NCBI RefSeq assembly: GCF_003751785.1
Contig: NZ_RKIE01000001.1
Span: 434,001-498,000 of the forward strand
Direction of reading: 5' to 3'
DNA: 64,000 nucleotides
From: Frigoribacterium sp. PhB160
GTDB taxonomy: Bacteria > Actinomycetota > Actinomycetes > Actinomycetales > Microbacteriaceae
The position numbers and the translations under genes are program-made. Shown in pieces: positions 1 to 64,000 of the stretch; within the stretch, counting starts at the first letter, position 1; every line of letters starts with the position of its first letter. A model generated the notes under the pieces. The model was not told where the DNA came from, did no database searches, and was given only the letters and a program-made list of their open reading frames with translations.

Positions 1-1197
1 GTGCCCAAGGCGATGTGGCTGCGCGAGAACGAGCCCGAGACGTACGAGCGCGCCGCGCGCGTCGTCGAGGCGATCGACTACCTCACCTTCCGGCTCACTG
101 GTCGCTGGGTGGGGTCGCAGATGAACGCGGTCTGCAAGTACAACTACGACCCGATCGCCCGACGCTTCCCCGTCGAGCTCTACGCCGCCCTCGGCGTCGA
201 GGGCCTCGCCGACAAGCTGCCGGACGCGGTCGTGCCCGTGGGCTCGGTCGCGGGCGAGCTGACGCGTGGGGCGGCCCACGAGCTCGGGCTGGAGCCCGGC
301 GCTCCGGTCGCCGTGGGAGGGATCGACGCGCACGTGTCGCTGCTCGCCTGCGGCGGCGAGTGCGAGGGTCTCGTCTCGCTCGTCTCGGGCACGTCGTCGG
401 CGATCGTCGCCGAGGTCGACGCCCCCGTCGCCACGACCGAGGTGTGGGGGCCGTACCCGCAGGCCCTCCGCACCTCGAAGTGGCTCGTCGAGGGCGGCCA
501 GGTGACGAGCGGCTCCGTCCTGAAATGGGTCGGCGAGGGCATCATGGGCGTCGCCCGCGACGACCTGCCGGGCCTCATCCAGGGCGCCTCGGCCGTCGAC
601 CCCGAGGTGCACGGCCTCCGCGCCCTCGACTTCTTCATGGGCAACCGGACGCCCTACCGCGACGCACGCCTCCGCGGCGCCGTCGTCGGGCTGACCCTGG
701 GCACGACCCGGGAAGAGCTCTACCGGGCGGCCGTCGAGGCCGTCGCCTGCGGCACGCGCGGCGTCGTCGACTCCTTCGAACGCGCCGGGGTCTCGTGCGA
801 CCGGCTCGTCTTCTCGGGCGGCATCGAGAAGAACGCGCTGTGGCAGCAGGTCACGGTCGACGTGCTGGGCCGGGAGGCCGAGATCGTCGACGGCGACAAC
901 CTCACCCTCCGCGCCTGCGCCGTCATCGGCGCGGTCGGCGCCGGCCTGGTCGGCAGCCTCGACGAGGGCGCGACCCTCTTCGCTCCGCGCACCCGGGTGC
1001 TCACGCCGGACTCGGCGCGGCACGAGGTCTACCGCGAGACGTACGACGACTACGTGGAGCTCGTCGGCGCGCTCACCCCCGTCATGCACGCGACGGCGGC
1101 CCGCCAGGAGGCGCGTCGCACCGCCGCGGCGTCGCTGCCGTCCGACGCCCGCTCGCTCCTCGTCCCCGGGGTCCGGGGCAGCGCGGCGCTCCGATGA
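1..1197 (+). CDS. FGGY-family carbohydrate kinase, 5' end outside window
   Basis: Transfers phosphate from ATP to a sugar or polyol in the cytoplasm. The 398 residues in the window cover the end of FGGY_N and all of FGGY_C. GGIDAH (about 106-111) holds the catalytic Asp of the family, SGTSS (about 129) is the phosphate-binding turn, and FSGGIEKN (about 271) is the usual C-terminal nucleotide-binding glycine motif. FGGY kinases are about 500 residues and the visible protein opens in mid-domain, so roughly 100 residues probably lie upstream and the GTG at base 1 is unlikely to be the true start. The stop overlaps the SorC start (ATGA), so the two are co-transcribed. Kinase, SorC regulator, RbsA/RbsC importer and aldolase resemble the lsr gene order, but the substrate (pentulose, pentitol or other) cannot be read from sequence. 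Confidence 0.88.
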   Translation: MPKAMWLRENEPETYERAARVVEAIDYLTFRLTGRWVGSQMNAVCKYNYDPIARRFPVELYAALGVEGLADKLPDAVVPVGSVAGELTRGAAHELGLEPGAPVAVGGIDAHVSLLACGGECEGLVSLVSGTSSAIVAEVDAPVATTEVWGPYPQALRTSKWLVEGGQVTSGSVLKWVGEGIMGVARDDLPGLIQGASAVDPEVHGLRALDFFMGNRTPYRDARLRGAVVGLTLGTTREELYRAAVEAVACGTRGVVDSFERAGVSCDRLVFSGGIEKNALWQQVTVDVLGREAEIVDGDNLTLRACAVIGAVGAGLVGSLDEGATLFAPRTRVLTPDSARHEVYRETYDDYVELVGALTPVMHATAARQEARRTAAASLPSDARSLLVPGVRGSAALR

Positions 1198-2153
1198 GCG
1201 CCCTGGGCGTCGGGAGCGAGCCCGACCGGTCGGAGCTGCTGCTCTCGGTGGCGCAGTCGTACTACGAGCGCGGCCGCACGCAGGAGGAGATCGGGCGAGA
1301 CCTGCACCTCACGCGCTGGAAGGTGGGGCGCCTCCTGGAGGAGGCCCGCACGGAGGGGATCGTCCAGATCCGCGTCGTGCACCCCCAGGCTCGGAAGAGC
1401 GACCTCGAGCAGGAGCTCCGCACGAGGTTCGGGCTCGGCGCCTGCGTCGTGGTGCCGACGCCGGACGACGACGAGCAGGGCCACGCCCACGTCGCGCTCG
1501 CCGCCGCGGGGTGGCTGCGGTCGCACGGCGACCGGCTCCGCACCCTCGGCGTCTCGTGGGGCAACACCATGGAGGGCGTCGCGGCCGTCCTGCCGCAGGG
1601 GTGGACGCACGGCATCGAGGTCATCCAGGTCAACGGCGGGATCAGCCGCTCGGTCCGCCCGACGACGGCCGCGAACGTCGCGCTGAGCATCGCCCACAGC
1701 GGCGACGGTCGTGCGACCCTGCTGCCCGTGCCGGCCATCGTCGAGCACGTCGGCACGCGGGAGGCCCTCTACGGCGAGAACTTCGTCGTCGAGGTGCTCG
1801 AGAGCGCCCGCGCCGCCGATGCCCTCCTGTTCTCGCTCGGGGCCCTCGGCCCGCGCAGCGTGCTCGTGCAGAGCGGCGCCGTGGGCGCCGACGAGCTGCT
1901 GAGGCTGCGCGGCGCCGGCGCCGTCGGGGACGTCCTCGGGCACTACGTGACGACGGACGGCGGCATCGCCGACGACGACGTCGAGAGCCGCACCGTCGGG
2001 CTGACGCTCGACGACCTGCGCGCCCACCCCCAGAGCGTCGCGGTCGCCGCCGGCGCCGCGAAGTCCCGCATCATCACCGCCGCCCTCGTCAGCGGCCTCT
2101 GCTCCGTGCTCGTCACGGACGAGGCCGCGGCTCGGGCCGTCCTGGAGCACTGA
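1194..2153 (+). CDS. SorC/DeoR-family transcriptional regulator
   Basis: Sugar-responsive DNA-binding regulator of 319 residues. The N-terminus has a helix-turn-helix (about 15-60, with SYYERGRTQEEIG and LTRWKVGRLL). The rest matches the SorC effector domain, a ribose-5-phosphate-isomerase-like fold that binds phosphorylated sugars; the LGVSWGNTM stretch near residue 115 is typical. The start is fixed by the ATGA overlap with the kinase, and the gene ends one base before the ABC ATPase start. By position it controls this operon in response to the phosphorylated product of the kinase, as LsrR and SorC do. That role is inference from context. Confidence 0.9.
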   Translation: MSALGVGSEPDRSELLLSVAQSYYERGRTQEEIGRDLHLTRWKVGRLLEEARTEGIVQIRVVHPQARKSDLEQELRTRFGLGACVVVPTPDDDEQGHAHVALAAAGWLRSHGDRLRTLGVSWGNTMEGVAAVLPQGWTHGIEVIQVNGGISRSVRPTTAANVALSIAHSGDGRATLLPVPAIVEHVGTREALYGENFVVEVLESARAADALLFSLGALGPRSVLVQSGAVGADELLRLRGAGAVGDVLGHYVTTDGGIADDDVESRTVGLTLDDLRAHPQSVAVAAGAAKSRIITAALVSGLCSVLVTDEAAARAVLEH

Positions 2154-2154
2154 C

Positions 2155-3753
2155 ATGACCGTACCGAGACCCGTGGCCGAGGCCGCGACGCGCGTCGACG
2201 GAGACGCGACCGACGAGACGGCGTCGCCCCGCGCCTCCTCGACGTCCCCAGGGGCCGGCACCGCCGTGCCCGCCCTCGTCATGAGCGGCATCGTGAAGTC
2301 GTTCCCCGGCACGCGGGCGTGCGACGGGGCGTCGCTCGAGGTCGCCCGCGGGGAGGTGCACTGCCTGCTCGGCGAGAACGGTGCGGGCAAGAGCACGATG
2401 ATGAAGATCCTGTCGGGCTCGTACGTGCCCGACGAGGGCTCCATCACCCTCGACGGCGAGCTCGTCTCGTTCTCGAGCCCGCTCGACGGGGTGCGCGCCG
2501 GCATCGCGACCATCTACCAGGAGCTCGACCTCGTGCCCGACCTGACGGTCGCGCAGAACCTCTTCCTCGGGCACGCACCCACCCGCGGACCGCTCGTCGA
2601 CCACCGGCGTCGCACCGAGCTCGCCGCCGAGGCGATCCGCCGCGTCGGGGGCACGTTCTCGCCCTCGGCCGTCGTGCGATCGCTCTCCGTCTCGGAGCAG
2701 CAGCTGACCGCCATCGCCCGGGCCCTCACGAGCGACGCGCGGGTCATCGTCATGGACGAGCCCTCCGCCACGCTCACCGAGCACGACCTCGAGGCCGTCT
2801 TCGACGTCATCCGCGAGCTCGTCGCCGAGGGGCGGTCGATCATCTACATCTCGCACCGCCTCGACGAGGTCAAGGCGATCGGCGACCGGGCGACGGTCAT
2901 GCGTGACGGCCGCACCGTGTCCACCCACGCCGTCGCCGACGTCAGCAAGCGCGACCTCGTCGACGCCATGATCGGGCGCGAACTGGCCGAGTCGGAGAGC
3001 ACGACGCGGCCGCCGTTCACGGGCGCCGGGCAGCTGCTCGACGTCGAGAGCGCGGTCATCCCGGGGGTGCTCGACGTCCGCGGCGTGCGCGTCCGACCCG
3101 GCGAGATCGTCGGCCTCGCGGGTCTCGGCGGCGCCGGTCGGACGACTCTGCTCGCCTCCGTCTTCGGCGACTCGTCGGCGACGCTCGACATGACGTTCCG
3201 CGGCCGCCGGCACACGCGCATGTCGTCGCAGCGGGCCGTCGCCCTCGGCATCGGCCTCGTGCCGGAGGACCGCAAGCGCCAGGGCCTCCTGCTCGACCTC
3301 TCGATCCTCCGCAACGCCGGCCTCGCCGCCCTGCGGCCCTTCGGCCTGAACCCGGCCGCGGCCGCCCGCCGCGTCGCCGCCGGTCCGCTCGCGGGGCTCG
3401 GCGTCAAGTACGCCAGCGTCGACCAGGCCGTCGGCCAGCTCTCCGGCGGCAACCAGCAGAAGGTCGTCCTCGCCAAGTGGATGGCCCGCGGCATCGACCT
3501 CCTCCTGCTCGACGAGCCGACCCGCGGCCTCGACATCGGCGCCAAGGCCGACCTCTTCGCCCAGGTGCGGGAGCTCGCCGCGACCGGCGTCGGAGTGCTG
3601 ATGGCCAGCAGCGAGCTGTCCGAGCTCACCGAGAACTGCGACCGCGTCTGGGTCCTCCACGAGGGCCGCAACGTCGCCGAGTACGAACCCCACCAGACGC
3701 CCGCGGCCGAGATCGCCCGCGCCGTCGTGACAGGAAGCATCGACCATGACTGA
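2155..3753 (+). CDS. RbsA-type sugar ABC transporter ATP-binding protein
   Basis: ATPase of a CUT2-class sugar importer, at the cytoplasmic face of the membrane. The 532-residue protein carries two ABC domains. The first has Walker A GENGAGKST (73-81), signature LSVSEQQ (about 177) and Walker B VIVMDEP. The second has the degenerate P-loop GLGGAGRTT (about 323) normal for RbsA proteins, signature LSGGNQQ (about 429) and LLLLDEPTRGLD. A roughly 40-residue Ala/Thr-rich tail precedes the first domain. The gene starts one base after the SorC stop and overlaps the permease by 8 bases. No periplasmic-type binding protein lies in the window; it may be upstream. Confidence 0.93.
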   Translation: MTVPRPVAEAATRVDGDATDETASPRASSTSPGAGTAVPALVMSGIVKSFPGTRACDGASLEVARGEVHCLLGENGAGKSTMMKILSGSYVPDEGSITLDGELVSFSSPLDGVRAGIATIYQELDLVPDLTVAQNLFLGHAPTRGPLVDHRRRTELAAEAIRRVGGTFSPSAVVRSLSVSEQQLTAIARALTSDARVIVMDEPSATLTEHDLEAVFDVIRELVAEGRSIIYISHRLDEVKAIGDRATVMRDGRTVSTHAVADVSKRDLVDAMIGRELAESESTTRPPFTGAGQLLDVESAVIPGVLDVRGVRVRPGEIVGLAGLGGAGRTTLLASVFGDSSATLDMTFRGRRHTRMSSQRAVALGIGLVPEDRKRQGLLLDLSILRNAGLAALRPFGLNPAAAARRVAAGPLAGLGVKYASVDQAVGQLSGGNQQKVVLAKWMARGIDLLLLDEPTRGLDIGAKADLFAQVRELAATGVGVLMASSELSELTENCDRVWVLHEGRNVAEYEPHQTPAAEIARAVVTGSIDHD

Positions 3754-4801
3754 CAACGCCGTCATCACCGACCCGACCCGTGCCGCAGGGAGCGGCGGCG
3801 GAGCCGGTCCCTCGGGTCCGCGCAAGCCACTCGTGCCGGGCAGGGCGACCGGCCGCCAGCAGCGCCAGGCGCTCCTGGTGCGGTTCAACCTGCTCATCAT
3901 CTTCGTGGTGCTGTTCATCGTGGCGTCGATCGTCGCTCCCGAGTTCCTCTCGCAGCAGAACCTGTCCAACCTGCTGCAGCAGTCGAGCCTCGTCGGCATC
4001 GTCGCGATCGGCATGACCGTGGTCATCCTCACCGCAGGCATCGACCTCTCCGTCGGCAGCGTCGCCGCGCTCGCCGGGATGCTCGTCGCGATCTTCATCG
4101 GCCTCGGCGTCCCCTGGCCGATCGCCGTGCTGCTCGCCGTGGGCGCCGGCGTCGTCAGCGGCGGGGTCGTCGGCAGCCTCATCGCCTACCTCAAGCTCCC
4201 CGCGTTCATGGTGACCCTGGCGGCGCTGCAGAGCGTCCGCGGCGTCACCTACCTGACCACGAACGGCACGCCCACGACCTCCGAGATCCCCACGGGCCTG
4301 CGCTTCCTCGGCGCCGGGTCGATCGCGGGCGTCCCCGTGGTCGGCGTCCTCTTCATCCTCGTCACGGTCGTGGTCGCCTTCGTGCTCAAGCGCACGACCT
4401 ACGGCGAGTACGTCTACGCGGTCGGCAGCAACAAGGACGCCGCCCGCCTCTCCGGCCTGCCGGTCAACCGCATCCTCACGAGCGTCTACGTCATCTCAGG
4501 CGGCCTCGCGGCCTTCGCCGGGGTGCTCCTCACGGGGCGCCTGACGATCGGGCAGCCGACCGCCAACCAGGGACTCGAGCTCGACGCCATCGCCGCGGTC
4601 GTGCTCGGCGGCACCAGCCTGTTCGGGGGCAAGGGCGGCGTCGCCGGCACCTTCATCGCCGTGCTGCTGCTCTCCGTGCTGCGGAACCTCTTCAACCTGA
4701 TGGGGCTGAGCTCGTTCTTCCAGATGGTCGTGACGGGCCTCATCCTCGTCGCCGCGCTCGTCATGAACCACGTGCTCGACCAGCGCGGCAAGCGCGCCTG
4801 A
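3746..4801 (+). CDS. RbsC-type sugar ABC transporter permease
   Basis: Membrane channel of the same importer, 351 residues, BPD_transp_2 family. A 45-residue polar N-terminus is followed by about nine or ten hydrophobic segments. Family hallmarks include [13 protein letters not shown] (about 92-104) and the [20 protein letters not shown] block (about 275-295). Its start lies inside the ATPase gene, which implies translational coupling. Only one permease gene is present, so the channel is either a homodimer or uses a second permease encoded upstream. Confidence 0.93.
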
Positions 4802-4859
4802 CCTGCTCGGCAGCGACCGCCTGCTCCACGACCCGCCACCCACGAGAGAGAATCGACGC

Positions 4860-5579
4860 ATGACCGACACCACCCCCACCACCGGCGCCGCCGCGCCCAC
4901 CGCCGCCGACGTCGCGCGGATGATCGACCACACCCTGCTCAAGCCCGAGGCGACCCGCGCCGACGTCGACGCGCTCGTCGCCGAGGCCGTCGAGCTCGGC
5001 ACCTACTCCGTCTGCGTCTCGCCGTCGATGCTGCCGCTCGTGCTGCCCGAGGGCGCCGACCTCAAGATCGCCGTGGTCGCCGGGTTCCCGAGCGGCAAGC
5101 ACACGAGCGCGGTCAAGGCCGCCGAGGCCGCCGAGGCCGTGGCCGCCGGCGCCGACGAGGTCGACATGGTCATCGACGTCGGGGCCGCCAAGGCCGGCGA
5201 CTTCGCCTCCGTCGAGGAGGACATCGCCGCGGTCCGCACCGCCGTCCCCGCCCCGACCGTGCTCAAGGTCATCATCGAGTCGGCCGCGCTCAGCGACGAC
5301 GAGATCGTCGCGGCCTGCCGGGCCGCCGAGTCGGCCGGCGCCGACTTCGTCAAGACGTCCACGGGCTTCCACCCGACCGGCGGCGCGACGGTGCACGCCG
5401 TCGAGCTCATGGCGCAGACCGTCGGCGGGCGCCTCGGCGTCAAGGCCTCGGGCGGCGTCCGCTCCCTCGCCGACGCGCAGGCGTACGTCGCGGCGGGGGC
5501 GACGAGGCTCGGCGTCTCGGGAAGCCGGGCCCTGCTCGGCGACGCGGGTGCCGGCGACGGGAGCGGCGCCGGGTACTGA
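4860..5579 (+). CDS. deoC: Deoxyribose-phosphate aldolase
   Basis: Class I aldolase that reversibly cleaves 2-deoxyribose 5-phosphate to glyceraldehyde 3-phosphate and acetaldehyde. The 239-residue protein has IDHTLLKP near the N-terminus and the Schiff-base motif FVKTSTGF (Lys about 165), with the second conserved Lys in VKASGGVR. The ATG at 4860 follows GAGAGAGA by about 7 bases. It lies 58 bases after the permease and is probably the last gene of the operon. In this setting it would make the final cleavage of the phosphorylated imported sugar, implying a deoxy sugar or a substrate isomerised to one. The family is clear; the operon substrate is not. Confidence 0.93.
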
Positions 5580-5601
5580 CCCGCGCCTCCCCGGCTGTCC
5601 C

Positions 5602-5633
5602 GAGGCCCCGTCCGCACCCGCGGGCGGGGCCTC
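5602..5633. terminator. Hairpin between convergent deoC and CGNR genes
   Basis: A 14-bp stem (5602-5615 with 5620-5633, one T/G wobble) with an ACCC loop sits between two convergent stop codons. It has no T-run, as is common in GC-rich actinobacteria, and could end transcription from both sides. Confidence 0.6.
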
Positions 5634-5649
5634 GGTCGCGCCCGGCGGG

Positions 5650-6204
5650 TCAGGCCTCGGCGGCCCGGCGCTCGCGGAAGGCCAGCATGTTCATCCGGTT
5701 GCCGCACCGCACGCTGCAGAACCGCTTCGAGCCGTTGCGCGAGAGGTCGACGAGCACGCCCTCGCAGTCGTCGGCGGCGCAGGCCCGCAGCCGTCCGCAC
5801 TCGTCGGTGCGCACCACGTCGACGAGCGCCAGGGCGGCCTCGACGAGGATCCGGTCGGCGAGGGGCGCGTCCTGGGCGGTGGCGTGCACGTGCCAGCCGA
5901 GGTCGTCGTGCCGCTCGAGCCGCGGCACGGCGTGCAGGCCCGCGAGCAGCGCGTTGAGCTCGGGCACCATCGCGTCGCGCTCCAGGGTCCAGAGCGACCG
6001 GAGGCGAGTGCGGGCCCGTCGCACGTCGTCGAGCTCGGCGTCGTCGCCGTCGAGCCGGCCCGAGAAGCGGAAGGTCGCCATCAGCGCCGCCAGCTGACCC
6101 CTCGTGGCCAGCTCGTCGTCGCCCGACCGCGTGGCGCCGGCGACGGTGTTGACGATCGCGGCGTCGAAGTCGAGCACGTCCTCGGTGTCAGGGGCGAAAA
6201 ACAT
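5650..6204 (-). CDS. CGNR zinc-finger protein (ABATE domain)
   Basis: Putative stress-type transcription regulator of 184 residues. The N-terminal 130 residues match the ABATE (DUF1470-like) domain. The C-terminus has the CGNR zinc finger: LRACAADDC, 14 residues on CSVRCGNR, giving four Cys for zinc. The ATG at 6204 has AGGAG seven bases upstream. It is divergent from the EamA transporter. Function within the family is mostly unproven. Confidence 0.88.
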   Translation of the reverse strand: MFFAPDTEDVLDFDAAIVNTVAGATRSGDDELATRGQLAALMATFRFSGRLDGDDAELDDVRRARTRLRSLWTLERDAMVPELNALLAGLHAVPRLERHDDLGWHVHATAQDAPLADRILVEAALALVDVVRTDECGRLRACAADDCEGVLVDLSRNGSKRFCSVRCGNRMNMLAFRERRAAEA

Positions 6205-6297
6205 TTTGACTCCTTTCCTCCGGGGAGTCTAACCTCGCGGTAGCAGGTGTTCGTCATGACCCATCGGTCGTACGGCCCTGACAGTCGAGGAGTCGCC

Positions 6298-7281
6298 GTG
6301 TCGCGTCGTCAGCTCTCCACCGGTCTCGTGGTCGCGGTGGTCGCCGCGGCCTCGTTCGGGGTCTCGGGGCCCTTCGTCAAGCCGCTGCTCGAGAGCGGCT
6401 GGAGCCCGGTCGCGGCCGTCACGCTCCGGGCCCTCATCGGCGGCCTGCTGCTCGCGCCCCTCGCGCTCGTGCTGCTGCGCGGCCGGTCCGCGGCACTGTG
6501 GCGGGCCCGCTGGCGCGTCCTCGGCATGGCCGTCGTCGGGGTCGCCGGCACGCAGGTGCTCTACTTCGCGTCGATCGAGCACATCCCCGTGGGCACCGCC
6601 ATCCTCATCGAGTACCTCGCGCCGCTTCTGCTCGTCGCGGTCGCGTGGGCGACCACCCGCCGTCGCCCGGCCGGGGTCGTGCTCGTCGGGTCGGCCGTGG
6701 CCGCCGTCGGCCTCGTGCTGGTCGTCTCCCCGAGCGGGGGCGGCTCGCTCGACCTCGTCGGCGTCGCGTTCGCCGTCGGGGCCATGGTCTGCTGCGCGGG
6801 GTACTTCGTCCTCGCCGCCCTGCCCGGCGACGGGCTGCCGCCCGTCGCGCTCGCCGCCTCGGGGCTGCTCGTCGGGGCCGTGCTGCTCGGCCTGCTCGGG
6901 CTGACGGGGCTCGTGCCCTTCACCGCGTCGACCGACCCGGTCGTCGTGCTGGGCGCCGTCGTGCCGTGGTGGCAGCCGATGCTCGTCGTCGGCGTGGTGT
7001 CGACGGCCGTCGCCTACGCGACGAGCATCACCGCGGGGTCGATGCTGGGGTCGCGCCTCGCCTCGTTCGTGGGCCTGCTCGAGGTCGCGGCCGCCGCCCT
7101 CTACGCCTGGCTGCTGCTCGGCGAGGAGCTGACGCCGCTGCAGCTCGTGGGCGGCGCGGTCATCGTCGCCGGCATCGTGGCCGTGCGGTCGGAGGCGGCC
7201 GCGACGGAGCCCGCCGAGACCGAGCCGGCGCTGCCCGGGGCGCCCGCGGTGCCGCTCGGCGACACGGCCGACGCGGCGTAG
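6298..7281 (+). CDS. EamA/DMT-family transporter
   Basis: Inner-membrane permease of about 327 residues with ten predicted helices in two EamA halves (about 10-140 and 155-300). GVSGPFVKPLL opens the first half and TAVAYATSITAGSMLGSRLAS the second. I chose GTG 6298 because GAGGAG lies six bases upstream; an in-frame GTG at 6247 has no such site. The family exports amino acids, metabolites or drugs; the substrate is not visible. It is divergent from the CGNR regulator, which could control it. Confidence 0.88.
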   Translation: MSRRQLSTGLVVAVVAAASFGVSGPFVKPLLESGWSPVAAVTLRALIGGLLLAPLALVLLRGRSAALWRARWRVLGMAVVGVAGTQVLYFASIEHIPVGTAILIEYLAPLLLVAVAWATTRRRPAGVVLVGSAVAAVGLVLVVSPSGGGSLDLVGVAFAVGAMVCCAGYFVLAALPGDGLPPVALAASGLLVGAVLLGLLGLTGLVPFTASTDPVVVLGAVVPWWQPMLVVGVVSTAVAYATSITAGSMLGSRLASFVGLLEVAAAALYAWLLLGEELTPLQLVGGAVIVAGIVAVRSEAAATEPAETEPALPGAPAVPLGDTADAA

Positions 7282-7305
7282 CCCGCCGGCCCGGCCGGTC
7301 GGTCG

Positions 7306-7473
7306 TCAGCCCTGGGGGAGGACGCGCAGCCGTGCCTCGAGGGCGGTGTCCCACACGACGGAGGCGACGTCGTCCTCGCGGCGGGTGGGTGCCGTGCCGC
7401 GGCGCACGACGCCGGAGGCGCCGGGCGCGATCGCCACGTCGGGGAGGGCCGGGTGCTGGTCGGCGGCGTTCAT
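7306..7473 (-). CDS. Small hypothetical protein, 55 residues
   Basis: Reading frame of 55 codons from ATG 7473, beginning MNAADQHPALPD and ending RLRVLPQG. A good ribosome site (GGGGAGA) lies about six bases upstream. The middle is Arg/Thr-rich and the C-terminus could form an amphipathic helix (VWDTALEARLRVL). I recognise no domain. The ribosome site and isolated position favour a real gene, but coding cannot be shown from one sequence. Confidence 0.45.
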   Translation of the reverse strand: MNAADQHPALPDVAIAPGASGVVRRGTAPTRREDDVASVVWDTALEARLRVLPQG

Positions 7474-7776
7474 GCGGTGTCTCCCCGGGGCGGTGCGGTC
7501 GCTCGATGGTAGTGGGCGGGGGAGGCTCCCCTCACCACCGCGTCCCGAGGGCTGCGGCGGCTCCGTCGATCGTCGGTGACGAGGGGGGTGCGGCGCGGCC
7601 CCCAGTCCGGGTGGGCGGTGCCGGGGACGGCCCCGCGCCTCCGGCCTGATCCGTCCTCCCCAGGCCGACCCGCGGGTCGGCTGTCCCCCGAAGCCGCCCC
7701 GCTGCGAGCGAGGTCAGCCGCCCGGTCGTACCGTCGAGGAGCTGTCCGACGAGGGCCGCGACCACGAGGAGCCGCC
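7474..7776. other. Intergenic stretch, no gene seen
   Basis: About 300 bases without a credible gene. It must hold the promoters of the 55-residue gene (leftward) and the hydrolase operon (rightward); TACCGT at about 7728 is a plausible -10 box for the latter, about 45 bases before its start. Confidence 0.4.
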
Positions 7777-9336
7777 TTGACCCACCCCACCGACCACCCC
7801 TCCGCCGGGGGCCCCACGACGACGATCGCCGGCGCCGGCATCACGAACGCGGCGCGCCCGATCGACGGCCCCACGGCCCGCCCGCACGACCGCCCCACCG
7901 CCTTCTGCCTGCATGCGCTCGGCGCGTCCGCCCTCGAGTTCGAGGGGCTCCGCGCGCACCTCGCCGAGACCCTCGACGTCGTCGCGATCGACCTGCCCGG
8001 CTTCGGCGACGCCGCCGACGACACCCGCGGCGGCGTGACGGTCGACGACATGGTGCGCCAGGTCACCCGGCGCATCCACGAGAACGGGGCGACCCGCTGG
8101 CTGCTCGTCGGCCACAGCATGGGCGGCAAGATCTCGTCCGTCGTCGCCTCGCAGACCCTGTCGGGCGCCAACGGCCTCTACGGCCTCGCCGGCGTCGTCC
8201 TCCTCGCGGCCAGCCCGACCAGCCCCGAGCCCATGGACGAGGAGCGCCGCGAGACGATGCTCGGCTGGGCGGCTGAAGGCCAGCTCGACGAGGCCGCCGC
8301 CCGTGAGTTCGTCGACGCCAACGTCGGCGCGCCCCTCGACCCCGCCGACGACGGGCGGATGACGACCGACGTGCGCCGCGCCTCCCGCGAGGCGTGGCTC
8401 GCCTGGCTCGAGCAGGGCAGCCGTGAAGACTGGTCGCCCGACGTGGGCGTGCTCGACGTGCCCGCGCTGATCGTCGCCGGCGGCGCCGACGGCGACCTCG
8501 GTCCGGAGGCGCAGCGTGCGCTCAACGGACGCACCTACCCCCGCGCCCGGCACCTGGTGCTCGACGGCGCCGGGCACCTCCTCCCGCTCGAGCGCCCCGA
8601 CGAGGTGGCCGACGCGGTCGGCGCGTTCTGGCGTGACGAGGCCGGTCGGGCGCCGAGCCCGAGCCCCGACTTCTCGGCCACGATCGCCGGGCCGCGCACG
8701 AGCGCGAAGACGCGTGGCATCCTGGCCCGCCGGGCCCTCGCCGACGACCCGCGCTACGAGCCCCGGGTGCTGAGCGCGGAGCAGCTCCGCACCCTGCGTT
8801 CGCTGGCCGACGTCGTCGTTCCGCAGGACGCGGGCAGCCGCGCGATCGACCTCGCGGCCCGGGTCGACGCCCAGCTCGCCCGGGGGGAGGGCGACGGGTG
8901 GCGCAACGCCGACCTGCCGCCCGACCCCGAGGCGTACCGGCTGGCGCTCGACGCCCTCGCCGACTTCGCCGACCGCACCGCCGCCCAGCAGGTCGAGCTC
9001 GTGACGGCGATCGTGGCGGGCGACCCCGACCCCGAGCTGCAGCACCACGGCGACAGCGGCGGCGGCAGCTCGCACCACGGCGACCAGCCCGACGGCGGCG
9101 ACGACGCACCCGAGCCGGAGGAGGCGCGCCCGCTCTCGGTCGAGCAGCTGACCGCCTGGTTCGAGGACTGCCGCGTCGACCTCGTGCGGCACTGGCTCTC
9201 GCACCCGGCGACGATGGAGCAGATCGGCTTCGACGGGTTCGCGAACGGCGGCGACGGCGTGCGCATGCAGGGGTTCCGGAGGCTCGGTGCCGACGAACGA
9301 GAGGGCTGGGAGCCCCGGATGGAGATGGCCCGATGA
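7777..9336 (+). CDS. Alpha/beta hydrolase fused to gluconate 2-dehydrogenase subunit 3-like domain
   Basis: Two domains that are normally separate. Residues about 45-285 are an alpha/beta hydrolase with the nucleophile elbow GHSMGG (112-117, Ser 114) and the late catalytic His in GAGHLLPLE (about 267). After a Pro/Ser-rich linker, residues about 330-519 match the gluconate 2-dehydrogenase subunit 3 family (starting AEQLRTLRSLADVVVPQD), the small partner of GMC dehydrogenases. A His/Gly/Asp-rich insert (DPELQHHGDSGGG, about 425-450) breaks this domain. I chose TTG 7777 because GAGGAG lies just upstream and the hydrolase fold begins soon after. The stop overlaps the next start (ATGA), so both products are made together. 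I infer that the subunit anchors or matures the neighbouring GMC enzyme; the hydrolase substrate is unknown. Confidence 0.8.
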   Translation: MTHPTDHPSAGGPTTTIAGAGITNAARPIDGPTARPHDRPTAFCLHALGASALEFEGLRAHLAETLDVVAIDLPGFGDAADDTRGGVTVDDMVRQVTRRIHENGATRWLLVGHSMGGKISSVVASQTLSGANGLYGLAGVVLLAASPTSPEPMDEERRETMLGWAAEGQLDEAAAREFVDANVGAPLDPADDGRMTTDVRRASREAWLAWLEQGSREDWSPDVGVLDVPALIVAGGADGDLGPEAQRALNGRTYPRARHLVLDGAGHLLPLERPDEVADAVGAFWRDEAGRAPSPSPDFSATIAGPRTSAKTRGILARRALADDPRYEPRVLSAEQLRTLRSLADVVVPQDAGSRAIDLAARVDAQLARGEGDGWRNADLPPDPEAYRLALDALADFADRTAAQQVELVTAIVAGDPDPELQHHGDSGGGSSHHGDQPDGGDDAPEPEEARPLSVEQLTAWFEDCRVDLVRHWLSHPATMEQIGFDGFANGGDGVRMQGFRRLGADEREGWEPRMEMAR

Positions 9337-10886
9337 AGCTCGACGACATGACGAGGTACCCGCAGGACGAGGTCGTCGACGCAGTCGTGATCGGCACCGG
9401 TGCCGGCGGCGCCCCGATCATCGCCGAGCTGGCCGCGGCCGGCAAGCGCGTGGTCGCCCTCGAGGCCGGGCCGAACTTCGACCCGACGCAGTTCACCCCG
9501 GACGAGACCGAGGCCGTCGTCATCAACTGGATGGACGAGCGCCTGAGCGGCGGCGAGACCCCCACCGCCTTCGGCCAGAACAACAGCGGCCGAGGCGTCG
9601 GCGGCTCGACGCTGCACTGGGGCGCCTTCACGCCCCGCCCCGACCCTCGTGACCTCACCCTCAAGACGCTGACCGGCGAGGGAGAGGACTGGCCGATCGA
9701 CCACGCCGAGCTGATCGGGTACATCGAGCGCGTCGAGGAGTTCGTCGGCGTCTCGGGCCCGGCCGAGTACCCGTGGGACGACTCACGCTCGTACCTCCTG
9801 CCGCCGGCGGCGCGGAACGCGTCGAGCGACATGATGATGGCGGCCTGCGCGTCGCTCGGCATCACCGCGACCGACGCGCCCGCCGCTCTCGTCACCCACG
9901 ACCGGGACCAGCAGGGAGGCGGCCACCGGCACGCCTGCGTCGCCTGCGGTGCCTGCCACCAGGGCTGCCGGAACGGGGCCAAGGTCAGCACCGACACGAC
10001 GTACCTGCCCGCCGCCGTCGCCGACGGCGCCGAGATCCGCGCCGAGGCGACCGTGACGGGCATCGAGCTCGACGACGAGGGCCACGTCCGTGCCGTCGTC
10101 TACGTGCAGGACGGCGTCGAGCACCGACAGCTCTGCGCCGCGCTCTTCCTCTGCGCCGGCGGGGTCGAGACCCCGCGCCTGCTGCTGCACACCGGCCTCG
10201 CCAACAGCAGCGGACAGGTCGGCCGCAACTTCATGGCCCACGGGGCCACGCAGGTCTGGGGCACCTTCGAGGGCGAGATGCGCAGCCATCGTGGCTACCC
10301 GTCGTCGATCATCTCGGAGGACTTCTACCGCCCGCAGGGCGACGACTTCGCCGGCGGCTACCTCATCCAGAGCCTCGGCGTGATGCCGCTCACCCTGGCG
10401 ACGACCCTCGCGCGCGGCGCCGGCCTGTGGGGTCGCGAGCTCGTCGAGGCGATGGGCAAGTACCGCTTCATGTCGGGGGTCGGCATCAACGCCGAGTGCC
10501 TGCCGTACGAGCAGAACCGGCTCGTGCTGTCGGACGACCCGGCGGAGGTCGACGCGTTCGGCGTGCCGAAGGCCGTCGTCACGTTCACCCCGGGCGAGAA
10601 CGAGAAGGCCATCGACGAGCACGCCGTCGCCACGATGACCTCGATCCTCGAGGCGGCGGGGGCGAGCGACATCCGCGTGCTCGCCCGCACGGCGCACACG
10701 ATCGGCACCTGCCGCATGGGCACCGACCCCGAGCGGGCGGTCGTCGACCCCGACGGGCGCAGCTTCGACGTGCCGAACCTGTGGGTGTGCGACAACTCGG
10801 TGTTCCCGAGCGCGGTGGTGGCGAACCCGGCGCTCACGATCATGGCCCTCGGGCTGCGGACCGCCGAGAAGTTCCTCGCGGCCTGA
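9333..10886 (+). CDS. GMC-family FAD oxidoreductase (large subunit type)
   Basis: Flavoprotein oxidising an alcohol or sugar, 517 residues. The FAD Rossmann motif is GTGAGG (21-26). The active-site pair is His 455 in ARTAHTIGTCRMG and Asn 498 in SAVVANPALT. A cysteine cluster CVACGACHQGC (Cys 202, 205, 208, 212) sits in the middle, as in many gluconate/2-keto-gluconate dehydrogenase-type GMC proteins. No signal peptide is evident. The gene overlaps the hydrolase/subunit-3 fusion by four bases, so they probably form a complex. The substrate is unknown; gluconate itself is only a family label. Confidence 0.9.
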   Translation: MKLDDMTRYPQDEVVDAVVIGTGAGGAPIIAELAAAGKRVVALEAGPNFDPTQFTPDETEAVVINWMDERLSGGETPTAFGQNNSGRGVGGSTLHWGAFTPRPDPRDLTLKTLTGEGEDWPIDHAELIGYIERVEEFVGVSGPAEYPWDDSRSYLLPPAARNASSDMMMAACASLGITATDAPAALVTHDRDQQGGGHRHACVACGACHQGCRNGAKVSTDTTYLPAAVADGAEIRAEATVTGIELDDEGHVRAVVYVQDGVEHRQLCAALFLCAGGVETPRLLLHTGLANSSGQVGRNFMAHGATQVWGTFEGEMRSHRGYPSSIISEDFYRPQGDDFAGGYLIQSLGVMPLTLATTLARGAGLWGRELVEAMGKYRFMSGVGINAECLPYEQNRLVLSDDPAEVDAFGVPKAVVTFTPGENEKAIDEHAVATMTSILEAAGASDIRVLARTAHTIGTCRMGTDPERAVVDPDGRSFDVPNLWVCDNSVFPSAVVANPALTIMALGLRTAEKFLAA

Positions 10887-10935
10887 GGCCGGTGCGCGGC
10901 CTCCGACCTCGTGCGCGAGTGTCGGAGGCCGCCCG

Positions 10936-10941
10936 TAGCCT
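10936..10941 (+). promoter_or_regulatory. -10 box of a likely leaderless transcript
   Basis: TAGCCT lies six bases before GTG 10948, so transcription would start at or beside the start codon. There is no ribosome site between them. Confidence 0.55.
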
Positions 10942-10947
10942 GCCCGG

Positions 10948-11904
10948 GTGCCGGAACCGATCTCGAGGTGGTGGGCGCGACGTCGCTGGTCGCGGGGCCT
11001 CGACGTGCCCTACGCCGTCGGCGAGTTCCGGGCAGCGTGGGCGTCCTTCCCCGTGCTGATCCGGCAGTACCGCCCCGAGTTCAACGACGGCGTCGTGCTG
11101 AGCCAGGTGCCGCCGGCGGCCGACGTATGGCTCACCTGGCAGTGCGACGTCGGCCACGTCTTCGTCGCGACGCCCGACGAGCAGCGGCACCGGCCCGGCC
11201 GTGAACGGCGTCGTTCGTCGTGGTGCCCGAGCTGCGCCGAGCTCGCCGCTCCGCGCACCCCGAGCCTGCCGATGGCCGAGACGGTCCGCCTGCCCGGGGC
11301 CGGCCCGGTGCTGGGCAGGCCCGTGTCGGGACGCGACCCCGAGGCGCCGTCCCGACCGTCGAGGGCCGACCGGGTCGTCGCGCCGCGCGCCGTGACGCGG
11401 GCCCCGGTGCGCTCCGCGGCGCGGACCACGACTTCCGTCCTCTGCGTCAAGACCCCGACGCTGGCGCCGGGGGAGCCCTTCGCGAGCGTCTGCGCGCCTC
11501 CTCCGGCCTCCGCCGTCGAGGAGCGGCTGCGAGCCGACCTCACCGCGCGGCTCGAGTTCACCCCGGGCCTCACCGCCGTCCGGCTGGCGCGGCCGTTCTT
11601 CGACCATGTCGAGGCCTGGCCCGACATCGTGCTGCCCGAGCTCCGCGTCGCGATCGAGTACGACTCGACCGGTCGGCACGGACTCGAGCACGTCGGCAGG
11701 CGCGAGGACGCCGATCGGCGGAAGGACCGCGCCCTGCGCGCCGTCGGGTGGGAGGTCGTGCGGCTCCGCACCGGCAAGCTGCCCGCGCTCGGGCCCTGGG
11801 ACCTGCAGGTGGGTGGGCTGAACCGCGGCACGGTGCCGCTGCTGCTCGACCGGCTGCGGGCGATCCGGGGCGACCTGTTCGTCGACGCGTACCTCCGGCA
11901 GTGA
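10948..11904 (+). CDS. Zinc-ribbon protein with Vsr/PD-(D/E)xK nuclease-like C-terminus
   Basis: 318 residues. The N-terminal part has a treble-clef style zinc site of the kind seen in DUF4379-type proteins: WQCDVGH (Cys 66, His 70) and WCPSC (Cys 93, 96). A long Arg/Pro/Ala-rich linker follows (about 100-185). The C-terminus has features of Vsr-like or DUF559-like nucleases: PDIVLPE (Asp 226), VAIEYDS (Glu 237), then RRKDRALRAVGWEVVRLR. The spacing D-x10-E fits a PD-(D/E)xK metal site. It stands alone with its own leaderless promoter and no methylase nearby. A DNA-end or mismatch nuclease is plausible, but activity is inference. Confidence 0.68.
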   Translation: MPEPISRWWARRRWSRGLDVPYAVGEFRAAWASFPVLIRQYRPEFNDGVVLSQVPPAADVWLTWQCDVGHVFVATPDEQRHRPGRERRRSSWCPSCAELAAPRTPSLPMAETVRLPGAGPVLGRPVSGRDPEAPSRPSRADRVVAPRAVTRAPVRSAARTTTSVLCVKTPTLAPGEPFASVCAPPPASAVEERLRADLTARLEFTPGLTAVRLARPFFDHVEAWPDIVLPELRVAIEYDSTGRHGLEHVGRREDADRRKDRALRAVGWEVVRLRTGKLPALGPWDLQVGGLNRGTVPLLLDRLRAIRGDLFVDAYLRQ

Positions 11905-11974
11905 CCGACGGGTCGGTCGGCGACGGCGCGCTCGGCGCGGTCGGTCGCGCTCACCGCCCGGGCGGCGGCCCTGC

Positions 11975-12973
11975 CTACGTCCCGAGGTGCGGCAGCACCG
12001 CCCGGATCGTCGTCAGCACCCCGTGCTCGGTGTTCGCCGGCGCCGTGTGCCGGGCGCGCTCGACGATCGACGGGTGGGCGTTCGCCATCGCGTACGAGTG
12101 CGTCGCGACGTCGAGCATCTCGGCGTCGTTGAGGTAGTCGCCGAAGGCCATCGTCTGGTCGGGTCCGATGCCGAGGGAGTCCTGCAAGATGGCCAACGCC
12201 CGGCCCTTGTTGATGCCCGAGCGCATGACGTCGACCCAGTGCTCGCCCGAGACGACGACGTCGAGGCCGATGCCCGTCTCGGCGGCGAGGGCGCGCATGG
12301 CGGGCCCGGTGCGTCCCTCGGCCGAGCCGAAGTCGTAGACGGCGAGCTTCAGCACGGGGTCGTCGGCCGACGCGGCGACGACGTCGTCGACCACCTCGAG
12401 GGCGGCGTAGTAGCGGCGGACGTGCGCGACGAAGTCGTCGTCCGTGCGCTCGATGTACGCCGTGCGGGCACCGCAGACGACGAGCCCGACGTCGGCGTGG
12501 CCCGCATCCGGGCCGCCGGTGGTGCCGCCGGCACCGAGGGGCACCGCGCCCGAGGCGGTCCGCCGCACCCACTCGACGACGGGCGCGACGGCGGCCCGGT
12601 CGAGCGGCTCGATCGCGACGGTCTGCCCGTCGCGGACCACGTTCGTCCCGTTCTCGGCGATGAACACGAGCCCGGGGCGCTCGCCGAAGACGGCGGCGAG
12701 GGTCTGGTACTGCCGACCGCTGGCCGGGGCGAAGAGCACGCCCGCGGCCTCGAGCTCGTCGAGCAGCGGCCAGAACCCGTCGGGCACGCGGCCCTCGCCG
12801 TCGAGCAGGGTGCCGTCCATGTCGCTGACCACGAGCCGGATGTCGGGCGCGGCGGGGTCGCCCGTCGAGACCCCCGCCGGAGGCGCGGCCTCCGTCGCCG
12901 CCGCCGCCGGCGGTCGGCCGTCGGGCAGGGTGGTGGTCGCGGGCGGGGGGCTCGTCTCCGTGGCGTCGTTCAT
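11975..12973 (-). CDS. HAD-superfamily hydrolase, Cof/IIB type
   Basis: Phosphatase likely acting on a sugar phosphate or similar metabolite, 332 residues. Motif I is SDMDGTLLDG (nucleophile Asp 51), followed by FAPASGRQ (motif II Ser). GINKGRALAIL supplies the motif III Lys and MAFGDYLNDAEML the motif IV Asp residues. The roughly 45-residue Pro/Ala-rich N-terminus is unusual and raises the possibility of a later start. It lies downstream of an MFS gene, separated by a palindromic repeat. Confidence 0.88.
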   Translation of the reverse strand: MNDATETSPPPATTTLPDGRPPAAAATEAAPPAGVSTGDPAAPDIRLVVSDMDGTLLDGEGRVPDGFWPLLDELEAAGVLFAPASGRQYQTLAAVFGERPGLVFIAENGTNVVRDGQTVAIEPLDRAAVAPVVEWVRRTASGAVPLGAGGTTGGPDAGHADVGLVVCGARTAYIERTDDDFVAHVRRYYAALEVVDDVVAASADDPVLKLAVYDFGSAEGRTGPAMRALAAETGIGLDVVVSGEHWVDVMRSGINKGRALAILQDSLGIGPDQTMAFGDYLNDAEMLDVATHSYAMANAHPSIVERARHTAPANTEHGVLTTIRAVLPHLGT

Positions 12974-13036
12974 CGGACACCACTCTGCCGCACGCGCGCT
13001 GCCGGGTCCGCCGGGCCGGCGGTCCTGGGCGCGTCC

Positions 13037-13104
13037 GGACCCTCGGGACCCGCACGCACCCTCGCGCGCGCCGAGGGGTGTCTGCGGGTTCCGAGGGTGC
13101 GCGA
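13037..13104. repeat. Dispersed palindromic element, copy A
   Basis: Two arms of about 30 bases (13037-13067 and 13070-13100) are imperfect reverse complements around a short GCGC loop. The element is clearly related to one at 54417-54483 and more loosely to one at 40731-40799. It lies after the MFS stop and before the HAD start. Confidence 0.6.
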
Positions 13105-13135
13105 GTCCGACGGGGGCGGACGCCGCCCGCGGCCG

Positions 13136-14443
13136 TCAGGCCCCGGAGTCGCCGGCCGCCGCGCCGCTCCGCACCTCGGCCTCGGCCCCGGCCCTGCCGC
13201 GCGCCGGGCCGCGTCCGCCCATCGCGCCCGCGACGACGAAGGCCACGCCGAGCAGGGCCGCGACGAGCCAGAACGAGTCGAGCAGCCCGACGGCCTCCGA
13301 CAGCCCGCCGATCACGGGCGGCCCCGCCAGGTTCGCGAGGTAGCCGATCGAGGCGACGGCGCTGACCCGCGCGGCCGCGTTCGGCCCGCTCTCGGCCGCC
13401 GCCGACATGCCGAGCGGGAAGCCCATCGACACGCCGACGGCCCAGAGCACGACGCCGACGAGCACGAGCCACACGGGCCCGCCCAGGATGTAGAACGCCA
13501 GCCCCACCACCCCGATGCCCGTCGTCAGGCGGATGGTCTGCACGCGCCCGATGCGGTCGACGACCGGTCCGCCCAGCACCCGCGCCACGGTCTCCGAGAT
13601 CGCGAACACGGTGAAGAACAGCGCCGCGACGGTCTCGGTCCGGCCGTGGCCGTCGCTGGCCGACAGCGGCAGCCAGCTGTTCGCCGTGCCCTCGCCGAGC
13701 TCGGCGCCGAGCATGACCACCCCGATGAGCAGGAGGCGCGGGTCGAGCAGCCGGCGCCCCGACCTCTCCAGGCGCACCCACCACCCCGCCCCGTCCGCGA
13801 CCTCGTCGGCGGCGACGGCCTCCGCGACCGGCAGCTGCAGGTACCGCGTCGCCCCGAGCCCCACCACGGCGATCAGCGCCGCCTCGGCGAGGAACTGCCA
13901 CGGGAAGGCGACGCCGAGCGCGGCCGCGCCCGCGCCGATGCCCGAGCCGACGACGGCGCCGGCCGACCACGCGGCGTGGAGGAGCGGCATGAGCGTGCGA
14001 CCCGCGGCCTTCTCGACGGCGGCGCCCTGCAGGTTGATCATCACGTCGAAGCTGCCGACGGCGAGGCCCACCACGACGAACCCGGCCACCGTCGCGGGCA
14101 CGGAGGCCGCGAGCCCCGCCCCGACCCCGACGAGGGCGATGCCGACGCCGATGGTCACCGCCGCCGCGCCGATCGCCCGCCTCGGGCCGAACCGCGCCAG
14201 CACGTGCGCCGAGAGCGTCAGCCCCGTGATGGAGCCGACGGTGACCCCGGCCAGGGCGATGCCGATGAGGCCGTCGCCGATGCCGAGGGAGTCGCGGATG
14301 CTCGGCAGCCGCGGGCCCCACGTCGACAGCGCGATGCCGCCGAGCGCGAAGAGCACCATCACGGCGTTGCGCCAGGAGGCGACGCCGCGATAGGTCGAGA
14401 GGGGGCCCGAAGCGTCGGGTCGAGGAGTGCCGTGAACGTTCAC
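13136..14443 (-). CDS. MFS transporter
   Basis: Twelve-helix permease of the major facilitator superfamily, 435 residues. The first helix is near 25-50 with ALSTWGPRLPSIRDSLG; the A motif region includes HVLARFGPRRAIGAA (about 105). An Arg/Gly-rich tail follows the last helix. It resembles the FucP/YbjJ-like sugar or drug MFS group (early WGPRLP motif). GTG 14443 sits six bases after a TAGCGT box, so the transcript is probably leaderless. It is followed by the HAD gene on the same strand. The substrate is unknown. Confidence 0.88.
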   Translation of the reverse strand: MNVHGTPRPDASGPLSTYRGVASWRNAVMVLFALGGIALSTWGPRLPSIRDSLGIGDGLIGIALAGVTVGSITGLTLSAHVLARFGPRRAIGAAAVTIGVGIALVGVGAGLAASVPATVAGFVVVGLAVGSFDVMINLQGAAVEKAAGRTLMPLLHAAWSAGAVVGSGIGAGAAALGVAFPWQFLAEAALIAVVGLGATRYLQLPVAEAVAADEVADGAGWWVRLERSGRRLLDPRLLLIGVVMLGAELGEGTANSWLPLSASDGHGRTETVAALFFTVFAISETVARVLGGPVVDRIGRVQTIRLTTGIGVVGLAFYILGGPVWLVLVGVVLWAVGVSMGFPLGMSAAAESGPNAAARVSAVASIGYLANLAGPPVIGGLSEAVGLLDSFWLVAALLGVAFVVAGAMGGRGPARGRAGAEAEVRSGAAAGDSGA

Positions 14444-14449
14444 GGGGTC

Positions 14450-14455
14450 ACGCTA
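14450..14455 (-). promoter_or_regulatory. -10 box of a likely leaderless transcript
   Basis: On the minus strand TAGCGT lies six bases before GTG 14443, and no ribosome site is present. The first codons, GTGAACGTTCAC, are themselves a 12-bp palindrome that could serve as an operator. Confidence 0.55.
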
Positions 14456-14483
14456 GCAGCATGAGGCGCCATGTCGACAGGGG

Positions 14484-15509
14484 TCAGGCCGAGGCGCGGA
14501 GGGTGAGCGTCAGGGGCACGCTGACGAGCCTCCTCGGGGCGGGTCCTCCGTCGCGGCCCGGGTCGCTCAGGGCCGCGTCGAGCAGGGCGACGGCCTCGCG
14601 CGCCAGCCGGGCCTTGTCGATCGAGAGCGTCGTGAGTTCGGGCGTGACCGCGCGGCCGAGCGCCAGCCCGTCGACGCCGACGACCGCCACGTCCCCCGGC
14701 ACCGAGCGCCCCGCGTCGGCGAGGGCCTTGAGGGCGCCGAGGGCCATGAGGTCGTTGTAGACGACGACCGCGTCGGCCTCGGGCCAGGCGGCGAGCACCT
14801 GGCGGACGCCGTCGGCGCCCCCCTCGAGCGACTCGGGCCCGGCGAAGGCGGGCTGGTCGGCCCCGGGCAGCCCGGCCTCCGCGACGAGGCGGCGGTACAG
14901 GTCGAGGCGGTCGCCCGGGCCCTCGCTCGAGTCGACGAACGCGACGCGGCGCCGGCCCGACGCGACCAGGTGACGGAGCGCCTCCGTCATGGCGGGGGCC
15001 AGGTCGAGCACGACCCGGGCGTCGAGGCGGGGGTGCTCCGGACCGTCGAGCATGACGAGCGGCATGCGCAGGCCCTCGCCGGCGAGCACCTCGTCGGGCA
15101 GCAGGGCCATCGTGTCGCCGCGGCAGCCCGTGAGCAGCACGGCGTCGACGCCGGCGATCATCGAGGCCAGCTGGGCGCGGCTCTTCGCGGGGTCGGTGCC
15201 GACGTCGCAGAGCAGCAGGCTCCAGTCGTGCTCGGCCGCCTCGCGCGACAACGCCGACGCCAGCTCGGCGAAGTACGGGTTGCCGAGGTCGTCGATGACG
15301 AGCCCCACCGTCGTGCGGCGACCCTGCACGAGACTCTGCGCCGCACGGTTGGGCCGGTAGCTGAGGCTGCGCGCCGCCTCGACGACGCGCTCTCGGGTGG
15401 CCGGGGCGACGTCGGCGAGGCCGTTCAGGGCACGGGTCACCGTCTGGCGCGACACCCCGGCGAGCTCCGCGACGTCGATGATCGTGGCGCGGGGCGACGG
15501 GGAGGGCAT
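14484..15509 (-). CDS. LacI-family transcriptional regulator
   Basis: 341 residues. The N-terminal HTH and hinge are textbook (TIIDVAELAGVSRQTVTRALNG at about 9-30, then YRPNRAAQSL). The periplasmic-binding-protein-like effector domain follows (TVGLVIDDLGNPYFAELASAL; ending with DGLALGRAVTPELTTLSIDK). It probably senses a sugar. It lies between the MFS gene (same strand, 40 bases downstream) and the divergent surface protein, and might control either. The start ATG 15509 follows a TAGCCT box by six bases. Confidence 0.92.
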   Translation of the reverse strand: MPSPSPRATIIDVAELAGVSRQTVTRALNGLADVAPATRERVVEAARSLSYRPNRAAQSLVQGRRTTVGLVIDDLGNPYFAELASALSREAAEHDWSLLLCDVGTDPAKSRAQLASMIAGVDAVLLTGCRGDTMALLPDEVLAGEGLRMPLVMLDGPEHPRLDARVVLDLAPAMTEALRHLVASGRRRVAFVDSSEGPGDRLDLYRRLVAEAGLPGADQPAFAGPESLEGGADGVRQVLAAWPEADAVVVYNDLMALGALKALADAGRSVPGDVAVVGVDGLALGRAVTPELTTLSIDKARLAREAVALLDAALSDPGRDGGPAPRRLVSVPLTLTLRASA

Positions 15510-15515
15510 GGGCCG

Positions 15516-15521
15516 AGGCTA
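15516..15521 (-). promoter_or_regulatory. -10 box of a likely leaderless transcript
   Basis: On the minus strand TAGCCT lies six bases before the LacI ATG, with no room for a ribosome site. Confidence 0.55.
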
Positions 15522-15645
15522 CTTCGTCCCGGGCTGCCGCCCGGTGTGACCCGATCGGGGGGCACCCGCGGGCGATCGGGATGATTTCGTCGACCCGGAG
15601 CGTCTTTCTCGTCGTCGTGGGGGTGGCAGAACGGCCGACTGGGGG

Positions 15646-15651
15646 TACCGT
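15646..15651 (+). promoter_or_regulatory. Candidate -10 box for the surface protein
   Basis: TACCGT lies about 86 bases before the chosen start, giving an untranslated leader of about 80 bases. No clear -35 element can be assigned. Confidence 0.35.
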
Positions 15652-15737
15652 CGGCCGTGCAGCACGTCTGCGTCGGACGGCCTCACCAGCCCTCACCGCA
15701 GACCTGACCGGCTGCCATGAGGATCAGGAGCGAGTCC

Positions 15738-18701
15738 ATGAGACTTGATGCATCTGCGCGCGCCGACGACGGGCGGGTCACCACCGCCTTCCGGCGCCGC
15801 CCACTCACCACGAGGGGGGTGGCCGTCGTCACGGCGGCCCTCCTCGGCCTCGGCGGGAGCGTCCTCGCGGCGTCGCCCGCCCTGGCCGCCCCGCCGGCCT
15901 CGACCGGCGAGGGGCGGTTCCTCGGCGGGTCCGCCCTCGGCCTCGACCTCGACGACCTCGTCGCGCTCGAGACCGCCCGCGCCGTCAACACCGGCGGCGA
16001 CCCCGTCACCGACGTCACACCCCTCGACGCCACGGTGCTGAACGCCGTCGAGGTCGACCTCGGCTCGGGCATCGAGCTGCTGGGGCCGAACGGCCTCCTG
16101 ACGCTCGGCGCGGTCAACCAGTTCGCGCAGGCGAGCCCGGACGGCAGCTCGACGGCAGCGTCGGGCGCCGTCACGAACGCCGGGGCCGTCGGCGTGGGAG
16201 GCGCGGCCGGGGTCCCGCAGGCGGACGCCGCCTTCGACCTGTCCGGACTCGTCGGCGACGACGTGGCCGGGTCGCTCGCGAACCTGACGCTCGACGTCGG
16301 CAGCGTGTCGGCCACCGCCGCCCAGGCGGCCGGCCCCGACGGCGCGCAGACCGGCGACTACGGCATCGCGAGCCTGGCGCTGACGCTCGACAGCCCCGCG
16401 CTCAGCGCCACGACCGCCGACCTCCGGGCCGCGCTCGCGGCCCTGCAGCCGACCGTCGACGGCGTCGACGACCTGCTCGGCGCCCTCGGGCCGCTCGTCA
16501 CCGTCGACGGCATCCCCACCCTCGTCGACGCCCTCGACTCGGCGACCGCCGTGACCACCGCCGACGGCTCGATCACCGCCGACCTCCAGACCGGGGCGAT
16601 CACGGTCGACGTGGCCGCCGTGCTGGCGGCCCAGGGCCTCGACCTGAACGACCTGGCGCCCGGCACCGACCTGCTGCCCTACGTCACCGACGCGCTGACC
16701 GCGCAGCTGCTGCCGGCCCTGAGCTCGGCGCTGCAGGGCGTGGCCGACCAGCTCACCGCGTCGCTCACCGACCTCGACGTCACCGTCGCGGGCGTCCCCG
16801 TGCCGGTCGGCACGGTGCTCGGCGTCGTCTCGCCGGTCATCGACCAGGTCGTCGCGCCGATCAGCGACGTGCTGGCCGACCTCGGCGCCACGGTCGTGAC
16901 GCCGCTCGTGGTCGCGCTCGACGGCGTCGTCGCGATCGAGGCGAACACGCAGTCGACCACCGCCGACGGCGTCTTCACGCAGGGCGCGCTCCGCGTGAGC
17001 CTGCTCGGCGGGGCGGCGACGCCCCTCGCGGTCGTCGAGCTGGCCTCGGCCGCCGTCGGCCCCAACGCCGGTCCGCTCGCGGTCCCGACGCTGGTGTCGC
17101 TGGATCCTGACCAGGGTCCGGTCACGGGCGGCACCCCGGTGACGATCACGGGCACGGACTTCACGGACGACTCGACGGTGTCGGTCGACGGGTCCGACCC
17201 GATCGCGCCGACCGTCGTCTCGGACGACGGCACGTCGCTGACGTTCACGACTCCGGCTCACGCGGTGGGTCCGGTCGACGTGACGGTGACGAGCCCGGCG
17301 GGCACGAGTGGTCCGTTGACGTTCACGTACGTCCCGGTCGACGGCGGCGGCGACGGCGACGTGCCGACGCTGGTGTCGCTGGATCCTGACCAGGGTCCGG
17401 TCACGGGCGGCACCGCCGTGACGATCACGGGCACGGACTTCACGGACGACTCGACGGTGTCGGTCGACGGGTCCGACCCGATCGCGCCGACCGTCGTCTC
17501 GGACGACGGCACGTCGCTGACGTTCACGACCCCGGCGCACGCGGTGGGTCCGGTCGACGTGACGGTGACGAGCCCGGCGGGCACGAGTGGTCCGTTGACG
17601 TTCACGTACGTCCCGGTCGACGGCGGCGGCGACGGCGACGGCGACGTGCCGACGCTCCTCAGCCTCGACCCCGACCAGGGCCCGGTGGGAGGCGGCACGC
17701 TCGTCACGATCACGGGCACCGACTTCACGCCTGGCTCGACGGTCTCGGTGGACGGGTCCGACCCGATCACCCCGACGTCGATCTCGACGGACGGCACGAC
17801 GATCGTGTTCTCGACTCCGGCGCACGTCGCCGGGGGCGTGCCGGTCACGGTCACGAACGACGCGGGCACGAGTGCCCCGCTGACGTTCACCTACGTGGCC
17901 GCTCCGGCGGGCGCGCCGACACTGACGTCCCTCGACCCCGACCAGGGTCCCGTGGGCGGCGGCACGCTCGTGACGATCACGGGCACCGGCTTCACGCCCG
18001 GCTCGACGGTCTCGGTCGACGGCTCGGCGCCCATCACGCCGACCGCGGTCTCGACCGACGGCACGACGATCACCTTCACGACCCCGGCGCACGTGGCCGG
18101 AGCCGTGCCGGTGACCGTCACGAACGGCTCGGGCACGAGCGCCCCGCTGACGTACACGTACGTCGGGGTCGGCGTCACGCCTCCGCCGGTCATCACCTCG
18201 CCCGAGGACGGCGAGGTGGTCGACACTCCGACGCCCGTCATCACCGGCACCGGCACGCCCGGCTCGACCGTGACCGTCACGATCGGCACCGGCGTGGTCT
18301 GCACCGCGCTCGTCGTCACCGACGGCACGTGGAGCTGCTCGCCCGTCCTGCCCCTGCCCACCGGCGAGGTCACGATCGTCGCGACGGAGTCCGGCCCGCT
18401 CGGCACCTCCGAGCCCTCGGCGCCCGTCACCTTCACGGTCGGCAGCCTCGTCGACGGCGGCGGCCTCGGGGCCGACCCCGGCGACGGAACCACGCCCGGC
18501 GGCAACGGCGGCAACGGCGGGGCCGGCGGCAACGGCGGCGGCTTCGGCGGCGGCGCTGGCAACGGCAACGGCGGCGGCTTCGCCGGCAACGGTGCCCTCG
18601 CCTACACCGGCACCGACAGCGCGCCGATCCTGGCCTTCGCCCTGGTGCTGATGGTCGTCGGCGGCGTCATGACGATCAGGAGGCGCCAGCAGCGCGACTG
18701 A
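15738..18701 (+). CDS. Sortase-anchored surface protein with four IPT/TIG repeats
   Basis: Exported cell-wall protein of about 987 residues. The signal peptide runs to ASPALA (about 52). Residues about 60-440 match the choice-of-anchor G type (GEGRFLGGSALGLDLDDL start). Four TIG/IPT immunoglobulin-like domains follow at about 449-541, 542-636, 637-724 and 725-811, then a further Ig-like domain (SPEDGEVVDTPTPVITGTG) to about 905, a Gly/Asn-rich linker, and the anchor LAYTG (954-958) with a hydrophobic segment and RRRQQRD tail. LAXTG signals are used by class E-type sortases of GC-rich actinobacteria; no class E sortase is in the window. I chose ATG 15738 because AGGAG lies seven bases upstream; ATG 15717 lacks this. 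It probably acts in adhesion or wall structure. Confidence 0.9.
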   Translation: MRLDASARADDGRVTTAFRRRPLTTRGVAVVTAALLGLGGSVLAASPALAAPPASTGEGRFLGGSALGLDLDDLVALETARAVNTGGDPVTDVTPLDATVLNAVEVDLGSGIELLGPNGLLTLGAVNQFAQASPDGSSTAASGAVTNAGAVGVGGAAGVPQADAAFDLSGLVGDDVAGSLANLTLDVGSVSATAAQAAGPDGAQTGDYGIASLALTLDSPALSATTADLRAALAALQPTVDGVDDLLGALGPLVTVDGIPTLVDALDSATAVTTADGSITADLQTGAITVDVAAVLAAQGLDLNDLAPGTDLLPYVTDALTAQLLPALSSALQGVADQLTASLTDLDVTVAGVPVPVGTVLGVVSPVIDQVVAPISDVLADLGATVVTPLVVALDGVVAIEANTQSTTADGVFTQGALRVSLLGGAATPLAVVELASAAVGPNAGPLAVPTLVSLDPDQGPVTGGTPVTITGTDFTDDSTVSVDGSDPIAPTVVSDDGTSLTFTTPAHAVGPVDVTVTSPAGTSGPLTFTYVPVDGGGDGDVPTLVSLDPDQGPVTGGTAVTITGTDFTDDSTVSVDGSDPIAPTVVSDDGTSLTFTTPAHAVGPVDVTVTSPAGTSGPLTFTYVPVDGGGDGDGDVPTLLSLDPDQGPVGGGTLVTITGTDFTPGSTVSVDGSDPITPTSISTDGTTIVFSTPAHVAGGVPVTVTNDAGTSAPLTFTYVAAPAGAPTLTSLDPDQGPVGGGTLVTITGTGFTPGSTVSVDGSAPITPTAVSTDGTTITFTTPAHVAGAVPVTVTNGSGTSAPLTYTYVGVGVTPPPVITSPEDGEVVDTPTPVITGTGTPGSTVTVTIGTGVVCTALVVTDGTWSCSPVLPLPTGEVTIVATESGPLGTSEPSAPVTFTVGSLVDGGGLGADPGDGTTPGGNGGNGGAGGNGGGFGGGAGNGNGGGFAGNGALAYTGTDSAPILAFALVLMVVGGVMTIRRRQQRD
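17085..17639 (+). repeat. Near-identical tandem duplication of a TIG-coding unit
   Basis: Two units of 279 and about 276 bases (starting 17085 and 17364) differ at only a handful of positions. The third and fourth TIG units, from 17649 and 17916, are much more diverged in DNA. The pair looks like a recent in-frame duplication. Confidence 0.85.
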
Positions 18702-18722
18702 CCCCGGTCGGCAGCGTCATCC

Positions 18723-18757
18723 GAGGTGCCCGTCAGGTCCGACCTGGCGGGCACCTC
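18723..18757 (+). terminator. Strong hairpin after the surface protein gene
   Basis: Arms of 17 bases (18723-18739 and 18741-18757) pair fully apart from one T/G wobble. It starts 21 bases after the stop codon and lacks a T-run. Confidence 0.65.
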
Positions 18758-18818
18758 CGCGTGCGGGGAGGTCCGTGCACGTCGACCGGGACGCGCGTGG
18801 GTCTGCCTGGGGTCGGGG

Positions 18819-19214
18819 CTACCGGCCCTGAGGCCCGCCGAGGGCCGCGTCGAGCACGACCGAGACGGCGGCGCGCTGTCGGTCGGCCGGCCAGCCCTCG
18901 GGATCGCCCGCCGCGAGCGACGACACGCCCTCGACCATCGCGGCCAGGGCGGACGCCCGTGCCCGTGCGTCGTCGTCCGAGCTGTCGGAGACGGCCTGCA
19001 GGAGGCGCCCCAACCGGCCCGCGAACGCGCTGCTGTCGGTCGCCTGGCGCTCGGCCAGCACGGGGTCGCTCAACGACGCCGCGAGGAAACCCGTCCAGAC
19101 CCGCGCCTCCGCGAGCGTCTCCGGCGAGATCGGCAGGGCCTCCAGGACGATCGCCCGGACGGCCGACGCGGCGTCGGGCGCTCGTCGCTCGAGGTCGTCG
19201 GACCGCTCGCGGGT
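18819..19214 (-). pseudogene. TetR-family regulator remnant, C-terminal part only
   Basis: The minus strand encodes a continuous TetR ligand-domain C-terminus: a stretch with AVRAIVLEALPISPETLAEA, then RVWTGFLAASLSDPVLAERQ, FAGRLGRLLQAV and ALAAMVEGVSSLAAG, ending GGPQGR. This matches the BetI-like C-terminal half. The N-terminal helix-turn-helix is absent: upstream the reading runs straight into a truncated GNAT gene on the other strand. The only start codon available is an internal TTG at 19073. I read it as a dead fragment. The break lies near 19205-19240. Confidence 0.72.
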
Positions 19215-19507
19215 CCGGGCGTGGGCCCCTCGCGCACGAGGTGCTCGGCCCGGACGTCGTCGAGATCAAGAGGATGTACGTCGAGCCCTCTGCACGAGGC
19301 ACGGGGGTGGCCACCGCCGTGCTCCGGGCGCTCGAGGCGGCCGCGTCCGAGCGGGGCGCGCGCCGGCTCGTGCTCGAGACCGGCACCGGCCAGCCCGACG
19401 CGATGCGCTTCTCCGCCCGGGAGGGCTACGAGTCGATCCCGCTCTTCGGCTCGTACGTCGGGGGAGCGGAGTCGGTCTGCTTAGGCCGGGACCTGGCGAC
19501 GCGCTGA
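19215..19507 (+). pseudogene. GNAT acetyltransferase remnant, C-terminal part only
   Basis: Encodes the second half of a GNAT domain: VVEIKRMYVEPSARGTGVAT (beta-4 and the acetyl-CoA loop R-G-T-G-V-A), LRALEAAASERGARRLVLETG and FSAREGYESIPLFGSY. The N-terminal half of the roughly 160-residue family is missing, and the sequence before about 19215 belongs to the TetR fragment on the other strand. In-frame GTG 19241 and ATG 19274 could start a short product but have no convincing ribosome site. Confidence 0.72.
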
Positions 19508-19681
19508 CGGCCCCGCCGGGCGCCCGCCCCGGCCGAGACCCGTGAGACCCGCAGGCACCCCGCCGCCCGCGATCGCTCGACGTCGAGCGGCAGGGGTGAC
19601 ACGACGGGGCTCGGGGAGTACCGTCTCGGTCATCAGGTTCCCCCGATCTGATCGGGATCAGCTCCCCCCGGTTGATCCCCC

Positions 19682-19712
19682 GGCCCCGACTCGTTTCCCA
19701 TGAGCCGGGGCC
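19682..19712 (+). terminator. Hairpin downstream of the GNAT remnant
   Basis: Arms of 11 bases (19682-19692 and 19702-19712, one mismatch) enclose a 9-base loop and are followed by a pyrimidine-rich CCTCTCTTTCCC tract. It may end transcripts before the glycosyltransferase gene. Confidence 0.5.
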
Positions 19713-19761
19713 CCTCTCTTTCCCGGCCCGCCCCGCGGTCGGGCACCGCGCCTCCGCCGGT

Positions 19762-19767
19762 TAGGCT
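19762..19767 (+). promoter_or_regulatory. -10 box of a likely leaderless transcript
   Basis: TAGGCT lies six bases before ATG 19774 and no ribosome site lies between. Confidence 0.55.
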
Positions 19768-19773
19768 GCCCGC

Positions 19774-20439
19774 ATGGTGACCGTCGTGATCCCGTGGCGG
19801 CCGCAGCCGAGCCGCGTGCCCGTCTTCGAGACCGTCGTGGCCTGGTGGCGGGCGAACCTGCCCGAGGCCGAGATCGTCCCGGTCGACACCGACGACGTGC
19901 CCTTCGCGCTCGCCCGCTGCCGCAACGTCGGCCTCGCGGCCCGGCCCGACGACGAGGTCGTCGTGGTCGCCGACGCCGACACCCTCCCGCAGGTCGGCCC
20001 GCTCCGCGAGGCGGTCGCGGCGGCGCGCACCTCCGGCCGCGTGCACCTGCCGTACACGGCGTACCACTGGCTCGGCGAGGCCGGCAGCGCCCAGTTCGCC
20101 GACGGCGTCGCCCTCGAGGACTGCGACCACGAGCTCGTCCGCGGCGCCTGCTCGGGCGTCTACGTCACCACCCCCGCGACCTGGCGCAGCCACGGCGGGC
20201 AGGACGAGCGCTTCCGCGGCTGGGGCTTCGAGGACGCCGCCTGGTACCTCGCGCACACGACCCTGCTCGGTGAGCCGCCGGTGCGCCACGACGGGCTCGT
20301 CTTCGCCCTGCACCACCAGGCGGAGGTGCGGGAGGGCCCCCAGTACGACGCCAACGCCGCCCTGATGCAGCAGTACCGCGACGCCGCCGCGGCCGGACCC
20401 GCCGCGATGCGCGACCTCCTCGGGGTGCCCGCGCCGTAG
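19774..20439 (+). CDS. Family 2-type glycosyltransferase
   Basis: Short GT-A fold protein of 221 residues. It begins VTVVIPWRPQPSR, has the metal/nucleotide-sugar DAD motif (67-69, in VVVADADTLPQ), and later GWGFEDAAWYLAH, the ED-type acceptor motif of galactosyltransferase-like C-terminal domains. The family transfers a sugar from a nucleotide donor in the cytoplasm. It is convergent with the UGT-type gene. The acceptor is unknown. Confidence 0.8.
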   Translation: MVTVVIPWRPQPSRVPVFETVVAWWRANLPEAEIVPVDTDDVPFALARCRNVGLAARPDDEVVVVADADTLPQVGPLREAVAAARTSGRVHLPYTAYHWLGEAGSAQFADGVALEDCDHELVRGACSGVYVTTPATWRSHGGQDERFRGWGFEDAAWYLAHTTLLGEPPVRHDGLVFALHHQAEVREGPQYDANAALMQQYRDAAAAGPAAMRDLLGVPAP

Positions 20440-20448
20440 CGGCTGCGG

Positions 20449-20472
20449 GCCGGCGCGCTCAGCGCGGCCGGC
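20449..20472. terminator. Hairpin between convergent glycosyltransferase genes
   Basis: GCCGG plus CGCGCT (20449-20459) pair with AGCGCG and CCGGC (20461-20472), with one bulged G. It fills most of the gap between two convergent stop codons. Confidence 0.5.
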
Positions 20473-20473
20473 G

Positions 20474-21802
20474 CTACGCCCGGGGCGGCAGCGCGGCGTC
20501 GACGGCCGCCAGGGCGCGGAGCCGACCCGGCTGCTGCCGGAGCGACGTCGACAGCGCGACCAGCGCCTCCCGCGCGCCGGCGGGCAGGTCGAGCACCCGG
20601 GCGAGCGCGTCCGCGACGTCGTCGACCGTCGCGGTGACCGGCGGCAGCACGACGCCCGCGCCGACCCGCTCGAGCGCCTCGGCCCCGGCGAACTGGTCGG
20701 TGGAGAACGGCAGCACGACGAGCGGGACGCCCTCGGTCATCGCCTCGGTGACGCTGTTGTTGCCGCCGTGGGTGACCGCCGCCGCCGCGTGGCTCAGCAG
20801 GCGCACCTGCGGCAGGAACTCGCGGACGAGCCACGACGGCGGCAGCTCGCCGAGGGAGGCGAGCTCCGCCGGGTCGGCCGAGCCGGTCGCGATCGCGGCC
20901 CGCACGCCGAGCCGGGCGAGGGCGGCGGCGACGCGGGCCAGCACGTCCCCCCGCACCGAGAGGAAGCTCCCGAAGCTGACGTAGACGTACGGCTGGTCGA
21001 CCGCGAGCCAGGCCTCGACCTCGGGGTCGGGCAGCTCGTGGCGCACCGCCGAGCCGAGGTGCGCGTGCGGCGGCAGCAGTGGGGTGCGGGCCGGGTCGGC
21101 GAGCTCGGCGGGGTAGTTGTAGAGCAGCAGGTCGCCGTGCTCCGCAAAGGCCGAGCGGGAGGCACGGGCCGACGGGTCGAGGACGGCGAGGGCCGCGTTC
21201 CACTCGGCGGTGAAGGAGGCGTCGACGCGCTCGCAGAGGTCGCGCAGCGACGCCAGCGCGGCCGGGTCGAGCGCCTCCTGCCAGCCGGCGGGCCAGGTCG
21301 GCGGGAACCCGTAGACCTCGTCGCCGACCGGCAGCGCCGAGGGGTGGCCGAGGACGACGTCGGCGTGCGCGACGCCCCCGGCGACGAGCGCGAGCCGCGC
21401 GCTGAACGCGAGGTGGTCGACGACGATCGCGTCGGGCGCGACCTCGGCGACGACCGCCTGCACCGCGCGCGCCGTCTCGACGGGCTGCCACATGAGGTCG
21501 GTGAGGCGCTCGCGTGCCTGGTAGGCCAGGGTCTCGACGGGCCCGGCGCGCGTGGCGTCGAAGAAGCCGCGGAGCGAGTCGTCCTCGCCCTCGGGCTGCT
21601 CCTCGGCGCGGATGACGCCGGGGTTCGAGCCGCGGGCGAGCTGCAGGTGCACGCGCTCGAAGCCGAACTGCTCGACGATCGACGCGGTGGCCTCGCCGGT
21701 GGCGACGACGACGCGCTCGCCGCGGTCGCGCCAGGCGGTGGCGAGGGTCGCGAGCGGCAGCAGGTGCGACGCGTAGTCGGGCGAGATGACGAGGAGGGTC
21801 AT
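20474..21802 (-). CDS. UGT/MGT-type glycosyltransferase
   Basis: GT-B fold transferase of 442 residues, GT1 family (macrolide/sterol glycosyltransferase type). The N-terminus is TLLVISPDYASHLLPLATLA. The donor-sugar signature THGGNNSVTEAM followed by EGVPLVVLPFSTDQFAGAE is at about 340-370. ATG 21802 overlaps the previous stop by four bases (ATGA), so it is coupled to the HEAT/GT4 gene. The pair probably glycosylates one product, perhaps a lipid or surface glycan; no acceptor is visible. Confidence 0.88.
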   Translation of the reverse strand: MTLLVISPDYASHLLPLATLATAWRDRGERVVVATGEATASIVEQFGFERVHLQLARGSNPGVIRAEEQPEGEDDSLRGFFDATRAGPVETLAYQARERLTDLMWQPVETARAVQAVVAEVAPDAIVVDHLAFSARLALVAGGVAHADVVLGHPSALPVGDEVYGFPPTWPAGWQEALDPAALASLRDLCERVDASFTAEWNAALAVLDPSARASRSAFAEHGDLLLYNYPAELADPARTPLLPPHAHLGSAVRHELPDPEVEAWLAVDQPYVYVSFGSFLSVRGDVLARVAAALARLGVRAAIATGSADPAELASLGELPPSWLVREFLPQVRLLSHAAAAVTHGGNNSVTEAMTEGVPLVVLPFSTDQFAGAEALERVGAGVVLPPVTATVDDVADALARVLDLPAGAREALVALSTSLRQQPGRLRALAAVDAALPPRA

Positions 21803-23991
21803 CGCAGCCACGCCCCGTCGAGCGAGGCGACCTCGTCGCGGTGCACGCCGACGTAGACCGTCGACAGCGCCGCGGCCATGGCCTGGATCGTGAAGCTGCG
21901 CTCGACCGTGGCGCGCGAGCGGGCGGCGCGGGCGTCGTCGGGCTCGGTCGTCGACAGCTCGAGCGCCCGGGCGACGGCGTCGGCGAGCTGCTCGACGTCC
22001 CACGTGCGGGTCAGCACGCCGGTGACGCCGCGCTCGACGTAGGTCGAGGGGCCGCCGCCGTCGGGCGCCACGACGAACAACCCGGTGCCCATCGCCTCGA
22101 GCAGGGCGATGCCGAACTCCTCCTTGAGGCTGCCGCAGACGTAGACGCCGCGCGGCGCGGCGAGCCCGGGCACGCCGAAGCGGGCGGCGGCCACCCAGCG
22201 GGCGACGGTGTCGTTCGGGCGGTGGCCGGGCAGCAGCAGGCCGGAGGCGCGGCGCCGGTCACGAGGTACCAGCGCGTCGATGAGGTCGAGCTGCTCCCGC
22301 TCGTCGGGCGACGGGTCGTCGAGGGCGCCGCCGATCAGCAGCAGGTTGGCCTGGTCGCGCAGGGGGCCGCGGGCCCAGGCGTCGGCGATCGTCGCCATGC
22401 CCTTCACCCGGTGGAACCGTCCGACGCTGACGACGAGCGGCAGGTCGCGGCGCTCGGCGGGGAGGCCCTCGAGCAGCTCGCGCAGCTCGGCGAGGGGCGG
22501 GGTCGCGGGCTGGCCCGCGGCGTGGGCGGCGGCCTCGGAGACCGCGCGGTCGACGACCTGCAGGTCGATGCCCTCGGGCACGACGCTGTGGCGCTCGGGG
22601 TGCGCCGTGATGTCGATGCCCACGAGGTCGCGCAGGTCGGTCGCGAGCTCGGGCCGGGGGAACAGCACCGTGTGCGAGGCGTTCGAGGCGAGCTGCTGCA
22701 CGAGGCGGGCGCGGAACCAGAAGTGCTCGCGCTCGTCGACCTCGCCGAAGTTCTCGCGGGTCAGCCCGCCGGCCAGGTCCATCGACTGGATGACGGCGTG
22801 CGGGTCGGGCGCGACCGTGAAGACGACGGGCACGTCGAGCTCGCGGGCCACGTCGGCGGCGGCGAGGCTGCCGACGTCGGCCATGCGCAGGTGCAGCACG
22901 TCGACCCCGCCGGTGGCGCGGAGCACCCGGCGGATGCCCCGCCGGGCGGCGACGCGGAGGGGCCAGGCGGCAGCGGAGGGGACGGGCTCGCTCAGCAGCG
23001 GCACGCGCCCGAAGACGTGGCCGTGCTCGTCGGCGGCGAGGGCGGCGACGCTGTCGAGGGCGCCGGCGGCAGAGCCACGGGAGAGCGTGACGACGCGCCG
23101 GACCGCGGCGCGGGTCGCAGGGTCGGCGTCGGCGACGAGCGCGTCGCCGAGGCGCACGAGCAGCGTGGCGATGCCGCCGTTGTCGCCGCTGCCGGCCGCC
23201 GTCAGCTCGGCGTCGATGTCGGCGTGCAGGAAGAGCTGCGCCACGGTGAGCCCGCGGTCGTCGTCGGCGTCGCGGGTGGTGGGGGAGACCGGCGCGGCCG
23301 ACACGGGCGTCGCCGAGAGGTCGACGAGCGCGAGCCGCGCGACGTCGGCGAGGTAGCCCTCGCCCTCGGCCCACGCCTCGAGGGCGAGGGCGACTCCGGG
23401 GGCGCCGCGGCGCTGGCCGAGCGCGGAGACCGCGGCCACGCGGACGTGCTCCGTCTCGGCCTCGTCGGCGGCGACGACCAGCAGCGGACGGGTGGCGATG
23501 CGGTCGCGCACCAGGCCGAGCGTCTCGACCAGCCGGTAGCGCGCCTCCGGGTCGCGGATGCCGATGAGGCCGCCCTCGACCGCGACGGCGACCAGCCCGG
23601 GCGACGAGTCGGACCACTGCTCGAGGGTGCGCTGCGCGAGCATGCCGGCGAAGCCGCCCTCGACGACGAGGGCCAGCAGGCGGCCGACGGTCTCGGGGCG
23701 GGGCAGGCGCGAGCTCAGCGCCCAGGCGGCGTGCTCGCGGAGGAAGGCGCGGTCGCTCGACAGGACGCCCGACAGGGCCACGTCGGCCTGCTCGTCGTGC
23801 ACCTGGGCGAGGGCGTGCGTGGCGGCGATGGCGACGAGCTGGTCGGTGCTGCCGAGGGCTCCCGTGAGGAGGCGGATCGTGCGGGTGCCGCCGGTGCGCG
23901 CGGCCTCGAACGCGAGGTCGTCGGCGAGCCGCATCGACTCGACGAGCCCCGCCGCCTGGTGCACGGCGTCGAGCGATGTCTGGATGCCCAC
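21799..23991 (-). CDS. HEAT-repeat-like domain fused to GT4 glycosyltransferase
   Basis: 730 residues with an unusual layout. Residues about 20-230 are a run of Ala/Leu-rich helical pairs like HEAT repeats (AIAATHALAQVHDEQADVAL; REHAAWALSSRLP; VAAVSALGQRRG). Residues about 330-730 are a GT-B glycosyltransferase of family 4: VVSVGRFHRVKGMATIADAW is the donor-domain start, and KEEFGIALLEAMGTG with APDGGGPSTYV near 625-650 is the E-x7-E nucleotide-sugar motif. The GTG start has GGGAGG seven bases upstream, and TATCGT near 24055 may be its -10 box. The helical domain probably binds a protein partner, which would suggest regulated or scaffolded glycosylation; this is inference. Confidence 0.82.
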   Translation of the reverse strand: MGIQTSLDAVHQAAGLVESMRLADDLAFEAARTGGTRTIRLLTGALGSTDQLVAIAATHALAQVHDEQADVALSGVLSSDRAFLREHAAWALSSRLPRPETVGRLLALVVEGGFAGMLAQRTLEQWSDSSPGLVAVAVEGGLIGIRDPEARYRLVETLGLVRDRIATRPLLVVAADEAETEHVRVAAVSALGQRRGAPGVALALEAWAEGEGYLADVARLALVDLSATPVSAAPVSPTTRDADDDRGLTVAQLFLHADIDAELTAAGSGDNGGIATLLVRLGDALVADADPATRAAVRRVVTLSRGSAAGALDSVAALAADEHGHVFGRVPLLSEPVPSAAAWPLRVAARRGIRRVLRATGGVDVLHLRMADVGSLAAADVARELDVPVVFTVAPDPHAVIQSMDLAGGLTRENFGEVDEREHFWFRARLVQQLASNASHTVLFPRPELATDLRDLVGIDITAHPERHSVVPEGIDLQVVDRAVSEAAAHAAGQPATPPLAELRELLEGLPAERRDLPLVVSVGRFHRVKGMATIADAWARGPLRDQANLLLIGGALDDPSPDEREQLDLIDALVPRDRRRASGLLLPGHRPNDTVARWVAAARFGVPGLAAPRGVYVCGSLKEEFGIALLEAMGTGLFVVAPDGGGPSTYVERGVTGVLTRTWDVEQLADAVARALELSTTEPDDARAARSRATVERSFTIQAMAAALSTVYVGVHRDEVASLDGAWLR

Positions 23992-24103
23992 GGGCGACCT
24001 CCCTGCGGGCCGGAGGCGTCCGGCGCGGCGGCTCCCGCGCGGGACCCGAGACGACGATACCGGGGGCGGGTGCGCGCGTCCGCCGCGGGGACTCGCGGGC
24101 GGG

Positions 24104-24895
24104 TCAGGCGCCGACGGCGGGCACCTCGGCGACGGCGACGTCGCCGTCGGCCCCGCGGATCTCGACGGCGGCCACGTGGTCGCGCGACACCGCGGCGTTC
24201 AGCGCGCAGTCGATCTCGACCTCCGAGCCGAGGAACGCGCCCGACTCGTACTCGCGGCCCGCGTCGTCGACGACCACGACCGAGAACGGCGTGCCGGCCG
24301 GCAGCCCCTCGACGGTGAGCAGCGTCTCGGTGCCCCAGGTGTGCGCGACGAGGTCGCCGTCGACGCGGACGCCGTCCGGCGCCCCGGCGAAGTCGATGCC
24401 CTCGACGGCTCCCAGCGTGCCGGGCGGGCCCTGGACCACGGCATCGCGGGGCTGCACGACGAGGGCTCCCACGGCGGCGCCCACGAGCAGGCACGCGGCG
24501 GCGCCGAGCGCGGTGACGAGGGCACGACGCGGGTGCAGGGCGCGGGGCGGGGCGGGGGAGGAGGAGGGCGCCTCCCCGGGTCCGGTGTCGGGCGCGCGGT
24601 GGGCGGCCGCGTCGGCGTCGGTCCCGGCCCCGTCGGCGATCGCCGCGACGCGGCGGACGAGCAGGTCGCCCGGGCGGGCGTCGTCCCAGCCGCCGAGGTC
24701 GGCCAGGGCGCCGGGCAGGCCGCCCAGCTCGGCGAGCTCGACGTCGACGGACGGGTCGGAGGCGCGCAGGCGGGCGAACTCGTCGGCCTCGGCGGGTGAG
24801 AGGTCGTCGGCGAGGGCCGCGGCGATCAGCTCGGCGCGGCGGTCGTCGGCTCCGGCCGCGGCGGGCAGGTCGGGGAGGGCGGGCTGGTCAGGCAT
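24104..24895 (-). CDS. RskA-like anti-sigma factor
   Basis: Single-pass membrane protein of 263 residues. The cytoplasmic N-terminus (about 20-85) is a helical anti-sigma domain (LIAAALADDLSPAEADEFARL) without the zinc motif of ZAS proteins. A Pro/Ser linker leads to one membrane helix (about 125-147). The outer C-terminus (VEGIDF, VEGLPAGTPFSVVVVDDAGREY) matches the RskA C-terminal domain. Its start overlaps the sigma factor stop by 8 bases. It would hold the ECF sigma factor inactive until an envelope signal releases it by proteolysis, as for SigK/RskA. Confidence 0.85.
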   Translation of the reverse strand: MPDQPALPDLPAAAGADDRRAELIAAALADDLSPAEADEFARLRASDPSVDVELAELGGLPGALADLGGWDDARPGDLLVRRVAAIADGAGTDADAAAHRAPDTGPGEAPSSSPAPPRALHPRRALVTALGAAACLLVGAAVGALVVQPRDAVVQGPPGTLGAVEGIDFAGAPDGVRVDGDLVAHTWGTETLLTVEGLPAGTPFSVVVVDDAGREYESGAFLGSEVEIDCALNAAVSRDHVAAVEIRGADGDVAVAEVPAVGA

Positions 24896-25457
24896 CGGTC
24901 GGGGTCCCCTCGTCGAGGTGGCTGCGGAGCGCGCGGAGCGCGTAGAACACCCGGGTGCGGAGCGTGGCGACGGGCACGCCCGAGACCTCCGACCACTCCT
25001 GGTAGCTGAGGCCGGTGACGTGCACGGCGACGACGGCCTCACGGTGCTCGGGGCTGAGCCGGGCCAGGGCCTCGGTCATGCCGAGGCGGCCGAGCGGGTC
25101 GGTCGCGCCCCGGGCGACGGGCTCGGGCAGGTCGTCGTGGTCGACCGGTCGCGGACGCCGGTCACGGGCGCGCACGGCGTCGAGCACGACGTGTCGCTGG
25201 ATCGTGAACAACCAGGTGCGCTCGCTGCCGCGGGCCGGATCGAAGGAGGCGCGCGACCGCCACGCGCGGAGGAACGTCTCCTGGACGCAGTCCTCGGCGA
25301 GGCCGCGGTCGCGGAGCGCGTTGACCGCGAAGCCGAGCAACGCCGAGCCGTGCTCCGTGAACGCCGAGCGCACGTCGAAGCCGGGCGCGGGCGTCGTCAT
25401 CAGGCTCCACTCGGGTGCGGGTCGGGTCGCCTCGGGTCGTGTGAGCACGAGCGTCAT
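24888..25457 (-). CDS. ECF RNA polymerase sigma factor
   Basis: 189 residues. Region 2 (about 30-95) has AEDCVQETFLRAWRSR and ERTWLFTIQRHVVLDAVRARDRR. Region 4 (about 125-180) has LARLSPEHREAVVAVHVTGLSYQEWSEVSGVPVATLRTRVFYALRAL cut into the usual HTH. I chose ATG 25457, with GGAGG seven bases upstream, over the internal ATG near 25400. It forms an operon with its anti-sigma factor. The CHRD and sortase genes, divergent and adjacent, are the obvious candidate targets. Confidence 0.92.
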   Translation of the reverse strand: MTLVLTRPEATRPAPEWSLMTTPAPGFDVRSAFTEHGSALLGFAVNALRDRGLAEDCVQETFLRAWRSRASFDPARGSERTWLFTIQRHVVLDAVRARDRRPRPVDHDDLPEPVARGATDPLGRLGMTEALARLSPEHREAVVAVHVTGLSYQEWSEVSGVPVATLRTRVFYALRALRSHLDEGTPTDA

Positions 25458-25591
25458 GAGGCTTCCTCCATCCTACGGGGGCACCGCGGCGGCGACCCTG
25501 CGGGGGATACGTCCCCGCGCCTCCGTCCGTTCAGATCTCCCCGTCGGTCGCCGGCAGGGCCCGCTCCGAACTTTCTCGGACGGTCGATGAA

Positions 25592-25608
25592 CGCCGGCCC
25601 GACCGGCG
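25592..25608. promoter_or_regulatory. Inverted repeat in the sigma factor/CHRD divergent region
   Basis: CGCCGG and CCGGCG (25592-25597, 25603-25608) flank a five-base spacer about 60 bases before the CHRD start. It could be an operator or a leader hairpin. No ECF promoter can be assigned with confidence. Confidence 0.3.
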
Positions 25609-25665
25609 GCGTACCTCCTTGCAGAAGCGCCGCCCCGGCGCCTCACCGACGAGAGGCCGAGACAG

Positions 25666-26391
25666 ATGACGACGAAGCGCACCATCCGCACCCTGACCAT
25701 CGGAGGAGCCGCCGCGGCAGCCCTCACCCTCGTGGTCGCCGCCCCCGCCGCCGCCGAGACCACCGTGCCCGAGCCCTCGACGTTCACGAGCGCCTTCACC
25801 GTGATGGCCACCCCCGACCAGGTCATCAACAACGACGGCGTCGCCACGCCCGGCGAGACCGGCGCGACCGGCACCTTCGACTTCCGCATCAACAGCGACA
25901 CCGAGGTGATCTGCTACGACATCACCCTCAGCGGCGTGACGGGCGACTACATGAGCCCGGCGAAGACGGCGACCCACATCCACCAGGCCGCCGCGGGCAA
26001 GGCCGGCCCGCCGCGCATCGCGTTCCCGAACCCCGTCGACCAGGGCGACGGCACCCGCACCAGCAGCGGCTGCCTGCAGGGCCCCTTCACCACGGGCGTC
26101 ATGAACGACGCCGGCGCCGACACGGGCACCGGCTTCACCCTCGCCCAGATCGAGGCCGACCCGGCCGGCTTCACCGGCGACACGCACACGGCGTCGTTCG
26201 CGGCCGGCGTGGTCCGCGGCCAGCTGACCCAGGTGCCGGTCGGCGGCGTCGACACCGGCCTCGGCGGCGCGGCCGCCTCGGGCGACCAGGACTCGGGCCT
26301 CGCGCTCGGCGCCGGCGCCCTCGGCCTGACCGGCGTGCTCGGCGCGGCGGCGTTCGTCGCCGTCCGTCGTCACCGCTCGCACCAGGCCTGA
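25666..26391 (+). CDS. Exported CHRD-domain protein
   Basis: 241 residues. Signal peptide to about residue 31 (ALTLVVAAPAAAE). Residues about 35-185 are a CHRD domain, first seen in chordin: FDFRINSDTEVICYDITLSG, THIHQAAAGKAGPPRIAF, then ASFAAGVVRGQL. A Gly/Ala linker, a hydrophobic helix (about 210-233) and RRHRSHQA tail follow, so the protein is membrane-tethered at its C-terminus. There is no proper LPXTG-like motif before the helix. It is followed within six bases by the sortase gene and is divergent from the sigma factor operon. Confidence 0.88.
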   Translation: MTTKRTIRTLTIGGAAAAALTLVVAAPAAAETTVPEPSTFTSAFTVMATPDQVINNDGVATPGETGATGTFDFRINSDTEVICYDITLSGVTGDYMSPAKTATHIHQAAAGKAGPPRIAFPNPVDQGDGTRTSSGCLQGPFTTGVMNDAGADTGTGFTLAQIEADPAGFTGDTHTASFAAGVVRGQLTQVPVGGVDTGLGGAAASGDQDSGLALGAGALGLTGVLGAAAFVAVRRHRSHQA

Positions 26392-26396
26392 TCGCC

Positions 26397-27089
26397 GTGC
26401 GCGCCCGTCGCCTGCTCGTCGTCGCCGCGGTGGTGGCGGGCGCGAGCCTGCTCACCGCGTGCGCGGTCGGAGGCGACGGGGGCGCGGGCGGTGCCGGTGG
26501 CGGTGGGGCGAACTCAGGAGGAACGGTCTCGGCCGAGCCGTCGACCGGCCCCACGGGGACGGACGCGACGGGGAGTCCTGAGTCGTCGACGACTCCTCCG
26601 GCGGCGGGACCCGATGCCGCCGTCGGAGGCTCCGCGCTCACGATCGGGGTGGCCCCGGCGCGGGTGGACGTGCCCGCGATCGGCCTCTCCGAACCGCTGA
26701 TCGACCTCGGCATCGCCGCCGACGGGGCGATGGAGGTGCCGACGGACGCCGACGACGTCGGCTGGTTCACCGGAGGCGGCCGCCCCGGCGGCCGCGGCCC
26801 CACGGTCGTCGCGGCGCACGTCGACTCGGCGACCGGGCCGGCGGTCTTCGCCCGGCTCGACGAGGTCGTCGTCGGCGACGAGGTCACGCTGACCGACGTC
26901 GAGGGGGGCACGGTCGCGTACGTCGTGACCGAGGTCGTCGACGTGCCGAAGGCCGAGTTCCCGACCGCGCGGGTCTTCGGGGCCCAGCCGACCGACCAGC
27001 TGCGGCTCATCACCTGCGGGGGCGTCTTCGACCGCGGGTCGGGGCACTACGACCAAAACCGCGTGGTGTTCGCGGAGCCCGTGGGCTGA
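26397..27089 (+). CDS. Class F sortase with lipoprotein-type signal
   Basis: 230 residues. The N-terminus has a short hydrophobic run ending LLTAC, a good lipobox, so it may be a lipoprotein. A Gly/Ser/Thr/Pro-rich spacer (about 25-85) precedes the sortase fold. Catalytic residues are visible: His 141 in VVAAHVDS, Cys 207 in LRLITCGGVFD, Arg 222 in YDQNRVVF. VGWFTGGGRPGGRGPTVVAAH is typical of class F. It is probably co-transcribed with the CHRD gene, with a hairpin about 125 bases downstream. Class F sortases have poorly known substrates; the CHRD protein is a natural candidate but lacks an obvious motif. Confidence 0.88.
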   Translation: MRARRLLVVAAVVAGASLLTACAVGGDGGAGGAGGGGANSGGTVSAEPSTGPTGTDATGSPESSTTPPAAGPDAAVGGSALTIGVAPARVDVPAIGLSEPLIDLGIAADGAMEVPTDADDVGWFTGGGRPGGRGPTVVAAHVDSATGPAVFARLDEVVVGDEVTLTDVEGGTVAYVVTEVVDVPKAEFPTARVFGAQPTDQLRLITCGGVFDRGSGHYDQNRVVFAEPVG

Positions 27090-27214
27090 GCCGGGTGCGG
27101 CGCGCGGGGGGTCGCGTCGCGGTCTGCGCGTCGCGTCGTGTTTCGCCGTGACGCGATGCGCGGTACGTGACGCGACCGGGCTGGCCGACGATCTGGCTGG
27201 CCGACCGACCGACC

Positions 27215-27249
27215 GAGGAGCAGGCGACCCGTCCGGGCGCCTGCTCCTC
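27215..27249 (+). terminator. Perfect 12-bp hairpin after the sortase gene
   Basis: GAGGAGCAGGCG (27215-27226) and CGCCTGCTCCTC (27238-27249) pair perfectly around an 11-base loop. It separates the CHRD/sortase unit from the Tct operon. Confidence 0.7.
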
Positions 27250-27281
27250 CGTCGTTGTCGGGGAGGGACTGGCGTAGATCC

Positions 27282-27298
27282 GATAGGATATGCGATAG
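27282..27298 (+). promoter_or_regulatory. A/T-rich repeat before tctC
   Basis: GATAG occurs twice, 12 bases apart, in an unusually A/T-rich patch about 60 bases before tctC. It includes a possible -10 (TAGGAT, 27284-27289) and may also be an operator; the GntR gene of this cluster is preceded by the related CCTATAGG. Confidence 0.35.
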
Positions 27299-27353
27299 TT
27301 CTGGCAGCGGGTGGTCTGCACCCGGGTGGAACCGATCACTGGAGATCAAGACG

Positions 27354-28319
27354 ATGAAGTCACGCACCCCCCTCGTCGCCGGCCTGGCCGCGGCGTCCCT
27401 GCTCTGCCTCACGGCCTGCGGCTCCGCCGCCGGCGCGGGGTCCTCCGACGGCGTCCCCACGGGCAACGTCACCATGCTCGTGCCGATGGGCGCCGGAGGC
27501 GGCAGCGACCTCTCCGGCCGCGCCATCGCCTCCGGCCTCGAAGGCGGCACGGGCCTCAACGTCAGCGTCGAGAACCGCGAGGGCGGCTCGGGCGCCATCG
27601 GCTACTCGTACTTCCTGGGCCAGGAGGGTCGCAACGACCTGCTGCTCGCCGCCGAGACGGCGATGCTCGCGCTGCCGGTCACGCAGGACGTGCAGTTCAC
27701 CTACGAGGACTTCACGCCGATCATGAAGGTCGGCGACGACTTCACGCTCATCGTCGTGCCCGCCGACAGCGACTACGACACCTGCACCGACGTCGTCGAC
27801 GCCGCCGCGGACGAACGCGTCGTCGCGGCCGTGTCGGGCTCGACCTCGCTGGACGAGATCGTCTTCACCCTCATCGAGCAGGAGGAGGACGTCGAGTTCG
27901 ACCGCGTGCCGTTCGAGTCGGGCAGCGAGGTCCTCACCGGCCTGCTGGGCGGACAGGTCGACGTCGCGTCGCTCAACCCGGCCGAGGTCATCGCGCAGCT
28001 CGAGGCCGGCGACCTCAAGGCGCTCTGCGCCGTCGCCGAGGAACGCTACGAGTACGAGGCGCTGGCCGACATCCCCACGGCGGCCGAGCAGGACATCGAC
28101 GTGTCGTTCGCGCAGTTCCGCGGGTTCATCGCCCCGGGCGGCATCAGCGAGGAGGCCGAGCAGTTCTGGATCGACGCCGGCGAGGCCTACGCCGACAGCG
28201 ACGCCTACACCGAGTACGTCGAGAGCAACTACCTGCAGGCCAACGCCCAGTACGGCGACGAGTTCCGCACCTACCTGGGCGAGAACACGGCCGACCTCGA
28301 GAAGGTGTTCGGCGAGTGA
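27354..28319 (+). CDS. tctC: Tripartite tricarboxylate transporter substrate-binding lipoprotein
   Basis: Extracytoplasmic receptor of a TTT-family importer, 321 residues. Lipobox CLTAC near residue 22. The family landmarks are VTMLVPMGAGGGSDLSGRAIA, VENREGGSGAIGYSYF and GLLGGQVDVASLNPAEVIAQLEAGDLKAL. TTT systems take up organic acids (citrate, tartrate, aromatic acids and others) using an ion gradient. Its stop overlaps the TctB start. In this cluster the ligand is probably the sugar acid handled by the downstream enzymes. Confidence 0.9.
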   Translation: MKSRTPLVAGLAAASLLCLTACGSAAGAGSSDGVPTGNVTMLVPMGAGGGSDLSGRAIASGLEGGTGLNVSVENREGGSGAIGYSYFLGQEGRNDLLLAAETAMLALPVTQDVQFTYEDFTPIMKVGDDFTLIVVPADSDYDTCTDVVDAAADERVVAAVSGSTSLDEIVFTLIEQEEDVEFDRVPFESGSEVLTGLLGGQVDVASLNPAEVIAQLEAGDLKALCAVAEERYEYEALADIPTAAEQDIDVSFAQFRGFIAPGGISEEAEQFWIDAGEAYADSDAYTEYVESNYLQANAQYGDEFRTYLGENTADLEKVFGE

Positions 28320-28933
28320 CCGCGGCGCAGCGCGGCGGCCTCGCCGCCAGCGCCGTCCTCGCGGTCGTCGGCCTGGCCGCGCTCGTCGGCGGCCTCGGCT
28401 ACGGCGTGACCGTGGAGGGCGGCGAGATCGGACCGGGCTTCCTGCCCGCGATGGCCGGCGGCCTGGTCGCGGTCTTCGCGGTCCTCGACCTCGTCGGGCG
28501 CCTCCGTCGCCGGTCCGACCGGCCCACGCAGGCCGAGCTCATCCTCGACACCCCCTCCCGCCCCGAGGGCGGCATCGTGCTCGGCGACCCCCTCGACCCG
28601 GGCGCCCCCACGACGAGCACCCAGTCGATCCACTCGCCGCTCGCGACCGACGACGACGCCGACGGCGTCGACATCCTCGGCCGCACGCAGCGCCAGCGCA
28701 ACCGCATGCTCGCGGTCGTGCTCGGCCTCGTCGTCGTGACGCTCGTCATGGTGCAGGTGGTCGGCTTCCTGCTCGCCTTCGTGCTGCTGCTCTTCGTGGT
28801 CGCCGTCTTCGTGGAGCGCCGCCGCGTGCTCCCCTCCGCCCTCGTCGCGGTCGCCGCCGGCGCGGTCACCTACGCCGTCTTCGTCGCCCTCCTCAGCGTG
28901 CCCCTGCCCCAGGGCCTGCTGGGCCTCATCTAG
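28316..28933 (+). CDS. tctB: Tripartite tricarboxylate transporter small permease
   Basis: TctB-type four-helix protein of 205 residues. The first two helices (about 8-65) contain GGEIGPGFLPAMAGGLVAVFA, typical of the family. A polar 75-residue insertion rich in Asp, Ser and Thr (about 70-125) is longer than usual. Helices 3 and 4 follow, with VVTLVMVQVVGFLLAFVLLL. GTG start within the tctC stop (GTGA). Works with TctA. Confidence 0.85.
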   Translation: MTAAQRGGLAASAVLAVVGLAALVGGLGYGVTVEGGEIGPGFLPAMAGGLVAVFAVLDLVGRLRRRSDRPTQAELILDTPSRPEGGIVLGDPLDPGAPTTSTQSIHSPLATDDDADGVDILGRTQRQRNRMLAVVLGLVVVTLVMVQVVGFLLAFVLLLFVVAVFVERRRVLPSALVAVAAGAVTYAVFVALLSVPLPQGLLGLI

Positions 28934-28945
28934 GGACTGACCCTC

Positions 28946-30502
28946 ATGATCGACAACCTCGTCCTCGGCTTCTCGACGGCGTTCACGCCCGAGAACCTGC
29001 TGTGGTGCTTCATCGGCGTGCTGCTGGGCACCGTGATCGGGCTCATGCCCGGCCTCGGCTCCACCACCGGCGTCGCCATCCTCATCCCCCTGACCCTCAC
29101 CCTCGAGCCCGTCACCGCGCTGATCATGCTCGCCGGCATCTACTACGGCGCGCAGTACGGCGGGACGATCACCAGCGTCCTGATCTCGACGCCGGGAGAG
29201 GCCGCGAGCGTGGTCACCACGCTCGACGGCTACCAGATGGCGAAGAACGGCAAGGCCGGCTCGGCCCTCGCCATCAGCGCCATCGGCTCCTTCGTCGCGG
29301 CGATCATCTCGCTCGCCCTGCTCATGTGGCTCGCCCCGCCGCTCGCCGACCTGGCCCTCAACTTCGGCCCGGTCCAGAACCTGGCGATCATGATCCTGGG
29401 CCTCGTCATCGTCGTCAGCTTCGCCGGCGGCTCGCTGTCGCGCGGGCTGATGATGGCCGCCGCGGGCCTGCTCATCTCCACGGTGGGCGTCGCCACCGGC
29501 TTCAGCGACGCCCGCTTCACCTTCGGCAGCATCAACCTGCTGAGCGGCATCCCCTTCATCGAGGTGATGATCGGCCTCTTCGCCGTCGGCGAGGTGCTGC
29601 ACCAGATCCGGCGCGGGGCCGACGCCCCGATCCGCACGCGCTTCCGCGACATGGTCATCAGCCGCGGCGAGCTCAAGCGGAGCGCCGGTCCGATCCTCCG
29701 GGGCAGCGGCATCGGGTTCGTGCTGGGCATCCTGCCGGGCGCGGGCTCGACCCTCGCCTCGTTCATGGCCTACGGCATCGAGAAGCGGGTCTCGCCCCGC
29801 AAGGCGATGTTCGGCAAGGGCGCGATCGAGGGCGTCGCCGCCCCCGAGAGCGCGAACAACGCCGCGGCGAACGCGAACTTCGTGCCGACGCTCGCGCTCG
29901 GCATCCCGGGCGGCGGCACGACCGCCGTGCTGCTCGGCGCCTTCACCGTCTACGGCCTCCAGCCGGGTCCGCGACTCTTCGAGACGCAGCCGACGCTGAT
30001 CTGGGGCCTGCTCGTCTCGTTCTTCATCGGCAACGTCATGCTGCTGGTGCTCAACCTGCCGCTCGCGCCGGTGTTCGCCCAGATGCTGCGGATCCCCTAC
30101 GGCTACCTGTACCCGATCATCCTGCTGACGAGCTTCGTCGGCGCGTACTCGGTCAGCAACAACATGTTCAGCGTGGTGCTCGTGCTGATCTTCGGGGTGG
30201 TCGGCTGGGTCATGAAGGAGCTCGACCTGCCGATGGCGCCCCTCGTGCTGGGCCTCGTGCTCGGCCCGCTGTTCGAGAAGGCGCTCGTGCAGACCTCGGC
30301 GATCGGCCAGGGCAGCTTCCTCGTGCTGCTGCAGAGCCCCATCAGCGTCGGCATCCTGCTCTTCGCCGTGCTGCTCATGGTCGGCCCGAAGCTCGCGGCC
30401 CGGTTCGCGGTCCGTCGCGGCCCCCGTGGCTCCGCGACGGCCGGCCCCGGCTCCGACGCCGCGGAGGCCCGCGAGCACGAGCGTGACGAGGCCGGCCGAT
30501 GA
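28946..30502 (+). CDS. tctA: Tripartite tricarboxylate transporter large permease
   Basis: 518-residue, about twelve-helix channel subunit. Hallmarks are LLGTVIGLMPGLGSTTGVAILIPL near residue 30, IYYGAQYGGTITSVLISTPGE near 70, and the repeat-related GFVLGILPGAGSTLASFMAY near 260 with GVAAPESANNAA. The arrangement C-B-A is standard. Its stop overlaps the next enzyme start (ATGA), tying transport directly to catabolism. Confidence 0.93.
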   Translation: MIDNLVLGFSTAFTPENLLWCFIGVLLGTVIGLMPGLGSTTGVAILIPLTLTLEPVTALIMLAGIYYGAQYGGTITSVLISTPGEAASVVTTLDGYQMAKNGKAGSALAISAIGSFVAAIISLALLMWLAPPLADLALNFGPVQNLAIMILGLVIVVSFAGGSLSRGLMMAAAGLLISTVGVATGFSDARFTFGSINLLSGIPFIEVMIGLFAVGEVLHQIRRGADAPIRTRFRDMVISRGELKRSAGPILRGSGIGFVLGILPGAGSTLASFMAYGIEKRVSPRKAMFGKGAIEGVAAPESANNAAANANFVPTLALGIPGGGTTAVLLGAFTVYGLQPGPRLFETQPTLIWGLLVSFFIGNVMLLVLNLPLAPVFAQMLRIPYGYLYPIILLTSFVGAYSVSNNMFSVVLVLIFGVVGWVMKELDLPMAPLVLGLVLGPLFEKALVQTSAIGQGSFLVLLQSPISVGILLFAVLLMVGPKLAARFAVRRGPRGSATAGPGSDAAEAREHERDEAGR

Positions 30503-31503
30503 GCCCCTCCCGCGCCGACTGGCCCATCGCCGCCGCGATGCTGCAGTTCCCCGCCGTCGACCGCGACGGCATGAGCACCCTCGACGCCGAGCCGGGGGCC
30601 TGGCAGGCCTCGTTCGACGAGATCCGCGAGGCCGGGTTCGACCTCGTCGAGATCAACGACAACTGGCTGCGGGTCGGTGACCTGCCCGGTCGTCGGCTCG
30701 ACGAGCTGGCGGCGGCCGGCCGTGCCGCGCACGTCGACCTCACGAGCGTCTGCGTCGTCCGGTCGAGCGTGATCGACCCGGACGCCGGCACGGAGAACCT
30801 GGCCTACAGCCACCGCACCCTCGAGGCCGCGGCCCGGCTGGGAGCCGACGTCGTGTCGATCGGCTTCCACCGGCCGCTCACTCCCGAGCAGCGCGCACGG
30901 CTCTGGTTCTGGACGGCGCAGGGCGCGGTCGACGCGCCCGACGACCCCGAGAACTGGCGCCTGGCCGTCGACCGCGTGACGGAGCTCGGCCGGCACGCCG
31001 CCCAGCTCGGCCTCGACCTGACCCTCGAGATGTACGAGGACACCTACCTCGGCACCGCCGAGAGCTCGGTCCGGCTCGTCACGGAGGTGGGGCTCGACAA
31101 CGTCGGCCTCAATCCCGACGTCGGCAACCTCGTGCGCCTGCACCGGCCGATCGACGACTGGCGGGAGACCCTCGCCGCGACCCTGCCGCACGCGAACTAC
31201 TGGCACGTGAAGAACTACCACCGCGACGAGGACCCGGCCACCGGCACCTACACGGCCCTGCCGGCCCCCCTCGAGCTCGGCCTCATCAACTACCGGCACG
31301 CCGTGCGCGACGCCGTCGAGGCCGGCTTCCGCGGGACCTTCGTCTGCGAGCACTACGGCGGCGACGGGCTCTCCGTCGCCGCCCTGAACCGGGACTACCT
31401 GCGCCGCGTGCTGCCCAGCGCCGAGCGCATGGCCGTCCTCGACGAGCAGGAGGCGCTGGTCGCCTCCGCCGTCACCGACCCGAGAGAGGAGATGGTGTCG
31501 TGA
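30499..31503 (+). CDS. Sugar phosphate isomerase/epimerase-like TIM-barrel enzyme
   Basis: 334 residues, AP_endonuc_2/xylose isomerase-like barrel. Candidate metal ligands are Glu in LEMYEDTY, Asp in LNPDVGNL, His in NYWHVKNYH and Glu in FVCEHYGG. The family includes isomerases, epimerases and some decarboxylases, such as the 3-oxo-isoapionate decarboxylase that makes L-erythrulose, and the 2-oxo-tetronate isomerases. It lies between the transporter and the kinase and overlaps both by four bases, so it probably acts early, before phosphorylation. The exact reaction cannot be told from sequence. Confidence 0.85.
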   Translation: MSPSRADWPIAAAMLQFPAVDRDGMSTLDAEPGAWQASFDEIREAGFDLVEINDNWLRVGDLPGRRLDELAAAGRAAHVDLTSVCVVRSSVIDPDAGTENLAYSHRTLEAAARLGADVVSIGFHRPLTPEQRARLWFWTAQGAVDAPDDPENWRLAVDRVTELGRHAAQLGLDLTLEMYEDTYLGTAESSVRLVTEVGLDNVGLNPDVGNLVRLHRPIDDWRETLAATLPHANYWHVKNYHRDEDPATGTYTALPAPLELGLINYRHAVRDAVEAGFRGTFVCEHYGGDGLSVAALNRDYLRRVLPSAERMAVLDEQEALVASAVTDPREEMVS

Positions 31504-33296
31504 CCATCCTCGAGTACGACGCGACCACCTTCGCCGACGAGGCCCTGGACGGCTTCACGGCGGCCCACGACTCGCTGCGCCGCGTGGACGGCGGCGTGGT
31601 GCGGCGCGACCCGCTGGCCGACGGCCAGGTCGCCGTCGTCGTCGGCGGGGGCTCCGGCCACTACCCGGCCTTCGCCGGCCTCGTCGGCCCCGGCCTCGCA
31701 GCCGGGGTCGCCTACGGCAACATCTTCGCCTCGCCGTCCGCGGGCCAGGTCTGCCGCGTGTCGCGGGCCGTCCAACGCGGCGGCGGGGTCGTGCTGTCGT
31801 TCGGCAACTACGCCGGGGACGTGCTCAACTTCGGCCAGGCTGCCGAGCGCCTCCGGGCCGAGGGGGTCGACGTGCGCGTCGTCGCCGTCACCGACGACAT
31901 CGCCAGCGGAGGGCGCGACGAGATCGCGAAGCGCCGGGGCATCGCCGGCGACCTGACGGTCTTCAAGGTGCTGGGCGCCGCGGCCGAGGCCGGCCACGAC
32001 CTCGACCGCGTCGAGGAGCTCGGGCGTCGGGCCAACGACCGCACCCGCTCGTTCGGCGTCGCGTTCTCCGGCTGCACGCTGCCGGGCGCGACGGAGCCGC
32101 TCTTCACCGTGCCCGAGGGGCGCATGTCGATCGGCCTCGGCATCCACGGCGAGCCCGGCGTCGGCGAGGCCGACCTGCCGTCGGCCCGCGAGCTGGCCGA
32201 GCTGCTCGTCGGCTCGCTGCTCGCCGAGGCCCCTGAGGGCGCGGGCGACCGGGTCGTCGTGCTGCTCAACGGCCTCGGCACCTACAAGTACGAGGAGCTC
32301 TTCGTGCTCTACGGCCACGTCGCGCGCCTGCTCGGCGAGGCCGGCGTCACGATCGTGCAGCCCGAGGTCGGCGAGCTCGTCACGAGCCTCGACATGTCGG
32401 GCGTCTCGGCCACCTTCTTCTGGGTCGACGACGAGCTCGAGCAGCTCTGGGGCAGCCCGGCATGGAGCCCCGCGTTCCGCAAGGGAGCAGTGGAGGCGCG
32501 GGGCGGCGACGCGCGCGACCGTCCCGACCTCGAGGCGGTGCCCTCGGTGGCCGCGGTCGACGACCCGCGCCACGTCGACGCCGGCCGGCCGCTGCTCGCG
32601 GGCCTCGAGCGGGTCGCCGAGATGATCGTCGCCTCCGAGGAGGAGTTCGGCCGCCTCGACGCGGTGGCCGGCGACGGCGACCACGGCATCGGCATGGCCC
32701 GCGGCGTCACCGCGGCCCTGACGTCGGCCCGGTCGGCCGTCGAGCGAGGTGCCGGCGTCTCGACGGTCCTCGCCGAGGCCGGCGAGGGCTGGGCGGAGCA
32801 CGCCGGCGGCACCTCGGGCGCGTTGTGGGGCGTGTGCCTCACCAGCGCCGGCGCCGCCCTGGCCGCGGAGCCCGACCTGCGCGACCCGCGGGCCTCGGCC
32901 CGCGCCGCCGGGGCGGGCCTCGAGGCGATCCAGCGCCTCGGCGGTGCCGAGGTCGGCGACAAGACCCTTGTCGACGCCTTCGTGCCGCTGGTCGACGCGC
33001 TGCGCCGCGCCGCCGACGACGGGCTCGCCCTGCCGGAGGCCTGGACGCGGGCCGCCGCGGCAGCGACCGAGGCGGCGGACGCGACCGCACGCCTCCGGCC
33101 CCGCCTCGGCCGTGCGCGGCCCCTGGCCGAGAAGAGCCTCGGCCACCCCGACGCGGGCGCCGTGTCGTTCTCGCGCATCGCGGGCGTCGTCGCCCGCGAG
33201 ACCCGCGAGACCCGCGAGACCCGCGAGACCCGCGAGGACCGCGCTGCGGGCCCGACCGTCGACCCCGACCCCACCCCGATCCGCCAGGAGGCCTGA
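31500..33296 (+). CDS. DhaK-DhaL fusion kinase (dihydroxyacetone/erythrulose kinase family)
   Basis: ATP-dependent ketose kinase of 598 residues. DhaK (about 1-335) has VVGGGSGHYPAFAGLVG, which differs from the GHEPAHAG of classical DhaK, plus FSGCTLPG and MSIGLGIHGEPGV. DhaL (about 365-560) has VAGDGDHGIGMARG, carrying the Asp residues that bind Mg-ATP, and EHAGGTSGALWG. The C-terminal tail carries a short Arg-Glu-Thr repeat. L- and D-erythrulose kinases belong to this fused family, as does glycerone kinase. With RpiB- and TIM-like genes next to it, erythrulose is the best candidate substrate (inference). Confidence 0.9.
   Translation: MTILEYDATTFADEALDGFTAAHDSLRRVDGGVVRRDPLADGQVAVVVGGGSGHYPAFAGLVGPGLAAGVAYGNIFASPSAGQVCRVSRAVQRGGGVVLSFGNYAGDVLNFGQAAERLRAEGVDVRVVAVTDDIASGGRDEIAKRRGIAGDLTVFKVLGAAAEAGHDLDRVEELGRRANDRTRSFGVAFSGCTLPGATEPLFTVPEGRMSIGLGIHGEPGVGEADLPSARELAELLVGSLLAEAPEGAGDRVVVLLNGLGTYKYEELFVLYGHVARLLGEAGVTIVQPEVGELVTSLDMSGVSATFFWVDDELEQLWGSPAWSPAFRKGAVEARGGDARDRPDLEAVPSVAAVDDPRHVDAGRPLLAGLERVAEMIVASEEEFGRLDAVAGDGDHGIGMARGVTAALTSARSAVERGAGVSTVLAEAGEGWAEHAGGTSGALWGVCLTSAGAALAAEPDLRDPRASARAAGAGLEAIQRLGGAEVGDKTLVDAFVPLVDALRRAADDGLALPEAWTRAAAAATEAADATARLRPRLGRARPLAEKSLGHPDAGAVSFSRIAGVVARETRETRETRETREDRAAGPTVDPDPTPIRQEA
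33195..33230 (+). repeat. Coding 9-bp tandem repeat (Arg-Glu-Thr)
   Basis: Four perfect nine-base units plus a partial fifth encode a run of Arg-Glu-Thr triplets in the disordered tail of the DhaK-DhaL protein. Such tracts change copy number easily without shifting the frame. Confidence 0.8.
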
Positions 33297-33299
33297 CCC

Positions 33300-33779
33300 G
33301 TGAACGAACCGTTGAGGATCGTCGTCGGCTGCGACGACGCCGGCTACGAGTACAAGGAGCGCCTGCGCGCCGACCTCGAGGGCGACGACCGGGTCGCGAG
33401 CGTGGTCGACGTCGGCGTCGGCCCCGACGGGCACACCGCCTACCCGCACGTCGCGGTCGAGGCCGCCCGGATGGTCGCCGACGGCCGTGCCGACCGCGCG
33501 CTGCTGGTCTGCGGCACCGGTCTCGGGGTGGCGATCGCCGCCAACAAGGTGCCCGGCGTCCGCGCGGTGACGGCGCACGACGGCTTCTCGGTCGAGCGTG
33601 CCGTGCTCTCCAACGACGCACAGGTGCTCTGCTTCGGGCAGCGCGTCGTCGGCATCGAGCTCGCCCGCCGTCTCGCCTCGGAGTGGCTCGACCACCGCTT
33701 CGACCCCACCAGCGCCTCGGCCGCCAAGGTCGACGCCATCAGCTCGTACGAGGAATCCCCGGAAGGACCCGCAGCATGA
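33300..33779 (+). CDS. rpiB: RpiB/LacAB-family sugar-phosphate isomerase
   Basis: 159 residues. [15 protein letters not shown] at the N-terminus, the anion-hole segment [19 protein letters not shown] near 65-85, then [22 protein letters not shown]. RpiB itself interconverts ribose 5-phosphate and ribulose 5-phosphate; paralogues in tetritol pathways (DerI, EryI) interconvert D-erythrulose 4-phosphate and D-erythrose 4-phosphate. The GTG start is three bases after the kinase stop, and the stop overlaps pdxA2. I favour the tetrose role from context. Confidence 0.88.
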
Positions 33780-34834
33780 CCGTCAGCACCCCCGCCTCCA
33801 CCTCCACCTCCGACCGTCATGACGAGGCCCCGACCGCCGACGGTGTCGCGCCCCGGCCCCGCATCGCCCTGACCCTCGGCGACCCCGCCGGCGTCGGCCC
33901 CGAGCTCGCGGCCCGCCTGCTCTCCGACCCCGCCAACCTCGAGGCGGCCGCGATCTTCGTGCTCGCCGACCGTGCCGAGCTCGACGCCGCGGCCGCGGTG
34001 ATCGACGTCACGATCCCGCTGAGCGACGAGCCGCGGCCCGGCTTCGCGACCCTGCTCGACGACGGGTCGGCACCGGCCGAGCCCATCCCGCCGCGCCAGG
34101 TCAGCAAGGAGGCGGGGGAGCGGGCCCTGCACCAGCTGCGGCGGGCCATCGACCTGGCCAACGCGGGCGAGGTCGGCGCCATCGTCTTCACGCCCCTCAA
34201 CAAGACGAGCCTGCACCTCGGCGGCATGACCGAGGAGGACGAGCTGCGCTGGTTCGCGAAGGAGCTCCGAAGCGAGGGCGTGACGAGCGAGATCAACATC
34301 ATCCCGGGCCTCTGGACGGCGCGGGTCACGTCGCACATCGGCATCCGCGACGTCGCCGACCGCATCACGACCCAGGGCGTGGTCGACGCCGTGCGCCTCC
34401 TCGACGAGCTGCTGCGCGACTCGGGCGTCGAGCGCCCCCGACTCGGCGTCTGCGGCCTCAACCCGCACAACGGCGAGAACGGCATCTTCGGCCGTGAGGA
34501 GATCGACGTCATCGCCCCCGGCGTGGCCGAGGCGGCGGCGGGCGGCGTCGACGTGGTCGGGCCGTTCCCCTCGGACACGATCTTCGTCGGGGCACGCGAC
34601 CGCTACGACGGCATCGTGACGATGTACCACGACCAGGGCCAGATCGCGATCAAGCTGCTCGGCTTCGACGGCGGCGTCACCGTGCAGGGCGGCCTGCCCG
34701 TCGTCATCGCGACGCCCGCGCACGGCACCGCGTTCGACATCGCCGGCACCGGCGTCGCGAGCGTCACGTCGAGCCAGCGCGCGCTCGACGTGGCCATCGC
34801 CGTGGCCGGGCGCCGCGCGGTCCGTCGGCCCTGA
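33776..34834 (+). CDS. PdxA2-type 4-phospho-(D-threonate/erythronate) dehydrogenase family protein
   Basis: NAD-dependent metal enzyme of 352 residues. [21 protein letters not shown] at about 28-48 is the PdxA start; metal-binding His residues are in [10 protein letters not shown] and [30 protein letters not shown] and [11 protein letters not shown]-type loops are typical. Biosynthetic PdxA makes a vitamin B6 precursor. PdxA2 paralogues in catabolic clusters oxidise and decarboxylate 4-phospho-threonate or -erythronate to dihydroxyacetone phosphate. The surroundings contain no B6 gene, so PdxA2 is preferred. The usual DUF1537 tetronate kinase is absent from the window. The first 25 residues are a Thr/Ser-rich extension. 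Confidence 0.86.
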
Positions 34835-34836
34835 GC

Positions 34837-35604
34837 GTGCTCGTCGGCATCAGCACCAAGGCGTACCTGTCGCGGGCGCGCACGCTGGAGTGGCTGGGCG
34901 AGCTCGCCGACCTCGCCCGCGGCCACGTCGCGGTGCGGAGCGGTGCCGTCGAGCTCGTCGTGGCCCCGGCCACGCCGCTGCTCGAGGCGGCCGTCCGGCT
35001 GCTCGACGGCACGGGAGTGCGGGTCATGGCCCAGGACGTCAGCCGGTTCGCCGGAGGCGCGGTGACCGGCGAGGTCGTCGCGTCGCTGCTCGCCGACCTC
35101 GGCGTCCTCTACGTCGAGATCGGCCACGCCGAGCGCCGCGGTCTGCTCGGCGAGACCGACGCGGTCGTCGCGGAGAAGGTCGCGCGCAGCCGGGAGGCCG
35201 GTCTCGTCCCCTGGCTCTGCGTGGGGGAGGAGGCGCGGGTCGGGCCCGCCGAGGCTGCCGCGTCGTGCCTGGCGCAGGTCGCCGCGGCGGCGCCCGGGCG
35301 GGGGCCCCTGGTCGTCGCCCACGAGCCCGTCTGGGCGATCGGCGCGGCGGAGCCCGCGCCGGTCGACCACGTCGTGCGCGTCGCCGAGGCGCTCCGGGCG
35401 GGACTGCCCGAAGGCGTCGACGCCGCCCGGCTCGTCTACGGCGGCAGCGCCGGACCGGGACTGCTGGCCCAGACGGTGCCGGCCGTGGACGGCCTGTTCC
35501 TCGGACGGCGGGCCCACGACGTCGCGGGGGTGGCGCGCGTCCTCGACGAGGTCGTCCGCGCCTCCTCACGTCCCCTGAGCACGGCGGACCGGCCGGTCCC
35601 ATGA
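34837..35604 (+). CDS. Triosephosphate isomerase family protein (divergent)
   Basis: 255 residues of TIM fold. The active-site His is in VEIGHAERRGLLGE and the catalytic Glu in AHEPVWAIG; the phosphate loop is YGGSAGPGLLAQ. The N-terminus reads ISTKAYL where housekeeping TPI has a NWKMN-like segment, so the substrate site differs. Catabolic paralogues (LerI/EryH) isomerise L-erythrulose 1-phosphate to D-erythrulose 4-phosphate, which fits the kinase and RpiB neighbours. GTG start two bases after the pdxA2 stop. Confidence 0.86.
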   Translation: MLVGISTKAYLSRARTLEWLGELADLARGHVAVRSGAVELVVAPATPLLEAAVRLLDGTGVRVMAQDVSRFAGGAVTGEVVASLLADLGVLYVEIGHAERRGLLGETDAVVAEKVARSREAGLVPWLCVGEEARVGPAEAAASCLAQVAAAAPGRGPLVVAHEPVWAIGAAEPAPVDHVVRVAEALRAGLPEGVDAARLVYGGSAGPGLLAQTVPAVDGLFLGRRAHDVAGVARVLDEVVRASSRPLSTADRPVP

Positions 35605-35609
35605 GCCTG

Positions 35610-35617
35610 CCTATAGG
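35610..35617 (+). promoter_or_regulatory. CCTATAGG palindrome before the GntR gene
   Basis: This 8-bp palindrome contains a possible -10 box (TATAGG) and may be an autoregulatory operator. It lies about 40 bases before the chosen start. Confidence 0.35.
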
Positions 35618-35654
35618 AAAGACGACCACGGCGAGCATGTGGAACACTGGGCGG

Positions 35655-36329
35655 ATGCCAGCCACGGACGGACAGCGTCGACCGAAGCGCGTGGCGCTGT
35701 CGGAATGGGTCTACGACGAGCTCCTGAGCCGGTTGTTCGACGACACGCTCCCTCCGGGCACTCCCCTCAACATCGACGCGCTGGCCCGCGACCTCGACGT
35801 GTCGCAGACCCCGATCCGGGAGGCCCTCGCCCGCCTCGAGTCGACCGGCCTCGTGACGCGTGCCGCGCTGCGGGGCTACCGGGCGGCGCCGTTGCTCACG
35901 GGCGCGGAGCTCGACGACCTCATGCACGCGCGGGGCGTGATCGAGCCCGCGGTCGCCCGGCTCGCCGCCCCACGGCGCACGGACGGCTTCATCGCGGCCC
36001 TCGGGGAGACCGTCACCCGGCTCGCCGAGGCGCCCAAGGGGCCGACGTTCGCCGAGTACCACGCGTACTGGGAGGCCGACGAGACCTTCCACCAGCTGAT
36101 CGCCCAGCACGCCGACAACGCCTTCCTCCACCGCGCCTTCGAGTCGCTCGGCGGGCAGGCCCAGCGGTTCCGCATGTTCGGCGGGCTGGGCGTGAGCGAC
36201 GCCGACCACGCGATCCGCGAGCACCGGGCGGTCCTCGAGGCCCTCGACTCGGGCGACGCCGACGCGGCGGGGGCGGCCATGCAGGCGCACGTCGACGCGG
36301 TCCGCGGACGGGCCGCGGCCGAGGCGTAG
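35655..36329 (+). CDS. GntR-family regulator, FCD subfamily
   Basis: 224 residues. N-terminal winged helix (about 12-75): LSEWVYDELLSRLFDDTLPPG and LDVSQTPIREALARLESTGLV. The FCD effector domain (about 95-215) has the usual metal/ligand residues in EADETFHQLIAQHADN and AIREHRAVLEALDSGD. FCD regulators bind organic acids or sugar acids, matching the TTT importer. It is the last gene of the cluster and the likely local repressor. Start uncertain: in-frame ATG 35637 is an alternative. Confidence 0.9.
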   Translation: MPATDGQRRPKRVALSEWVYDELLSRLFDDTLPPGTPLNIDALARDLDVSQTPIREALARLESTGLVTRAALRGYRAAPLLTGAELDDLMHARGVIEPAVARLAAPRRTDGFIAALGETVTRLAEAPKGPTFAEYHAYWEADETFHQLIAQHADNAFLHRAFESLGGQAQRFRMFGGLGVSDADHAIREHRAVLEALDSGDADAAGAAMQAHVDAVRGRAAAEA

Positions 36330-36351
36330 GACGCGACCCGGCCCCGCGACG

Positions 36352-36357
36352 TACCGT
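36352..36357 (+). promoter_or_regulatory. -10 box of a likely leaderless transcript
   Basis: TACCGT lies seven bases before ATG 36365; no ribosome site is present. Confidence 0.5.
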
Positions 36358-36364
36358 CACCGTC

Positions 36365-36826
36365 ATGCAGCCACGCCGCCTCGCGCCTCCCCGATGGTCC
36401 CGTCGCGTCGCCCTGGCGGCGTGGATCGCCTGCGCGCTCACCGGCGTGGCCCTGGCGTCGGCGGCGCTCGACCCCGAGGTGCAGGCCCGCGGGTTCCTCG
36501 TCGCGACGGGCGTCGTGTTCGCGGTCGTCCCCGGCCGGGCGGCGGTCCGCAACCACCGCGTCGGCGTCGTGCTCGACGACACGACCCTGCACGTCCACGG
36601 CTGGCTGTGGTCGCGCCGGGTGCCGCGAGACCACATCACCGCCGTGTGGGACCCGGGCCAGGTGCAGTTCGACGGTGACCGCGGCGTGCCCGAGACCGTG
36701 TGGATCACGTGGCTCATGCGGAACGGGCCCGACGACGACTCGACGGTCTTCGGGCGGCTGCAGCGGCCGTGGCGCGAGGCGACGACGGAGATCCGCGAGT
36801 GGGCGGGCGTGACGAACGCGCTCTGA
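36365..36826 (+). CDS. Small membrane protein with PH-like domain
   Basis: 153 residues. Two hydrophobic helices (about 13-35 and 45-63) are followed by a beta-rich region with VGVVLDDTTLHVHGWLWSR and RVPRDHITAVWD, the pattern of bacterial PH domains that follow membrane helices. Similar proteins are widespread in actinobacteria without known role. It stands alone between the GntR gene and the SDR gene. Confidence 0.65.
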   Translation: MQPRRLAPPRWSRRVALAAWIACALTGVALASAALDPEVQARGFLVATGVVFAVVPGRAAVRNHRVGVVLDDTTLHVHGWLWSRRVPRDHITAVWDPGQVQFDGDRGVPETVWITWLMRNGPDDDSTVFGRLQRPWREATTEIREWAGVTNAL

Positions 36827-36887
36827 CGGGGCCCGCTAGCGTCGGACCAGAGCGCCGGAGGCGCGCCCCGCCCCCGAGGAGGACCCC

Positions 36888-37706
36888 ATGACCCAGCCCC
36901 GTCACCCCGCATCCGCCACCCCGGCCACCGGCTCCCTCTGGGTCGTCACGGGGGCCGCCGGCACGGTCGGCACGGCCCTCCGTGCCGCCCTCTACGAGCT
37001 GGGCGTCGACCTCGTCTCGACCGACCTCCGCGAGCCGACGTCGCTCGGGGAGCGCGACCGGGTCGTCGCCGCCGACGTCGCCGACCTCGAGGGGCTCGTC
37101 GAGCTGGTCGCCGGGGCCGACGGCGTCATCCACCTCGGCGGGATCGCCGACGAGGCCGACTTCCACGACCTGGCGACGGTGAACGTCGTCGGCACGTACC
37201 ACGTGCTCGAGGCCGCACGCCGGGCAGGCGTGCCCCGCGTCGTCTTCGCGAGCACGAACCGCGTGACCGGCATGCACCCCGCCGGGACGACGACCGACCC
37301 GACGATGCCGACCCGGCCAGACGGCTTCTACGGGGCCTCGAAGGTCGCCGGCGAGGCCCTCTGCCAGCTCTACGCCGACAAGTTCGGGCTCAGCACGATC
37401 GCCGTCCGCATCGGCAGCTACGGCGACGAGCCCGGCTCGGCCCGGGAGCAGCGCACGTGGCTGAGCCGGGCCGACGCGGTCCGCGCGTTCGTCGCGGCGA
37501 TGACGACGGACGCCCACCACGCCGTCTTCTACGCGGTCTCGGCGAACCGCGACCGCTGGTGGGACCTCGAGGCAGGCCGGGCCGTCGGCTTCGAGCCGCA
37601 GGACGACGCGTCGACGCGTCGTGCCGACGAGCCCTACGACCCGGCGGCGCCGCAGGGCGGGCCGTACGCCGAGGTCGCCTTCTCGCTCGACCGCATGACG
37701 CGGTAG
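36888..37706 (+). CDS. NAD-dependent SDR, uronate dehydrogenase-like
   Basis: 272 residues, extended SDR. Cofactor motif GAAGTVG (about 23-29), HLGGIADEADF, catalytic Ser/Thr in FASTNRVTGMHP, then YGASKVAGE with the Tyr-x3-Lys pair. The stretches VRIGSYGDEPGSAREQRTWLS and VSANRDRWWDLE closely follow the layout of uronate dehydrogenase, which oxidises glucuronate or galacturonate to aldaric acid lactones. AGGAGGA lies just before the ATG. It may serve sugar-acid metabolism with the preceding cluster, but it has its own promoter region. Confidence 0.82.
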   Translation: MTQPRHPASATPATGSLWVVTGAAGTVGTALRAALYELGVDLVSTDLREPTSLGERDRVVAADVADLEGLVELVAGADGVIHLGGIADEADFHDLATVNVVGTYHVLEAARRAGVPRVVFASTNRVTGMHPAGTTTDPTMPTRPDGFYGASKVAGEALCQLYADKFGLSTIAVRIGSYGDEPGSAREQRTWLSRADAVRAFVAAMTTDAHHAVFYAVSANRDRWWDLEAGRAVGFEPQDDASTRRADEPYDPAAPQGGPYAEVAFSLDRMTR

Positions 37707-37816
37707 CGGCAGCGGCCGGGCCCGCGCGCACCGCTGGACCGCGCGTCTCGGGGCGGGTCCCGCCCTCGGTGCGAAGAGGGGGACTGGCTCAACCGTGAGT
37801 CGGCTCGGTCGTGTCG

Positions 37817-38146
37817 TCAGGCCTGGTCGAGGACCTCCTTCGCCACGGCCATCGCTGCCATCCCGTTCGGCCAGCCCGCGTAGAGCGTCACGTGGGTGAT
37901 GGCCTCGACGAGCTCGTCCTGGCCGACGCCGTTCTCGACGGCGCGACCGAGGTGGAAGCGCAGCTCGTCGGTGTGTCCGCCGGCGGTCAGCACGGCGACC
38001 GTGACGAGGCTCCGGTCGCGGGCCGAGAGCTCGGGCCGGTTCCACACGTCGGCGAAGAGGACGTCGTCGGTGAGCTCGGCGAGCTTGGGGGCGAAGTCGC
38101 CGAACATCGTCCGGCCTCCTCCCACCTGGCGGGGCTGGTCGGTCAT
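37817..38146 (-). CDS. Carboxymuconolactone decarboxylase family protein
   Basis: 109 residues. The CMD core is complete: [39 protein letters not shown] and [14 protein letters not shown]. It lacks the CxxC of the AhpD peroxidase branch, so it is closer to gamma-carboxymuconolactone decarboxylase-like proteins of unknown substrate. ATG 38146 has AAGGA six bases upstream. It is divergent from an MFS transporter. Confidence 0.88.
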
Positions 38147-38234
38147 GGGGGTCCTTCTTCCGTGTCGGGGCGATGCGGGGCGGTGGCGCCCGCGACGACA
38201 GTGCACGCCCGGGCTGCCCGACGAGGGATGCCCT

Positions 38235-38272
38235 GAGAGGGCCTCTCTGCCGAGCGCGCCCGTCCGTAGCGT
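38235..38272 (+). promoter_or_regulatory. Candidate promoter and operator of the MFS gene
   Basis: The 13-base palindrome GAGAGGGCCTCTC (38235-38247) ends 19 bases before a TAGCGT -10 box (38267-38272). It overlaps where the -35 should be, so a repressor there would block the promoter. Confidence 0.45.
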
Positions 38273-38340
38273 GGAGCACCTCCCCGCTGCTCGTCCCGCC
38301 GACGACAGCGCCCGCCCGCTCCCTGGAAGGACCGCCTCCG

Positions 38341-39549
38341 GTGCCCACCGCCTCCGTCCCCACCGCCACCGCGCCTCCCGCGGGGCCGGCGTCGCCGACG
38401 CGCCTGCCGCTGTTCTCGCTCGTCGTGCTCGCGACGACGGGCTTCATCCTCGTCGCGATGGAGACGATGCCCGCCGGCCTCCTTCCCGAGATCGCCCGCG
38501 GGCTCGACACCGGCCAGGGCACGGTCGGCCTGCTCATCAGCGCCTACGCCCTCGGCACCGTGCTCGCGACGGTGCCCGCCATCACCTTGACGCGCGGGCT
38601 GCGCCGTCGTCGGCTGCTCGCCGCAGCGCTCGTCGGGCTGGTGCTCGCGAACGTGCTGACCGCCCTGGCGCCGACGGTCGCCGTGGCGCTCGTCTCCCGC
38701 TTCGTCGCCGGGGCCTTCTCGGGCACGATCTGGGGCATGCTCGCGGCCTACGGCCGCCGCATCAGCCCGCCCGACCGCGCCGGCCTCTCGCTCGCGATCG
38801 TGTCCGCGGGCGCTCCCGTCGGCTTCGCCTTCGGCACCCCGCTGGGCTCGTGGCTCGGCACGACCTTCGACTGGCGCTGGTCGTTCGGCGGGCTCAGCCT
38901 GCTCGGCGTCGTCGTGCTGCTGCTCGTGGTCACCGTCGTGCCCGACGCGGCCCCGACCTCGGCCGCGGCCCGCCTGTCGCTCGGCAAGGTCTTCCGCATC
39001 CGCGGCATCGCCGTCATCCTCGCCGTGATCGCGACCTGGATGATCGCGCACAACACGATCTACACGTACGTCTCGCCCTGGCTCCGCTCCGGCGGCTCGG
39101 GCCTCGGCGTCGACGTCACGCTGCTCGTCTACGGCGTCTCGTCGATCGGCGGCATCGTCGTGACGGGAGCACTGCTCGACCGGCACCCCCGTCCGCTTCT
39201 GCACGGAAGCGTCGCCCTCTTCGTCGTCGCCGGCGCCGTGCTGTTCGTGGGCCACGACTCGGCCGCGGCGGTCGTCGTCGCCGCGGTGCTCTGGGGCGTC
39301 ACCTTCGGCGGGGCCTCGGCGCAGCTGCAGGCCGCCCTCACCACGGCGGGCGGCGAGAACGCGGACGTCGCGAACGCGTTCCTGCCCGTCGCCTTCAACG
39401 TCGCGATCTTCGCCGCGGGCATCGTCGGCGCCGCCCTCCTCGGCGGGATCGGCCCCGTCGCGCTCCCCGTCGTCATGATGGTCTTCGGCGCGGTCGCCCT
39501 CGGGCTGACCCTCCGGGGACGCCGGTCGGCGTTCCCGGCCCGGCTCTGA
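38341..39549 (+). CDS. MFS transporter, DHA1-like
   Basis: 402 residues, twelve helices. It begins [32 protein letters not shown], the pattern of arabinose/drug efflux MFS proteins (YdhP/AraJ-like), with [14 protein letters not shown] and a motif-A-like loop [10 protein letters not shown] chose GTG 38341 because GGAAGGA lies about ten bases upstream; earlier in-frame codons give an unlikely Arg/Pro-rich start. Probably a drug or sugar exporter. Confidence 0.87.
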
Positions 39550-39638
39550 CGGGGGCGGGCCCGACGGCCCGACCCGCGCCTCCTCGTCTTCCCGTCTTCT
39601 CTTCCTTCCCCGACACACCCACCAACCCAGGAGCATCC

Positions 39639-40685
39639 ATGCGCACCGTCAACGCCTACGCGGCACCGTCCGCCACCGAGCCCCTCGTCGCGACGACCAT
39701 CGAGCGCCGCGACGTCGGCCCCAAGGACGTCATGATCGACATCGCCTACGCCGGCATCTGCCACAGCGACATCCACACCGTCCGCGGCGAGTGGGGCGAG
39801 ATCCAGTACCCGCAGGTCGTCGGCCACGAGATCGTCGGCACCGTCTCGGAGGTCGGCTCCGAGGTCACGAAGCACCAGGTCGGCGACCGCGTCGGCGTCG
39901 GCTGCATGGTCAACTCGTGCGGCGAGTGCGAGTACTGCCAGCGCGGCGACGAGCAGTACTGCGCGAAGGGCAACATCGGCACCTACACGAGCGTCGACCC
40001 GATCGACGGCACCGTCACCCAGGGCGGCTACTCGCAGGCCGTCGTCGTCACGGAGGACTTCGTGCTGCGCGTGCCCGAGTCGCTCGACTACGACAAGGTC
40101 GCGCCGCTGCTCTGCGCCGGCATCACCCTCTACTCGCCGCTGCACCACTGGGGCGTGACCGAGGGCACCAAGGTCGCCATCGTCGGCATGGGCGGCCTCG
40201 GCCACATGGGCGTCAAGATCGCCGCGGCGCTCGGCGCCGACGTCACGGTGCTGTCGCAGACGACCTCGAAGAAGGACGACTCGCTGCGCTTCGGTGCGAA
40301 GGCGCACTACGCGACCAGCGACGAGCAGACCTTCACCGACCTGGCGAACTCGTTCGACCTCATCGTCAACACCGTCTCGGCCAAGATCGACATGGGCGCC
40401 TACCTCGGCCTGCTCGCCGTCGACGGCACGCTCGTCAACGTCGGCGCCCCGTCGGAGCCGCTCGAGGTCCCGGCGTTCGCGCTGATCCCCGCGCGTCGCA
40501 GCTGGGCCGGCTCGGCCATCGGCGGCATCCGCGAGACCCAGGAGATGCTCGACTTCTGCGCCGAGCACGGCATCGTGCCCGAGACGGAGCTCATCAGCGC
40601 CGACCAGATCAACGAGGCGTACGACCGCGTGCTGAAGTCGGACGTGCGGTACCGCTTCGTCATCGACGCGGCCACCTTCGCGTAG
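39639..40685 (+). CDS. Zinc-dependent NAD(P) alcohol dehydrogenase
   Basis: 348 residues, MDR superfamily, cinnamyl-alcohol-dehydrogenase/AdhA branch. Catalytic zinc site AGICHSDIH (Cys about 40) and VVGHEIVG (His about 62); structural zinc Cys cluster [20 protein letters not shown] motif [12 protein letters not shown] near 183. The Cys/His pattern is complete. CAGGAG lies seven bases before the ATG. It probably reduces aldehydes using NADPH. The perfect palindrome downstream is its terminator. Confidence 0.93.
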
Positions 40686-40730
40686 GGACTGCTGCGGCGC
40701 GGGCCTGTGGCCCGCACCCGCGCGAATCGC

Positions 40731-40799
40731 TCGCACCCTCGAGGACCGCGAACACCCCCGCTCGCGAGCGGGGGTGTTCGCCGTTCTTCGGGGTCCGGG
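40731..40799. repeat. Dispersed palindromic element, copy C (diverged)
   Basis: The left arm, from GCACCCTCGAGGACCGCG to ACACCCCCG, follows the arm sequence of copies at 13.0 and 54.4 kb. The centre here is a perfect palindrome. It lies between two convergent genes. Confidence 0.45.
40748..40781. terminator. Perfect 34-bp palindrome between convergent genes
   Basis: Bases 40748-40781 equal their own reverse complement with no spacer. It can form a hairpin on either RNA strand and separates the alcohol dehydrogenase and PEBP genes. Confidence 0.75.
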
Positions 40800-40825
40800 T
40801 CGGGGAGTTTGCCGGGCGCCGCGCG

Positions 40826-41377
40826 CTACTCCGCGGGGATCTCGGCCGTCGCGACCAGCACCGCGCGCCCGAGGATGTGCGACGCGATCGTGAAGTTGAG
40901 GTACGCGGGCGTCGCGTCGGCCGGCACCTCGATGTCGGCGACGTCGAGGGCGTGCACGACGACGAAGTAGCGGTGCTGGCCGTGGCCCGCCGGAGGCGCG
41001 GCGCCGATGAACGAAGGAGCCCGCGAGTCGTTGGGCAGCTGGTACGCGCCCTCCGGCAGCTGGGCCCCGGAGGAGTCGCCGGCGCCCTCGGGCAGCGACG
41101 TCGCCGACGCGGGGACGTTCGCGACGGCCCAGTGCCAGAAGCCCGACTGCGTGGGGGCGTCGGGGTCGTACATCGTGACGGCGTAGCCCTTCGTGCCCTC
41201 GGGGGCACCCGACCACGACAGCTGGGGCGAGACGTCCTCGCCGCCGGGCACGCCGAACGCGCCCGAGTACTGCGGCTGCGCGAAGGCGGCGCCGTCGTCG
41301 ATCGTGGTGCTGGTCACGGTGAAGCTCGGCACCTCGGGCAGGCGGGCGAAGGGGTCGTTGCCGGTGTGGTCGCTCAT
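40826..41377 (-). CDS. YbhB/YbcL-family PEBP-like protein
   Basis: 183 residues of phosphatidylethanolamine-binding protein fold. DVSPQLSWSGAPEGTKGYAVTMYDPDAP holds the DPD-x-P ligand motif, and GFWHWAVANVPA the conserved His; HGQHRYFVVVHALD follows. ATG 41377 has GGAAAGGA six bases upstream. Cytoplasmic; bacterial members are of unclear role. Not linked to a neighbour operon. Confidence 0.92.
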   Translation of the reverse strand: MSDHTGNDPFARLPEVPSFTVTSTTIDDGAAFAQPQYSGAFGVPGGEDVSPQLSWSGAPEGTKGYAVTMYDPDAPTQSGFWHWAVANVPASATSLPEGAGDSSGAQLPEGAYQLPNDSRAPSFIGAAPPAGHGQHRYFVVVHALDVADIEVPADATPAYLNFTIASHILGRAVLVATAEIPAE

Positions 41378-41497
41378 GGCGGTCCTTTCCTGGGGCGGCC
41401 GGGTGGCGCCTCCTGGTCGATGATCGACCCTCGCGGCTGAGGGCGCGCGGGGTGCCCGGTCGTCACGCACCCGGTGGCGGCACCTCCGGCGCAGCCG

Positions 41498-41905
41498 TCA
41501 GAGGTGGCCGAGGTCGAGCATCAGCAGCATCGCGGCCGTGCTCACGAGCGACAGGGCGAGGACGCACCCGCCCACCCGGGCCAGCACGGCGTCGCGTCGG
41601 CGACGACCCTCGCGCGCGGGGCGGGAGGCGCCCGGTCCGCGGACCGCGAGCACCGCCTCCTGCGCCTGGTCCAGCGTGCAGAACGCGCCGACCGGGTCGC
41701 CCGCGACGTCCGTGGCGACGTAGCCGGAGCCGGTGAGCGTCACCTCGCCGAGGTGGGCCGTGCCGACCGTCGCGGTCCAGACGCCCGAGGTGGTCTCGGT
41801 CCAGCGGCAGCCGGACGAGTCGGCGGCCGACGCGGGGCCGCGACTCGCAGGTCGAGACGCGGCGGATGCCCTGGCGGGGGCGGGCGGGGTGGCGAGCGTC
41901 GTCAC
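41498..41905 (-). CDS. Small membrane-anchored protein of unknown function
   Basis: 135 residues. An Ala/Ser-rich N-terminus, then a beta-rich stretch (WTATVGTAHLGEVTLTGSGYVATDVAGD and GAFCTLDQAQEAV), and a C-terminal membrane helix (VLALSLVSTAAMLLMLDL). GTG 41905 has AGGAG seven bases upstream. I do not recognise the family. Confidence 0.6.
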   Translation of the reverse strand: MTTLATPPAPARASAASRPASRGPASAADSSGCRWTETTSGVWTATVGTAHLGEVTLTGSGYVATDVAGDPVGAFCTLDQAQEAVLAVRGPGASRPAREGRRRRDAVLARVGGCVLALSLVSTAAMLLMLDLGHL

Positions 41906-42120
41906 GGGGCGTCTCCTGTCCGAGGTCGGGGTCGGTCTCGGTCCGGCGACCCTGGTCCGACTGGTGAGGTCGAGGAGCTCGGCGGACGATGCCGATGGGC
42001 TGACCGTACGTCATCGCGAGCACTGGCGTGACAGGTCTGTCCACTTCCGGTCGCGAGGGGGCACGTGATGGACAGATCGGCCCCGGAACGACCCCCGCAC
42101 GGGGCACATCCGACCCCTGA

Positions 42121-42489
42121 TCAGGCCTTGTCGTGGATGGTCACGTGGTACCCGTCGGGGTCGGCGAACGTGAACGTGCGGCCGAAGGGGCCGTCGGTCG
42201 GCGCCGACACGATCCGGTGCCCGGCCGCGACGAGTCCGTCGTGCATGGCCTGGACGTCGGTGCCGTGCAGCCAGATCGCCGCGCCGACGCCCGGCCGGGG
42301 GGCCGCGTCGAGGTCGGTGCCCTCGACGACGTCGCGCAGGGCGAAGGCGATCGGCGTCGTGGTGAACACGACGGCGTGGGGCGGTCCGGCGGGGGAGCGC
42401 ACGAGGCCGAGGTGCTGCTCGTAGAACGCCTGCGAGGCGTCGAGGTCGCGCACCTGCAGGGAGATGAAGTCGGGTCCGGTGACGGGCAT
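42121..42489 (-). CDS. VOC-family (glyoxalase-like) protein
   Basis: 122 residues with two beta-alpha-beta3 modules. It begins DFISLQVRDLDASQAFYEQHLGL and ends FTFADPDGYHVTIHDKA, the usual VOC ends carrying metal ligands. Divergent from a MarR gene with two shared operators, so probably induced by the MarR ligand. It may be a detoxifying dioxygenase, glyoxalase or resistance protein. Confidence 0.9.
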   Translation of the reverse strand: MPVTGPDFISLQVRDLDASQAFYEQHLGLVRSPAGPPHAVVFTTTPIAFALRDVVEGTDLDAAPRPGVGAAIWLHGTDVQAMHDGLVAAGHRIVSAPTDGPFGRTFTFADPDGYHVTIHDKA

Positions 42490-42505
42490 GATGCTCCTTC
42501 TTTCG

Positions 42506-42523
42506 ATGTCAGTCTGCTGACAT
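42506..42523. promoter_or_regulatory. MarR operator candidate 1
   Basis: ATGTCAG-TCTG-CTGACAT is a perfect 7-bp inverted repeat with a four-base spacer, in the 60-base gap between divergent VOC and MarR genes. Confidence 0.75.
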
Positions 42524-42533
42524 GCCCCACCGT

Positions 42534-42551
42534 ATGTCAGGATGTTGACAT
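42534..42551. promoter_or_regulatory. MarR operator candidate 2, overlapping the MarR start
   Basis: ATGTCAG-GATG-TTGACAT has the same outer arms and geometry as the first site, 28 bases away. Its last bases are the MarR start codon, so binding would also block MarR expression. Confidence 0.72.
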
Positions 42552-43050
42552 GAGTCAAGACGAACTGGTCATCGACCTCGACACCTCCGTCGGCTACCTC
42601 CTCAAGGAGGCCGCGAGCGCCCTCCGTGCCGCGATGGAGGACGTGCTCCGCCCGCTCGGCATGACCGTCACCCATTACTCGTGCCTCGAGCTGCTCGCGC
42701 AGCGCCCCGGCTCGTCGAACTCCGACCTCGCCCGCGGCGCCTTCGTCACTCGCCAGTCGATGAACGTGCTGCTGCAGCAGCTCGAGCGCGACGGCGTCGT
42801 GACCAGGGCTCCGGAGGCGCGGGTCGGCCGAGCCCTGCCCACCCGCCTCACCGACGCAGGTCGTTCCGCGCTCGCCGAGGCGTCGGCCGCGGTGCGCGGC
42901 GTCGAGCTCCGCATGCTCGAGGGCCTGTCGGCGAGCGAGCAGTCGCAGGCGTTCCGCACCCTGCGGGGCATGACCCGTGCCCTCCGCGGCGAGGGCACGG
43001 GGGGCGACGCGGCGGACGCGACGGACGCGCCCGACCGGCCCGCGAACTGA
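42550..43050 (+). CDS. MarR-family transcriptional regulator
   Basis: 166 residues. Winged helix at about 35-105: THYSCLELLAQRPGSSNSDLAR, FVTRQSMNVLLQQLERDGVV and the wing with RVGRALPTRLTDAGR. Dimer helices on both sides. An Asp/Ala-rich tail ends the protein. It likely represses itself and the divergent VOC gene through the two palindromes. The start codon lies in an operator with no ribosome site before it. Confidence 0.92.
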   Translation: MSQDELVIDLDTSVGYLLKEAASALRAAMEDVLRPLGMTVTHYSCLELLAQRPGSSNSDLARGAFVTRQSMNVLLQQLERDGVVTRAPEARVGRALPTRLTDAGRSALAEASAAVRGVELRMLEGLSASEQSQAFRTLRGMTRALRGEGTGGDAADATDAPDRPAN

Positions 43051-43117
43051 CCGGCCCGGGGCTGAGCTCGTCCCGGCAGCGCACCCCGCGCCTCCTCATC
43101 GCTCCGCGCCGGCGCCG

Positions 43118-44587
43118 TCAGCGACCGGCCGCGTACCGGTCGGCGACCTGCGACGCCGTCAGGGCCGCGTCGGACACGCTCGTCCCGTCGAGGTCGCCCT
43201 CGTAGTGCGCCGTCGTCGGCACGGAGGGCCACGCGCCCCCGAGGGTGTCGTAGCCGATGCGCCAGTAGCCGGTGATGGGCTCGGCCTGCGTCTGCGGTGA
43301 GGAGGCCACCGCGACGCCGTCGACGTAGAGCACGATGCCGTCCGGCCCCATGCTCACGGTCGCCTGGTGCCACCGGCCGTCGGTGTACGACGACGGGCTG
43401 GTGACCGTGTAGTGCTGGGTCCGGTAGACGCCGAAGACGAGCTGCCCCGAGTTCGTCAGGTAGAGGTGCCGGTCGTACTGCCCCGACCCGGAGGAGCGCG
43501 CGTTGCCGAAGCCGACGAGCTTGCCGCCGGTCGTCGTGGTCGTGCGGAACCAGGTCTCGATGCTGAACACCTGGGGGGCGAGGTACTGCTCGGCCGTCGT
43601 CACCTGCCCGGTCGCCCCGTCGAGCCGCAGGTAGGGGTTCTCGCCCGAGCCGCAGCTCGCGCTCGTGATCTGCGCCCCGCCGACCAGCGTCCCGTCGCGG
43701 CGGCTCGGCCCGGAGTCGCGCACCGGCCCGCTCGCGCTGTCGGCGTAGAGGTAGGCGAAGTGCGCCGGGCTCGGCACGGTCCGGTCGAAGCAGGGGAAGC
43801 GCGCCGTGGTCGCCGTCGCGGCGCTCGCCGTCGACCCGGCGAACGCGGCGTGGGTCGACCCGACGACGAGGAAGAGCACCGCGACCCCGGCCACCACCCC
43901 GACGACCACGCCCGAGACGCGTCGCGCCCGGCCCCAGCCGGTCACGGGCGGTCGTGCCCGGTGCCGGCCGAGGGCGAGCGGGTCGACGACGTCGTCCTCG
44001 TCGCGCGGCTCGAGGCGGGTCAGCGCCAGCAGCACGAGCACGGCGAGCGACACGACGCCGATGCCCAGGGCACGCTCGCCGCCGCTCCAGAGCATGGCCG
44101 AGCCGATCGCGGGCACCCGCAGCACGCCGGCGCCGTGGACGGCGTCGGGCGCGACGAGCGTCGAGTCGGCCGTGGCGTTGGCGTCGCCGCGCAGTCGCAG
44201 CAGCCCGTCGTCGGTGACGTCGACGAGCCGGTGGAGGCGCAGCTCGCCCGGGCGGTCGGGGTCGTCCACCAGCAATACCTGACCCACGTCGAGGGCGTCG
44301 GCCGCCACGGGCATGGCGACCACCACGTCCCCCGCGACGATCCGCGGCTGCATCGAGCCGGAGACCACGGTCGTCGGGCTCCAGCCCCACAGCGCCGGTG
44401 CGGCCGCCCCGATCAGGAGGCACGCGGCCGTGAGCAGCACCACCCGCGCCCCGGTGGCGATCGCGAGGGCGAGCCACCACGGCAGGGCGAGGGCGGAGGC
44501 GCGGGACGCCGCCGACCGGTCCGAGGCGCGCTCGACGGCGGCGTCGCGCGGGGCGTCGCCGAACGGGCTCAGGGCGTCGGAGGTCAT
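43118..44587 (-). CDS. SipW-type signal peptidase I fused to a LamG domain
   Basis: 489 residues. Residues about 45-200 are an S26B signal peptidase of the ER/SipW type: nucleophile Ser 78 in SGSMQP, His 119 in LRLHRL in place of the bacterial Lys, and RGDANATAD (about 133-141). Helices flank it (about 48-68, 165-185). A second membrane helix (about 225-245, GVVVGVVAGVAVLFLVVGS) leads to an outer LamG/concanavalin-like domain (about 280-480: ETWFRTTTTTGGKLVGFGN, GRWHQATVSMGPDGIVLYVDG). It follows a TasA-like gene on the same strand, its probable substrate. The joining of protease and LamG is unusual. Confidence 0.85.
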   Translation of the reverse strand: MTSDALSPFGDAPRDAAVERASDRSAASRASALALPWWLALAIATGARVVLLTAACLLIGAAAPALWGWSPTTVVSGSMQPRIVAGDVVVAMPVAADALDVGQVLLVDDPDRPGELRLHRLVDVTDDGLLRLRGDANATADSTLVAPDAVHGAGVLRVPAIGSAMLWSGGERALGIGVVSLAVLVLLALTRLEPRDEDDVVDPLALGRHRARPPVTGWGRARRVSGVVVGVVAGVAVLFLVVGSTHAAFAGSTASAATATTARFPCFDRTVPSPAHFAYLYADSASGPVRDSGPSRRDGTLVGGAQITSASCGSGENPYLRLDGATGQVTTAEQYLAPQVFSIETWFRTTTTTGGKLVGFGNARSSGSGQYDRHLYLTNSGQLVFGVYRTQHYTVTSPSSYTDGRWHQATVSMGPDGIVLYVDGVAVASSPQTQAEPITGYWRIGYDTLGGAWPSVPTTAHYEGDLDGTSVSDAALTASQVADRYAAGR

Positions 44588-44632
44588 GGCAGCGGTGGCG
44601 GCTCAGCCGTCTCGGGTGGGCGACGGCGCCGG

Positions 44633-45256
44633 TCAGCGCGTCTGCGCCTCCCAGGTGAAGGCGACGGCGGCCTTCGAGTCCTGGCTCGTGTTCGGCGTCG
44701 TCGACTTGAGCGAGTAGGTGAACTTGAAGGTGCGCGACTCGGGGGCGGTGCCCGTGGGCGCGAAAGTGACGGCGCCGGTCGCGTAGCCGGTGCGCTGTGC
44801 GCCGAAGTCGGCGAGGGTGCCGGAGAAGACCTGGCTCTCGTCGCGCGTGCCGTCCGCCGACGTCGACGGCGTGAAGCCGGTGCACGAGGCCGACGAGCCG
44901 CCGGTGCCCTGCGTCACGACGAGGTCGAGGTACGACGACAGCTGGTTCGTGGTCGTCGCGCCCGTGCCGTAGAGGCGCACCGTCGAGGGAGCGCTGCCCT
45001 TCGACGTGACGGTGATGCACTTCGTGCCGGTGTCGCCGGGCACGAGGTTCGAGGCGGTGAAGAGCGCCGCGTCGGAGTCGTCGTCGACGAGCTGCACGGA
45101 GCCCGTCGACCAGTTGCTCGTCGGGTTCGCGGTGACGGCCGAGAAGGCCGAGTACGAGGCGGTCGAGATCAGCGCGCCGGAGGCGATGACGGCGACGGGC
45201 AGGGCTGCCCAGCGGGCACGACGCGTCCAGCGGGCGCGACGGATGGATCGAGACAT
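44633..45256 (-). CDS. TasA/CalY-like exported protein (SipW-dependent type)
   Basis: 207 residues. An Arg-rich start and hydrophobic segment (AALPVAVIASGALISTASYSAFSA) form the longer signal typical of SipW substrates, with SAFSA resembling the camelysin/TasA cleavage zone. The mature part has FTASNLVPGDTGTKCITVTSKGSAPSTV, the TasA-like beta-sandwich. In Bacillus such proteins make matrix fibres. It is followed by the SipW-LamG gene, in the same operon. Start ATG 45256 has AAGGA about nine bases upstream. Confidence 0.82.
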   Translation of the reverse strand: MSRSIRRARWTRRARWAALPVAVIASGALISTASYSAFSAVTANPTSNWSTGSVQLVDDDSDAALFTASNLVPGDTGTKCITVTSKGSAPSTVRLYGTGATTTNQLSSYLDLVVTQGTGGSSASCTGFTPSTSADGTRDESQVFSGTLADFGAQRTGYATGAVTFAPTGTAPESRTFKFTYSLKSTTPNTSQDSKAAVAFTWEAQTR

Positions 45257-45482
45257 GTCGGGGATGTCCTTCGGGTGGTGGGCCGCCGCGCTCCCGGGTG
45301 ACACGGTTCGGGCGGAGCTCGGACGGCGCGGTGCGGTCAGGTGAGTGGCAAGCTACGCGGGCGACGCTGCGCGGGATGTCCCCAGTCCTGGGGGCCGCAG
45401 CCGTACCCCACCCGTCTCACCCGTTCCGGGCCCCGCCGTTCCGGGCCTCGCGGTCGCGAGGTGGGCTGAGAAATGATCAGGA

Positions 45483-46388
45483 CTAGGAGGCGCGGACCTG
45501 CGCTCCGAGGACATCGCGCACGGTCGTCCACTCGTGCGGACCCCATCGGTCGACGTCGACGTGACGCAGCTGCGCCTGGCCGCTGAACATGCTCACGAAG
45601 TACTGCATGCCCTGCCAGGCGGGGAAGGTCGCGGACTCGTCACGCGACACGAGGCGCCCGATCTTGCTCATGGCCGAGAGGGTCCCGGCCGTCCCGGCCC
45701 ACTGCAGGGCGAAGCGCGTGCCGGTGAGCTCGGTCATGATCTCGGCGACCTGGCGGGCCGAGAGCGTCGAGCCGGCGATCTCGACGACGCGCGGAGCGTC
45801 GGGGTCGAGGGCGGCGAGGGCGGCGACACGGGCCGTGTCGTCCTTCGTCGTGAAGTCGAGCAGCTGGTCAGGGGACGACCAGTAGAGGACGCGGTGGCGG
45901 GAGAAGAGGATCATCGGGGCGTCGCCGGTCAGCAGTTCGGTGAACATCCCGTTGAGCACGGAGGTCGCCCGGATCGGCGCCGCGTCGACGTCGGCCGCGA
46001 ACTCGCGCCGCAGCTCGAAGTTGCGGTTGCTGTCGACGGCGATCGACCGGTAGTCGGCCGACCAGTCGGAGGGCATGAAGCGCGGCACGCCGGCCTCGAC
46101 GGCGGCGGCGAGCAGGGCCCGCTGGGCGTCGACGACGACGTCGCGCACGCCGCTGACGGCCGAGACGACGACGTCGACGCCGCGGGCGGCGGCGACGAGC
46201 GCGGCGTGGTCGTCGTAGGCGGCGGTGACGACGTCGACGCGGTCGTCGTCGCCGAAGAGATCGGCGGCGGTGCCGCTGCCGGGCCGCGTCAGCACGCGCA
46301 CGTGGACGTCGTCGTGCCCGAGCAGCTCGCGGACGATGCGCCGGCCGAGGTCGCCGGTGGCGCCCGCGACGAGGAGGGTGGTGGTCAT
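45483..46388 (-). CDS. NmrA-like NAD(P)-binding protein
   Basis: 301 residues, atypical SDR. LLVAGATGDLGRRIVREL gives the dinucleotide motif GATGDLG (about 8-14), and VDVVVSAVSGVRDV and VPRFMPSDWSADY follow the isoflavone-reductase/NmrA pattern. These proteins act as redox sensors or reductases. ATG 46388 has weak ribosome-site context. Upstream on the same strand is a small lipid- or membrane-anchored protein. Confidence 0.88.
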   Translation of the reverse strand: MTTTLLVAGATGDLGRRIVRELLGHDDVHVRVLTRPGSGTAADLFGDDDRVDVVTAAYDDHAALVAAARGVDVVVSAVSGVRDVVVDAQRALLAAAVEAGVPRFMPSDWSADYRSIAVDSNRNFELRREFAADVDAAPIRATSVLNGMFTELLTGDAPMILFSRHRVLYWSSPDQLLDFTTKDDTARVAALAALDPDAPRVVEIAGSTLSARQVAEIMTELTGTRFALQWAGTAGTLSAMSKIGRLVSRDESATFPAWQGMQYFVSMFSGQAQLRHVDVDRWGPHEWTTVRDVLGAQVRAS

Positions 46389-46452
46389 GGGGCTCCGTCC
46401 GTGGCCGCCGGGGTGGAGGGGGCCACCGACAGTCTGCTCGCAGCGGGCGCGG

Positions 46453-46887
46453 TCACGCCCCGCGGCAGGCGTAGTCGTCGCCGAAGGCCTCGTGCACGCG
46501 CGCGATCGCCTCGGCGCTGCCCCACTCGTCGGCGGCGTCGCAGTCTGCCCCGGCTCGGGAGGCGTAGAGGCCGAAGACGCCGACCCCGACGTAGCTGTAG
46601 GTCGTCTGGCCCACGGTCGTCGCGCCCGTGCCCGGGTCCTGCTCGGGGAGGTCGAGCGTGGCACCGTCGGGGAAGACGAGCGGCACGCCGTGGGGCGTGC
46701 ACGCAGGACGTTCGTCGGTGACGAGCGACCCGACCTCGACGGGCTCGAAGGTGGAGCAGAGGGGGATGTCGGCCTCGGCGCCGGAGAGGCTGAGGACACC
46801 CGTGCCCGGTCCCGAGGCGCGGACGGCGACGACGAGCAGCACGAGGCAGAGCACGACCGCGGCCGCGATCCCGGCGAGCACCTTCAT
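46453..46887 (-). CDS. Small membrane-anchored extracytoplasmic protein
   Basis: 144 residues. An N-terminal hydrophobic helix (about 3-24, VLAGIAAAVVLCLVLLVVAV) could be an anchor or uncleaved signal. The rest has four Cys (IPLCSTF, PACTPHG, ADCDAADEW, YACRGA) that could form two disulfides. Family not recognised. Leaderless start after a TACGGT box. Confidence 0.65.
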   Translation of the reverse strand: MKVLAGIAAAVVLCLVLLVVAVRASGPGTGVLSLSGAEADIPLCSTFEPVEVGSLVTDERPACTPHGVPLVFPDGATLDLPEQDPGTGATTVGQTTYSYVGVGVFGLYASRAGADCDAADEWGSAEAIARVHEAFGDDYACRGA

Positions 46888-46893
46888 GGGTCG

Positions 46894-46899
46894 ACCGTA
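46894..46899 (-). promoter_or_regulatory. -10 box of a likely leaderless transcript
   Basis: On the minus strand TACGGT lies six bases before ATG 46887. Confidence 0.5.
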
Positions 46900-46941
46900 C
46901 TGCTGCGCGGGCGGTGTCCGGGCCTGACAGGATCGACCCCG

Positions 46942-47496
46942 ATGACGATCACGACCGCGCCCTGGCAGCACCCCGACCGTGCGCTCCCTCGGGTGCACCT
47001 CGACGTCGTGCCCGAGGGCGTCCTCCACGCGCTGGCCGCGGGCGAGCCCGTGCCGGCCGACGTCGTCCCGCCGTACCTCGCCGGGCCGGAGTGCGCGAGC
47101 CTCTGGCGGATGCGCAGTCGGCAGATCCTCGAGGCGCCTGCCGACGCCCCGTGGGTGACCCGGTTCATCGTCGACCCGACCGTGGGCGTCCCCGTCGGGG
47201 TGGCCGGCTTCCACGGCCCGCCCGACGCGGCGGGCATGGTCGAGGTGGGCTACCGGGTCGACCCGGCCCACCGACGACGCGGCCACGCCCGTCGGGCGCT
47301 CGAGATCCTGCTCGCGGTGGCCCGCGACCATCCCGACGTGCACACCGTCCGCGCGACGATCAGCCCCGACAACCTCGCGTCGCGCGCGCTCGTCGTCGAC
47401 CACGGGTTCGTCGAGGAGGGCGAGCAGTGGGACGACGAGGACGGCCTCGAGATCGTCTTCGAGGTCTCGGTCGACGGGGTGTCGGCCGGTACCTAG
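46942..47496 (+). CDS. GNAT-family N-acetyltransferase
   Basis: 184 residues. The acetyl-CoA loop is VGYRVDPAHRRRGHARRALE (R-R-R-G-H-A), with ATISPDNLASRALVVDHGF as the C-terminal motif, of the RimJ/RimL-like group (PDNLAS). It starts 54 bases from the divergent small membrane protein. The acceptor is unknown. Confidence 0.9.
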   Translation: MTITTAPWQHPDRALPRVHLDVVPEGVLHALAAGEPVPADVVPPYLAGPECASLWRMRSRQILEAPADAPWVTRFIVDPTVGVPVGVAGFHGPPDAAGMVEVGYRVDPAHRRRGHARRALEILLAVARDHPDVHTVRATISPDNLASRALVVDHGFVEEGEQWDDEDGLEIVFEVSVDGVSAGT

Positions 47497-47555
47497 GTAC
47501 CACCCGGGCGAGAGGTCGGGCCCTGGGTCCGACGACCGGACCCCCTCTCGATTCC

Positions 47556-47561
47556 TAGCGT
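47556..47561 (+). promoter_or_regulatory. -10 box close to the DUF998-like start
   Basis: TAGCGT lies six bases before ATG 47568. CGGAGG fills the gap, but it would fall outside the transcript if initiation follows the usual spacing. Confidence 0.5.
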
Positions 47562-47567
47562 CGGAGG

Positions 47568-48266
47568 ATGCTCACGCACACCTCCTCGACCCTCCTCCGA
47601 TCCGTCGTCGCCGCCGCCGGCTGCGCGACCGCTGCCGCCGCGATCGTCCTGATCTGGGCGCTGCGGGGTCAGGTCGACCGGGCCGTCTACGTGAGCGAGC
47701 TCGGCGCCGACGGCGAGCCGACCGCCGCGCTCTTCGAGGTCGCCCTGCTCCTCGTCGTGCTCGGCGGGGCCTGCGTCGCGTGGGCCGGCCGCGGCGTCCG
47801 GGCGTCGGTCCGCCTGCTCGGCGCCTGGACCGTGTCGACGTCGATCGGGGTGGCCGCCGCCCTCTTCCTCGTCGCCTCGCAGGTGCCGTGCACCGCGGGG
47901 TGCCCGCTCCCGGTCGGCCCCTCGGCCACGCTGCAGGACGCCGTCCACACCTCGTCGGCCGTGCTGGCCTTCGCCGCGGCGTGCGTCGCGATGCTGCAGG
48001 CGTCGTTCGCCGCCGGCCACCGTGCGCTGCGGGTGCTCTCGATGTCGTGCGGCCTGCTCGTGGCGCTCGTGGCCGCCGCGGGCGGCGTCCTCTCCCTGCT
48101 GCGCTTCGCCACGGAGGTCGGCGGGGTGCTCGAGTTCGTCGCCACCTCGGTCGCGATCTGCTGGCTCGTCGTGTTCGGCGGGTCGACGGTCGCTCGCGCA
48201 GGCCGGCCCGCGGCCCAGGTCGTGGCCCCGGGGCCCCGCCGCGCCGCCGCGCCGACGGCTGCGTAG
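47568..48266 (+). CDS. DUF998-like integral membrane protein
   Basis: 232 residues, about six hydrophobic helices. The layout (an N-terminal helix, a short outer loop with YVSELGADGEPTAALF, and then regular helices) fits the DUF998 family of unknown role. Immediately upstream of a two-component system, and possibly its sensory partner or target. Confidence 0.68.
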   Translation: MLTHTSSTLLRSVVAAAGCATAAAAIVLIWALRGQVDRAVYVSELGADGEPTAALFEVALLLVVLGGACVAWAGRGVRASVRLLGAWTVSTSIGVAAALFLVASQVPCTAGCPLPVGPSATLQDAVHTSSAVLAFAAACVAMLQASFAAGHRALRVLSMSCGLLVALVAAAGGVLSLLRFATEVGGVLEFVATSVAICWLVVFGGSTVARAGRPAAQVVAPGPRRAAAPTAA

Positions 48267-48269
48267 GGT
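48264..48269 (+). promoter_or_regulatory. -10 box of a likely leaderless transcript
   Basis: TAGGGT lies seven bases before ATG 48277, the original start of the histidine kinase. It overlaps the DUF998 stop. Confidence 0.5.
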
Positions 48270-48276
48270 CGTGGTC

Positions 48277-48593
48277 ATGCCCGCTCGACGACCCCCGGCC
48301 GCGGGTGACGTGCCCGTCGGCGCCACCGCCGACGTGCACCTCGACGTGCGGTCGGACCTGCCGGAGGCGCCGCGACCGCCCGGTGCGCTGCGAGCCCTCC
48401 TGAGGCGCCACCCCCTCGCGGTCGACGTCCTCGTCGCGGTCGCCTACGTCGTCGTCACGGCGTTCGGCCTCGCGAGCACCTACCTCGCCACCGGCGACGG
48501 GCGACCGCTCGGCGTCGACGTCGCGCTCGCCGTCTGCCTGGGGCGTCGGCCGCGGCGCTGCTCGTCCGTCGACGGCGTCCCCGCGCGGCGTTC
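48277..48593 (+). pseudogene. Histidine kinase N-terminal part, out of frame with its catalytic part
   Basis: From ATG 48277 the frame reads a normal kinase N-terminus (LRALLRRHPLAVDVLVAVAYVVVTAFGLAST) up to CLG at 48541-48543, then changes into Arg/Ser-rich nonsense. The sense continues one frame over as ASAAALLV then AAFVVIGLATVTS. Adding one G to the GGGG run at 48540-48543 would restore a protein of about 439 residues. It is either a real mutation or a sequence error. Confidence 0.75.
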
Positions 48594-49595
48594 GTGGTCA
48601 TCGGCCTCGCCACCGTCACGTCCACCGTCGTCGACTCGGGCCTCGACCCCCTCGGCGTCTCGCTCGCCCTCTACGCGCTCGCCGTCCACCGCTCCGATCG
48701 CAGCGCCTGGATCGGCCTGGGCGTCTCGGTGCTCGGGGGCGGCCTCGCCGTCGCGCTCTCCGGCGTCCTCCACGGCGACGGGACGCGCAGCGGGGTCGCC
48801 CTGCTCAGCCCGGTCTTCGTGCTGGTCACCCTCGTGGCCGTGCTCGTCGGGGTGACGGTCGGCGGTCGGCGTCGCTACGTCGCCGCCCTCGTCGACCGGG
48901 CGGAGCGCCTCGCCCGGGAGCAGCAGCAGCGCGAGCAGCTCGCCGCCGCCGCCGAGCGCGCCCGGATGACCCGCGAGGTGCACGACATCGTGGCGCACGG
49001 CATCTCCGTCATGGTGTCCCTCGCCGACGGCGCGGACGCCATCGCCGACAAGGACCCGCGTCGCTCCCGTGAGGCGATGACGCACATCGTCGAGGTCGGG
49101 CAGCGGTCCCTGGCCGACATGAGGCGCCTCCTCGGGGCCACCGACGAGGCCGGCGCCGCCGCGGCCGCCGAGCTGCAGCCCGCACCGACCCTCGACGGCC
49201 TGCCAGCCCTCGTCGAGTCGTACCGGGCCGCCGGCCTGCCCGTCGTGCTCGAGTCCCGGGGCGAGACCCGGCACTCGGAGGGAGTGCAGGCCGCGACGTA
49301 CCGCATCGTCCAGGAGGCGCTGACGAACGCCCTGCGGCACGCCGTCGCCCCGGAGGAGGTGCGGGTCGAGCTCGACCTCGGGACGGTCGTCCGCCTCGCC
49401 GTGACCGACGACGGGCGGGGCGACGACGCCGACGGGGCCGACCGACACCCTGCCGTGGGGCGGGGCTCGGGCCGGGGCCTCCTCGGCATGCGCGAACGCG
49501 CGCGCATGGTCGGCGGCTCCGTCGAGGCCGGCCCGGTGCCGGGAGGCGGCTGGCGCGTGCACGTCGAGCTCGAGCCCGGGGAGGGCACCCGATGA
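48594..49595 (+). CDS. DesK/NarX-family sensor histidine kinase, catalytic part
   Basis: Open frame of 333 residues from GTG 48594. Two or three membrane helices remain (about 1-85), then the HisKA_3 dimer domain with the phospho-acceptor His 130 in TREVHDIVAHGISVMV, and the ATPase domain with YRIVQEALTNALRHA (N box), VTDDGRG and GRGLLGMRERA (G boxes). The stop overlaps the response regulator start. If the upstream frameshift is real, translation would need to restart here, giving a sensor that lacks its first helices. Confidence 0.82.
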   Translation: MVIGLATVTSTVVDSGLDPLGVSLALYALAVHRSDRSAWIGLGVSVLGGGLAVALSGVLHGDGTRSGVALLSPVFVLVTLVAVLVGVTVGGRRRYVAALVDRAERLAREQQQREQLAAAAERARMTREVHDIVAHGISVMVSLADGADAIADKDPRRSREAMTHIVEVGQRSLADMRRLLGATDEAGAAAAAELQPAPTLDGLPALVESYRAAGLPVVLESRGETRHSEGVQAATYRIVQEALTNALRHAVAPEEVRVELDLGTVVRLAVTDDGRGDDADGADRHPAVGRGSGRGLLGMRERARMVGGSVEAGPVPGGGWRVHVELEPGEGTR

Positions 49596-50248
49596 GCGAC
49601 GCCACCACGGTCCTGCTGGTCGACGACCAGGAGCTCGTCCGGCACGGCCTGCGCATGATCGTCGAGTCCACCGACGACCTGGCCGTCGTCGGCGAGGCGG
49701 GCACCGGCGAGGAGGCCCTCGTGGCCGTCGCGTCGCTGCGACCCGACGTCGTCGTGATGGACGTCCGCATGCCGGGCATGGACGGCATCGAGGCGACGCG
49801 ACGCCTCACCCACGAGCACCCCGCGAGCCGGGTGCTGATCCTCACCACCTTCGACCTCGACGAGTACGCGTTCAGCGGCCTCCGGGCCGGTGCCAGCGGG
49901 TTCCTCGTCAAGAACGCCCCGCGGGCCGAGCTGCTGGCGGGCATCCGGGCGGTCGCCGCCGGCGACGCGGTGGTCTCGCCGCGAGCGACGCGGGCGCTCC
50001 TCGACGTCGCCGTGCCGCGCCTCCCTCGCGCTGCCGTGGCGCCGTCGGCCCTGTTCGGCGGCCTCACCGAGCGCGAGAACGACGTCTTCGTCGCCGTCGC
50101 GCAGGGGCTGACGAACACCGAGATCGCCGATCGGCTCGTGCTCAGCGAGTCGACGGTCAAGACGCACGTCGGACGCGTGCTGGCCAAGCTCGACCTCCGT
50201 GACCGGGTCCAGATCGTCATCCTCGCCTACGAGCACGGCGTGGTCTGA
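49592..50248 (+). CDS. NarL/FixJ-family response regulator
   Basis: 218 residues. Receiver domain (about 5-120) with LVDDQELVRHG, phospho-acceptor Asp 57 in VVVMDVRMPGMDG, and Lys in GFLVKNAPRAELL. LuxR-type HTH at about 150-212: LTERENDVFVAVAQGLTNTEIADRLVLSES, then TVKTHVGRVLAKLDLRDR. Coupled to the kinase by ATGA. Confidence 0.93.
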   Translation: MSDATTVLLVDDQELVRHGLRMIVESTDDLAVVGEAGTGEEALVAVASLRPDVVVMDVRMPGMDGIEATRRLTHEHPASRVLILTTFDLDEYAFSGLRAGASGFLVKNAPRAELLAGIRAVAAGDAVVSPRATRALLDVAVPRLPRAAVAPSALFGGLTERENDVFVAVAQGLTNTEIADRLVLSESTVKTHVGRVLAKLDLRDRVQIVILAYEHGVV

Positions 50249-50341
50249 GCGACCCCGGGCGACAGGTCGAACGGGACGGTTCGGATCACTTCCGCAGCTT
50301 CTCCCGGGGGTCTCCACATCGCCACCCAGCACGATGGGCGG

Positions 50342-51280
50342 ATGCCCGACTTCAAGCGCCTCCTGGGCGCCGCCGCGAAAGCGCTCGGCGACTCGAACTC
50401 GTCCTCGTCCCCCTCCTCGTCGTCAGCGGACCGGTCCGGCCAGCATCGACCGGCAGGCAGCTCCGGCGGAGACTGGCGAGACCTCGTCCGGACCGCCGCT
50501 GACAGGCTCACAGGCGACGAGGGTGGACGAGGAGGCGCGGTGCGACAGCAGCCGACCGCACAGCCCACGCAGCAGGCCGCCCCCGACCAGGCCGGTCAGC
50601 GACGGGCCCGCCCCCAGGACGGAGCCGGCTCGGCACCGCGGGCCTCCGAGGCCGACCGCGTCGCCCTGGGCAAGTACGACTACCTGCTCCGCACCGCGGA
50701 GCCCGATCAGCTCGAGCAGGTGCACCGTGACGCCTTCGCGCGGCTGACCCCGCAGCAGCGCGAGCTCGTGCAGGCGCGCCTCGCCGAGGAGCTGCCCGCC
50801 CACGAGCAGCCCCGCAGCGGCAGCACCGACGATCTCGCGCGGGCCGCGACCCGCGGCGAGACCGTGCACCCCGGACTCATGCAGCGCGTCTTCGGCGGGC
50901 GGGGCCGCGACGGCGGGGCGGCGACCGCACCGCGCTCGGGCTCCGGCGCGGGCAGGTTCGCCGCCGGTGCCGCGACCGGGGTCGGCGTCGCCGCCCTCGG
51001 CGGTCTCGCGCTCGCCGTGGCGGGGGGCGCTGCCGTCAGCAGCGTCGCGGCCCCGCTCCTGTCCGGTGCCCTCGCGGACGGCGTCGACTTCGGCGGCCTG
51101 GCCGAGAACTTCGGGCTCGAGGGCATCACCGGCCTCACCGACGGGCTCGGCGGCCTGACCGAGGGCGTCGACGGCTTCGCGCAGGGCGGCGAGGACTACC
51201 TCACCGGCCTCGGCGACCAGGTCGGCGGTCTCGGCGAGGGCTTCTCGATCCCCGGGCTCGGCGACCTCTTCGACCGGTAG
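50342..51280 (+). CDS. Hypothetical protein with conserved helical domain and Gly-rich tail
   Basis: 312 residues. A Ser/Gln-rich disordered N-terminus (about 20-100), a charged helical region (about 103-160: LGKYDYLLRTAEPDQLEQVHRDAF, LTPQQRELVQARLAEELPAHEQ), then a hydrophobic Ala/Gly segment (about 205-240) that may cross the membrane, and a Gly/Leu/Asp repeat tail (GGLTEGVDGF, GGEDYLTGLGDQVGGLG). I know of similar helical domains in actinobacterial hypothetical proteins but no function. Confidence 0.65.
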   Translation: MPDFKRLLGAAAKALGDSNSSSSPSSSSADRSGQHRPAGSSGGDWRDLVRTAADRLTGDEGGRGGAVRQQPTAQPTQQAAPDQAGQRRARPQDGAGSAPRASEADRVALGKYDYLLRTAEPDQLEQVHRDAFARLTPQQRELVQARLAEELPAHEQPRSGSTDDLARAATRGETVHPGLMQRVFGGRGRDGGAATAPRSGSGAGRFAAGAATGVGVAALGGLALAVAGGAAVSSVAAPLLSGALADGVDFGGLAENFGLEGITGLTDGLGGLTEGVDGFAQGGEDYLTGLGDQVGGLGEGFSIPGLGDLFDR

Positions 51281-51294
51281 CAACCGCCGGGACG

Positions 51295-51366
51295 CCTCCG
51301 CGCCACCGCGCCTCCGCGCCTCCGCGCCTCCGCGTCACCGCGTCACCGCGTCACCGCGTCACCGCG
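51295..51366. repeat. Nine-unit 8-bp tandem repeat at the AraC stop codon
   Basis: Nine tandem octamers of form YCWCCGCG: CCTCCGCG, CCACCGCG, CCTCCGCG three times, then TCACCGCG four times. The AraC stop codon is TCA (51359-51361) in the last unit. Identical neighbouring units suggest recent slippage. Confidence 0.85.
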
Positions 51367-52402
51367 CGAGGGTCTCCCGCGGCTGCTCGCCGTACCGGGC
51401 TGCGTACGAGGCGCTGAAGCGGCCCAGGTTGCCGAACCCCCACCGGCGCGCGATGTCGCCGACCAGGACCTCGCCGGGCCGGGCCGCCAGGAGGTCCTGC
51501 CGGGCCCGGTCGAGTCGCACGTGGCGCAGGTAGAGGGTCGGGCTCGAGCCGAGGTGCTCGTTCATCAGCTGCTGCAGCGTGCGCGTGTGCATGCCCGCCG
51601 CGGTCGCGATGTCGGCCGAGGTGATCGCCTGGTCGGCGTACGAGTGGACGTACTCCGCGGCCTGGCGGAGGCGGCGCATCCGCTCGGTCCGCACGGCGTC
51701 GGGCACGTCGACCGCCCGCCACGGGAACAGGTCGAGCAGCGCCCGCGCGATGTCCGTCTGCGCCGCGAGGCGGACGTCGGCCGGCGTGGTGTCCCCGACC
51801 ACGACGGGCGTGGCCGCACCGAGGGCCTGGCGCCACGCCTCGAGGGCCTCGTCCGACGGCACCGCCGCGTAGTCGAAGACGATGCGCTGCGGGTGGCGGC
51901 CGTGCGTCTCCGCCGCGACCTCCTCGAGGAACGCCGCGGCGATGTGCACGATGCCGTGCCGGTGCGGCGTCATCGAGAACGAGTACGACGTCTCGGTCGG
52001 CGTCAGGAAGGGGCGCGAGCCCACGCTCGTCAGCTGCCCGCCGGGGTGGTCGATCGTCACCGAGCCCGACCGGAACCACGACACCACGTAGTCGCGCGAC
52101 CACGGGATGGTGCCCTGCAGGTGCCCGAGGAACGTGCCGGTCTGCAGACTCAGGCGGTCGTCGCCGGCCGAGGCGAACCGGAACGCGAAACGGTCGGCCC
52201 CGCGGCGCGCGCGGAACTGGCGCCCATCGTAGGTGGTCTCGAGCAGGCTCCGCGCCTCCTCGATGTCGTCCGTCGAGAAGCGGGCCCGCTGAGGCGCCGT
52301 GGGGAGGCTCGACGACGACGACGACGTCGACGTCGACGTCCGAGGCGCGGCGGGTGGGGCGGTCGTCCCGTGGCTCGACTCTGACGCGGAGGTGCTGGTC
52401 AT
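51359..52402 (-). CDS. AraC-family transcriptional regulator
   Basis: 347 residues. A Ser/Thr-rich start, then an AraC-binding-domain-like part (about 45-220: RARRGADRFAFRFASAGDDRLSLQ, SWFRSGSVTIDHPGGQ). The C-terminal double HTH has ITSADIATAAGMHTRTLQQLMNEHLGSSP, TLYLRHVRLDRARQDLL and GDIARRWGFGNLGRFSASYAARYGE. ATG 52402 has AGGAGA six bases upstream. The layout resembles the AraC_binding_2 group. Target unknown. Confidence 0.9.
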   Translation of the reverse strand: MTSTSASESSHGTTAPPAAPRTSTSTSSSSSSLPTAPQRARFSTDDIEEARSLLETTYDGRQFRARRGADRFAFRFASAGDDRLSLQTGTFLGHLQGTIPWSRDYVVSWFRSGSVTIDHPGGQLTSVGSRPFLTPTETSYSFSMTPHRHGIVHIAAAFLEEVAAETHGRHPQRIVFDYAAVPSDEALEAWRQALGAATPVVVGDTTPADVRLAAQTDIARALLDLFPWRAVDVPDAVRTERMRRLRQAAEYVHSYADQAITSADIATAAGMHTRTLQQLMNEHLGSSPTLYLRHVRLDRARQDLLAARPGEVLVGDIARRWGFGNLGRFSASYAARYGEQPRETLAR

Positions 52403-52790
52403 GGGGTCTCCTGGTCCTCGTCCTGTCGGCGACCCACGATGGTCAGTCGTAGGGGCGCATCTGCATGACGTGGTGACGGCGCCAGATGTCACGGACTCGC
52501 TCGACGGGGCGTTCTCCGCCCAGTCTGACGCAGCCCCGAGAGGGCGCGCGACGCCCCAGAACTCGGGTCACGAGGGCTGGAGGGGGAGAAAGGGCGGGGC
52601 GGCGGACCCCGCCGCCCCGCCCGTGGCTGGGCACACCCGAACGGCCCAGCCACAGCGCCAGGGCGACACCATGAGAGCTGCCCCGGCTCAGGGAGGCCTG
52701 CACCCGAGCAGGCTGTTCCCCACATGAAGTCAACGTCATCGCCGCCACGATGTCGAGTCGGCACTACTGCGGACAACACTCGTCGCTTTC
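52403..52790. other. Intergenic region with two strong hairpins, no convincing gene
   Basis: Nearly 390 bases between the AraC start and the WYL gene end. Open frames here have no ribosome site or recognisable product. It must hold the AraC promoter. Two adjacent perfect hairpins lie at 52592-52653. Confidence 0.5.
52592..52653. terminator. Two adjacent perfect hairpins
   Basis: First: 14-bp stem (52592-52605 with 52609-52622) and a three-base loop. Second: 10-bp stem (52623-52632 with 52644-52653) and an 11-base loop. No gap separates them. They may end transcription leaving the WYL gene, or be part of a small RNA. Confidence 0.55.
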
Positions 52791-53816
52791 TCAGCCTGGC
52801 GGCCGCGCGGGAGCCCGCGCGAGCCGCTCCGCCAGCTGCGCGAACGCCGCCCGCAGCTCGGCGGGCTCCGCCGACTCGACCTCCCCGTCGTGCCCGGCGA
52901 CGCGGGCCGCCAGCGCTCGCCACGACCACGACCCGAGCTCGACCCGCGAGCGCTCGTCGTCGAGGCGCTCGACCGTCCCGTCGTGGACGTACGGCGCGAC
53001 CTGCCCGACGGGCAGCCGCAGCACGACCGACCCGGTGCAGGGCCAGGCGTCGGCCCCGGTCGAGCCCTTGGCCCGGGCGGAGAGGAAGGCCGCCGGGTCG
53101 CCGCCGGGCACGGTGCGCGGCCTGAAGTGCCGGCCCGTGTGCTGGCGGAGGTCGAGGCGGTCGACCCGGAAGGTGCGTCAGTCGTCGCGCTCCGGTGCCC
53201 AGGCCACGAGGTACCATCGGCCGCCCCGGAGGAGCAGGTGGTGCGGCTGGGCGCGTCGGGCCGGGCCGGGCTGGGCGGCGGGCGCGGCGGGGGAGCCGGC
53301 CCGCGCCTCCTCGTCGGCGGGGCTCGCGTAGTCGAAGCGGATCTCGACCTGCTGCTGGATCGCCTCGCCGAGGCGGAGCAGCACGTCGGGGTCGACCGGC
53401 GCGGGGGCGGGGCCGGCGCTCGCCGTGCCGATCTCGAGGCGCCCGACGCGACGGGCGAGGCGGTCGGGCAGCAGGCGGCCGATCGTGCGGAGGGCGCGGT
53501 CGGCGGCCTCGTCGATGCCCGCCCCGGCGGCGGCGGCGGTGCGCAGCGCGATCGCGACCGCGACGGCCTGCTCGTCGTCGAGCAGCAGCGGGGGCAGCTG
53601 CTCGCCGGCGGCCAGCCGGTAGCCGCCCTCGGGCCCCCGCGTCGTGTCGACGGCGTAGCCGAGCTCGCGCAGCCGTTCGACGTCGCGACGCACGGTGCGC
53701 TCGCCGACGCCGAGCCGGGCCGCCAACGTCGGCGCCGACCACGTGCGGGGCGTCTGCATCAGGGAGAGCAGGGCGAGGAGGCGCTGCGACGTCGTCGAGG
53801 CGGGTGCGGCAGGCAT
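52791..53816 (-). pseudogene. WYL-domain (YafY-type) regulator interrupted by a stop codon
   Basis: The frame holds a full YafY-like regulator: HTH_11 (about 8-60: QRLLALLSLMQTPRTWSAPTLAARLGVGERTVRRD), WYL core with EIRFDYASPADE and GGRWYLVAWAPERDD. TGA at 53178-53180 then interrupts it, but the same frame continues RTFRVDRLDLRQHTGRHFRP and PGGDPAAFLSARAKG to a proper end. In this family DDWRTFRVDR is conserved, so TGG has become TGA by one base change. The start ATG 53816 has GGGAGGA about eight bases upstream. The truncated 212-residue product keeps HTH and most of WYL. It is divergent from the PhnB-like gene. Confidence 0.85.
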
Positions 53817-53919
53817 GCCCCGATCCTCCCTCACGATGCGGACGCGTGCTGACCGGTACGGGCGGTGGGATGGGTCCAGCGCTCGGAGCCGGGCGCGTCA
53901 GCAGATCAGAGGAGCCACC

Positions 53920-54351
53920 ATGACCGTCACCAGCACCCTCCACGTCAACTTCCGGGGCCAGGCCGCCGAGGCGCTCGCGTTCTACCAGTCGGTGTTCGGC
54001 GGCGACCTCGTGCTCGTCCGCTACGGCGACTCCGACGCCGACTCGGGCCAGGGCCCCGACCAGGCCGACCAGGTCGTCTGGGGGCAGGTCACCTCGCCCT
54101 CCGGATTCCACGTCATGGCGTACGACGTGCAGGACTCGCTGCCCTGGTCGCCCGGCGAGAACCCGTTCTACCTGTCCCTGCGCGGCACCGACGCCGACGA
54201 GATCGCCCGGCTGGGCGGCGCGCTCGCCGGGTCGGAGGGCGCGACGGTGCACGTGCCGTTCGGCCCGTCGGCGTTCTCGCCGCTGTACGGCAAGGTGACC
54301 GACCGGTTCGGCGTCACGTGGGTGGTCGACGTGATCGTCGCCTGGGGCTGA
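53920..54351 (+). CDS. PhnB-like VOC-family protein
   Basis: 143 residues. LHVNFRGQAAEALAFYQSVFGGDLVLVRYGD and the end FGPSAFSPLYGKVTDRFGVTWVVD follow the PhnB/3-demethylubiquinone methyltransferase-like VOC group. AGAGGAG precedes the ATG. Next to a YafY-type WYL regulator, a frequent pairing in actinobacteria. Function unknown. Confidence 0.9.
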   Translation: MTVTSTLHVNFRGQAAEALAFYQSVFGGDLVLVRYGDSDADSGQGPDQADQVVWGQVTSPSGFHVMAYDVQDSLPWSPGENPFYLSLRGTDADEIARLGGALAGSEGATVHVPFGPSAFSPLYGKVTDRFGVTWVVDVIVAWG

Positions 54352-54370
54352 GGCGCGGGTGTCGCGCGGT

Positions 54371-54439
54371 CCCGCACGCACCCGCACGCACCCGCATGCG
54401 CCCCGCGAACCCGCATGCACCCCGCGAACTCGCACGGAC
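54371..54439. repeat. Short tandem repeats of CCCGCACGCA and a 19-base unit
   Basis: Three 10-base units (54371-54400) lead into two units of about 19-20 bases beginning CCCGCGAAC (54402-54439). They run into palindromic element copy B. Confidence 0.6.
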
Positions 54440-54483
54440 CCTCGTGCGCGCCGGGGGGTGTGTGCGGGTCTCGAGGGTGCGGG
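54417..54483. repeat. Dispersed palindromic element, copy B
   Basis: Closely similar to copy A at 13.0 kb over about 58 bases, with one indel and few mismatches (shared core GCGCGCC, then GGGGTGT, then TGCGGGT, then CGAGGGTGCG). Lies between convergent VOC and TetR genes. Confidence 0.65.
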
Positions 54484-54514
54484 CGGGCGGGCACGGCCTG
54501 CGCGCTCAGCCCGC

Positions 54515-55087
54515 TCAGCGCCCCGCGGCCGCCCGCAGCCCTCGGTCGACGGCGTCGACCAGCCAGTCGAAGCTCGCGTCGACGTCCGTGCCGAGCTGGA
54601 AGCCCCGGCCGGCCTCGAGGCTCGCGAACCCGTGCAGGCAGCTGCGGAGGTACCGCAGCGCGTGGACGTCGTCGGCCGGGTCGAGCCCGTACCCCCGCAG
54701 GACGGCCGTGAACGAGGTGAGGGCCCGGTCGAGCGCGCCCGCCAGCGGGTCGTCGGCGTCGGCCGGACGCGACCCGACGGTGGCCGCGTAGCGGCCCGGG
54801 TGCGCGAGCGCGTAGTCGCGGTGGGTCCGGGCCGCGGCGCGGAGCGCGTCGCGCCCGGCGAGCCCGTCGGTCGCGGCGGCGAGGGCGTCGCCGAGCTCGG
54901 TCGCCGCGAGGAGGGCGACCCGGTGCGTGAGGTCGTCGAGGCCGTCGACGTGCTTGTAGAGGGACGGCGGCCGGACGCCCAGCCGGTCGGCGAGCGTGCT
55001 GATGCCGAGCCGGGCGAGCCCGAGCTCGTCGGCCAGCGCGGCGCCGGCCTCGGTCACCACGCTCGGGTCGAGGCCCGCCCTAGGCAT
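54515..55087 (-). CDS. TetR-family regulator
   Basis: 190 residues. HTH about 10-55: LGLARLGISTLADRLGVRPPSLYKHVDGLDDL. The C-terminal domain (DALRAAARTHRDYALAHPGRYA, LRYLRSCLHGFASLEAG) matches the TetR_C WHG-type group. It overlaps the hydrolase gene by 8 bases, so both are co-transcribed and probably repressed by this protein at the paired repeats near 55.98 kb. Confidence 0.92.
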   Translation of the reverse strand: MPRAGLDPSVVTEAGAALADELGLARLGISTLADRLGVRPPSLYKHVDGLDDLTHRVALLAATELGDALAAATDGLAGRDALRAAARTHRDYALAHPGRYAATVGSRPADADDPLAGALDRALTSFTAVLRGYGLDPADDVHALRYLRSCLHGFASLEAGRGFQLGTDVDASFDWLVDAVDRGLRAAAGR

Positions 55088-55961
55088 CGGTCGCGGGCGA
55101 GGTCGGGGCTGCCGGCGCGGCGCCGGGGCCGGTCGGGGCGACCTCGGCGAGGAACGGCAGCATCAGCGCGACGAGCTCGCCCGGCGCCTCGACGTGCGGG
55201 TAGTGCCCGACGCCCTGCAGCACCGCGAGCCGGCCGAGCCCGTCGGGCAGGTCGGCGACGATGCCGGCGCCTTCGGCGGCGGGGTCGGTCCAGTCGGGGT
55301 CGGCGGCGCCCATGACGACGAGCACGGGGCTCTGCACGCCGGGCAGGTGCTCCCCGGCCTCGGCCGGCGAGGTCTTCATCATGGCCTGCAGCACGGCCAT
55401 GCGCCCGGGCTGACGCAGCTCGTCGGTGAGGCGGGCCCGCTCGTCGCGCCAGTCGGCCGGAGGCGTGGCCACGCCGACGTCGAGGTACGACGACCAGCCC
55501 GACAGGCTCCCGCCGAGCATCACGCGGGCGAGCTGCACGGTCGCCCGGCGGTGGTCGGCGTCGCGGACCAGGCCGAGGAGGCTCATCGACTGGCGTCGGG
55601 TGAACGGTGCGAGCTCGACGACGCCCACGACGTCGTCGGGTGCCGTGGCCGCGGCGATGGTGGCGGCGCCGCCGCTGATCGACTGGCCGACGACGACGGC
55701 CGGACCGCCGAGGTGGCGGACGAGCGCGACGATGTCGCCGGCGATGTCGGAGCGCGCGTAGCCCGTCCACCCGGTGCTCGACTCGCCGCAGCCGCGCACG
55801 TCGAGGGTCGCGACCCGGTAGCCGGCGGCGACCAGCTCGGGCACGACGAAGCGGTACGAGCGGCGCGTGTCGCCCATGCCGTGGGCGAGGACGACGAGCG
55901 GGCCGGAGCCGGCCACGTCGTAGGCGAGCGTCCCCCCGTCGGTGGTCAGCTGCGGGGTCAC
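55080..55961 (-). CDS. Alpha/beta hydrolase
   Basis: 293 residues. The oxyanion start is VVLAHGMGDTRRSYR, the nucleophile is in VVGQSISGGAA (GQSIS in place of the usual G-x-S-x-G with His), acid Asp near VLVVMGAADPDW, and catalytic His in GVGHYPHVEAPGE. I chose GTG 55961 because AGGAGG lies five bases upstream and homologues begin near LTTDGGTLAYD; ATG 55985 is an alternative that fits a leaderless start. Substrate unknown. Confidence 0.88.
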   Translation of the reverse strand: MTPQLTTDGGTLAYDVAGSGPLVVLAHGMGDTRRSYRFVVPELVAAGYRVATLDVRGCGESSTGWTGYARSDIAGDIVALVRHLGGPAVVVGQSISGGAATIAAATAPDDVVGVVELAPFTRRQSMSLLGLVRDADHRRATVQLARVMLGGSLSGWSSYLDVGVATPPADWRDERARLTDELRQPGRMAVLQAMMKTSPAEAGEHLPGVQSPVLVVMGAADPDWTDPAAEGAGIVADLPDGLGRLAVLQGVGHYPHVEAPGELVALMLPFLAEVAPTGPGAAPAAPTSPATDA

Positions 55962-55972
55962 GAGGTCCTCCT

Positions 55973-56009
55973 GGCTAATGGTCATAGCCGAAAGCTACGA
56001 CCCTTAGCC
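55973..56009. promoter_or_regulatory. Paired TetR operator candidates
   Basis: GGCTA-N7-TAGCC (55973-55989) and AGCTA-N7-TAGCC (55993-56009) have the same geometry with centres 20 bases apart, about two helical turns. They cover the predicted -10 (TAGCTT on the minus strand) of the hydrolase/TetR operon. Confidence 0.62.
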
Positions 56010-56030
56010 GATCATGTCAAGCGGCCCGCG

Positions 56031-56762
56031 TCAGAGCAGGTCGGCGACCAGCCCGAACGTGCGGTCGGGCGCCTCCAGCTGCATGTCGTGGTGGACCCCG
56101 GGGAGGCGTCGCACCGCCCAGCCCTGCTGCTCCAGCCGGGCGAGCACCGCCTCGGGCAGCACGGCGGGCGAGTCGTCGGAGAGCACGAGCGTCGACGGCA
56201 CCGCCGGCGGCTCGACGGCGACGGGGTGGTGGGCCACGTCGCGGAAGACGCCGATCGCCATGCGAGAGTCGAAGCGCTCCTTCGCGCGGTCGAGCAGCTC
56301 CGAGGCCCCCGGCTCGTAGCCCTTGCGGAGGGCTGCGCTCTTCCGCGCCTGCAGCAGGCCGGCCACGCCGAGCGTCAGCGGCGGCACCGCCCAGAAGAGC
56401 CGGCCCGCGACGCCCGTCGTCGGCAGCGCGAGGTGGAAGCCGGGGTCGAGGTACACGGCGTGCGCCGGGCGGAGCCGCGCGACGGCCCGCACGAGCACCG
56501 ATCCGCCGAGCGAGTGCCCGACGAGCGAGTGCAGGCCGGTCGGGAGCGTCTCGACGAGGTCGTCGGCGAGCTCGCCGAGGGCGTACGAGCCGGCGCGTGC
56601 GCTGCGGCCGTGGCCGCGGAGGTCGACGGTGGTGACCGTGAACCCGCCGGCCGCCGCCATCCGGTCGACGAGCGGGCCCCAGGTCGCCCCGTCGGCGCCC
56701 AGGCCGTGGACGAGGCCGACATGCCTCTCGCCGTCGCCGGTCGTGGTGCTCTCGAGCCGCAC
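56031..56762 (-). CDS. Alpha/beta hydrolase
   Basis: 243 residues. VGLVHGLGADGATWGPLVDRM, DLRGHGRS, nucleophile GHSLGGS (Ser about 83) and late His in PGVHHDMQLEAPD. GTG start three bases after the stop of the MFS gene, so in one operon. Probably an esterase or lactonase acting on the transported compound; not provable. Confidence 0.87.
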   Translation of the reverse strand: MRLESTTTGDGERHVGLVHGLGADGATWGPLVDRMAAAGGFTVTTVDLRGHGRSARAGSYALGELADDLVETLPTGLHSLVGHSLGGSVLVRAVARLRPAHAVYLDPGFHLALPTTGVAGRLFWAVPPLTLGVAGLLQARKSAALRKGYEPGASELLDRAKERFDSRMAIGVFRDVAHHPVAVEPPAVPSTLVLSDDSPAVLPEAVLARLEQQGWAVRRLPGVHHDMQLEAPDRTFGLVADLL

Positions 56763-56765
56763 GGG

Positions 56766-58133
56766 TCAGCGCACCGACTTGATGGGGATGACCGCCAGCG
56801 CGCCGAGCGCCACGAACACGATGCCCGAGACGAACAGCACCGGGTAGCCGCCGGTGAGCGAGACGAGGCCCGCCGCGATGGAGGGGCTGAGCGCCTGCGG
56901 CAGCGTCGTCGCGAGGCCGAGGATGGCGAGGTCGCGCCCGGCCGTGCTCGCGCCGGAGGTCATCGACGCGGGCAGCACCTCGGTCATGAGGGCGAGGTCG
57001 ATCGAGATGTAGGCGCCGAAGCCGAGGCCGAGCAGGAAGCTGTAGACGAGCACGCCCGTCGTGGTCGGGAACGCCAGGGGCACGGCGAGGCCGAGGGCCA
57101 TGACGACCGAGGCGCCGATGATGAAGGGCTTGCGGCGGCCGAGCTTGTCGGAGAGGACGCCGCTCGTCAGGGCGGAGAGCAGCACGCCGAGCAGCAGCAC
57201 GATGCCGATCTGCGCCGCGAAGCCGTTCGAGGCCTCGTCGCTCAGCCCGATGTAGTCGCGGAGGATGAACAGGCCGAAGGTCTGCGCGCCGTAGAAGCCG
57301 ATCACCATGAGGAAGCGCGCGGCGAAAGCCCAGGCGAAGTCGGGGTGCTTGCGGGGCGACACCCAGAAGCCGCGGGCGAACTCGCGGAACGTGGGCCGCT
57401 CGACGGCGACCTCGTCGCGCGACGAGCGGTCGGGGTTGAGCACGACGAACAGGGCGACGACGCCCACGACGAGCAGGGCGAGGATCACGTAGGGCAGGGC
57501 GCCCCGGTCGGCGAACGACCCGGCGACGATGGCGCCGGCCGTGTTGCCCACCGTGATGCCGAGGCCGATCAGGCCCGAGACGCCGCCGCGCTGGGCGGCG
57601 GGGAAGCGGTCGGGCACGAGGGCGGTCGCGGCGGCCTGCAGGGCGTTGAGCCCGAGCTGCACGACGAGCCAGACCAGCGCGACGGCGACGATGGAGCCGG
57701 CCAGCGGCAGGCCGAGCACGAAGCCGGCGGCGAGCAGGGCGCCGCCGACCATCCACGGCGTGCGGCGGCCGAAGCGCGACCGGGTCGCGTCGGAGAGGGC
57801 GCCGGCGATCGGCTGCGCGAAGACGTTCGCGAGGAAGGCCACGGTCGTCACGATCGCGAGGTTGCCGATCTTGTTCGCGGCGTCGATGTCGGAGACGAGG
57901 TTGGGGATGAGGATGCCGAGCCCGCCCGAGTTGATCGCGAGGATCGACACGTAGACGAGGGCGAGGCCGATCGAGAGGCGACGGAGGCGCAGGGGCGCCC
58001 CGGGTGCCGGCGGGGTCTCGGCGACCGCGGCGACGCCGGCTGCCCCGGGCGCGACGGGCACGTCGGGGAGGGCGGAGGCGCTGCCGGCGTCCGGCGCGGA
58101 GCCGGCGGGGGAGGTGGGGCGGACGTTCGTCAT
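56766..58133 (-). CDS. MFS transporter
   Basis: 455 residues, twelve helices after an Ala/Pro-rich 50-residue start. FAQPIAGALSDATRSRFGRRTPWMVGGA is a motif like that of sucrose/maltose-type and GPH-like sugar MFS carriers; the second half has SGVLSDKLGRRKPFIIGAS. AGGAG six bases before ATG 58133. Divergent from the PucR regulator, which may control it. Confidence 0.88.
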   Translation of the reverse strand: MTNVRPTSPAGSAPDAGSASALPDVPVAPGAAGVAAVAETPPAPGAPLRLRRLSIGLALVYVSILAINSGGLGILIPNLVSDIDAANKIGNLAIVTTVAFLANVFAQPIAGALSDATRSRFGRRTPWMVGGALLAAGFVLGLPLAGSIVAVALVWLVVQLGLNALQAAATALVPDRFPAAQRGGVSGLIGLGITVGNTAGAIVAGSFADRGALPYVILALLVVGVVALFVVLNPDRSSRDEVAVERPTFREFARGFWVSPRKHPDFAWAFAARFLMVIGFYGAQTFGLFILRDYIGLSDEASNGFAAQIGIVLLLGVLLSALTSGVLSDKLGRRKPFIIGASVVMALGLAVPLAFPTTTGVLVYSFLLGLGFGAYISIDLALMTEVLPASMTSGASTAGRDLAILGLATTLPQALSPSIAAGLVSLTGGYPVLFVSGIVFVALGALAVIPIKSVR

Positions 58134-58254
58134 GGGGGCTCCTGAGCTGAGGGGCGGCGCTGCCGCTCGGGGACGCTCTACTCTGCGGCTCGGTCCCCGC
58201 CCGCGACAACGGCTGCATCGTCTACTGTCGACGGATCGAGTGGAGGGTGCGACC

Positions 58255-60171
58255 ATGACGGCACGGGGGTGGCTGGAGCTCCTCGTCGACCAGGCCGACC
58301 TCCCCGAGCTGGAGGCGCACCGCCGGTCCCTGCTGGCGGCCGGGGTCGACGAGGCGGTCGCCGAAGCCGAGACCCGGGCCGCCGTCGAGGTCGCGCAGCT
58401 GCTCCGCGAGCGTCGGCAGCGCGCCGTCGAGCTCTCGGCCCTCAACGACGTCGCCCGTCGCCTCGCCGCGGTCGTCGACCCGGCCGACCTGCTCGTCGAG
58501 GTCGTCGACCAGGCCCGCCGCCTGCTCGGCGTCGACCTCACGTACGTCGCCCTGCTGCGCGGCGACGACCTCCGCATCGAGGTGGCGAGCGGCGACCGGT
58601 CGTCTCGGCTCGTCGGCATCAGCCTGCCCCGGCACGCGGGCCTCGTCGGCAGCGTCGTGACCCGCGGCACGCCCCGGTGGACCTCCGACTACGCCGTCGA
58701 CGACGAGCTCGAGCACGAGGAGGGAGCCGACCGTGCCGCCGCGGCCGAGTCGATCCGCGGCCTGCTCGGCGTGCCGCTCGCGGTGCGCGGCCGCGTGCTC
58801 GGCGTGCTGCTCGCCGCCAAGCGCGAGGAGCGCCGCTTCGGCGAGCACGAGATCGGCCTGCTCACGGGGCTCGCGGCCCACGCGGCCGTCGCCCTCGACA
58901 ACGCCGGCACCGCGCGCGAGCTGCGCGACGCCAAGGACGAGCTGGAGGCGACGCTCCGCCTCGACGCCGACCTCACCCGGGCCGTCCTCGCCGGCGGTGA
59001 CCCGGCCTCGCTCGTCGAGCGGCTGCGGGTGGTGACCGACGTGCCGGTCCGCTGGGCCGGGCACCCCGGCGAGGGGGCCGTGGGGGAGGCGCTGGCGGCG
59101 GTCGAGCGGGACGCGGTCGCGGCGGGGCGGTCGGGTCGGGTCCCGGGGCGCGCGTCGGCGTCCGCGCCCGGGTCCGCGCTCGGGCCCACGCCACGTCCCG
59201 TGGGCGGTCCCGTGGTCGTCGGGACGAGCGTCGTGCAACCCGTCACGGCGGCAGGGCAGCTCCTCGGCGGGCTGGTGGTCGACGGGGTCGCGTCGTCCCC
59301 CGGCGCCCGGGCCGCGGGGGCGGAGGGCGACGGTCTCGGGGACGGGAGCGGCGCCGGGGCGGGGACCGCGCCTCCTGAGGTGCTGCTGCTGCTGGAGCGG
59401 GCGGCGCCGCTCATCGCGCTGACCCTCGTCGGCAGCCGGGCGACCGCGCGGGCGGACCAGCTCGGCCGGGACATCGCCACGATCGACCTGCTCAGCCGGG
59501 CCGAGCCCGACGAGGCGGCCGACCGGAGGCGCTGGCGCGGGGCCGGCCTCGACCCGCGGCGCGCGCACGCGGTCGTCGTGGCCGGCGGCGACCCGGCCGT
59601 CGCCCGTCGCTGGGCCGCGGGCCTCGGCCTCGGCGACCGGGTGGCCACGGCCACGCTCGCCGGACGGTTCGTGCTCGTCGTGCCCGACGCGGACGACCTG
59701 GAGGCGCGGTGGATCGGCGAGGGAGCCCCCGCGGCCGGGCTGGCCGGCCCCGTCGTCGACCCCGCGGGCCTGCGGGACGCCTACGCCGAGGCCGACCGCA
59801 CCGCCCGGGCGCTGACCGCCCTCGGACGTCGCGGGGGACTCGCCCGGGCCGCCGACCTCGGCGTCTTCGCCGTGCTGCTCAGCCGGACCGGCCGCCGAGA
59901 CCTCGAGGAGCAGACCTCCCGCGAGCTCGGCGTCGTCCTCGCCGAGGAGGCCGCCCGCGGCGTGCCGCTCGTCGCGACGCTCGAGGCCTACCTCGAGCAG
60001 GGGCGCCGTCCGCGGGCGACGGCGACGGCGCTGCGCGTGCACGTCAACACGGTCTACCAGCGGCTCGCGACGCTCGACGGGCTGCTCGGCGACGGGTGGC
60101 GCGACCGGTCGCTCGAGCTGCAGGTGCTCCTGCGGCTGCGCCGCGTCGCACGGGCGGTCGACGGGGCGTAG
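58255..60171 (+). CDS. PucR/CdaR-type regulator with GAF domain
   Basis: 638 residues. GAF domain at about 70-215 (DVARRLAAVVDPADLLVEVVDQA, ESIRGLLGVPLAVRGRVLGVLLAAKREERRFGEHE). A middle region with Ala/Gly/Pro-rich insert (about 345-385). The C-terminal PucR HTH (about 580-635) has LEAYLEQGRRPRATATALRVHVNTVYQRLATL. Such proteins activate catabolic genes. It lies divergent to the MFS/hydrolase pair and convergent with a hydrolase/GlcD-type pair, so either could be its target. Confidence 0.88.
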   Translation: MTARGWLELLVDQADLPELEAHRRSLLAAGVDEAVAEAETRAAVEVAQLLRERRQRAVELSALNDVARRLAAVVDPADLLVEVVDQARRLLGVDLTYVALLRGDDLRIEVASGDRSSRLVGISLPRHAGLVGSVVTRGTPRWTSDYAVDDELEHEEGADRAAAAESIRGLLGVPLAVRGRVLGVLLAAKREERRFGEHEIGLLTGLAAHAAVALDNAGTARELRDAKDELEATLRLDADLTRAVLAGGDPASLVERLRVVTDVPVRWAGHPGEGAVGEALAAVERDAVAAGRSGRVPGRASASAPGSALGPTPRPVGGPVVVGTSVVQPVTAAGQLLGGLVVDGVASSPGARAAGAEGDGLGDGSGAGAGTAPPEVLLLLERAAPLIALTLVGSRATARADQLGRDIATIDLLSRAEPDEAADRRRWRGAGLDPRRAHAVVVAGGDPAVARRWAAGLGLGDRVATATLAGRFVLVVPDADDLEARWIGEGAPAAGLAGPVVDPAGLRDAYAEADRTARALTALGRRGGLARAADLGVFAVLLSRTGRRDLEEQTSRELGVVLAEEAARGVPLVATLEAYLEQGRRPRATATALRVHVNTVYQRLATLDGLLGDGWRDRSLELQVLLRLRRVARAVDGA

Positions 60172-60232
60172 CCGACAGGGCCGGCGGGCGGAGCAGGGCC
60201 TCGCCGGGGTCGGGGCAGGCGCAGGCGGCGGC

Positions 60233-61141
60233 TCAGAGGCGGGCGAGGAACTCCCGCAGCACGGCGTCGAACTCGTCGGGCCGGTCGAGGTTCGTCGCGT
60301 GGCCGGCCTGCTCGATCACGACGGCCGTGCCGTGCGCGTTCGACCCGACCGCCGCCTCCGCGTGGGTGCAGGGCCAGAGCTGGCTGTCGCGCCCGGCGAC
60401 CATGACGAACGGCACGTCGAGGCGGGCGACGACGTCGCGCCAGTCCTGCAGGCCGTGGTCGCGCAGCAGCCGTCGCGTCTCGGGCGCGTTCGCCTGGCGC
60501 ACGGCGGGCATGCCGCCGATGCGCTCGACCAGCCGCGCGACTCCCGGCCGGGCCTCGTCGACGCGGGCGCCGCGGCCCGTGTCGGGGATGCCGTCCTCGA
60601 AGAACGAGCCGCTGTCGTCGGCCGTCATGCCGTAGAAGCCGTGGTCCCAGCCGTCGGCGTTGACCATCTTCGGGGTCTGGTCGATCGTGACGACGCCCGC
60701 GAGGCGATCGGTGCCGAAGGCGTCGACCAGGGCCCAGACCGAGCTCGCGCCCATCGACTGGCCGACCACGACGACGTCGCGGAGGTCGAGCAGCTCGAGC
60801 AGCTCGTGCAGGTCGGCGCCGTGGCGCGAGACGCGTTGGCCCCAGGCGACGTCGTCGCTCTCGCCGGTCGAGCGACGGTCGACGGCCACGACGCGGTGGC
60901 CGTCGGCGAGCAGCGCGTCCGACTGCAGGGCCCACGCGGTCGCCGGCATCGCGTAGCCGGCGACGAGCACGACGGTGCGGCCGGGCGCGGGCACCGGGCC
61001 CGAGTCGGTGTAGGCGATGCGGGCTCCGTCGGTGGTGACGAAGGAGGCGACGGGCGGGGTGCCCGGCGTCCAGGGCGCGGCGCCGGGGGTCGAGGTGCCG
61101 TCGGGGGCGGGCGCGGCGCCGGGGGTCGGTGTGCTCGGCAT
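60233..61141 (-). CDS. Alpha/beta hydrolase
   Basis: 302 residues. VVLVAGYAMPATAW, DRRSTGES, nucleophile GQSMGAS (Ser about 125), Asp in MVAGRDSQLW and His in EQAGHATNLDRPDE. The first 35 residues are Pro/Gly/Thr-rich and probably disordered. The stop/start codons of the upstream oxidase and this gene share a base (TGATG), so they are coupled. Confidence 0.88.
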   Translation of the reverse strand: MPSTPTPGAAPAPDGTSTPGAAPWTPGTPPVASFVTTDGARIAYTDSGPVPAPGRTVVLVAGYAMPATAWALQSDALLADGHRVVAVDRRSTGESDDVAWGQRVSRHGADLHELLELLDLRDVVVVGQSMGASSVWALVDAFGTDRLAGVVTIDQTPKMVNADGWDHGFYGMTADDSGSFFEDGIPDTGRGARVDEARPGVARLVERIGGMPAVRQANAPETRRLLRDHGLQDWRDVVARLDVPFVMVAGRDSQLWPCTHAEAAVGSNAHGTAVVIEQAGHATNLDRPDEFDAVLREFLARL

Positions 61142-62529
61142 CAGAAGGCCTTCCCGGGGTTCAGGGTGCCCGCGGGGTCGAGGGCGTCCTTGACCGAGCG
61201 GTGCAGGTCGAGCACGCGCTGGCCGAGCTCCTGCCGCAGCCCCGGCAGCTTGAGCAGGCCGACCCCGTGCTCGCCGGTGACCGTGCCGCCGAGGGCGAGG
61301 CAGTCGTCGACGATGGCGGAGAAGGCGGCCTCGGCGCGGTCCTTGGCGGCGGCGTCTCCCTCCGGCGCGATGATCAGCGGGTGCAGGTTGCCGTCGCCGG
61401 CGTGGGCGATGTTCGCGATGGTCACGTCGTGGGCCGCGGCCGTCGCCTGGATGCGGCGCAGCATCTCGGGGACGGCGCCGCGCGGCACGCAGACGTCCTC
61501 GGTGAGCACCGGGCCGAGGCGTTCGAGCGCCGGGTAGGCGAGCCGGCGGGCCTGGAACAGGCGGTCGATCTCGACCGGGTCGGTGGCCCGCTCGACGTCG
61601 GTGCCCCCGGCCGCGGCGAAGATGTCGGCCACGTGCGCGGCGAGCTCGTCGCCGGCCGCCCCGCGCTCGTCGACGCGCGCGAGCAGCAGCGTGTCGACGT
61701 CGTCGGGCAGGCCGAGGTGCATCCACTCGTCGACGGCGCGGAGGCACGTCCGGTCGACGATCTCGAGCGCGGCGGGCACGATGCCGGCCCGCGACACGGC
61801 GGCGACGGCGTCGCCCGCGGCCACCAGGGAGGGGAAGTACCCGATCACGGCGCGTTCGTCGCGTCCGGCGAGCGGGAGCAGCTTGAGGGTGACCGACGTG
61901 ACGACGCCCAACGTGCCCTCGGAGCCGACCATGAGCCCGACGAGGTCGTACCCCGCGACCCCCTTCGCGGTGCGCCGGCCGAGCTCGACGACCGAGCCGT
62001 CGGCGAGCACGACGGTCATGCCGAGCACGTAGTCGCGGGTGACGCCGTACTTGACGCAGCAGATGCCGCCCGCGTTGGTGGCGACGTTGCCGCCGATCGT
62101 CGAGATCGCCGAGCTGGCGGGGTCGGGCGGGTACCAGAGGCCGTGACGGGCGACGGTCGCGCGCAGCGCGTCGTTGACGACGCCGGGCTGGACGACCGCG
62201 TACCGCTCGTCGACGTCGACCTCGAGCACGGCGTCCATGAGCTCGAGCGAGAGCACGACGGAATCGGCGACGGCGTTGGCCGCGCCCGAGAGGCCGGTGC
62301 CCGCCCCGCGGGGCACGACCCGGACGCCGGAGGCGGCGGCCCAGCGGACCGTGGCGGCGACCTCCTCCGTGGTGCGCGCGAGCACCACGGCGAGGGGCGT
62401 CTCCCACGGCGCCCACTCGGCGTCGTCGTGGCTGTAGCGGGCGAGGGAGTCGGGGTCGCGGAGCACGCGGTCGGCGCCGACGGCGGCCTCGAGGCCGGAC
62501 ACGTCCACGTCGGGGGAGACGATCGTCAC
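61141..62529 (-). CDS. FAD-binding GlcD/D-lactate dehydrogenase-type oxidoreductase
   Basis: 462 residues. FAD_binding_4 domain: VVPRGAGTGLSGAANAV (about 70-86), PPDPASSAISTIGGNVATNAGG (about 135-156). FAD-oxidase C-terminal domain: IANIAHAGDGNLHPLII with the metal/substrate His residues and TGEHGVGLLKLPGL. It oxidises a 2-hydroxy acid such as glycolate or D-lactate, probably at the membrane face. GTG 62529 has GGAAGGA seven bases upstream; TAAGGT near 62570 may be its -10 box. Confidence 0.92.
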   Translation of the reverse strand: MTIVSPDVDVSGLEAAVGADRVLRDPDSLARYSHDDAEWAPWETPLAVVLARTTEEVAATVRWAAASGVRVVPRGAGTGLSGAANAVADSVVLSLELMDAVLEVDVDERYAVVQPGVVNDALRATVARHGLWYPPDPASSAISTIGGNVATNAGGICCVKYGVTRDYVLGMTVVLADGSVVELGRRTAKGVAGYDLVGLMVGSEGTLGVVTSVTLKLLPLAGRDERAVIGYFPSLVAAGDAVAAVSRAGIVPAALEIVDRTCLRAVDEWMHLGLPDDVDTLLLARVDERGAAGDELAAHVADIFAAAGGTDVERATDPVEIDRLFQARRLAYPALERLGPVLTEDVCVPRGAVPEMLRRIQATAAAHDVTIANIAHAGDGNLHPLIIAPEGDAAAKDRAEAAFSAIVDDCLALGGTVTGEHGVGLLKLPGLRQELGQRVLDLHRSVKDALDPAGTLNPGKAF

Positions 62530-62746
62530 GGGGATGTCCTTCCGGGTCGGGCCAGGTCGGCTCGACCTTAGCCGCCCCCGCCTCGCCCGCGCCGCGCGTC
62601 CCGGACCCGTGCCGGCACGTCGGGCGGAGGCCGCGCCCGCCCGGGCCAGGCTGGGACCTCCCTGGGCGCCGCGGACGCGAGCGGTCCGACAGGAGTGGTG
62701 TGGTGGCGGCCCGCGTCGGCGGGCCACCGACGAGAGGACGACCGAC

Positions 62747-62920
62747 ATGGGTCTCATGGACAAGGCGAAGGCCGCGCTCGACAGCGACAAGGGCGAGAGG
62801 GCCACCGACACGGGCATCGACAAGATCGAGGAGCTCGCCTCGAAGAAGACCGGCGGCGGGCACGACGAGCAGATCCGCAAGGCCGGCGAGGCCGTCGACA
62901 AGAAGCTCGGCACGAACTGA
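62747..62920 (+). CDS. MT0933-like antitoxin family small protein
   Basis: 57 residues: GLMDKAKAALDSDKGERATD, IDKIEELASKKTGGGHDEQIRKAGE, DKKLGTN. This Lys/Glu-rich helical pattern is that of the MT0933/Rv0909-type antitoxin family. GAGAGGA lies about eight bases before the ATG. No partner toxin is beside it, so its role may differ from a classic antitoxin. Confidence 0.82.
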   Translation: MGLMDKAKAALDSDKGERATDTGIDKIEELASKKTGGGHDEQIRKAGEAVDKKLGTN

Positions 62921-62929
62921 CTCGACTCC

Positions 62930-62994
62930 CGACACCCCCGATCCTGCACGGCGCCCCTGGTTCTCGGGGTGCATCGCCGGACCGGGGGGTGTCG
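62930..62994. terminator. Long hairpin between antitoxin and MFS genes
   Basis: CGACACCCCC (62930-62939) and GGGGGTGTCG (62985-62994) pair perfectly, closing a 45-base region that can itself pair in part (GGCGCCCC with GGGGTGCATCGCC). It lies between convergent stop codons. Confidence 0.5.
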
Positions 62995-63014
62995 CACTGT
63001 CCGGGGGTCGACGG

Positions 63015-64000
63015 TCAGGTCCTGACGCGTGGTGCGGCGGGCAGCGTGAGGGTGCGGACGCTCCGCGTCGACACCGCGACGGCCGTCGCCGCGACGATGA
63101 CGACCGAGCAGGCGACGAGGGTCGGCCCCGTGCCGACCGCGTGTGCTGCCGGCCCCACGAGCACCTCGCCCAGCGGCACCGCGACGAACGAGCCGACCAT
63201 GTCGTACGAGTAGACGCGCGAGAGGGCCTCGCGCGGCACGGCCGTCTGCAGCGACTGGTCCCAGGTGATCGCGAAGACCTCGAGCGCGACGCCGCCGAGG
63301 GCGAACGCCGCGAGCAGCACGGGCAGGGTCGGCAGCAGACCGAGCGCCGCCACGGGCACGGCGGTCAGCGCCATCGTCCCCACGCCGACGGCCAGGGCCC
63401 GGCGGGGGCGCCAGCGCAGCGCGACCACCGCCCCGACGACGAGGCCGACGGTCTGCGCCGCGACGACGAGCCCCCAGGCGGCCCGCCCGAACGAGGCGTC
63501 GGCGACCACGGGCCCGAGCACGGTCGTCGCGCCGACGAAGGCGGCGTTGAGCACCATGAACTGGACGACGACGATCCACACCCACCGTCGGCTGCGGAAC
63601 TCGTCCCAGCCCTCGCGCAGGTCGGCGACGACCGAGGCGCGCGGGCCGGTCGGCGACGCCGTCCGCGGCAGTCGCAGCCGGGAGAAGAGCAGCCCGGCGA
63701 GGGCGAACCCGGCGGCGTCGACGGCGAGCCCCCACCCGGGCCCGACGAGCGCGACGACCCCGGCCCCGGCCGACGCCCCGACGACCGTGCCGCCGTTGAG
63801 GCCGAGCCGCAGCAGCGCGTTCGCCGGTCGCAGCAGCTCGGTCGGGACCGTGTCGGGCACGAGCGCGGCGGCCGCCGGCAGGCTGACGGCCGCCACCGCG
63901 CCGTTCAGCACGCCCAGGACGACGAGCGACGGGACGGTCGCCGTGCCGGTGACGACGAGCGCGGCGACGACGGCCTGGGTCGCGGCCGCGGCGAGCGACG
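63015..64000 (-). CDS. MFS transporter, N-terminus outside window
   Basis: Frame stays open to the window edge; about 328 residues visible, roughly the last three quarters of an MFS protein of the enterobactin-exporter (EntS)/MFS_3 type. VVGASAGAGVVALVGPGWGLAVDAAGFALAG and EVFAITWDQSLQTAVPREALSRVYSYD are family-typical. The latter segment is the conserved loop near helix 11. Probably exports a siderophore, drug or similar compound. Confidence 0.85.
   Translation of the reverse strand, partial: SLAAAATQAVVAALVVTGTATVPSLVVLGVLNGAVAAVSLPAAAALVPDTVPTELLRPANALLRLGLNGGTVVGASAGAGVVALVGPGWGLAVDAAGFALAGLLFSRLRLPRTASPTGPRASVVADLREGWDEFRSRRWVWIVVVQFMVLNAAFVGATTVLGPVVADASFGRAAWGLVVAAQTVGLVVGAVVALRWRPRRALAVGVGTMALTAVPVAALGLLPTLPVLLAAFALGGVALEVFAITWDQSLQTAVPREALSRVYSYDMVGSFVAVPLGEVLVGPAAHAVGTGPTLVACSVVIVAATAVAVSTRSVRTLTLPAAPRVRT

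Follow-up and report, generated by a model that had tools for sequence, protein, structure and literature searches.

A catabolic pathway for D-apionate that uses OiaC, LerK, LerI and DerI was reportedly described by Carter et al. in 2018, and PdxA2 is said, after Zhang et al. in 2016, to work with a DUF1537 kinase in D-threonate and D-erythronate catabolism. The PdxA2-DUF1537 tetronate work is cited in PMC9997740, and the erythritol pathway of Yarrowia lipolytica, as presented in PMC7232202, uses EYK1 and two erythrulose-phosphate isomerases. Here we compare with these systems an island of genes in the window, which is the whole 64,000-nucleotide stretch of Frigoribacterium sp. PhB160 DNA that was analysed. 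Neither the island nor its clade of PdxA proteins – for which we coin the name E class – was found described in the literature library searched.

Organization of the operon

Nine genes – tctC, tctB, tctA, a PF01261 gene, dhaKL, rpiB, pdxA, tpi and gntR – lie at 27354–36329, all on the + strand, and their products match Pfam families above the curated cut-offs in every case (TctC, TctB, TctA, AP_endonuc_2, Dak1+Dak2, LacAB_rpiB, PdxA, TIM and GntR+FCD). The compact, co-directional island recognized in the first-pass annotation is borne out by the gene coordinates, by 4-base overlaps and short gaps, and by a neighbourhood comparison in which the same gene set was found again in other genomes. 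Since it recurs, the arrangement is not a chance one; the operon is real and is conserved in other genomes.

The first three genes encode a complete tripartite tricarboxylate transporter, each subunit scoring above its cut-off. The periplasmic binding protein is encoded by tctC (27354–28319; PF03401, 73 bits with a query begun 9 bases upstream of the ATG) and has 25hk_A as its best solved relative (E 1.1e-39); tctB (28316–28933; PF07331, 56 bits), overlapping tctC by 4 bases, encodes the small membrane subunit, and tctA (28946–30502; PF01970, 528 bits), 12 bases after tctB, the large one. At the other end, gntR (35601–36329; PF00392+PF07729) encodes an FCD-type regulator and overlaps tpi by 4 bases if its first ATG is used; further in-frame ATGs are at 35637 and 35655. 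All 13 PdxA islands of the same family have a gntR homologue no more than 9 kb away, and GntR is presumably the regulator of its own operon. An SDR gene downstream (36888–37706) was considered as a further operon member and left out, since it is present in one of 20 loci checked, that of the window.

Two ATAGG elements had been placed before tctC and gntR; both exist, although the second, CCTATAGG, lies just within the first gntR start. The A/T-rich CCGATAGGATATGCGATAGT element upstream of tctC (27280–27299, + strand) is a candidate promoter or operator. Every letter of it recurs in the sister genome G035, the one relative compared, where the DNA farther upstream diverges, and a scan of it for the sigma-70 consensus gave no match. 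With conservation in one relative and no sigma-70 match, the ATAGG elements are no more than candidate shared operators.

The island PdxA and the E class

The pdxA gene (33776–34834; PF04166, 275 bits) overlaps rpiB by 4 bases, and its product is predicted to be an NAD-dependent dehydrogenase of unphosphorylated sugar acids. Eight positions were compared (E. coli numbering), among which we take H166, H211 and H266 to be metal ligands and H136, T137, N283 and R292 to be substrate residues. The island PdxA keeps the three metal-ligand histidines and K274 and has E, L, T and I, respectively, at the four substrate positions. All eight residues are intact in E. coli PdxA, in a Pantoea protein annotated as D-threonate 4-phosphate dehydrogenase, and in the PdxA encoded at C1:610048 of the same genome. 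With the pdxA equivalog model TIGR00557 (cut-off 290.35 bits) the C1:610048 protein scores 343 bits, the island PdxA 250.5, and the genome's other E-class PdxA 235.

The E class is a single clade (SH-aLRT 100) on a PdxA tree of 126 of 129 rows; L144, L165 and L252 were dropped as unreadable in the alignment, and the 126 count the window PdxA and one genome two times each. H166, H211, H266 and K274 are kept in all 100 readable E-class rows, H136, N283 and R292 are lost in all 100, and T137 is lost in 98. At least 586 stretches with E-class signature peptides encode a relative. A search of the genome collection for the peptides MYHDQGQ and PAHGTA[FY]D supplied 80 loci, and all of the 78 readable ones are E class; since these peptides favour the class, the 80 loci are no measure of its frequency. 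Each of the five annotated E-class records examined was deposited as 4-hydroxythreonine-4-phosphate dehydrogenase. The same four residues are missing from a Rhodococcus protein that we call TphB-type from its dioxygenase neighbours; TphB itself, the terephthalate dihydrodiol dehydrogenase (4aty), matches the PdxA family, and its substrate carries no phosphate. Among 69 non-actinobacterial E-class loci none has a match to the PF01261 partner or dhaKL, and 39 have an L-rhamnonate-dehydratase-like enolase; the class therefore serves more than a single function.

The first-pass annotation had PdxA2 produce dihydroxyacetone phosphate from 4-phosphotetronate and remarked that a DUF1537 kinase was missing. 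It is indeed missing from the island, but not from the genome, where DUF1537 genes at C1:608336 and C1:1857348 each adjoin another PdxA gene. In two genome samples (the same family and the rest of the order) DUF1537 was found near PdxA in 0 of 20 islands, and this, together with the four lost substrate residues, speaks against the PdxA2 route. That DhaKL or some other kinase makes 4-phosphotetronate for such a PdxA2 is suggested by PdxA family membership and by the E-class pdxA genes that adjoin DUF1537 genes; the lost substrate residues, the absence of DUF1537 from all 20 islands of the two samples and the interchange of PdxA with another dehydrogenase described below make it most improbable. 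DhaKL as the absent acid kinase was dropped as being without support, and of the two branches offered earlier – DhaKL as the source of the PdxA2 substrate, or a new pathway – the evidence favours the second.

A strict rule that E-class PdxAs never meet DUF1537 had likewise to be abandoned. It is broken by the third PdxA of the genome (C1:1858150), which is E class (residues EMHHHKTV) and whose gene overlaps a DUF1537 gene, by locus L096 and by others; in Curtobacterium, too, the gene of an E-class PdxA that shares 82% identity with the island protein comes after a DUF1537 gene. Six of the 80 genome-collection loci include DUF1537, and two of these are PdxA-PF01261 islands, at distances of 8 and 9.6 kb. 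Class membership alone thus leaves phosphorylated acids possible. OtnK and OiaK are kinases that act on the keto acid, and the kinases beside E-class PdxAs might do the same.

Partners of the PF01261 protein

The PF01261 gene (30499–31503; 98.7 bits) overlaps tctA by 4 bases and encodes a TIM-barrel protein that we label OiaC-like, a predicted 3-keto sugar acid decarboxylase. Its sole PDB match and closest solved relative is 5tnv (E 6.8e-89), whose record is named just AP endonuclease family protein 2, without activity or pathway. No NCBIfam name is reached above cut-off; the best match is D-psicose 3-epimerase, at 27 of 300 bits.

Within the family, 249 genomes contain 73 PF01261 places, of which 13 have PdxA within 9 kb, 45 have a 3-hydroxyacyl-CoA-dehydrogenase-like gene (PF02737/PF00725 on the one member scanned, the remainder assigned by tblastn), none has both and 15 have neither. 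The order as a whole gave 89 places, from which six of the window's family (G946 and five that the family sample already contains) and three others were left out, so that 80 of 83 out-of-family places were counted; G297 was not included. In these 80, PdxA is present in seven (class assigned by best match rather than residues), the dehydrogenase in 58, both in none and neither in 15. The combined 153 places, counted over related genomes, have PdxA nearby in 20, the dehydrogenase in 103 and both in 0. In several of the 80 cases and in a small number of the 73 the contig ends before every neighbour could be seen (for instance L264, 3.2 kb; L284, 5.0 kb), some of the "neither" places among them.

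On a quick tree of 163 PF01261 proteins, ten of them extra PdxA loci added by choice, the PdxA/dehydrogenase label changes 12 times, and the well-supported branches force at least 10 changes between the PdxA label and all other rows. PdxA and the dehydrogenase thus replace each other beside the PF01261 gene, with about 12 exchanges along the tree. Classically, one of these families handles the 3-hydroxyl configuration opposite to that handled by the other, and the alternative front ends may therefore start from epimeric acids and converge on a common keto acid.

The swap bears on a different division of labour, in which PdxA both oxidises and decarboxylates the acid to a ketose, while the PF01261 protein acts as 3-epimerase or isomerase and makes L-erythrulose for DhaKL from it. 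Oxidation coupled to decarboxylation is familiar in the PdxA family, and the D-psicose 3-epimerase match, low as it is, points the same way; the PF01261 gene persists, however, where the 3-hydroxyacyl-CoA-dehydrogenase-like gene replaces PdxA, and we know of no decarboxylating member of that family. With PF01261 constant across the swap a single role for it is simpler, and we regard the epimerase assignment as rather unlikely.

Kinase and isomerases

A dhaKL fusion (31500–33296; PF02733+PF02734), overlapping the PF01261 gene by 4 bases, encodes a predicted L-erythrulose kinase, and is followed after 3 bases by an rpiB-like gene (33300–33779; PF02502) for a predicted D-erythrulose-4-phosphate isomerase; the tpi-like gene (34837–35604; PF00121), 2 bases after pdxA, encodes a predicted L-erythrulose-1-phosphate isomerase. 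With the glycerone kinase model TIGR02361 DhaKL does not reach the cut-off (363 of 575 bits), and it shares about 59% identity with its counterpart in an ApnO-linked set of the same genome. The RpiB protein is 76% identical to its ApnO-linked counterpart and 36% identical over 116 residues to a third RpiB-type copy; it is above the TIGR02133 RPI_actino cut-off (208.5 of 168.2) and under that of the NCBIfam DerI model NF051858 (145.4 of 240 bits), a model that is rhizobial by name. The tpi-like product reaches the cut-off of none of the TPI models that it matches, and on a 37-row tree it groups with tetrulose-cluster TPIs, apart from the housekeeping TPI (support 98/97); L100, an island-type row on a long branch, is placed with the housekeeping proteins, a position that we regard as uncertain.

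By these comparisons the island kinase and isomerases group with tetrulose-phosphate enzymes and not with the genome's housekeeping copies. Second copies of these families are present in the genome, which removes one ground on which the first-pass interpretation could have fallen, and the first-pass view of acid import joined to an erythrulose-to-erythrose-4-phosphate back end gains support from the TPI tree and the RpiB identities. The same data bear on a route in which a four-carbon acid passes through 3-oxotetronate to dihydroxyacetone, with DhaKL phosphorylating dihydroxyacetone itself, as a true kinase of that sugar, and dihydroxyacetone phosphate the substrate of the TPI-like protein. 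Membership of the DhaK family would fit, as would a Sinorhizobium version of the island – on pSymB in the laboratory strain Sinorhizobium meliloti 1021 – that has PdxA, Tct, PF01261 and DhaKL and lacks rpiB and tpi. Against this stand the tetrulose-type isomerases, the presence of rpiB in 11 and tpi in nine of the 13 same-family PdxA islands, the glycerone kinase score and a separate dhaK gene in the genome (with, by eye, apparent dhaL and glycerol kinase genes adjoining); we consider this route distinctly unlikely.

The ApnO-like set occupies C1:642–649 kb and has its own PF01261 gene, which adjoins a gene of the ApnO-like family PF16896 at C1:647–649 kb (L229; ApnO-like gene at 648.4 kb). 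A Pfam scan found no PF16896 gene in the island, and the two PF01261 proteins are just 30% identical over 132 residues. Kinase and isomerase families alike, and a PF01261 protein, could make the island a plain D-apionate pathway (ApnO-OiaC-LerK-LerI-DerI), yet with the ApnO-like set elsewhere and the PF01261 proteins so distant this is very improbable. Apionate was set aside as the leading candidate once the ApnO-like set had come to light elsewhere, and is an unlikely substrate for the island; that the island PF01261 protein is the 3-oxo-isoapionate decarboxylase is doubtful, the ApnO-linked protein fitting better. Outside the family, a PF01261 gene is near ApnO-like genes in seven of 80 loci, and ApnO-like genes are near none of the seven PdxA islands. 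At L325 and L332, PF01261 and ApnO-like genes share one kinase/isomerase set within the 16 kb examined, a layout that would suit a pair of front ends supplying a common back end.

Proposed pathway

We propose, with a probability of roughly 0.55, that a sugar acid imported by TctABC is oxidised unphosphorylated by PdxA, decarboxylated by the PF01261 protein and passed to a tetrulose phosphate pathway. The acid that TctABC would import is most probably an aldonate of five carbons, and its 3-hydroxyl would be oxidised by the E-class PdxA with NAD; the 3-keto acid would be decarboxylated to L-erythrulose by the TIM-barrel protein, whose relatives mostly have a 3-hydroxyacyl-CoA-dehydrogenase-like protein in PdxA's place. 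DhaKL, as homology and gene sharing indicate, would then form L-erythrulose 1-phosphate, the TPI-like protein D-erythrulose 4-phosphate, and the RpiB-like protein D-erythrose 4-phosphate, which would enter the pentose phosphate pathway, with the operon probably under GntR control. In favour of the proposal are the partner swap, the residues lost in the E class, the tetrulose-type kinase and isomerases, the loci where PF01261 and ApnO-like genes lie together, and the lack of DUF1537 near PdxA in the 20 islands. The absence of rpiB and tpi from the Sinorhizobium island counts against it, as do the E-class pdxA genes that adjoin DUF1537 genes, the different neighbours of many E-class members, the PF01261 places that have neither dehydrogenase, and the lack of ApnO-like genes near the seven out-of-family PdxA islands.

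More tentatively, the sequences suggest that the E class may be a new and widespread enzyme type, a former vitamin-B6 enzyme turned NAD-dependent 3-dehydrogenase of unphosphorylated sugar acids (decarboxylation being possible) by loss of phosphate-binding residues; it would form with the 5tnv-type decarboxylase an undescribed route from C5 acids to erythrose 4-phosphate, with many swaps for the 3-hydroxyacyl-CoA-dehydrogenase type of opposite stereochemistry. A residue test at H136/T137/N283/R292 would free a large clade from its annotation as vitamin-B6 or phospho-acid enzymes and would point to its substrate class. From the partner swap one can reason, on gene neighbourhood, which proteins carry out the first two steps of a sugar-acid pathway, and it opens the function of the 5tnv family to direct test.

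Comparison with known systems

The island resembles the D-apionate pathway in its kinase, both isomerases and the presence of a PF01261 protein where the route turns off to erythrulose; it differs in having PdxA and a Tct importer and no ApnO-like gene, and in a PF01261 protein distant from the ApnO-linked one of the same genome. With the PdxA2-DUF1537 system it shares the PdxA family, the metal-ligand histidines and K274, whereas the kinase partner is absent, the four substrate residues are replaced and the TIGR00557 cut-off is missed. TphB is likewise a PdxA-family enzyme with a phosphate-free substrate, and the Rhodococcus protein has lost the four residues; that protein, however, is outside the E-class clade, and its pathway is aromatic. 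In Yarrowia, according to PMC7232202, L-erythrulose-1-phosphate is likewise converted to D-erythrulose-4-phosphate and then erythrose-4-phosphate, but the pathway starts from erythritol through a dehydrogenase, where the island would start from an imported acid.

Organization of the island and its surroundings

The island (27354–36329, + strand) lies in a window that is 75% GC and spans C1:434001-498000 of the 3.34-Mb genome. Its gene order is tctC, tctB, tctA, a gene for a PF01261 protein, a fused dhaKL, rpiB, pdxA, tpi, and an FCD-type gntR, all in the same direction and joined by four-base overlaps or gaps of 2–12 bases. The ORF listing and the Pfam and NCBIfam scans agree on this layout, which bears out the first-pass annotation; the island is real and conserved.

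Close to the 3′ end of dhaKL, a perfect 9-base tandem repeat of 4.9 copies (33193–33236) encodes successive RET units, which may make up a length-variable tail. Upstream of the operon, 25666–27089 encodes a secreted protein (25666–26391) followed by an apparent class F sortase, both named by eye from translations. Downstream is an SDR gene (36888–37706) that is not conserved alongside the operon; its match to Azf-type G6P dehydrogenase scores 110.8 of 400 bits, far under the cut-off. At the window start (1–5579), the ORF list suggests genes for an FGGY kinase and a sugar ABC transporter as well as a DeoC-like gene, which may form another sugar cluster.

Kinase and isomerases

TPI, RpiB and Dak1 are each represented by three genes in the genome. 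The island TPI is 47% identical to that at C1:646.7 kb versus 37% to the best-scoring, housekeeping TPI; the island RpiB is 76% identical to the copy at C1:646.3 kb versus 36% to the third copy; and the island DhaKL is about 59% identical to DhaKL at C1:644.5 kb versus about 42% to DhaK at C1:1662 kb. Tetrulose-cluster rows separate from housekeeping TPIs with support of 98/97 in a tree of 37 rows, in which one long-branched row (L100) is of unsure position, and the island TPI and DhaKL fall under the NCBIfam cut-offs for TPI and glycerone kinase. These enzymes are thus not housekeeping copies.

The PdxA class

The island PdxA retains H166, H211, H266 and K274 (E. coli numbering) and has E, L, T and I at positions 136, 137, 283 and 292. 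We take the three histidines to be metal ligands, and positions 136, 137, 283 and 292, together with K274, to be substrate positions. The E. coli sequence matches expectation at these eight positions, and a second PdxA of the island's genome (C1:610048) keeps all eight residues. Residues are readable in 126 of 129 gathered PdxA rows: 100 resemble the island protein (the E class), 25 are of the H-T-(N/S)-R type, and one is of the TphB type. The E class forms a single clade (SH-aLRT 100). The TphB-type protein also lacks the four E. coli-type residues 136/137/283/292, and its substrate would presumably be unphosphorylated.

Exchange of PdxA and a dehydrogenase

Among 249 same-family genomes, the PF01261 protein is found in 65, at 73 places (E ≤ 1e-40); within 9 kb, 13 of these have PdxA, 45 a 3HCDH-type dehydrogenase (so labelled from PF02737/PF00725 on the single member scanned), none both, and 15 neither (Fisher one-sided p 4e-7, with rows that are not independent). 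All 13 PdxA partners are E class by residues. Across the order, the protein occurs in 86 of 347 genomes, and 80 of 83 out-of-family places were counted, with up to 16 kb around each: seven have PdxA (class taken from the best match), 58 the dehydrogenase, none both, and 15 neither (p 5e-5). Phylum-wide the protein is rare (4/396 sampled genomes).

The transporter follows the partner: tctC accompanies PdxA in 9/13 family and 7/7 out-of-family islands, and tct genes are found with the dehydrogenase at none of the 45 family or 58 out-of-family places; they are also present at one family place among the 15 that lack both partners. Both types of island occur, each at its own locus, in six genomes (G134, G187, G087, G135, G072 and G936). 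In a quick, single-matrix tree of 163 PF01261 proteins (153 places and ten deliberately added PdxA loci), with some long rows, the PdxA/dehydrogenase label requires 12 changes, and starred branches force at least 10 when PdxA is set against all other rows. Partners that repeatedly take each other's place and never share a locus are the expected trace of two enzymes catalysing the same step. We regard the E-class PdxA and its exchange with another dehydrogenase as new points.

DUF1537 genes and the wider distribution of the E class

In a class-wide sample of 197 genomes, PdxA occurs at 25 places in 19 of them. Judged by coordinates, a DUF1537 gene is within 3 kb of 21 of 22 non-E-class places, counting L252, whose residues are unreadable, versus one of three E-class places; the exception is G323:C131, with no DUF1537 listed on its contig. 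None was found near the 13 family islands, the seven out-of-family islands of the same order, or in seven plasmid E-class loci. The first-pass annotation had PdxA2 making dihydroxyacetone phosphate from 4-phospho-tetronates; with four substrate residues replaced and DUF1537 near 0/13 and 0/7 islands, this branch is probably wrong. A counterexample to a clean rule is the pairing at C1:1857-1859 kb of the island's genome (L231:7659-10188), where an E-class PdxA gene (C1:1858150), long-branched in the PdxA tree, overlaps a DUF1537 kinase gene.

At least 586 stretches in a genome_contigs scan encode a relative, and 80 loci were kept. Among the matches listed, DUF1537 is present in six of these 80 loci: within 1 kb in L096, L114 and L140, at 3.6 kb in L137, and at 8 and 9.6 kb in L100 and L109, both PdxA–PF01261 islands. 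Likewise among the matches listed, the 11 actinobacterial loci have the PF01261 gene in eight and tctA in eight, and the 69 others (L105–L173) have the PF01261 gene or dhaKL in none, an L-rhamnonate-dehydratase-like enolase in 39, an amidohydrolase-type lactonase in 26, tctA in 24 and a DapA-like aldolase in 17, company that suggests another acid-sugar pathway. On plasmids of Sinorhizobium and Shinella the set comprises gntR, pdxA, tctCBA, the PF01261 gene and dhaKL; rpiB and tpi were not found in the stretches examined. The differing neighbours at actinobacterial, plasmid and other loci point to at least two acid-sugar pathways that use the E class, among them the PF01261/DhaKL branch.

An apionate-like set in the same genome

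At C1:642-649 kb (L229:5986-13276) are gntR, an MFS transporter, dhaKL, rpiB, tpi, a PF01261 protein of 269 aa and a PF16896 protein of 304 aa, PF16896 being a domain of ApnO. The set looks like an ApnO-OiaC-LerK-LerI-DerI route. Its PF01261 protein is 30% identical to that of the island over an alignment limited to 132 residues. The two sets adjoin in the sister genome G035 (L034). ApnO-like genes are near the PF01261 gene in 7/80 out-of-family loci of the same order and near 0/7 out-of-family PdxA islands. In those seven of the 80 loci (L323, L325, L327, L330, L331, L332 and L336) OiaC-like genes are nearby as well, and the dehydrogenase partner is present in five of them; some have a single kinase/isomerase set.

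A proposed pathway

Proteins resembling 3-hydroxyacyl-CoA dehydrogenase oxidise a 3-hydroxyl and are not known to decarboxylate. The PF01261 protein stays the same when PdxA takes the place of the dehydrogenase beside it, most simply because either would yield the same kind of 3-keto acid, which the PF01261 protein would decarboxylate. A five-carbon 3-keto acid would give erythrulose, and the kinase/isomerase set would convert this to erythrose 4-phosphate; all island enzyme activities are predicted. L-erythrulose is the more likely form, since 9/13 family PdxA islands contain tpi, which only the L-series requires; of the four islands lacking tpi, two belong to genomes that have another TPI (G134, G187) and two to genomes with a tpi-bearing dehydrogenase-type island (G135, G072). 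Lactonase genes near 5/13 of these islands would fit an aldonate substrate. Of the original proposal, the outline from acid to erythrulose is probably right and the phosphotetronate branch probably wrong. In Yarrowia (PMC7232202), erythrulose is converted to erythrose 4-phosphate through kinase and isomerase steps, a leg that the proposed island route would share.
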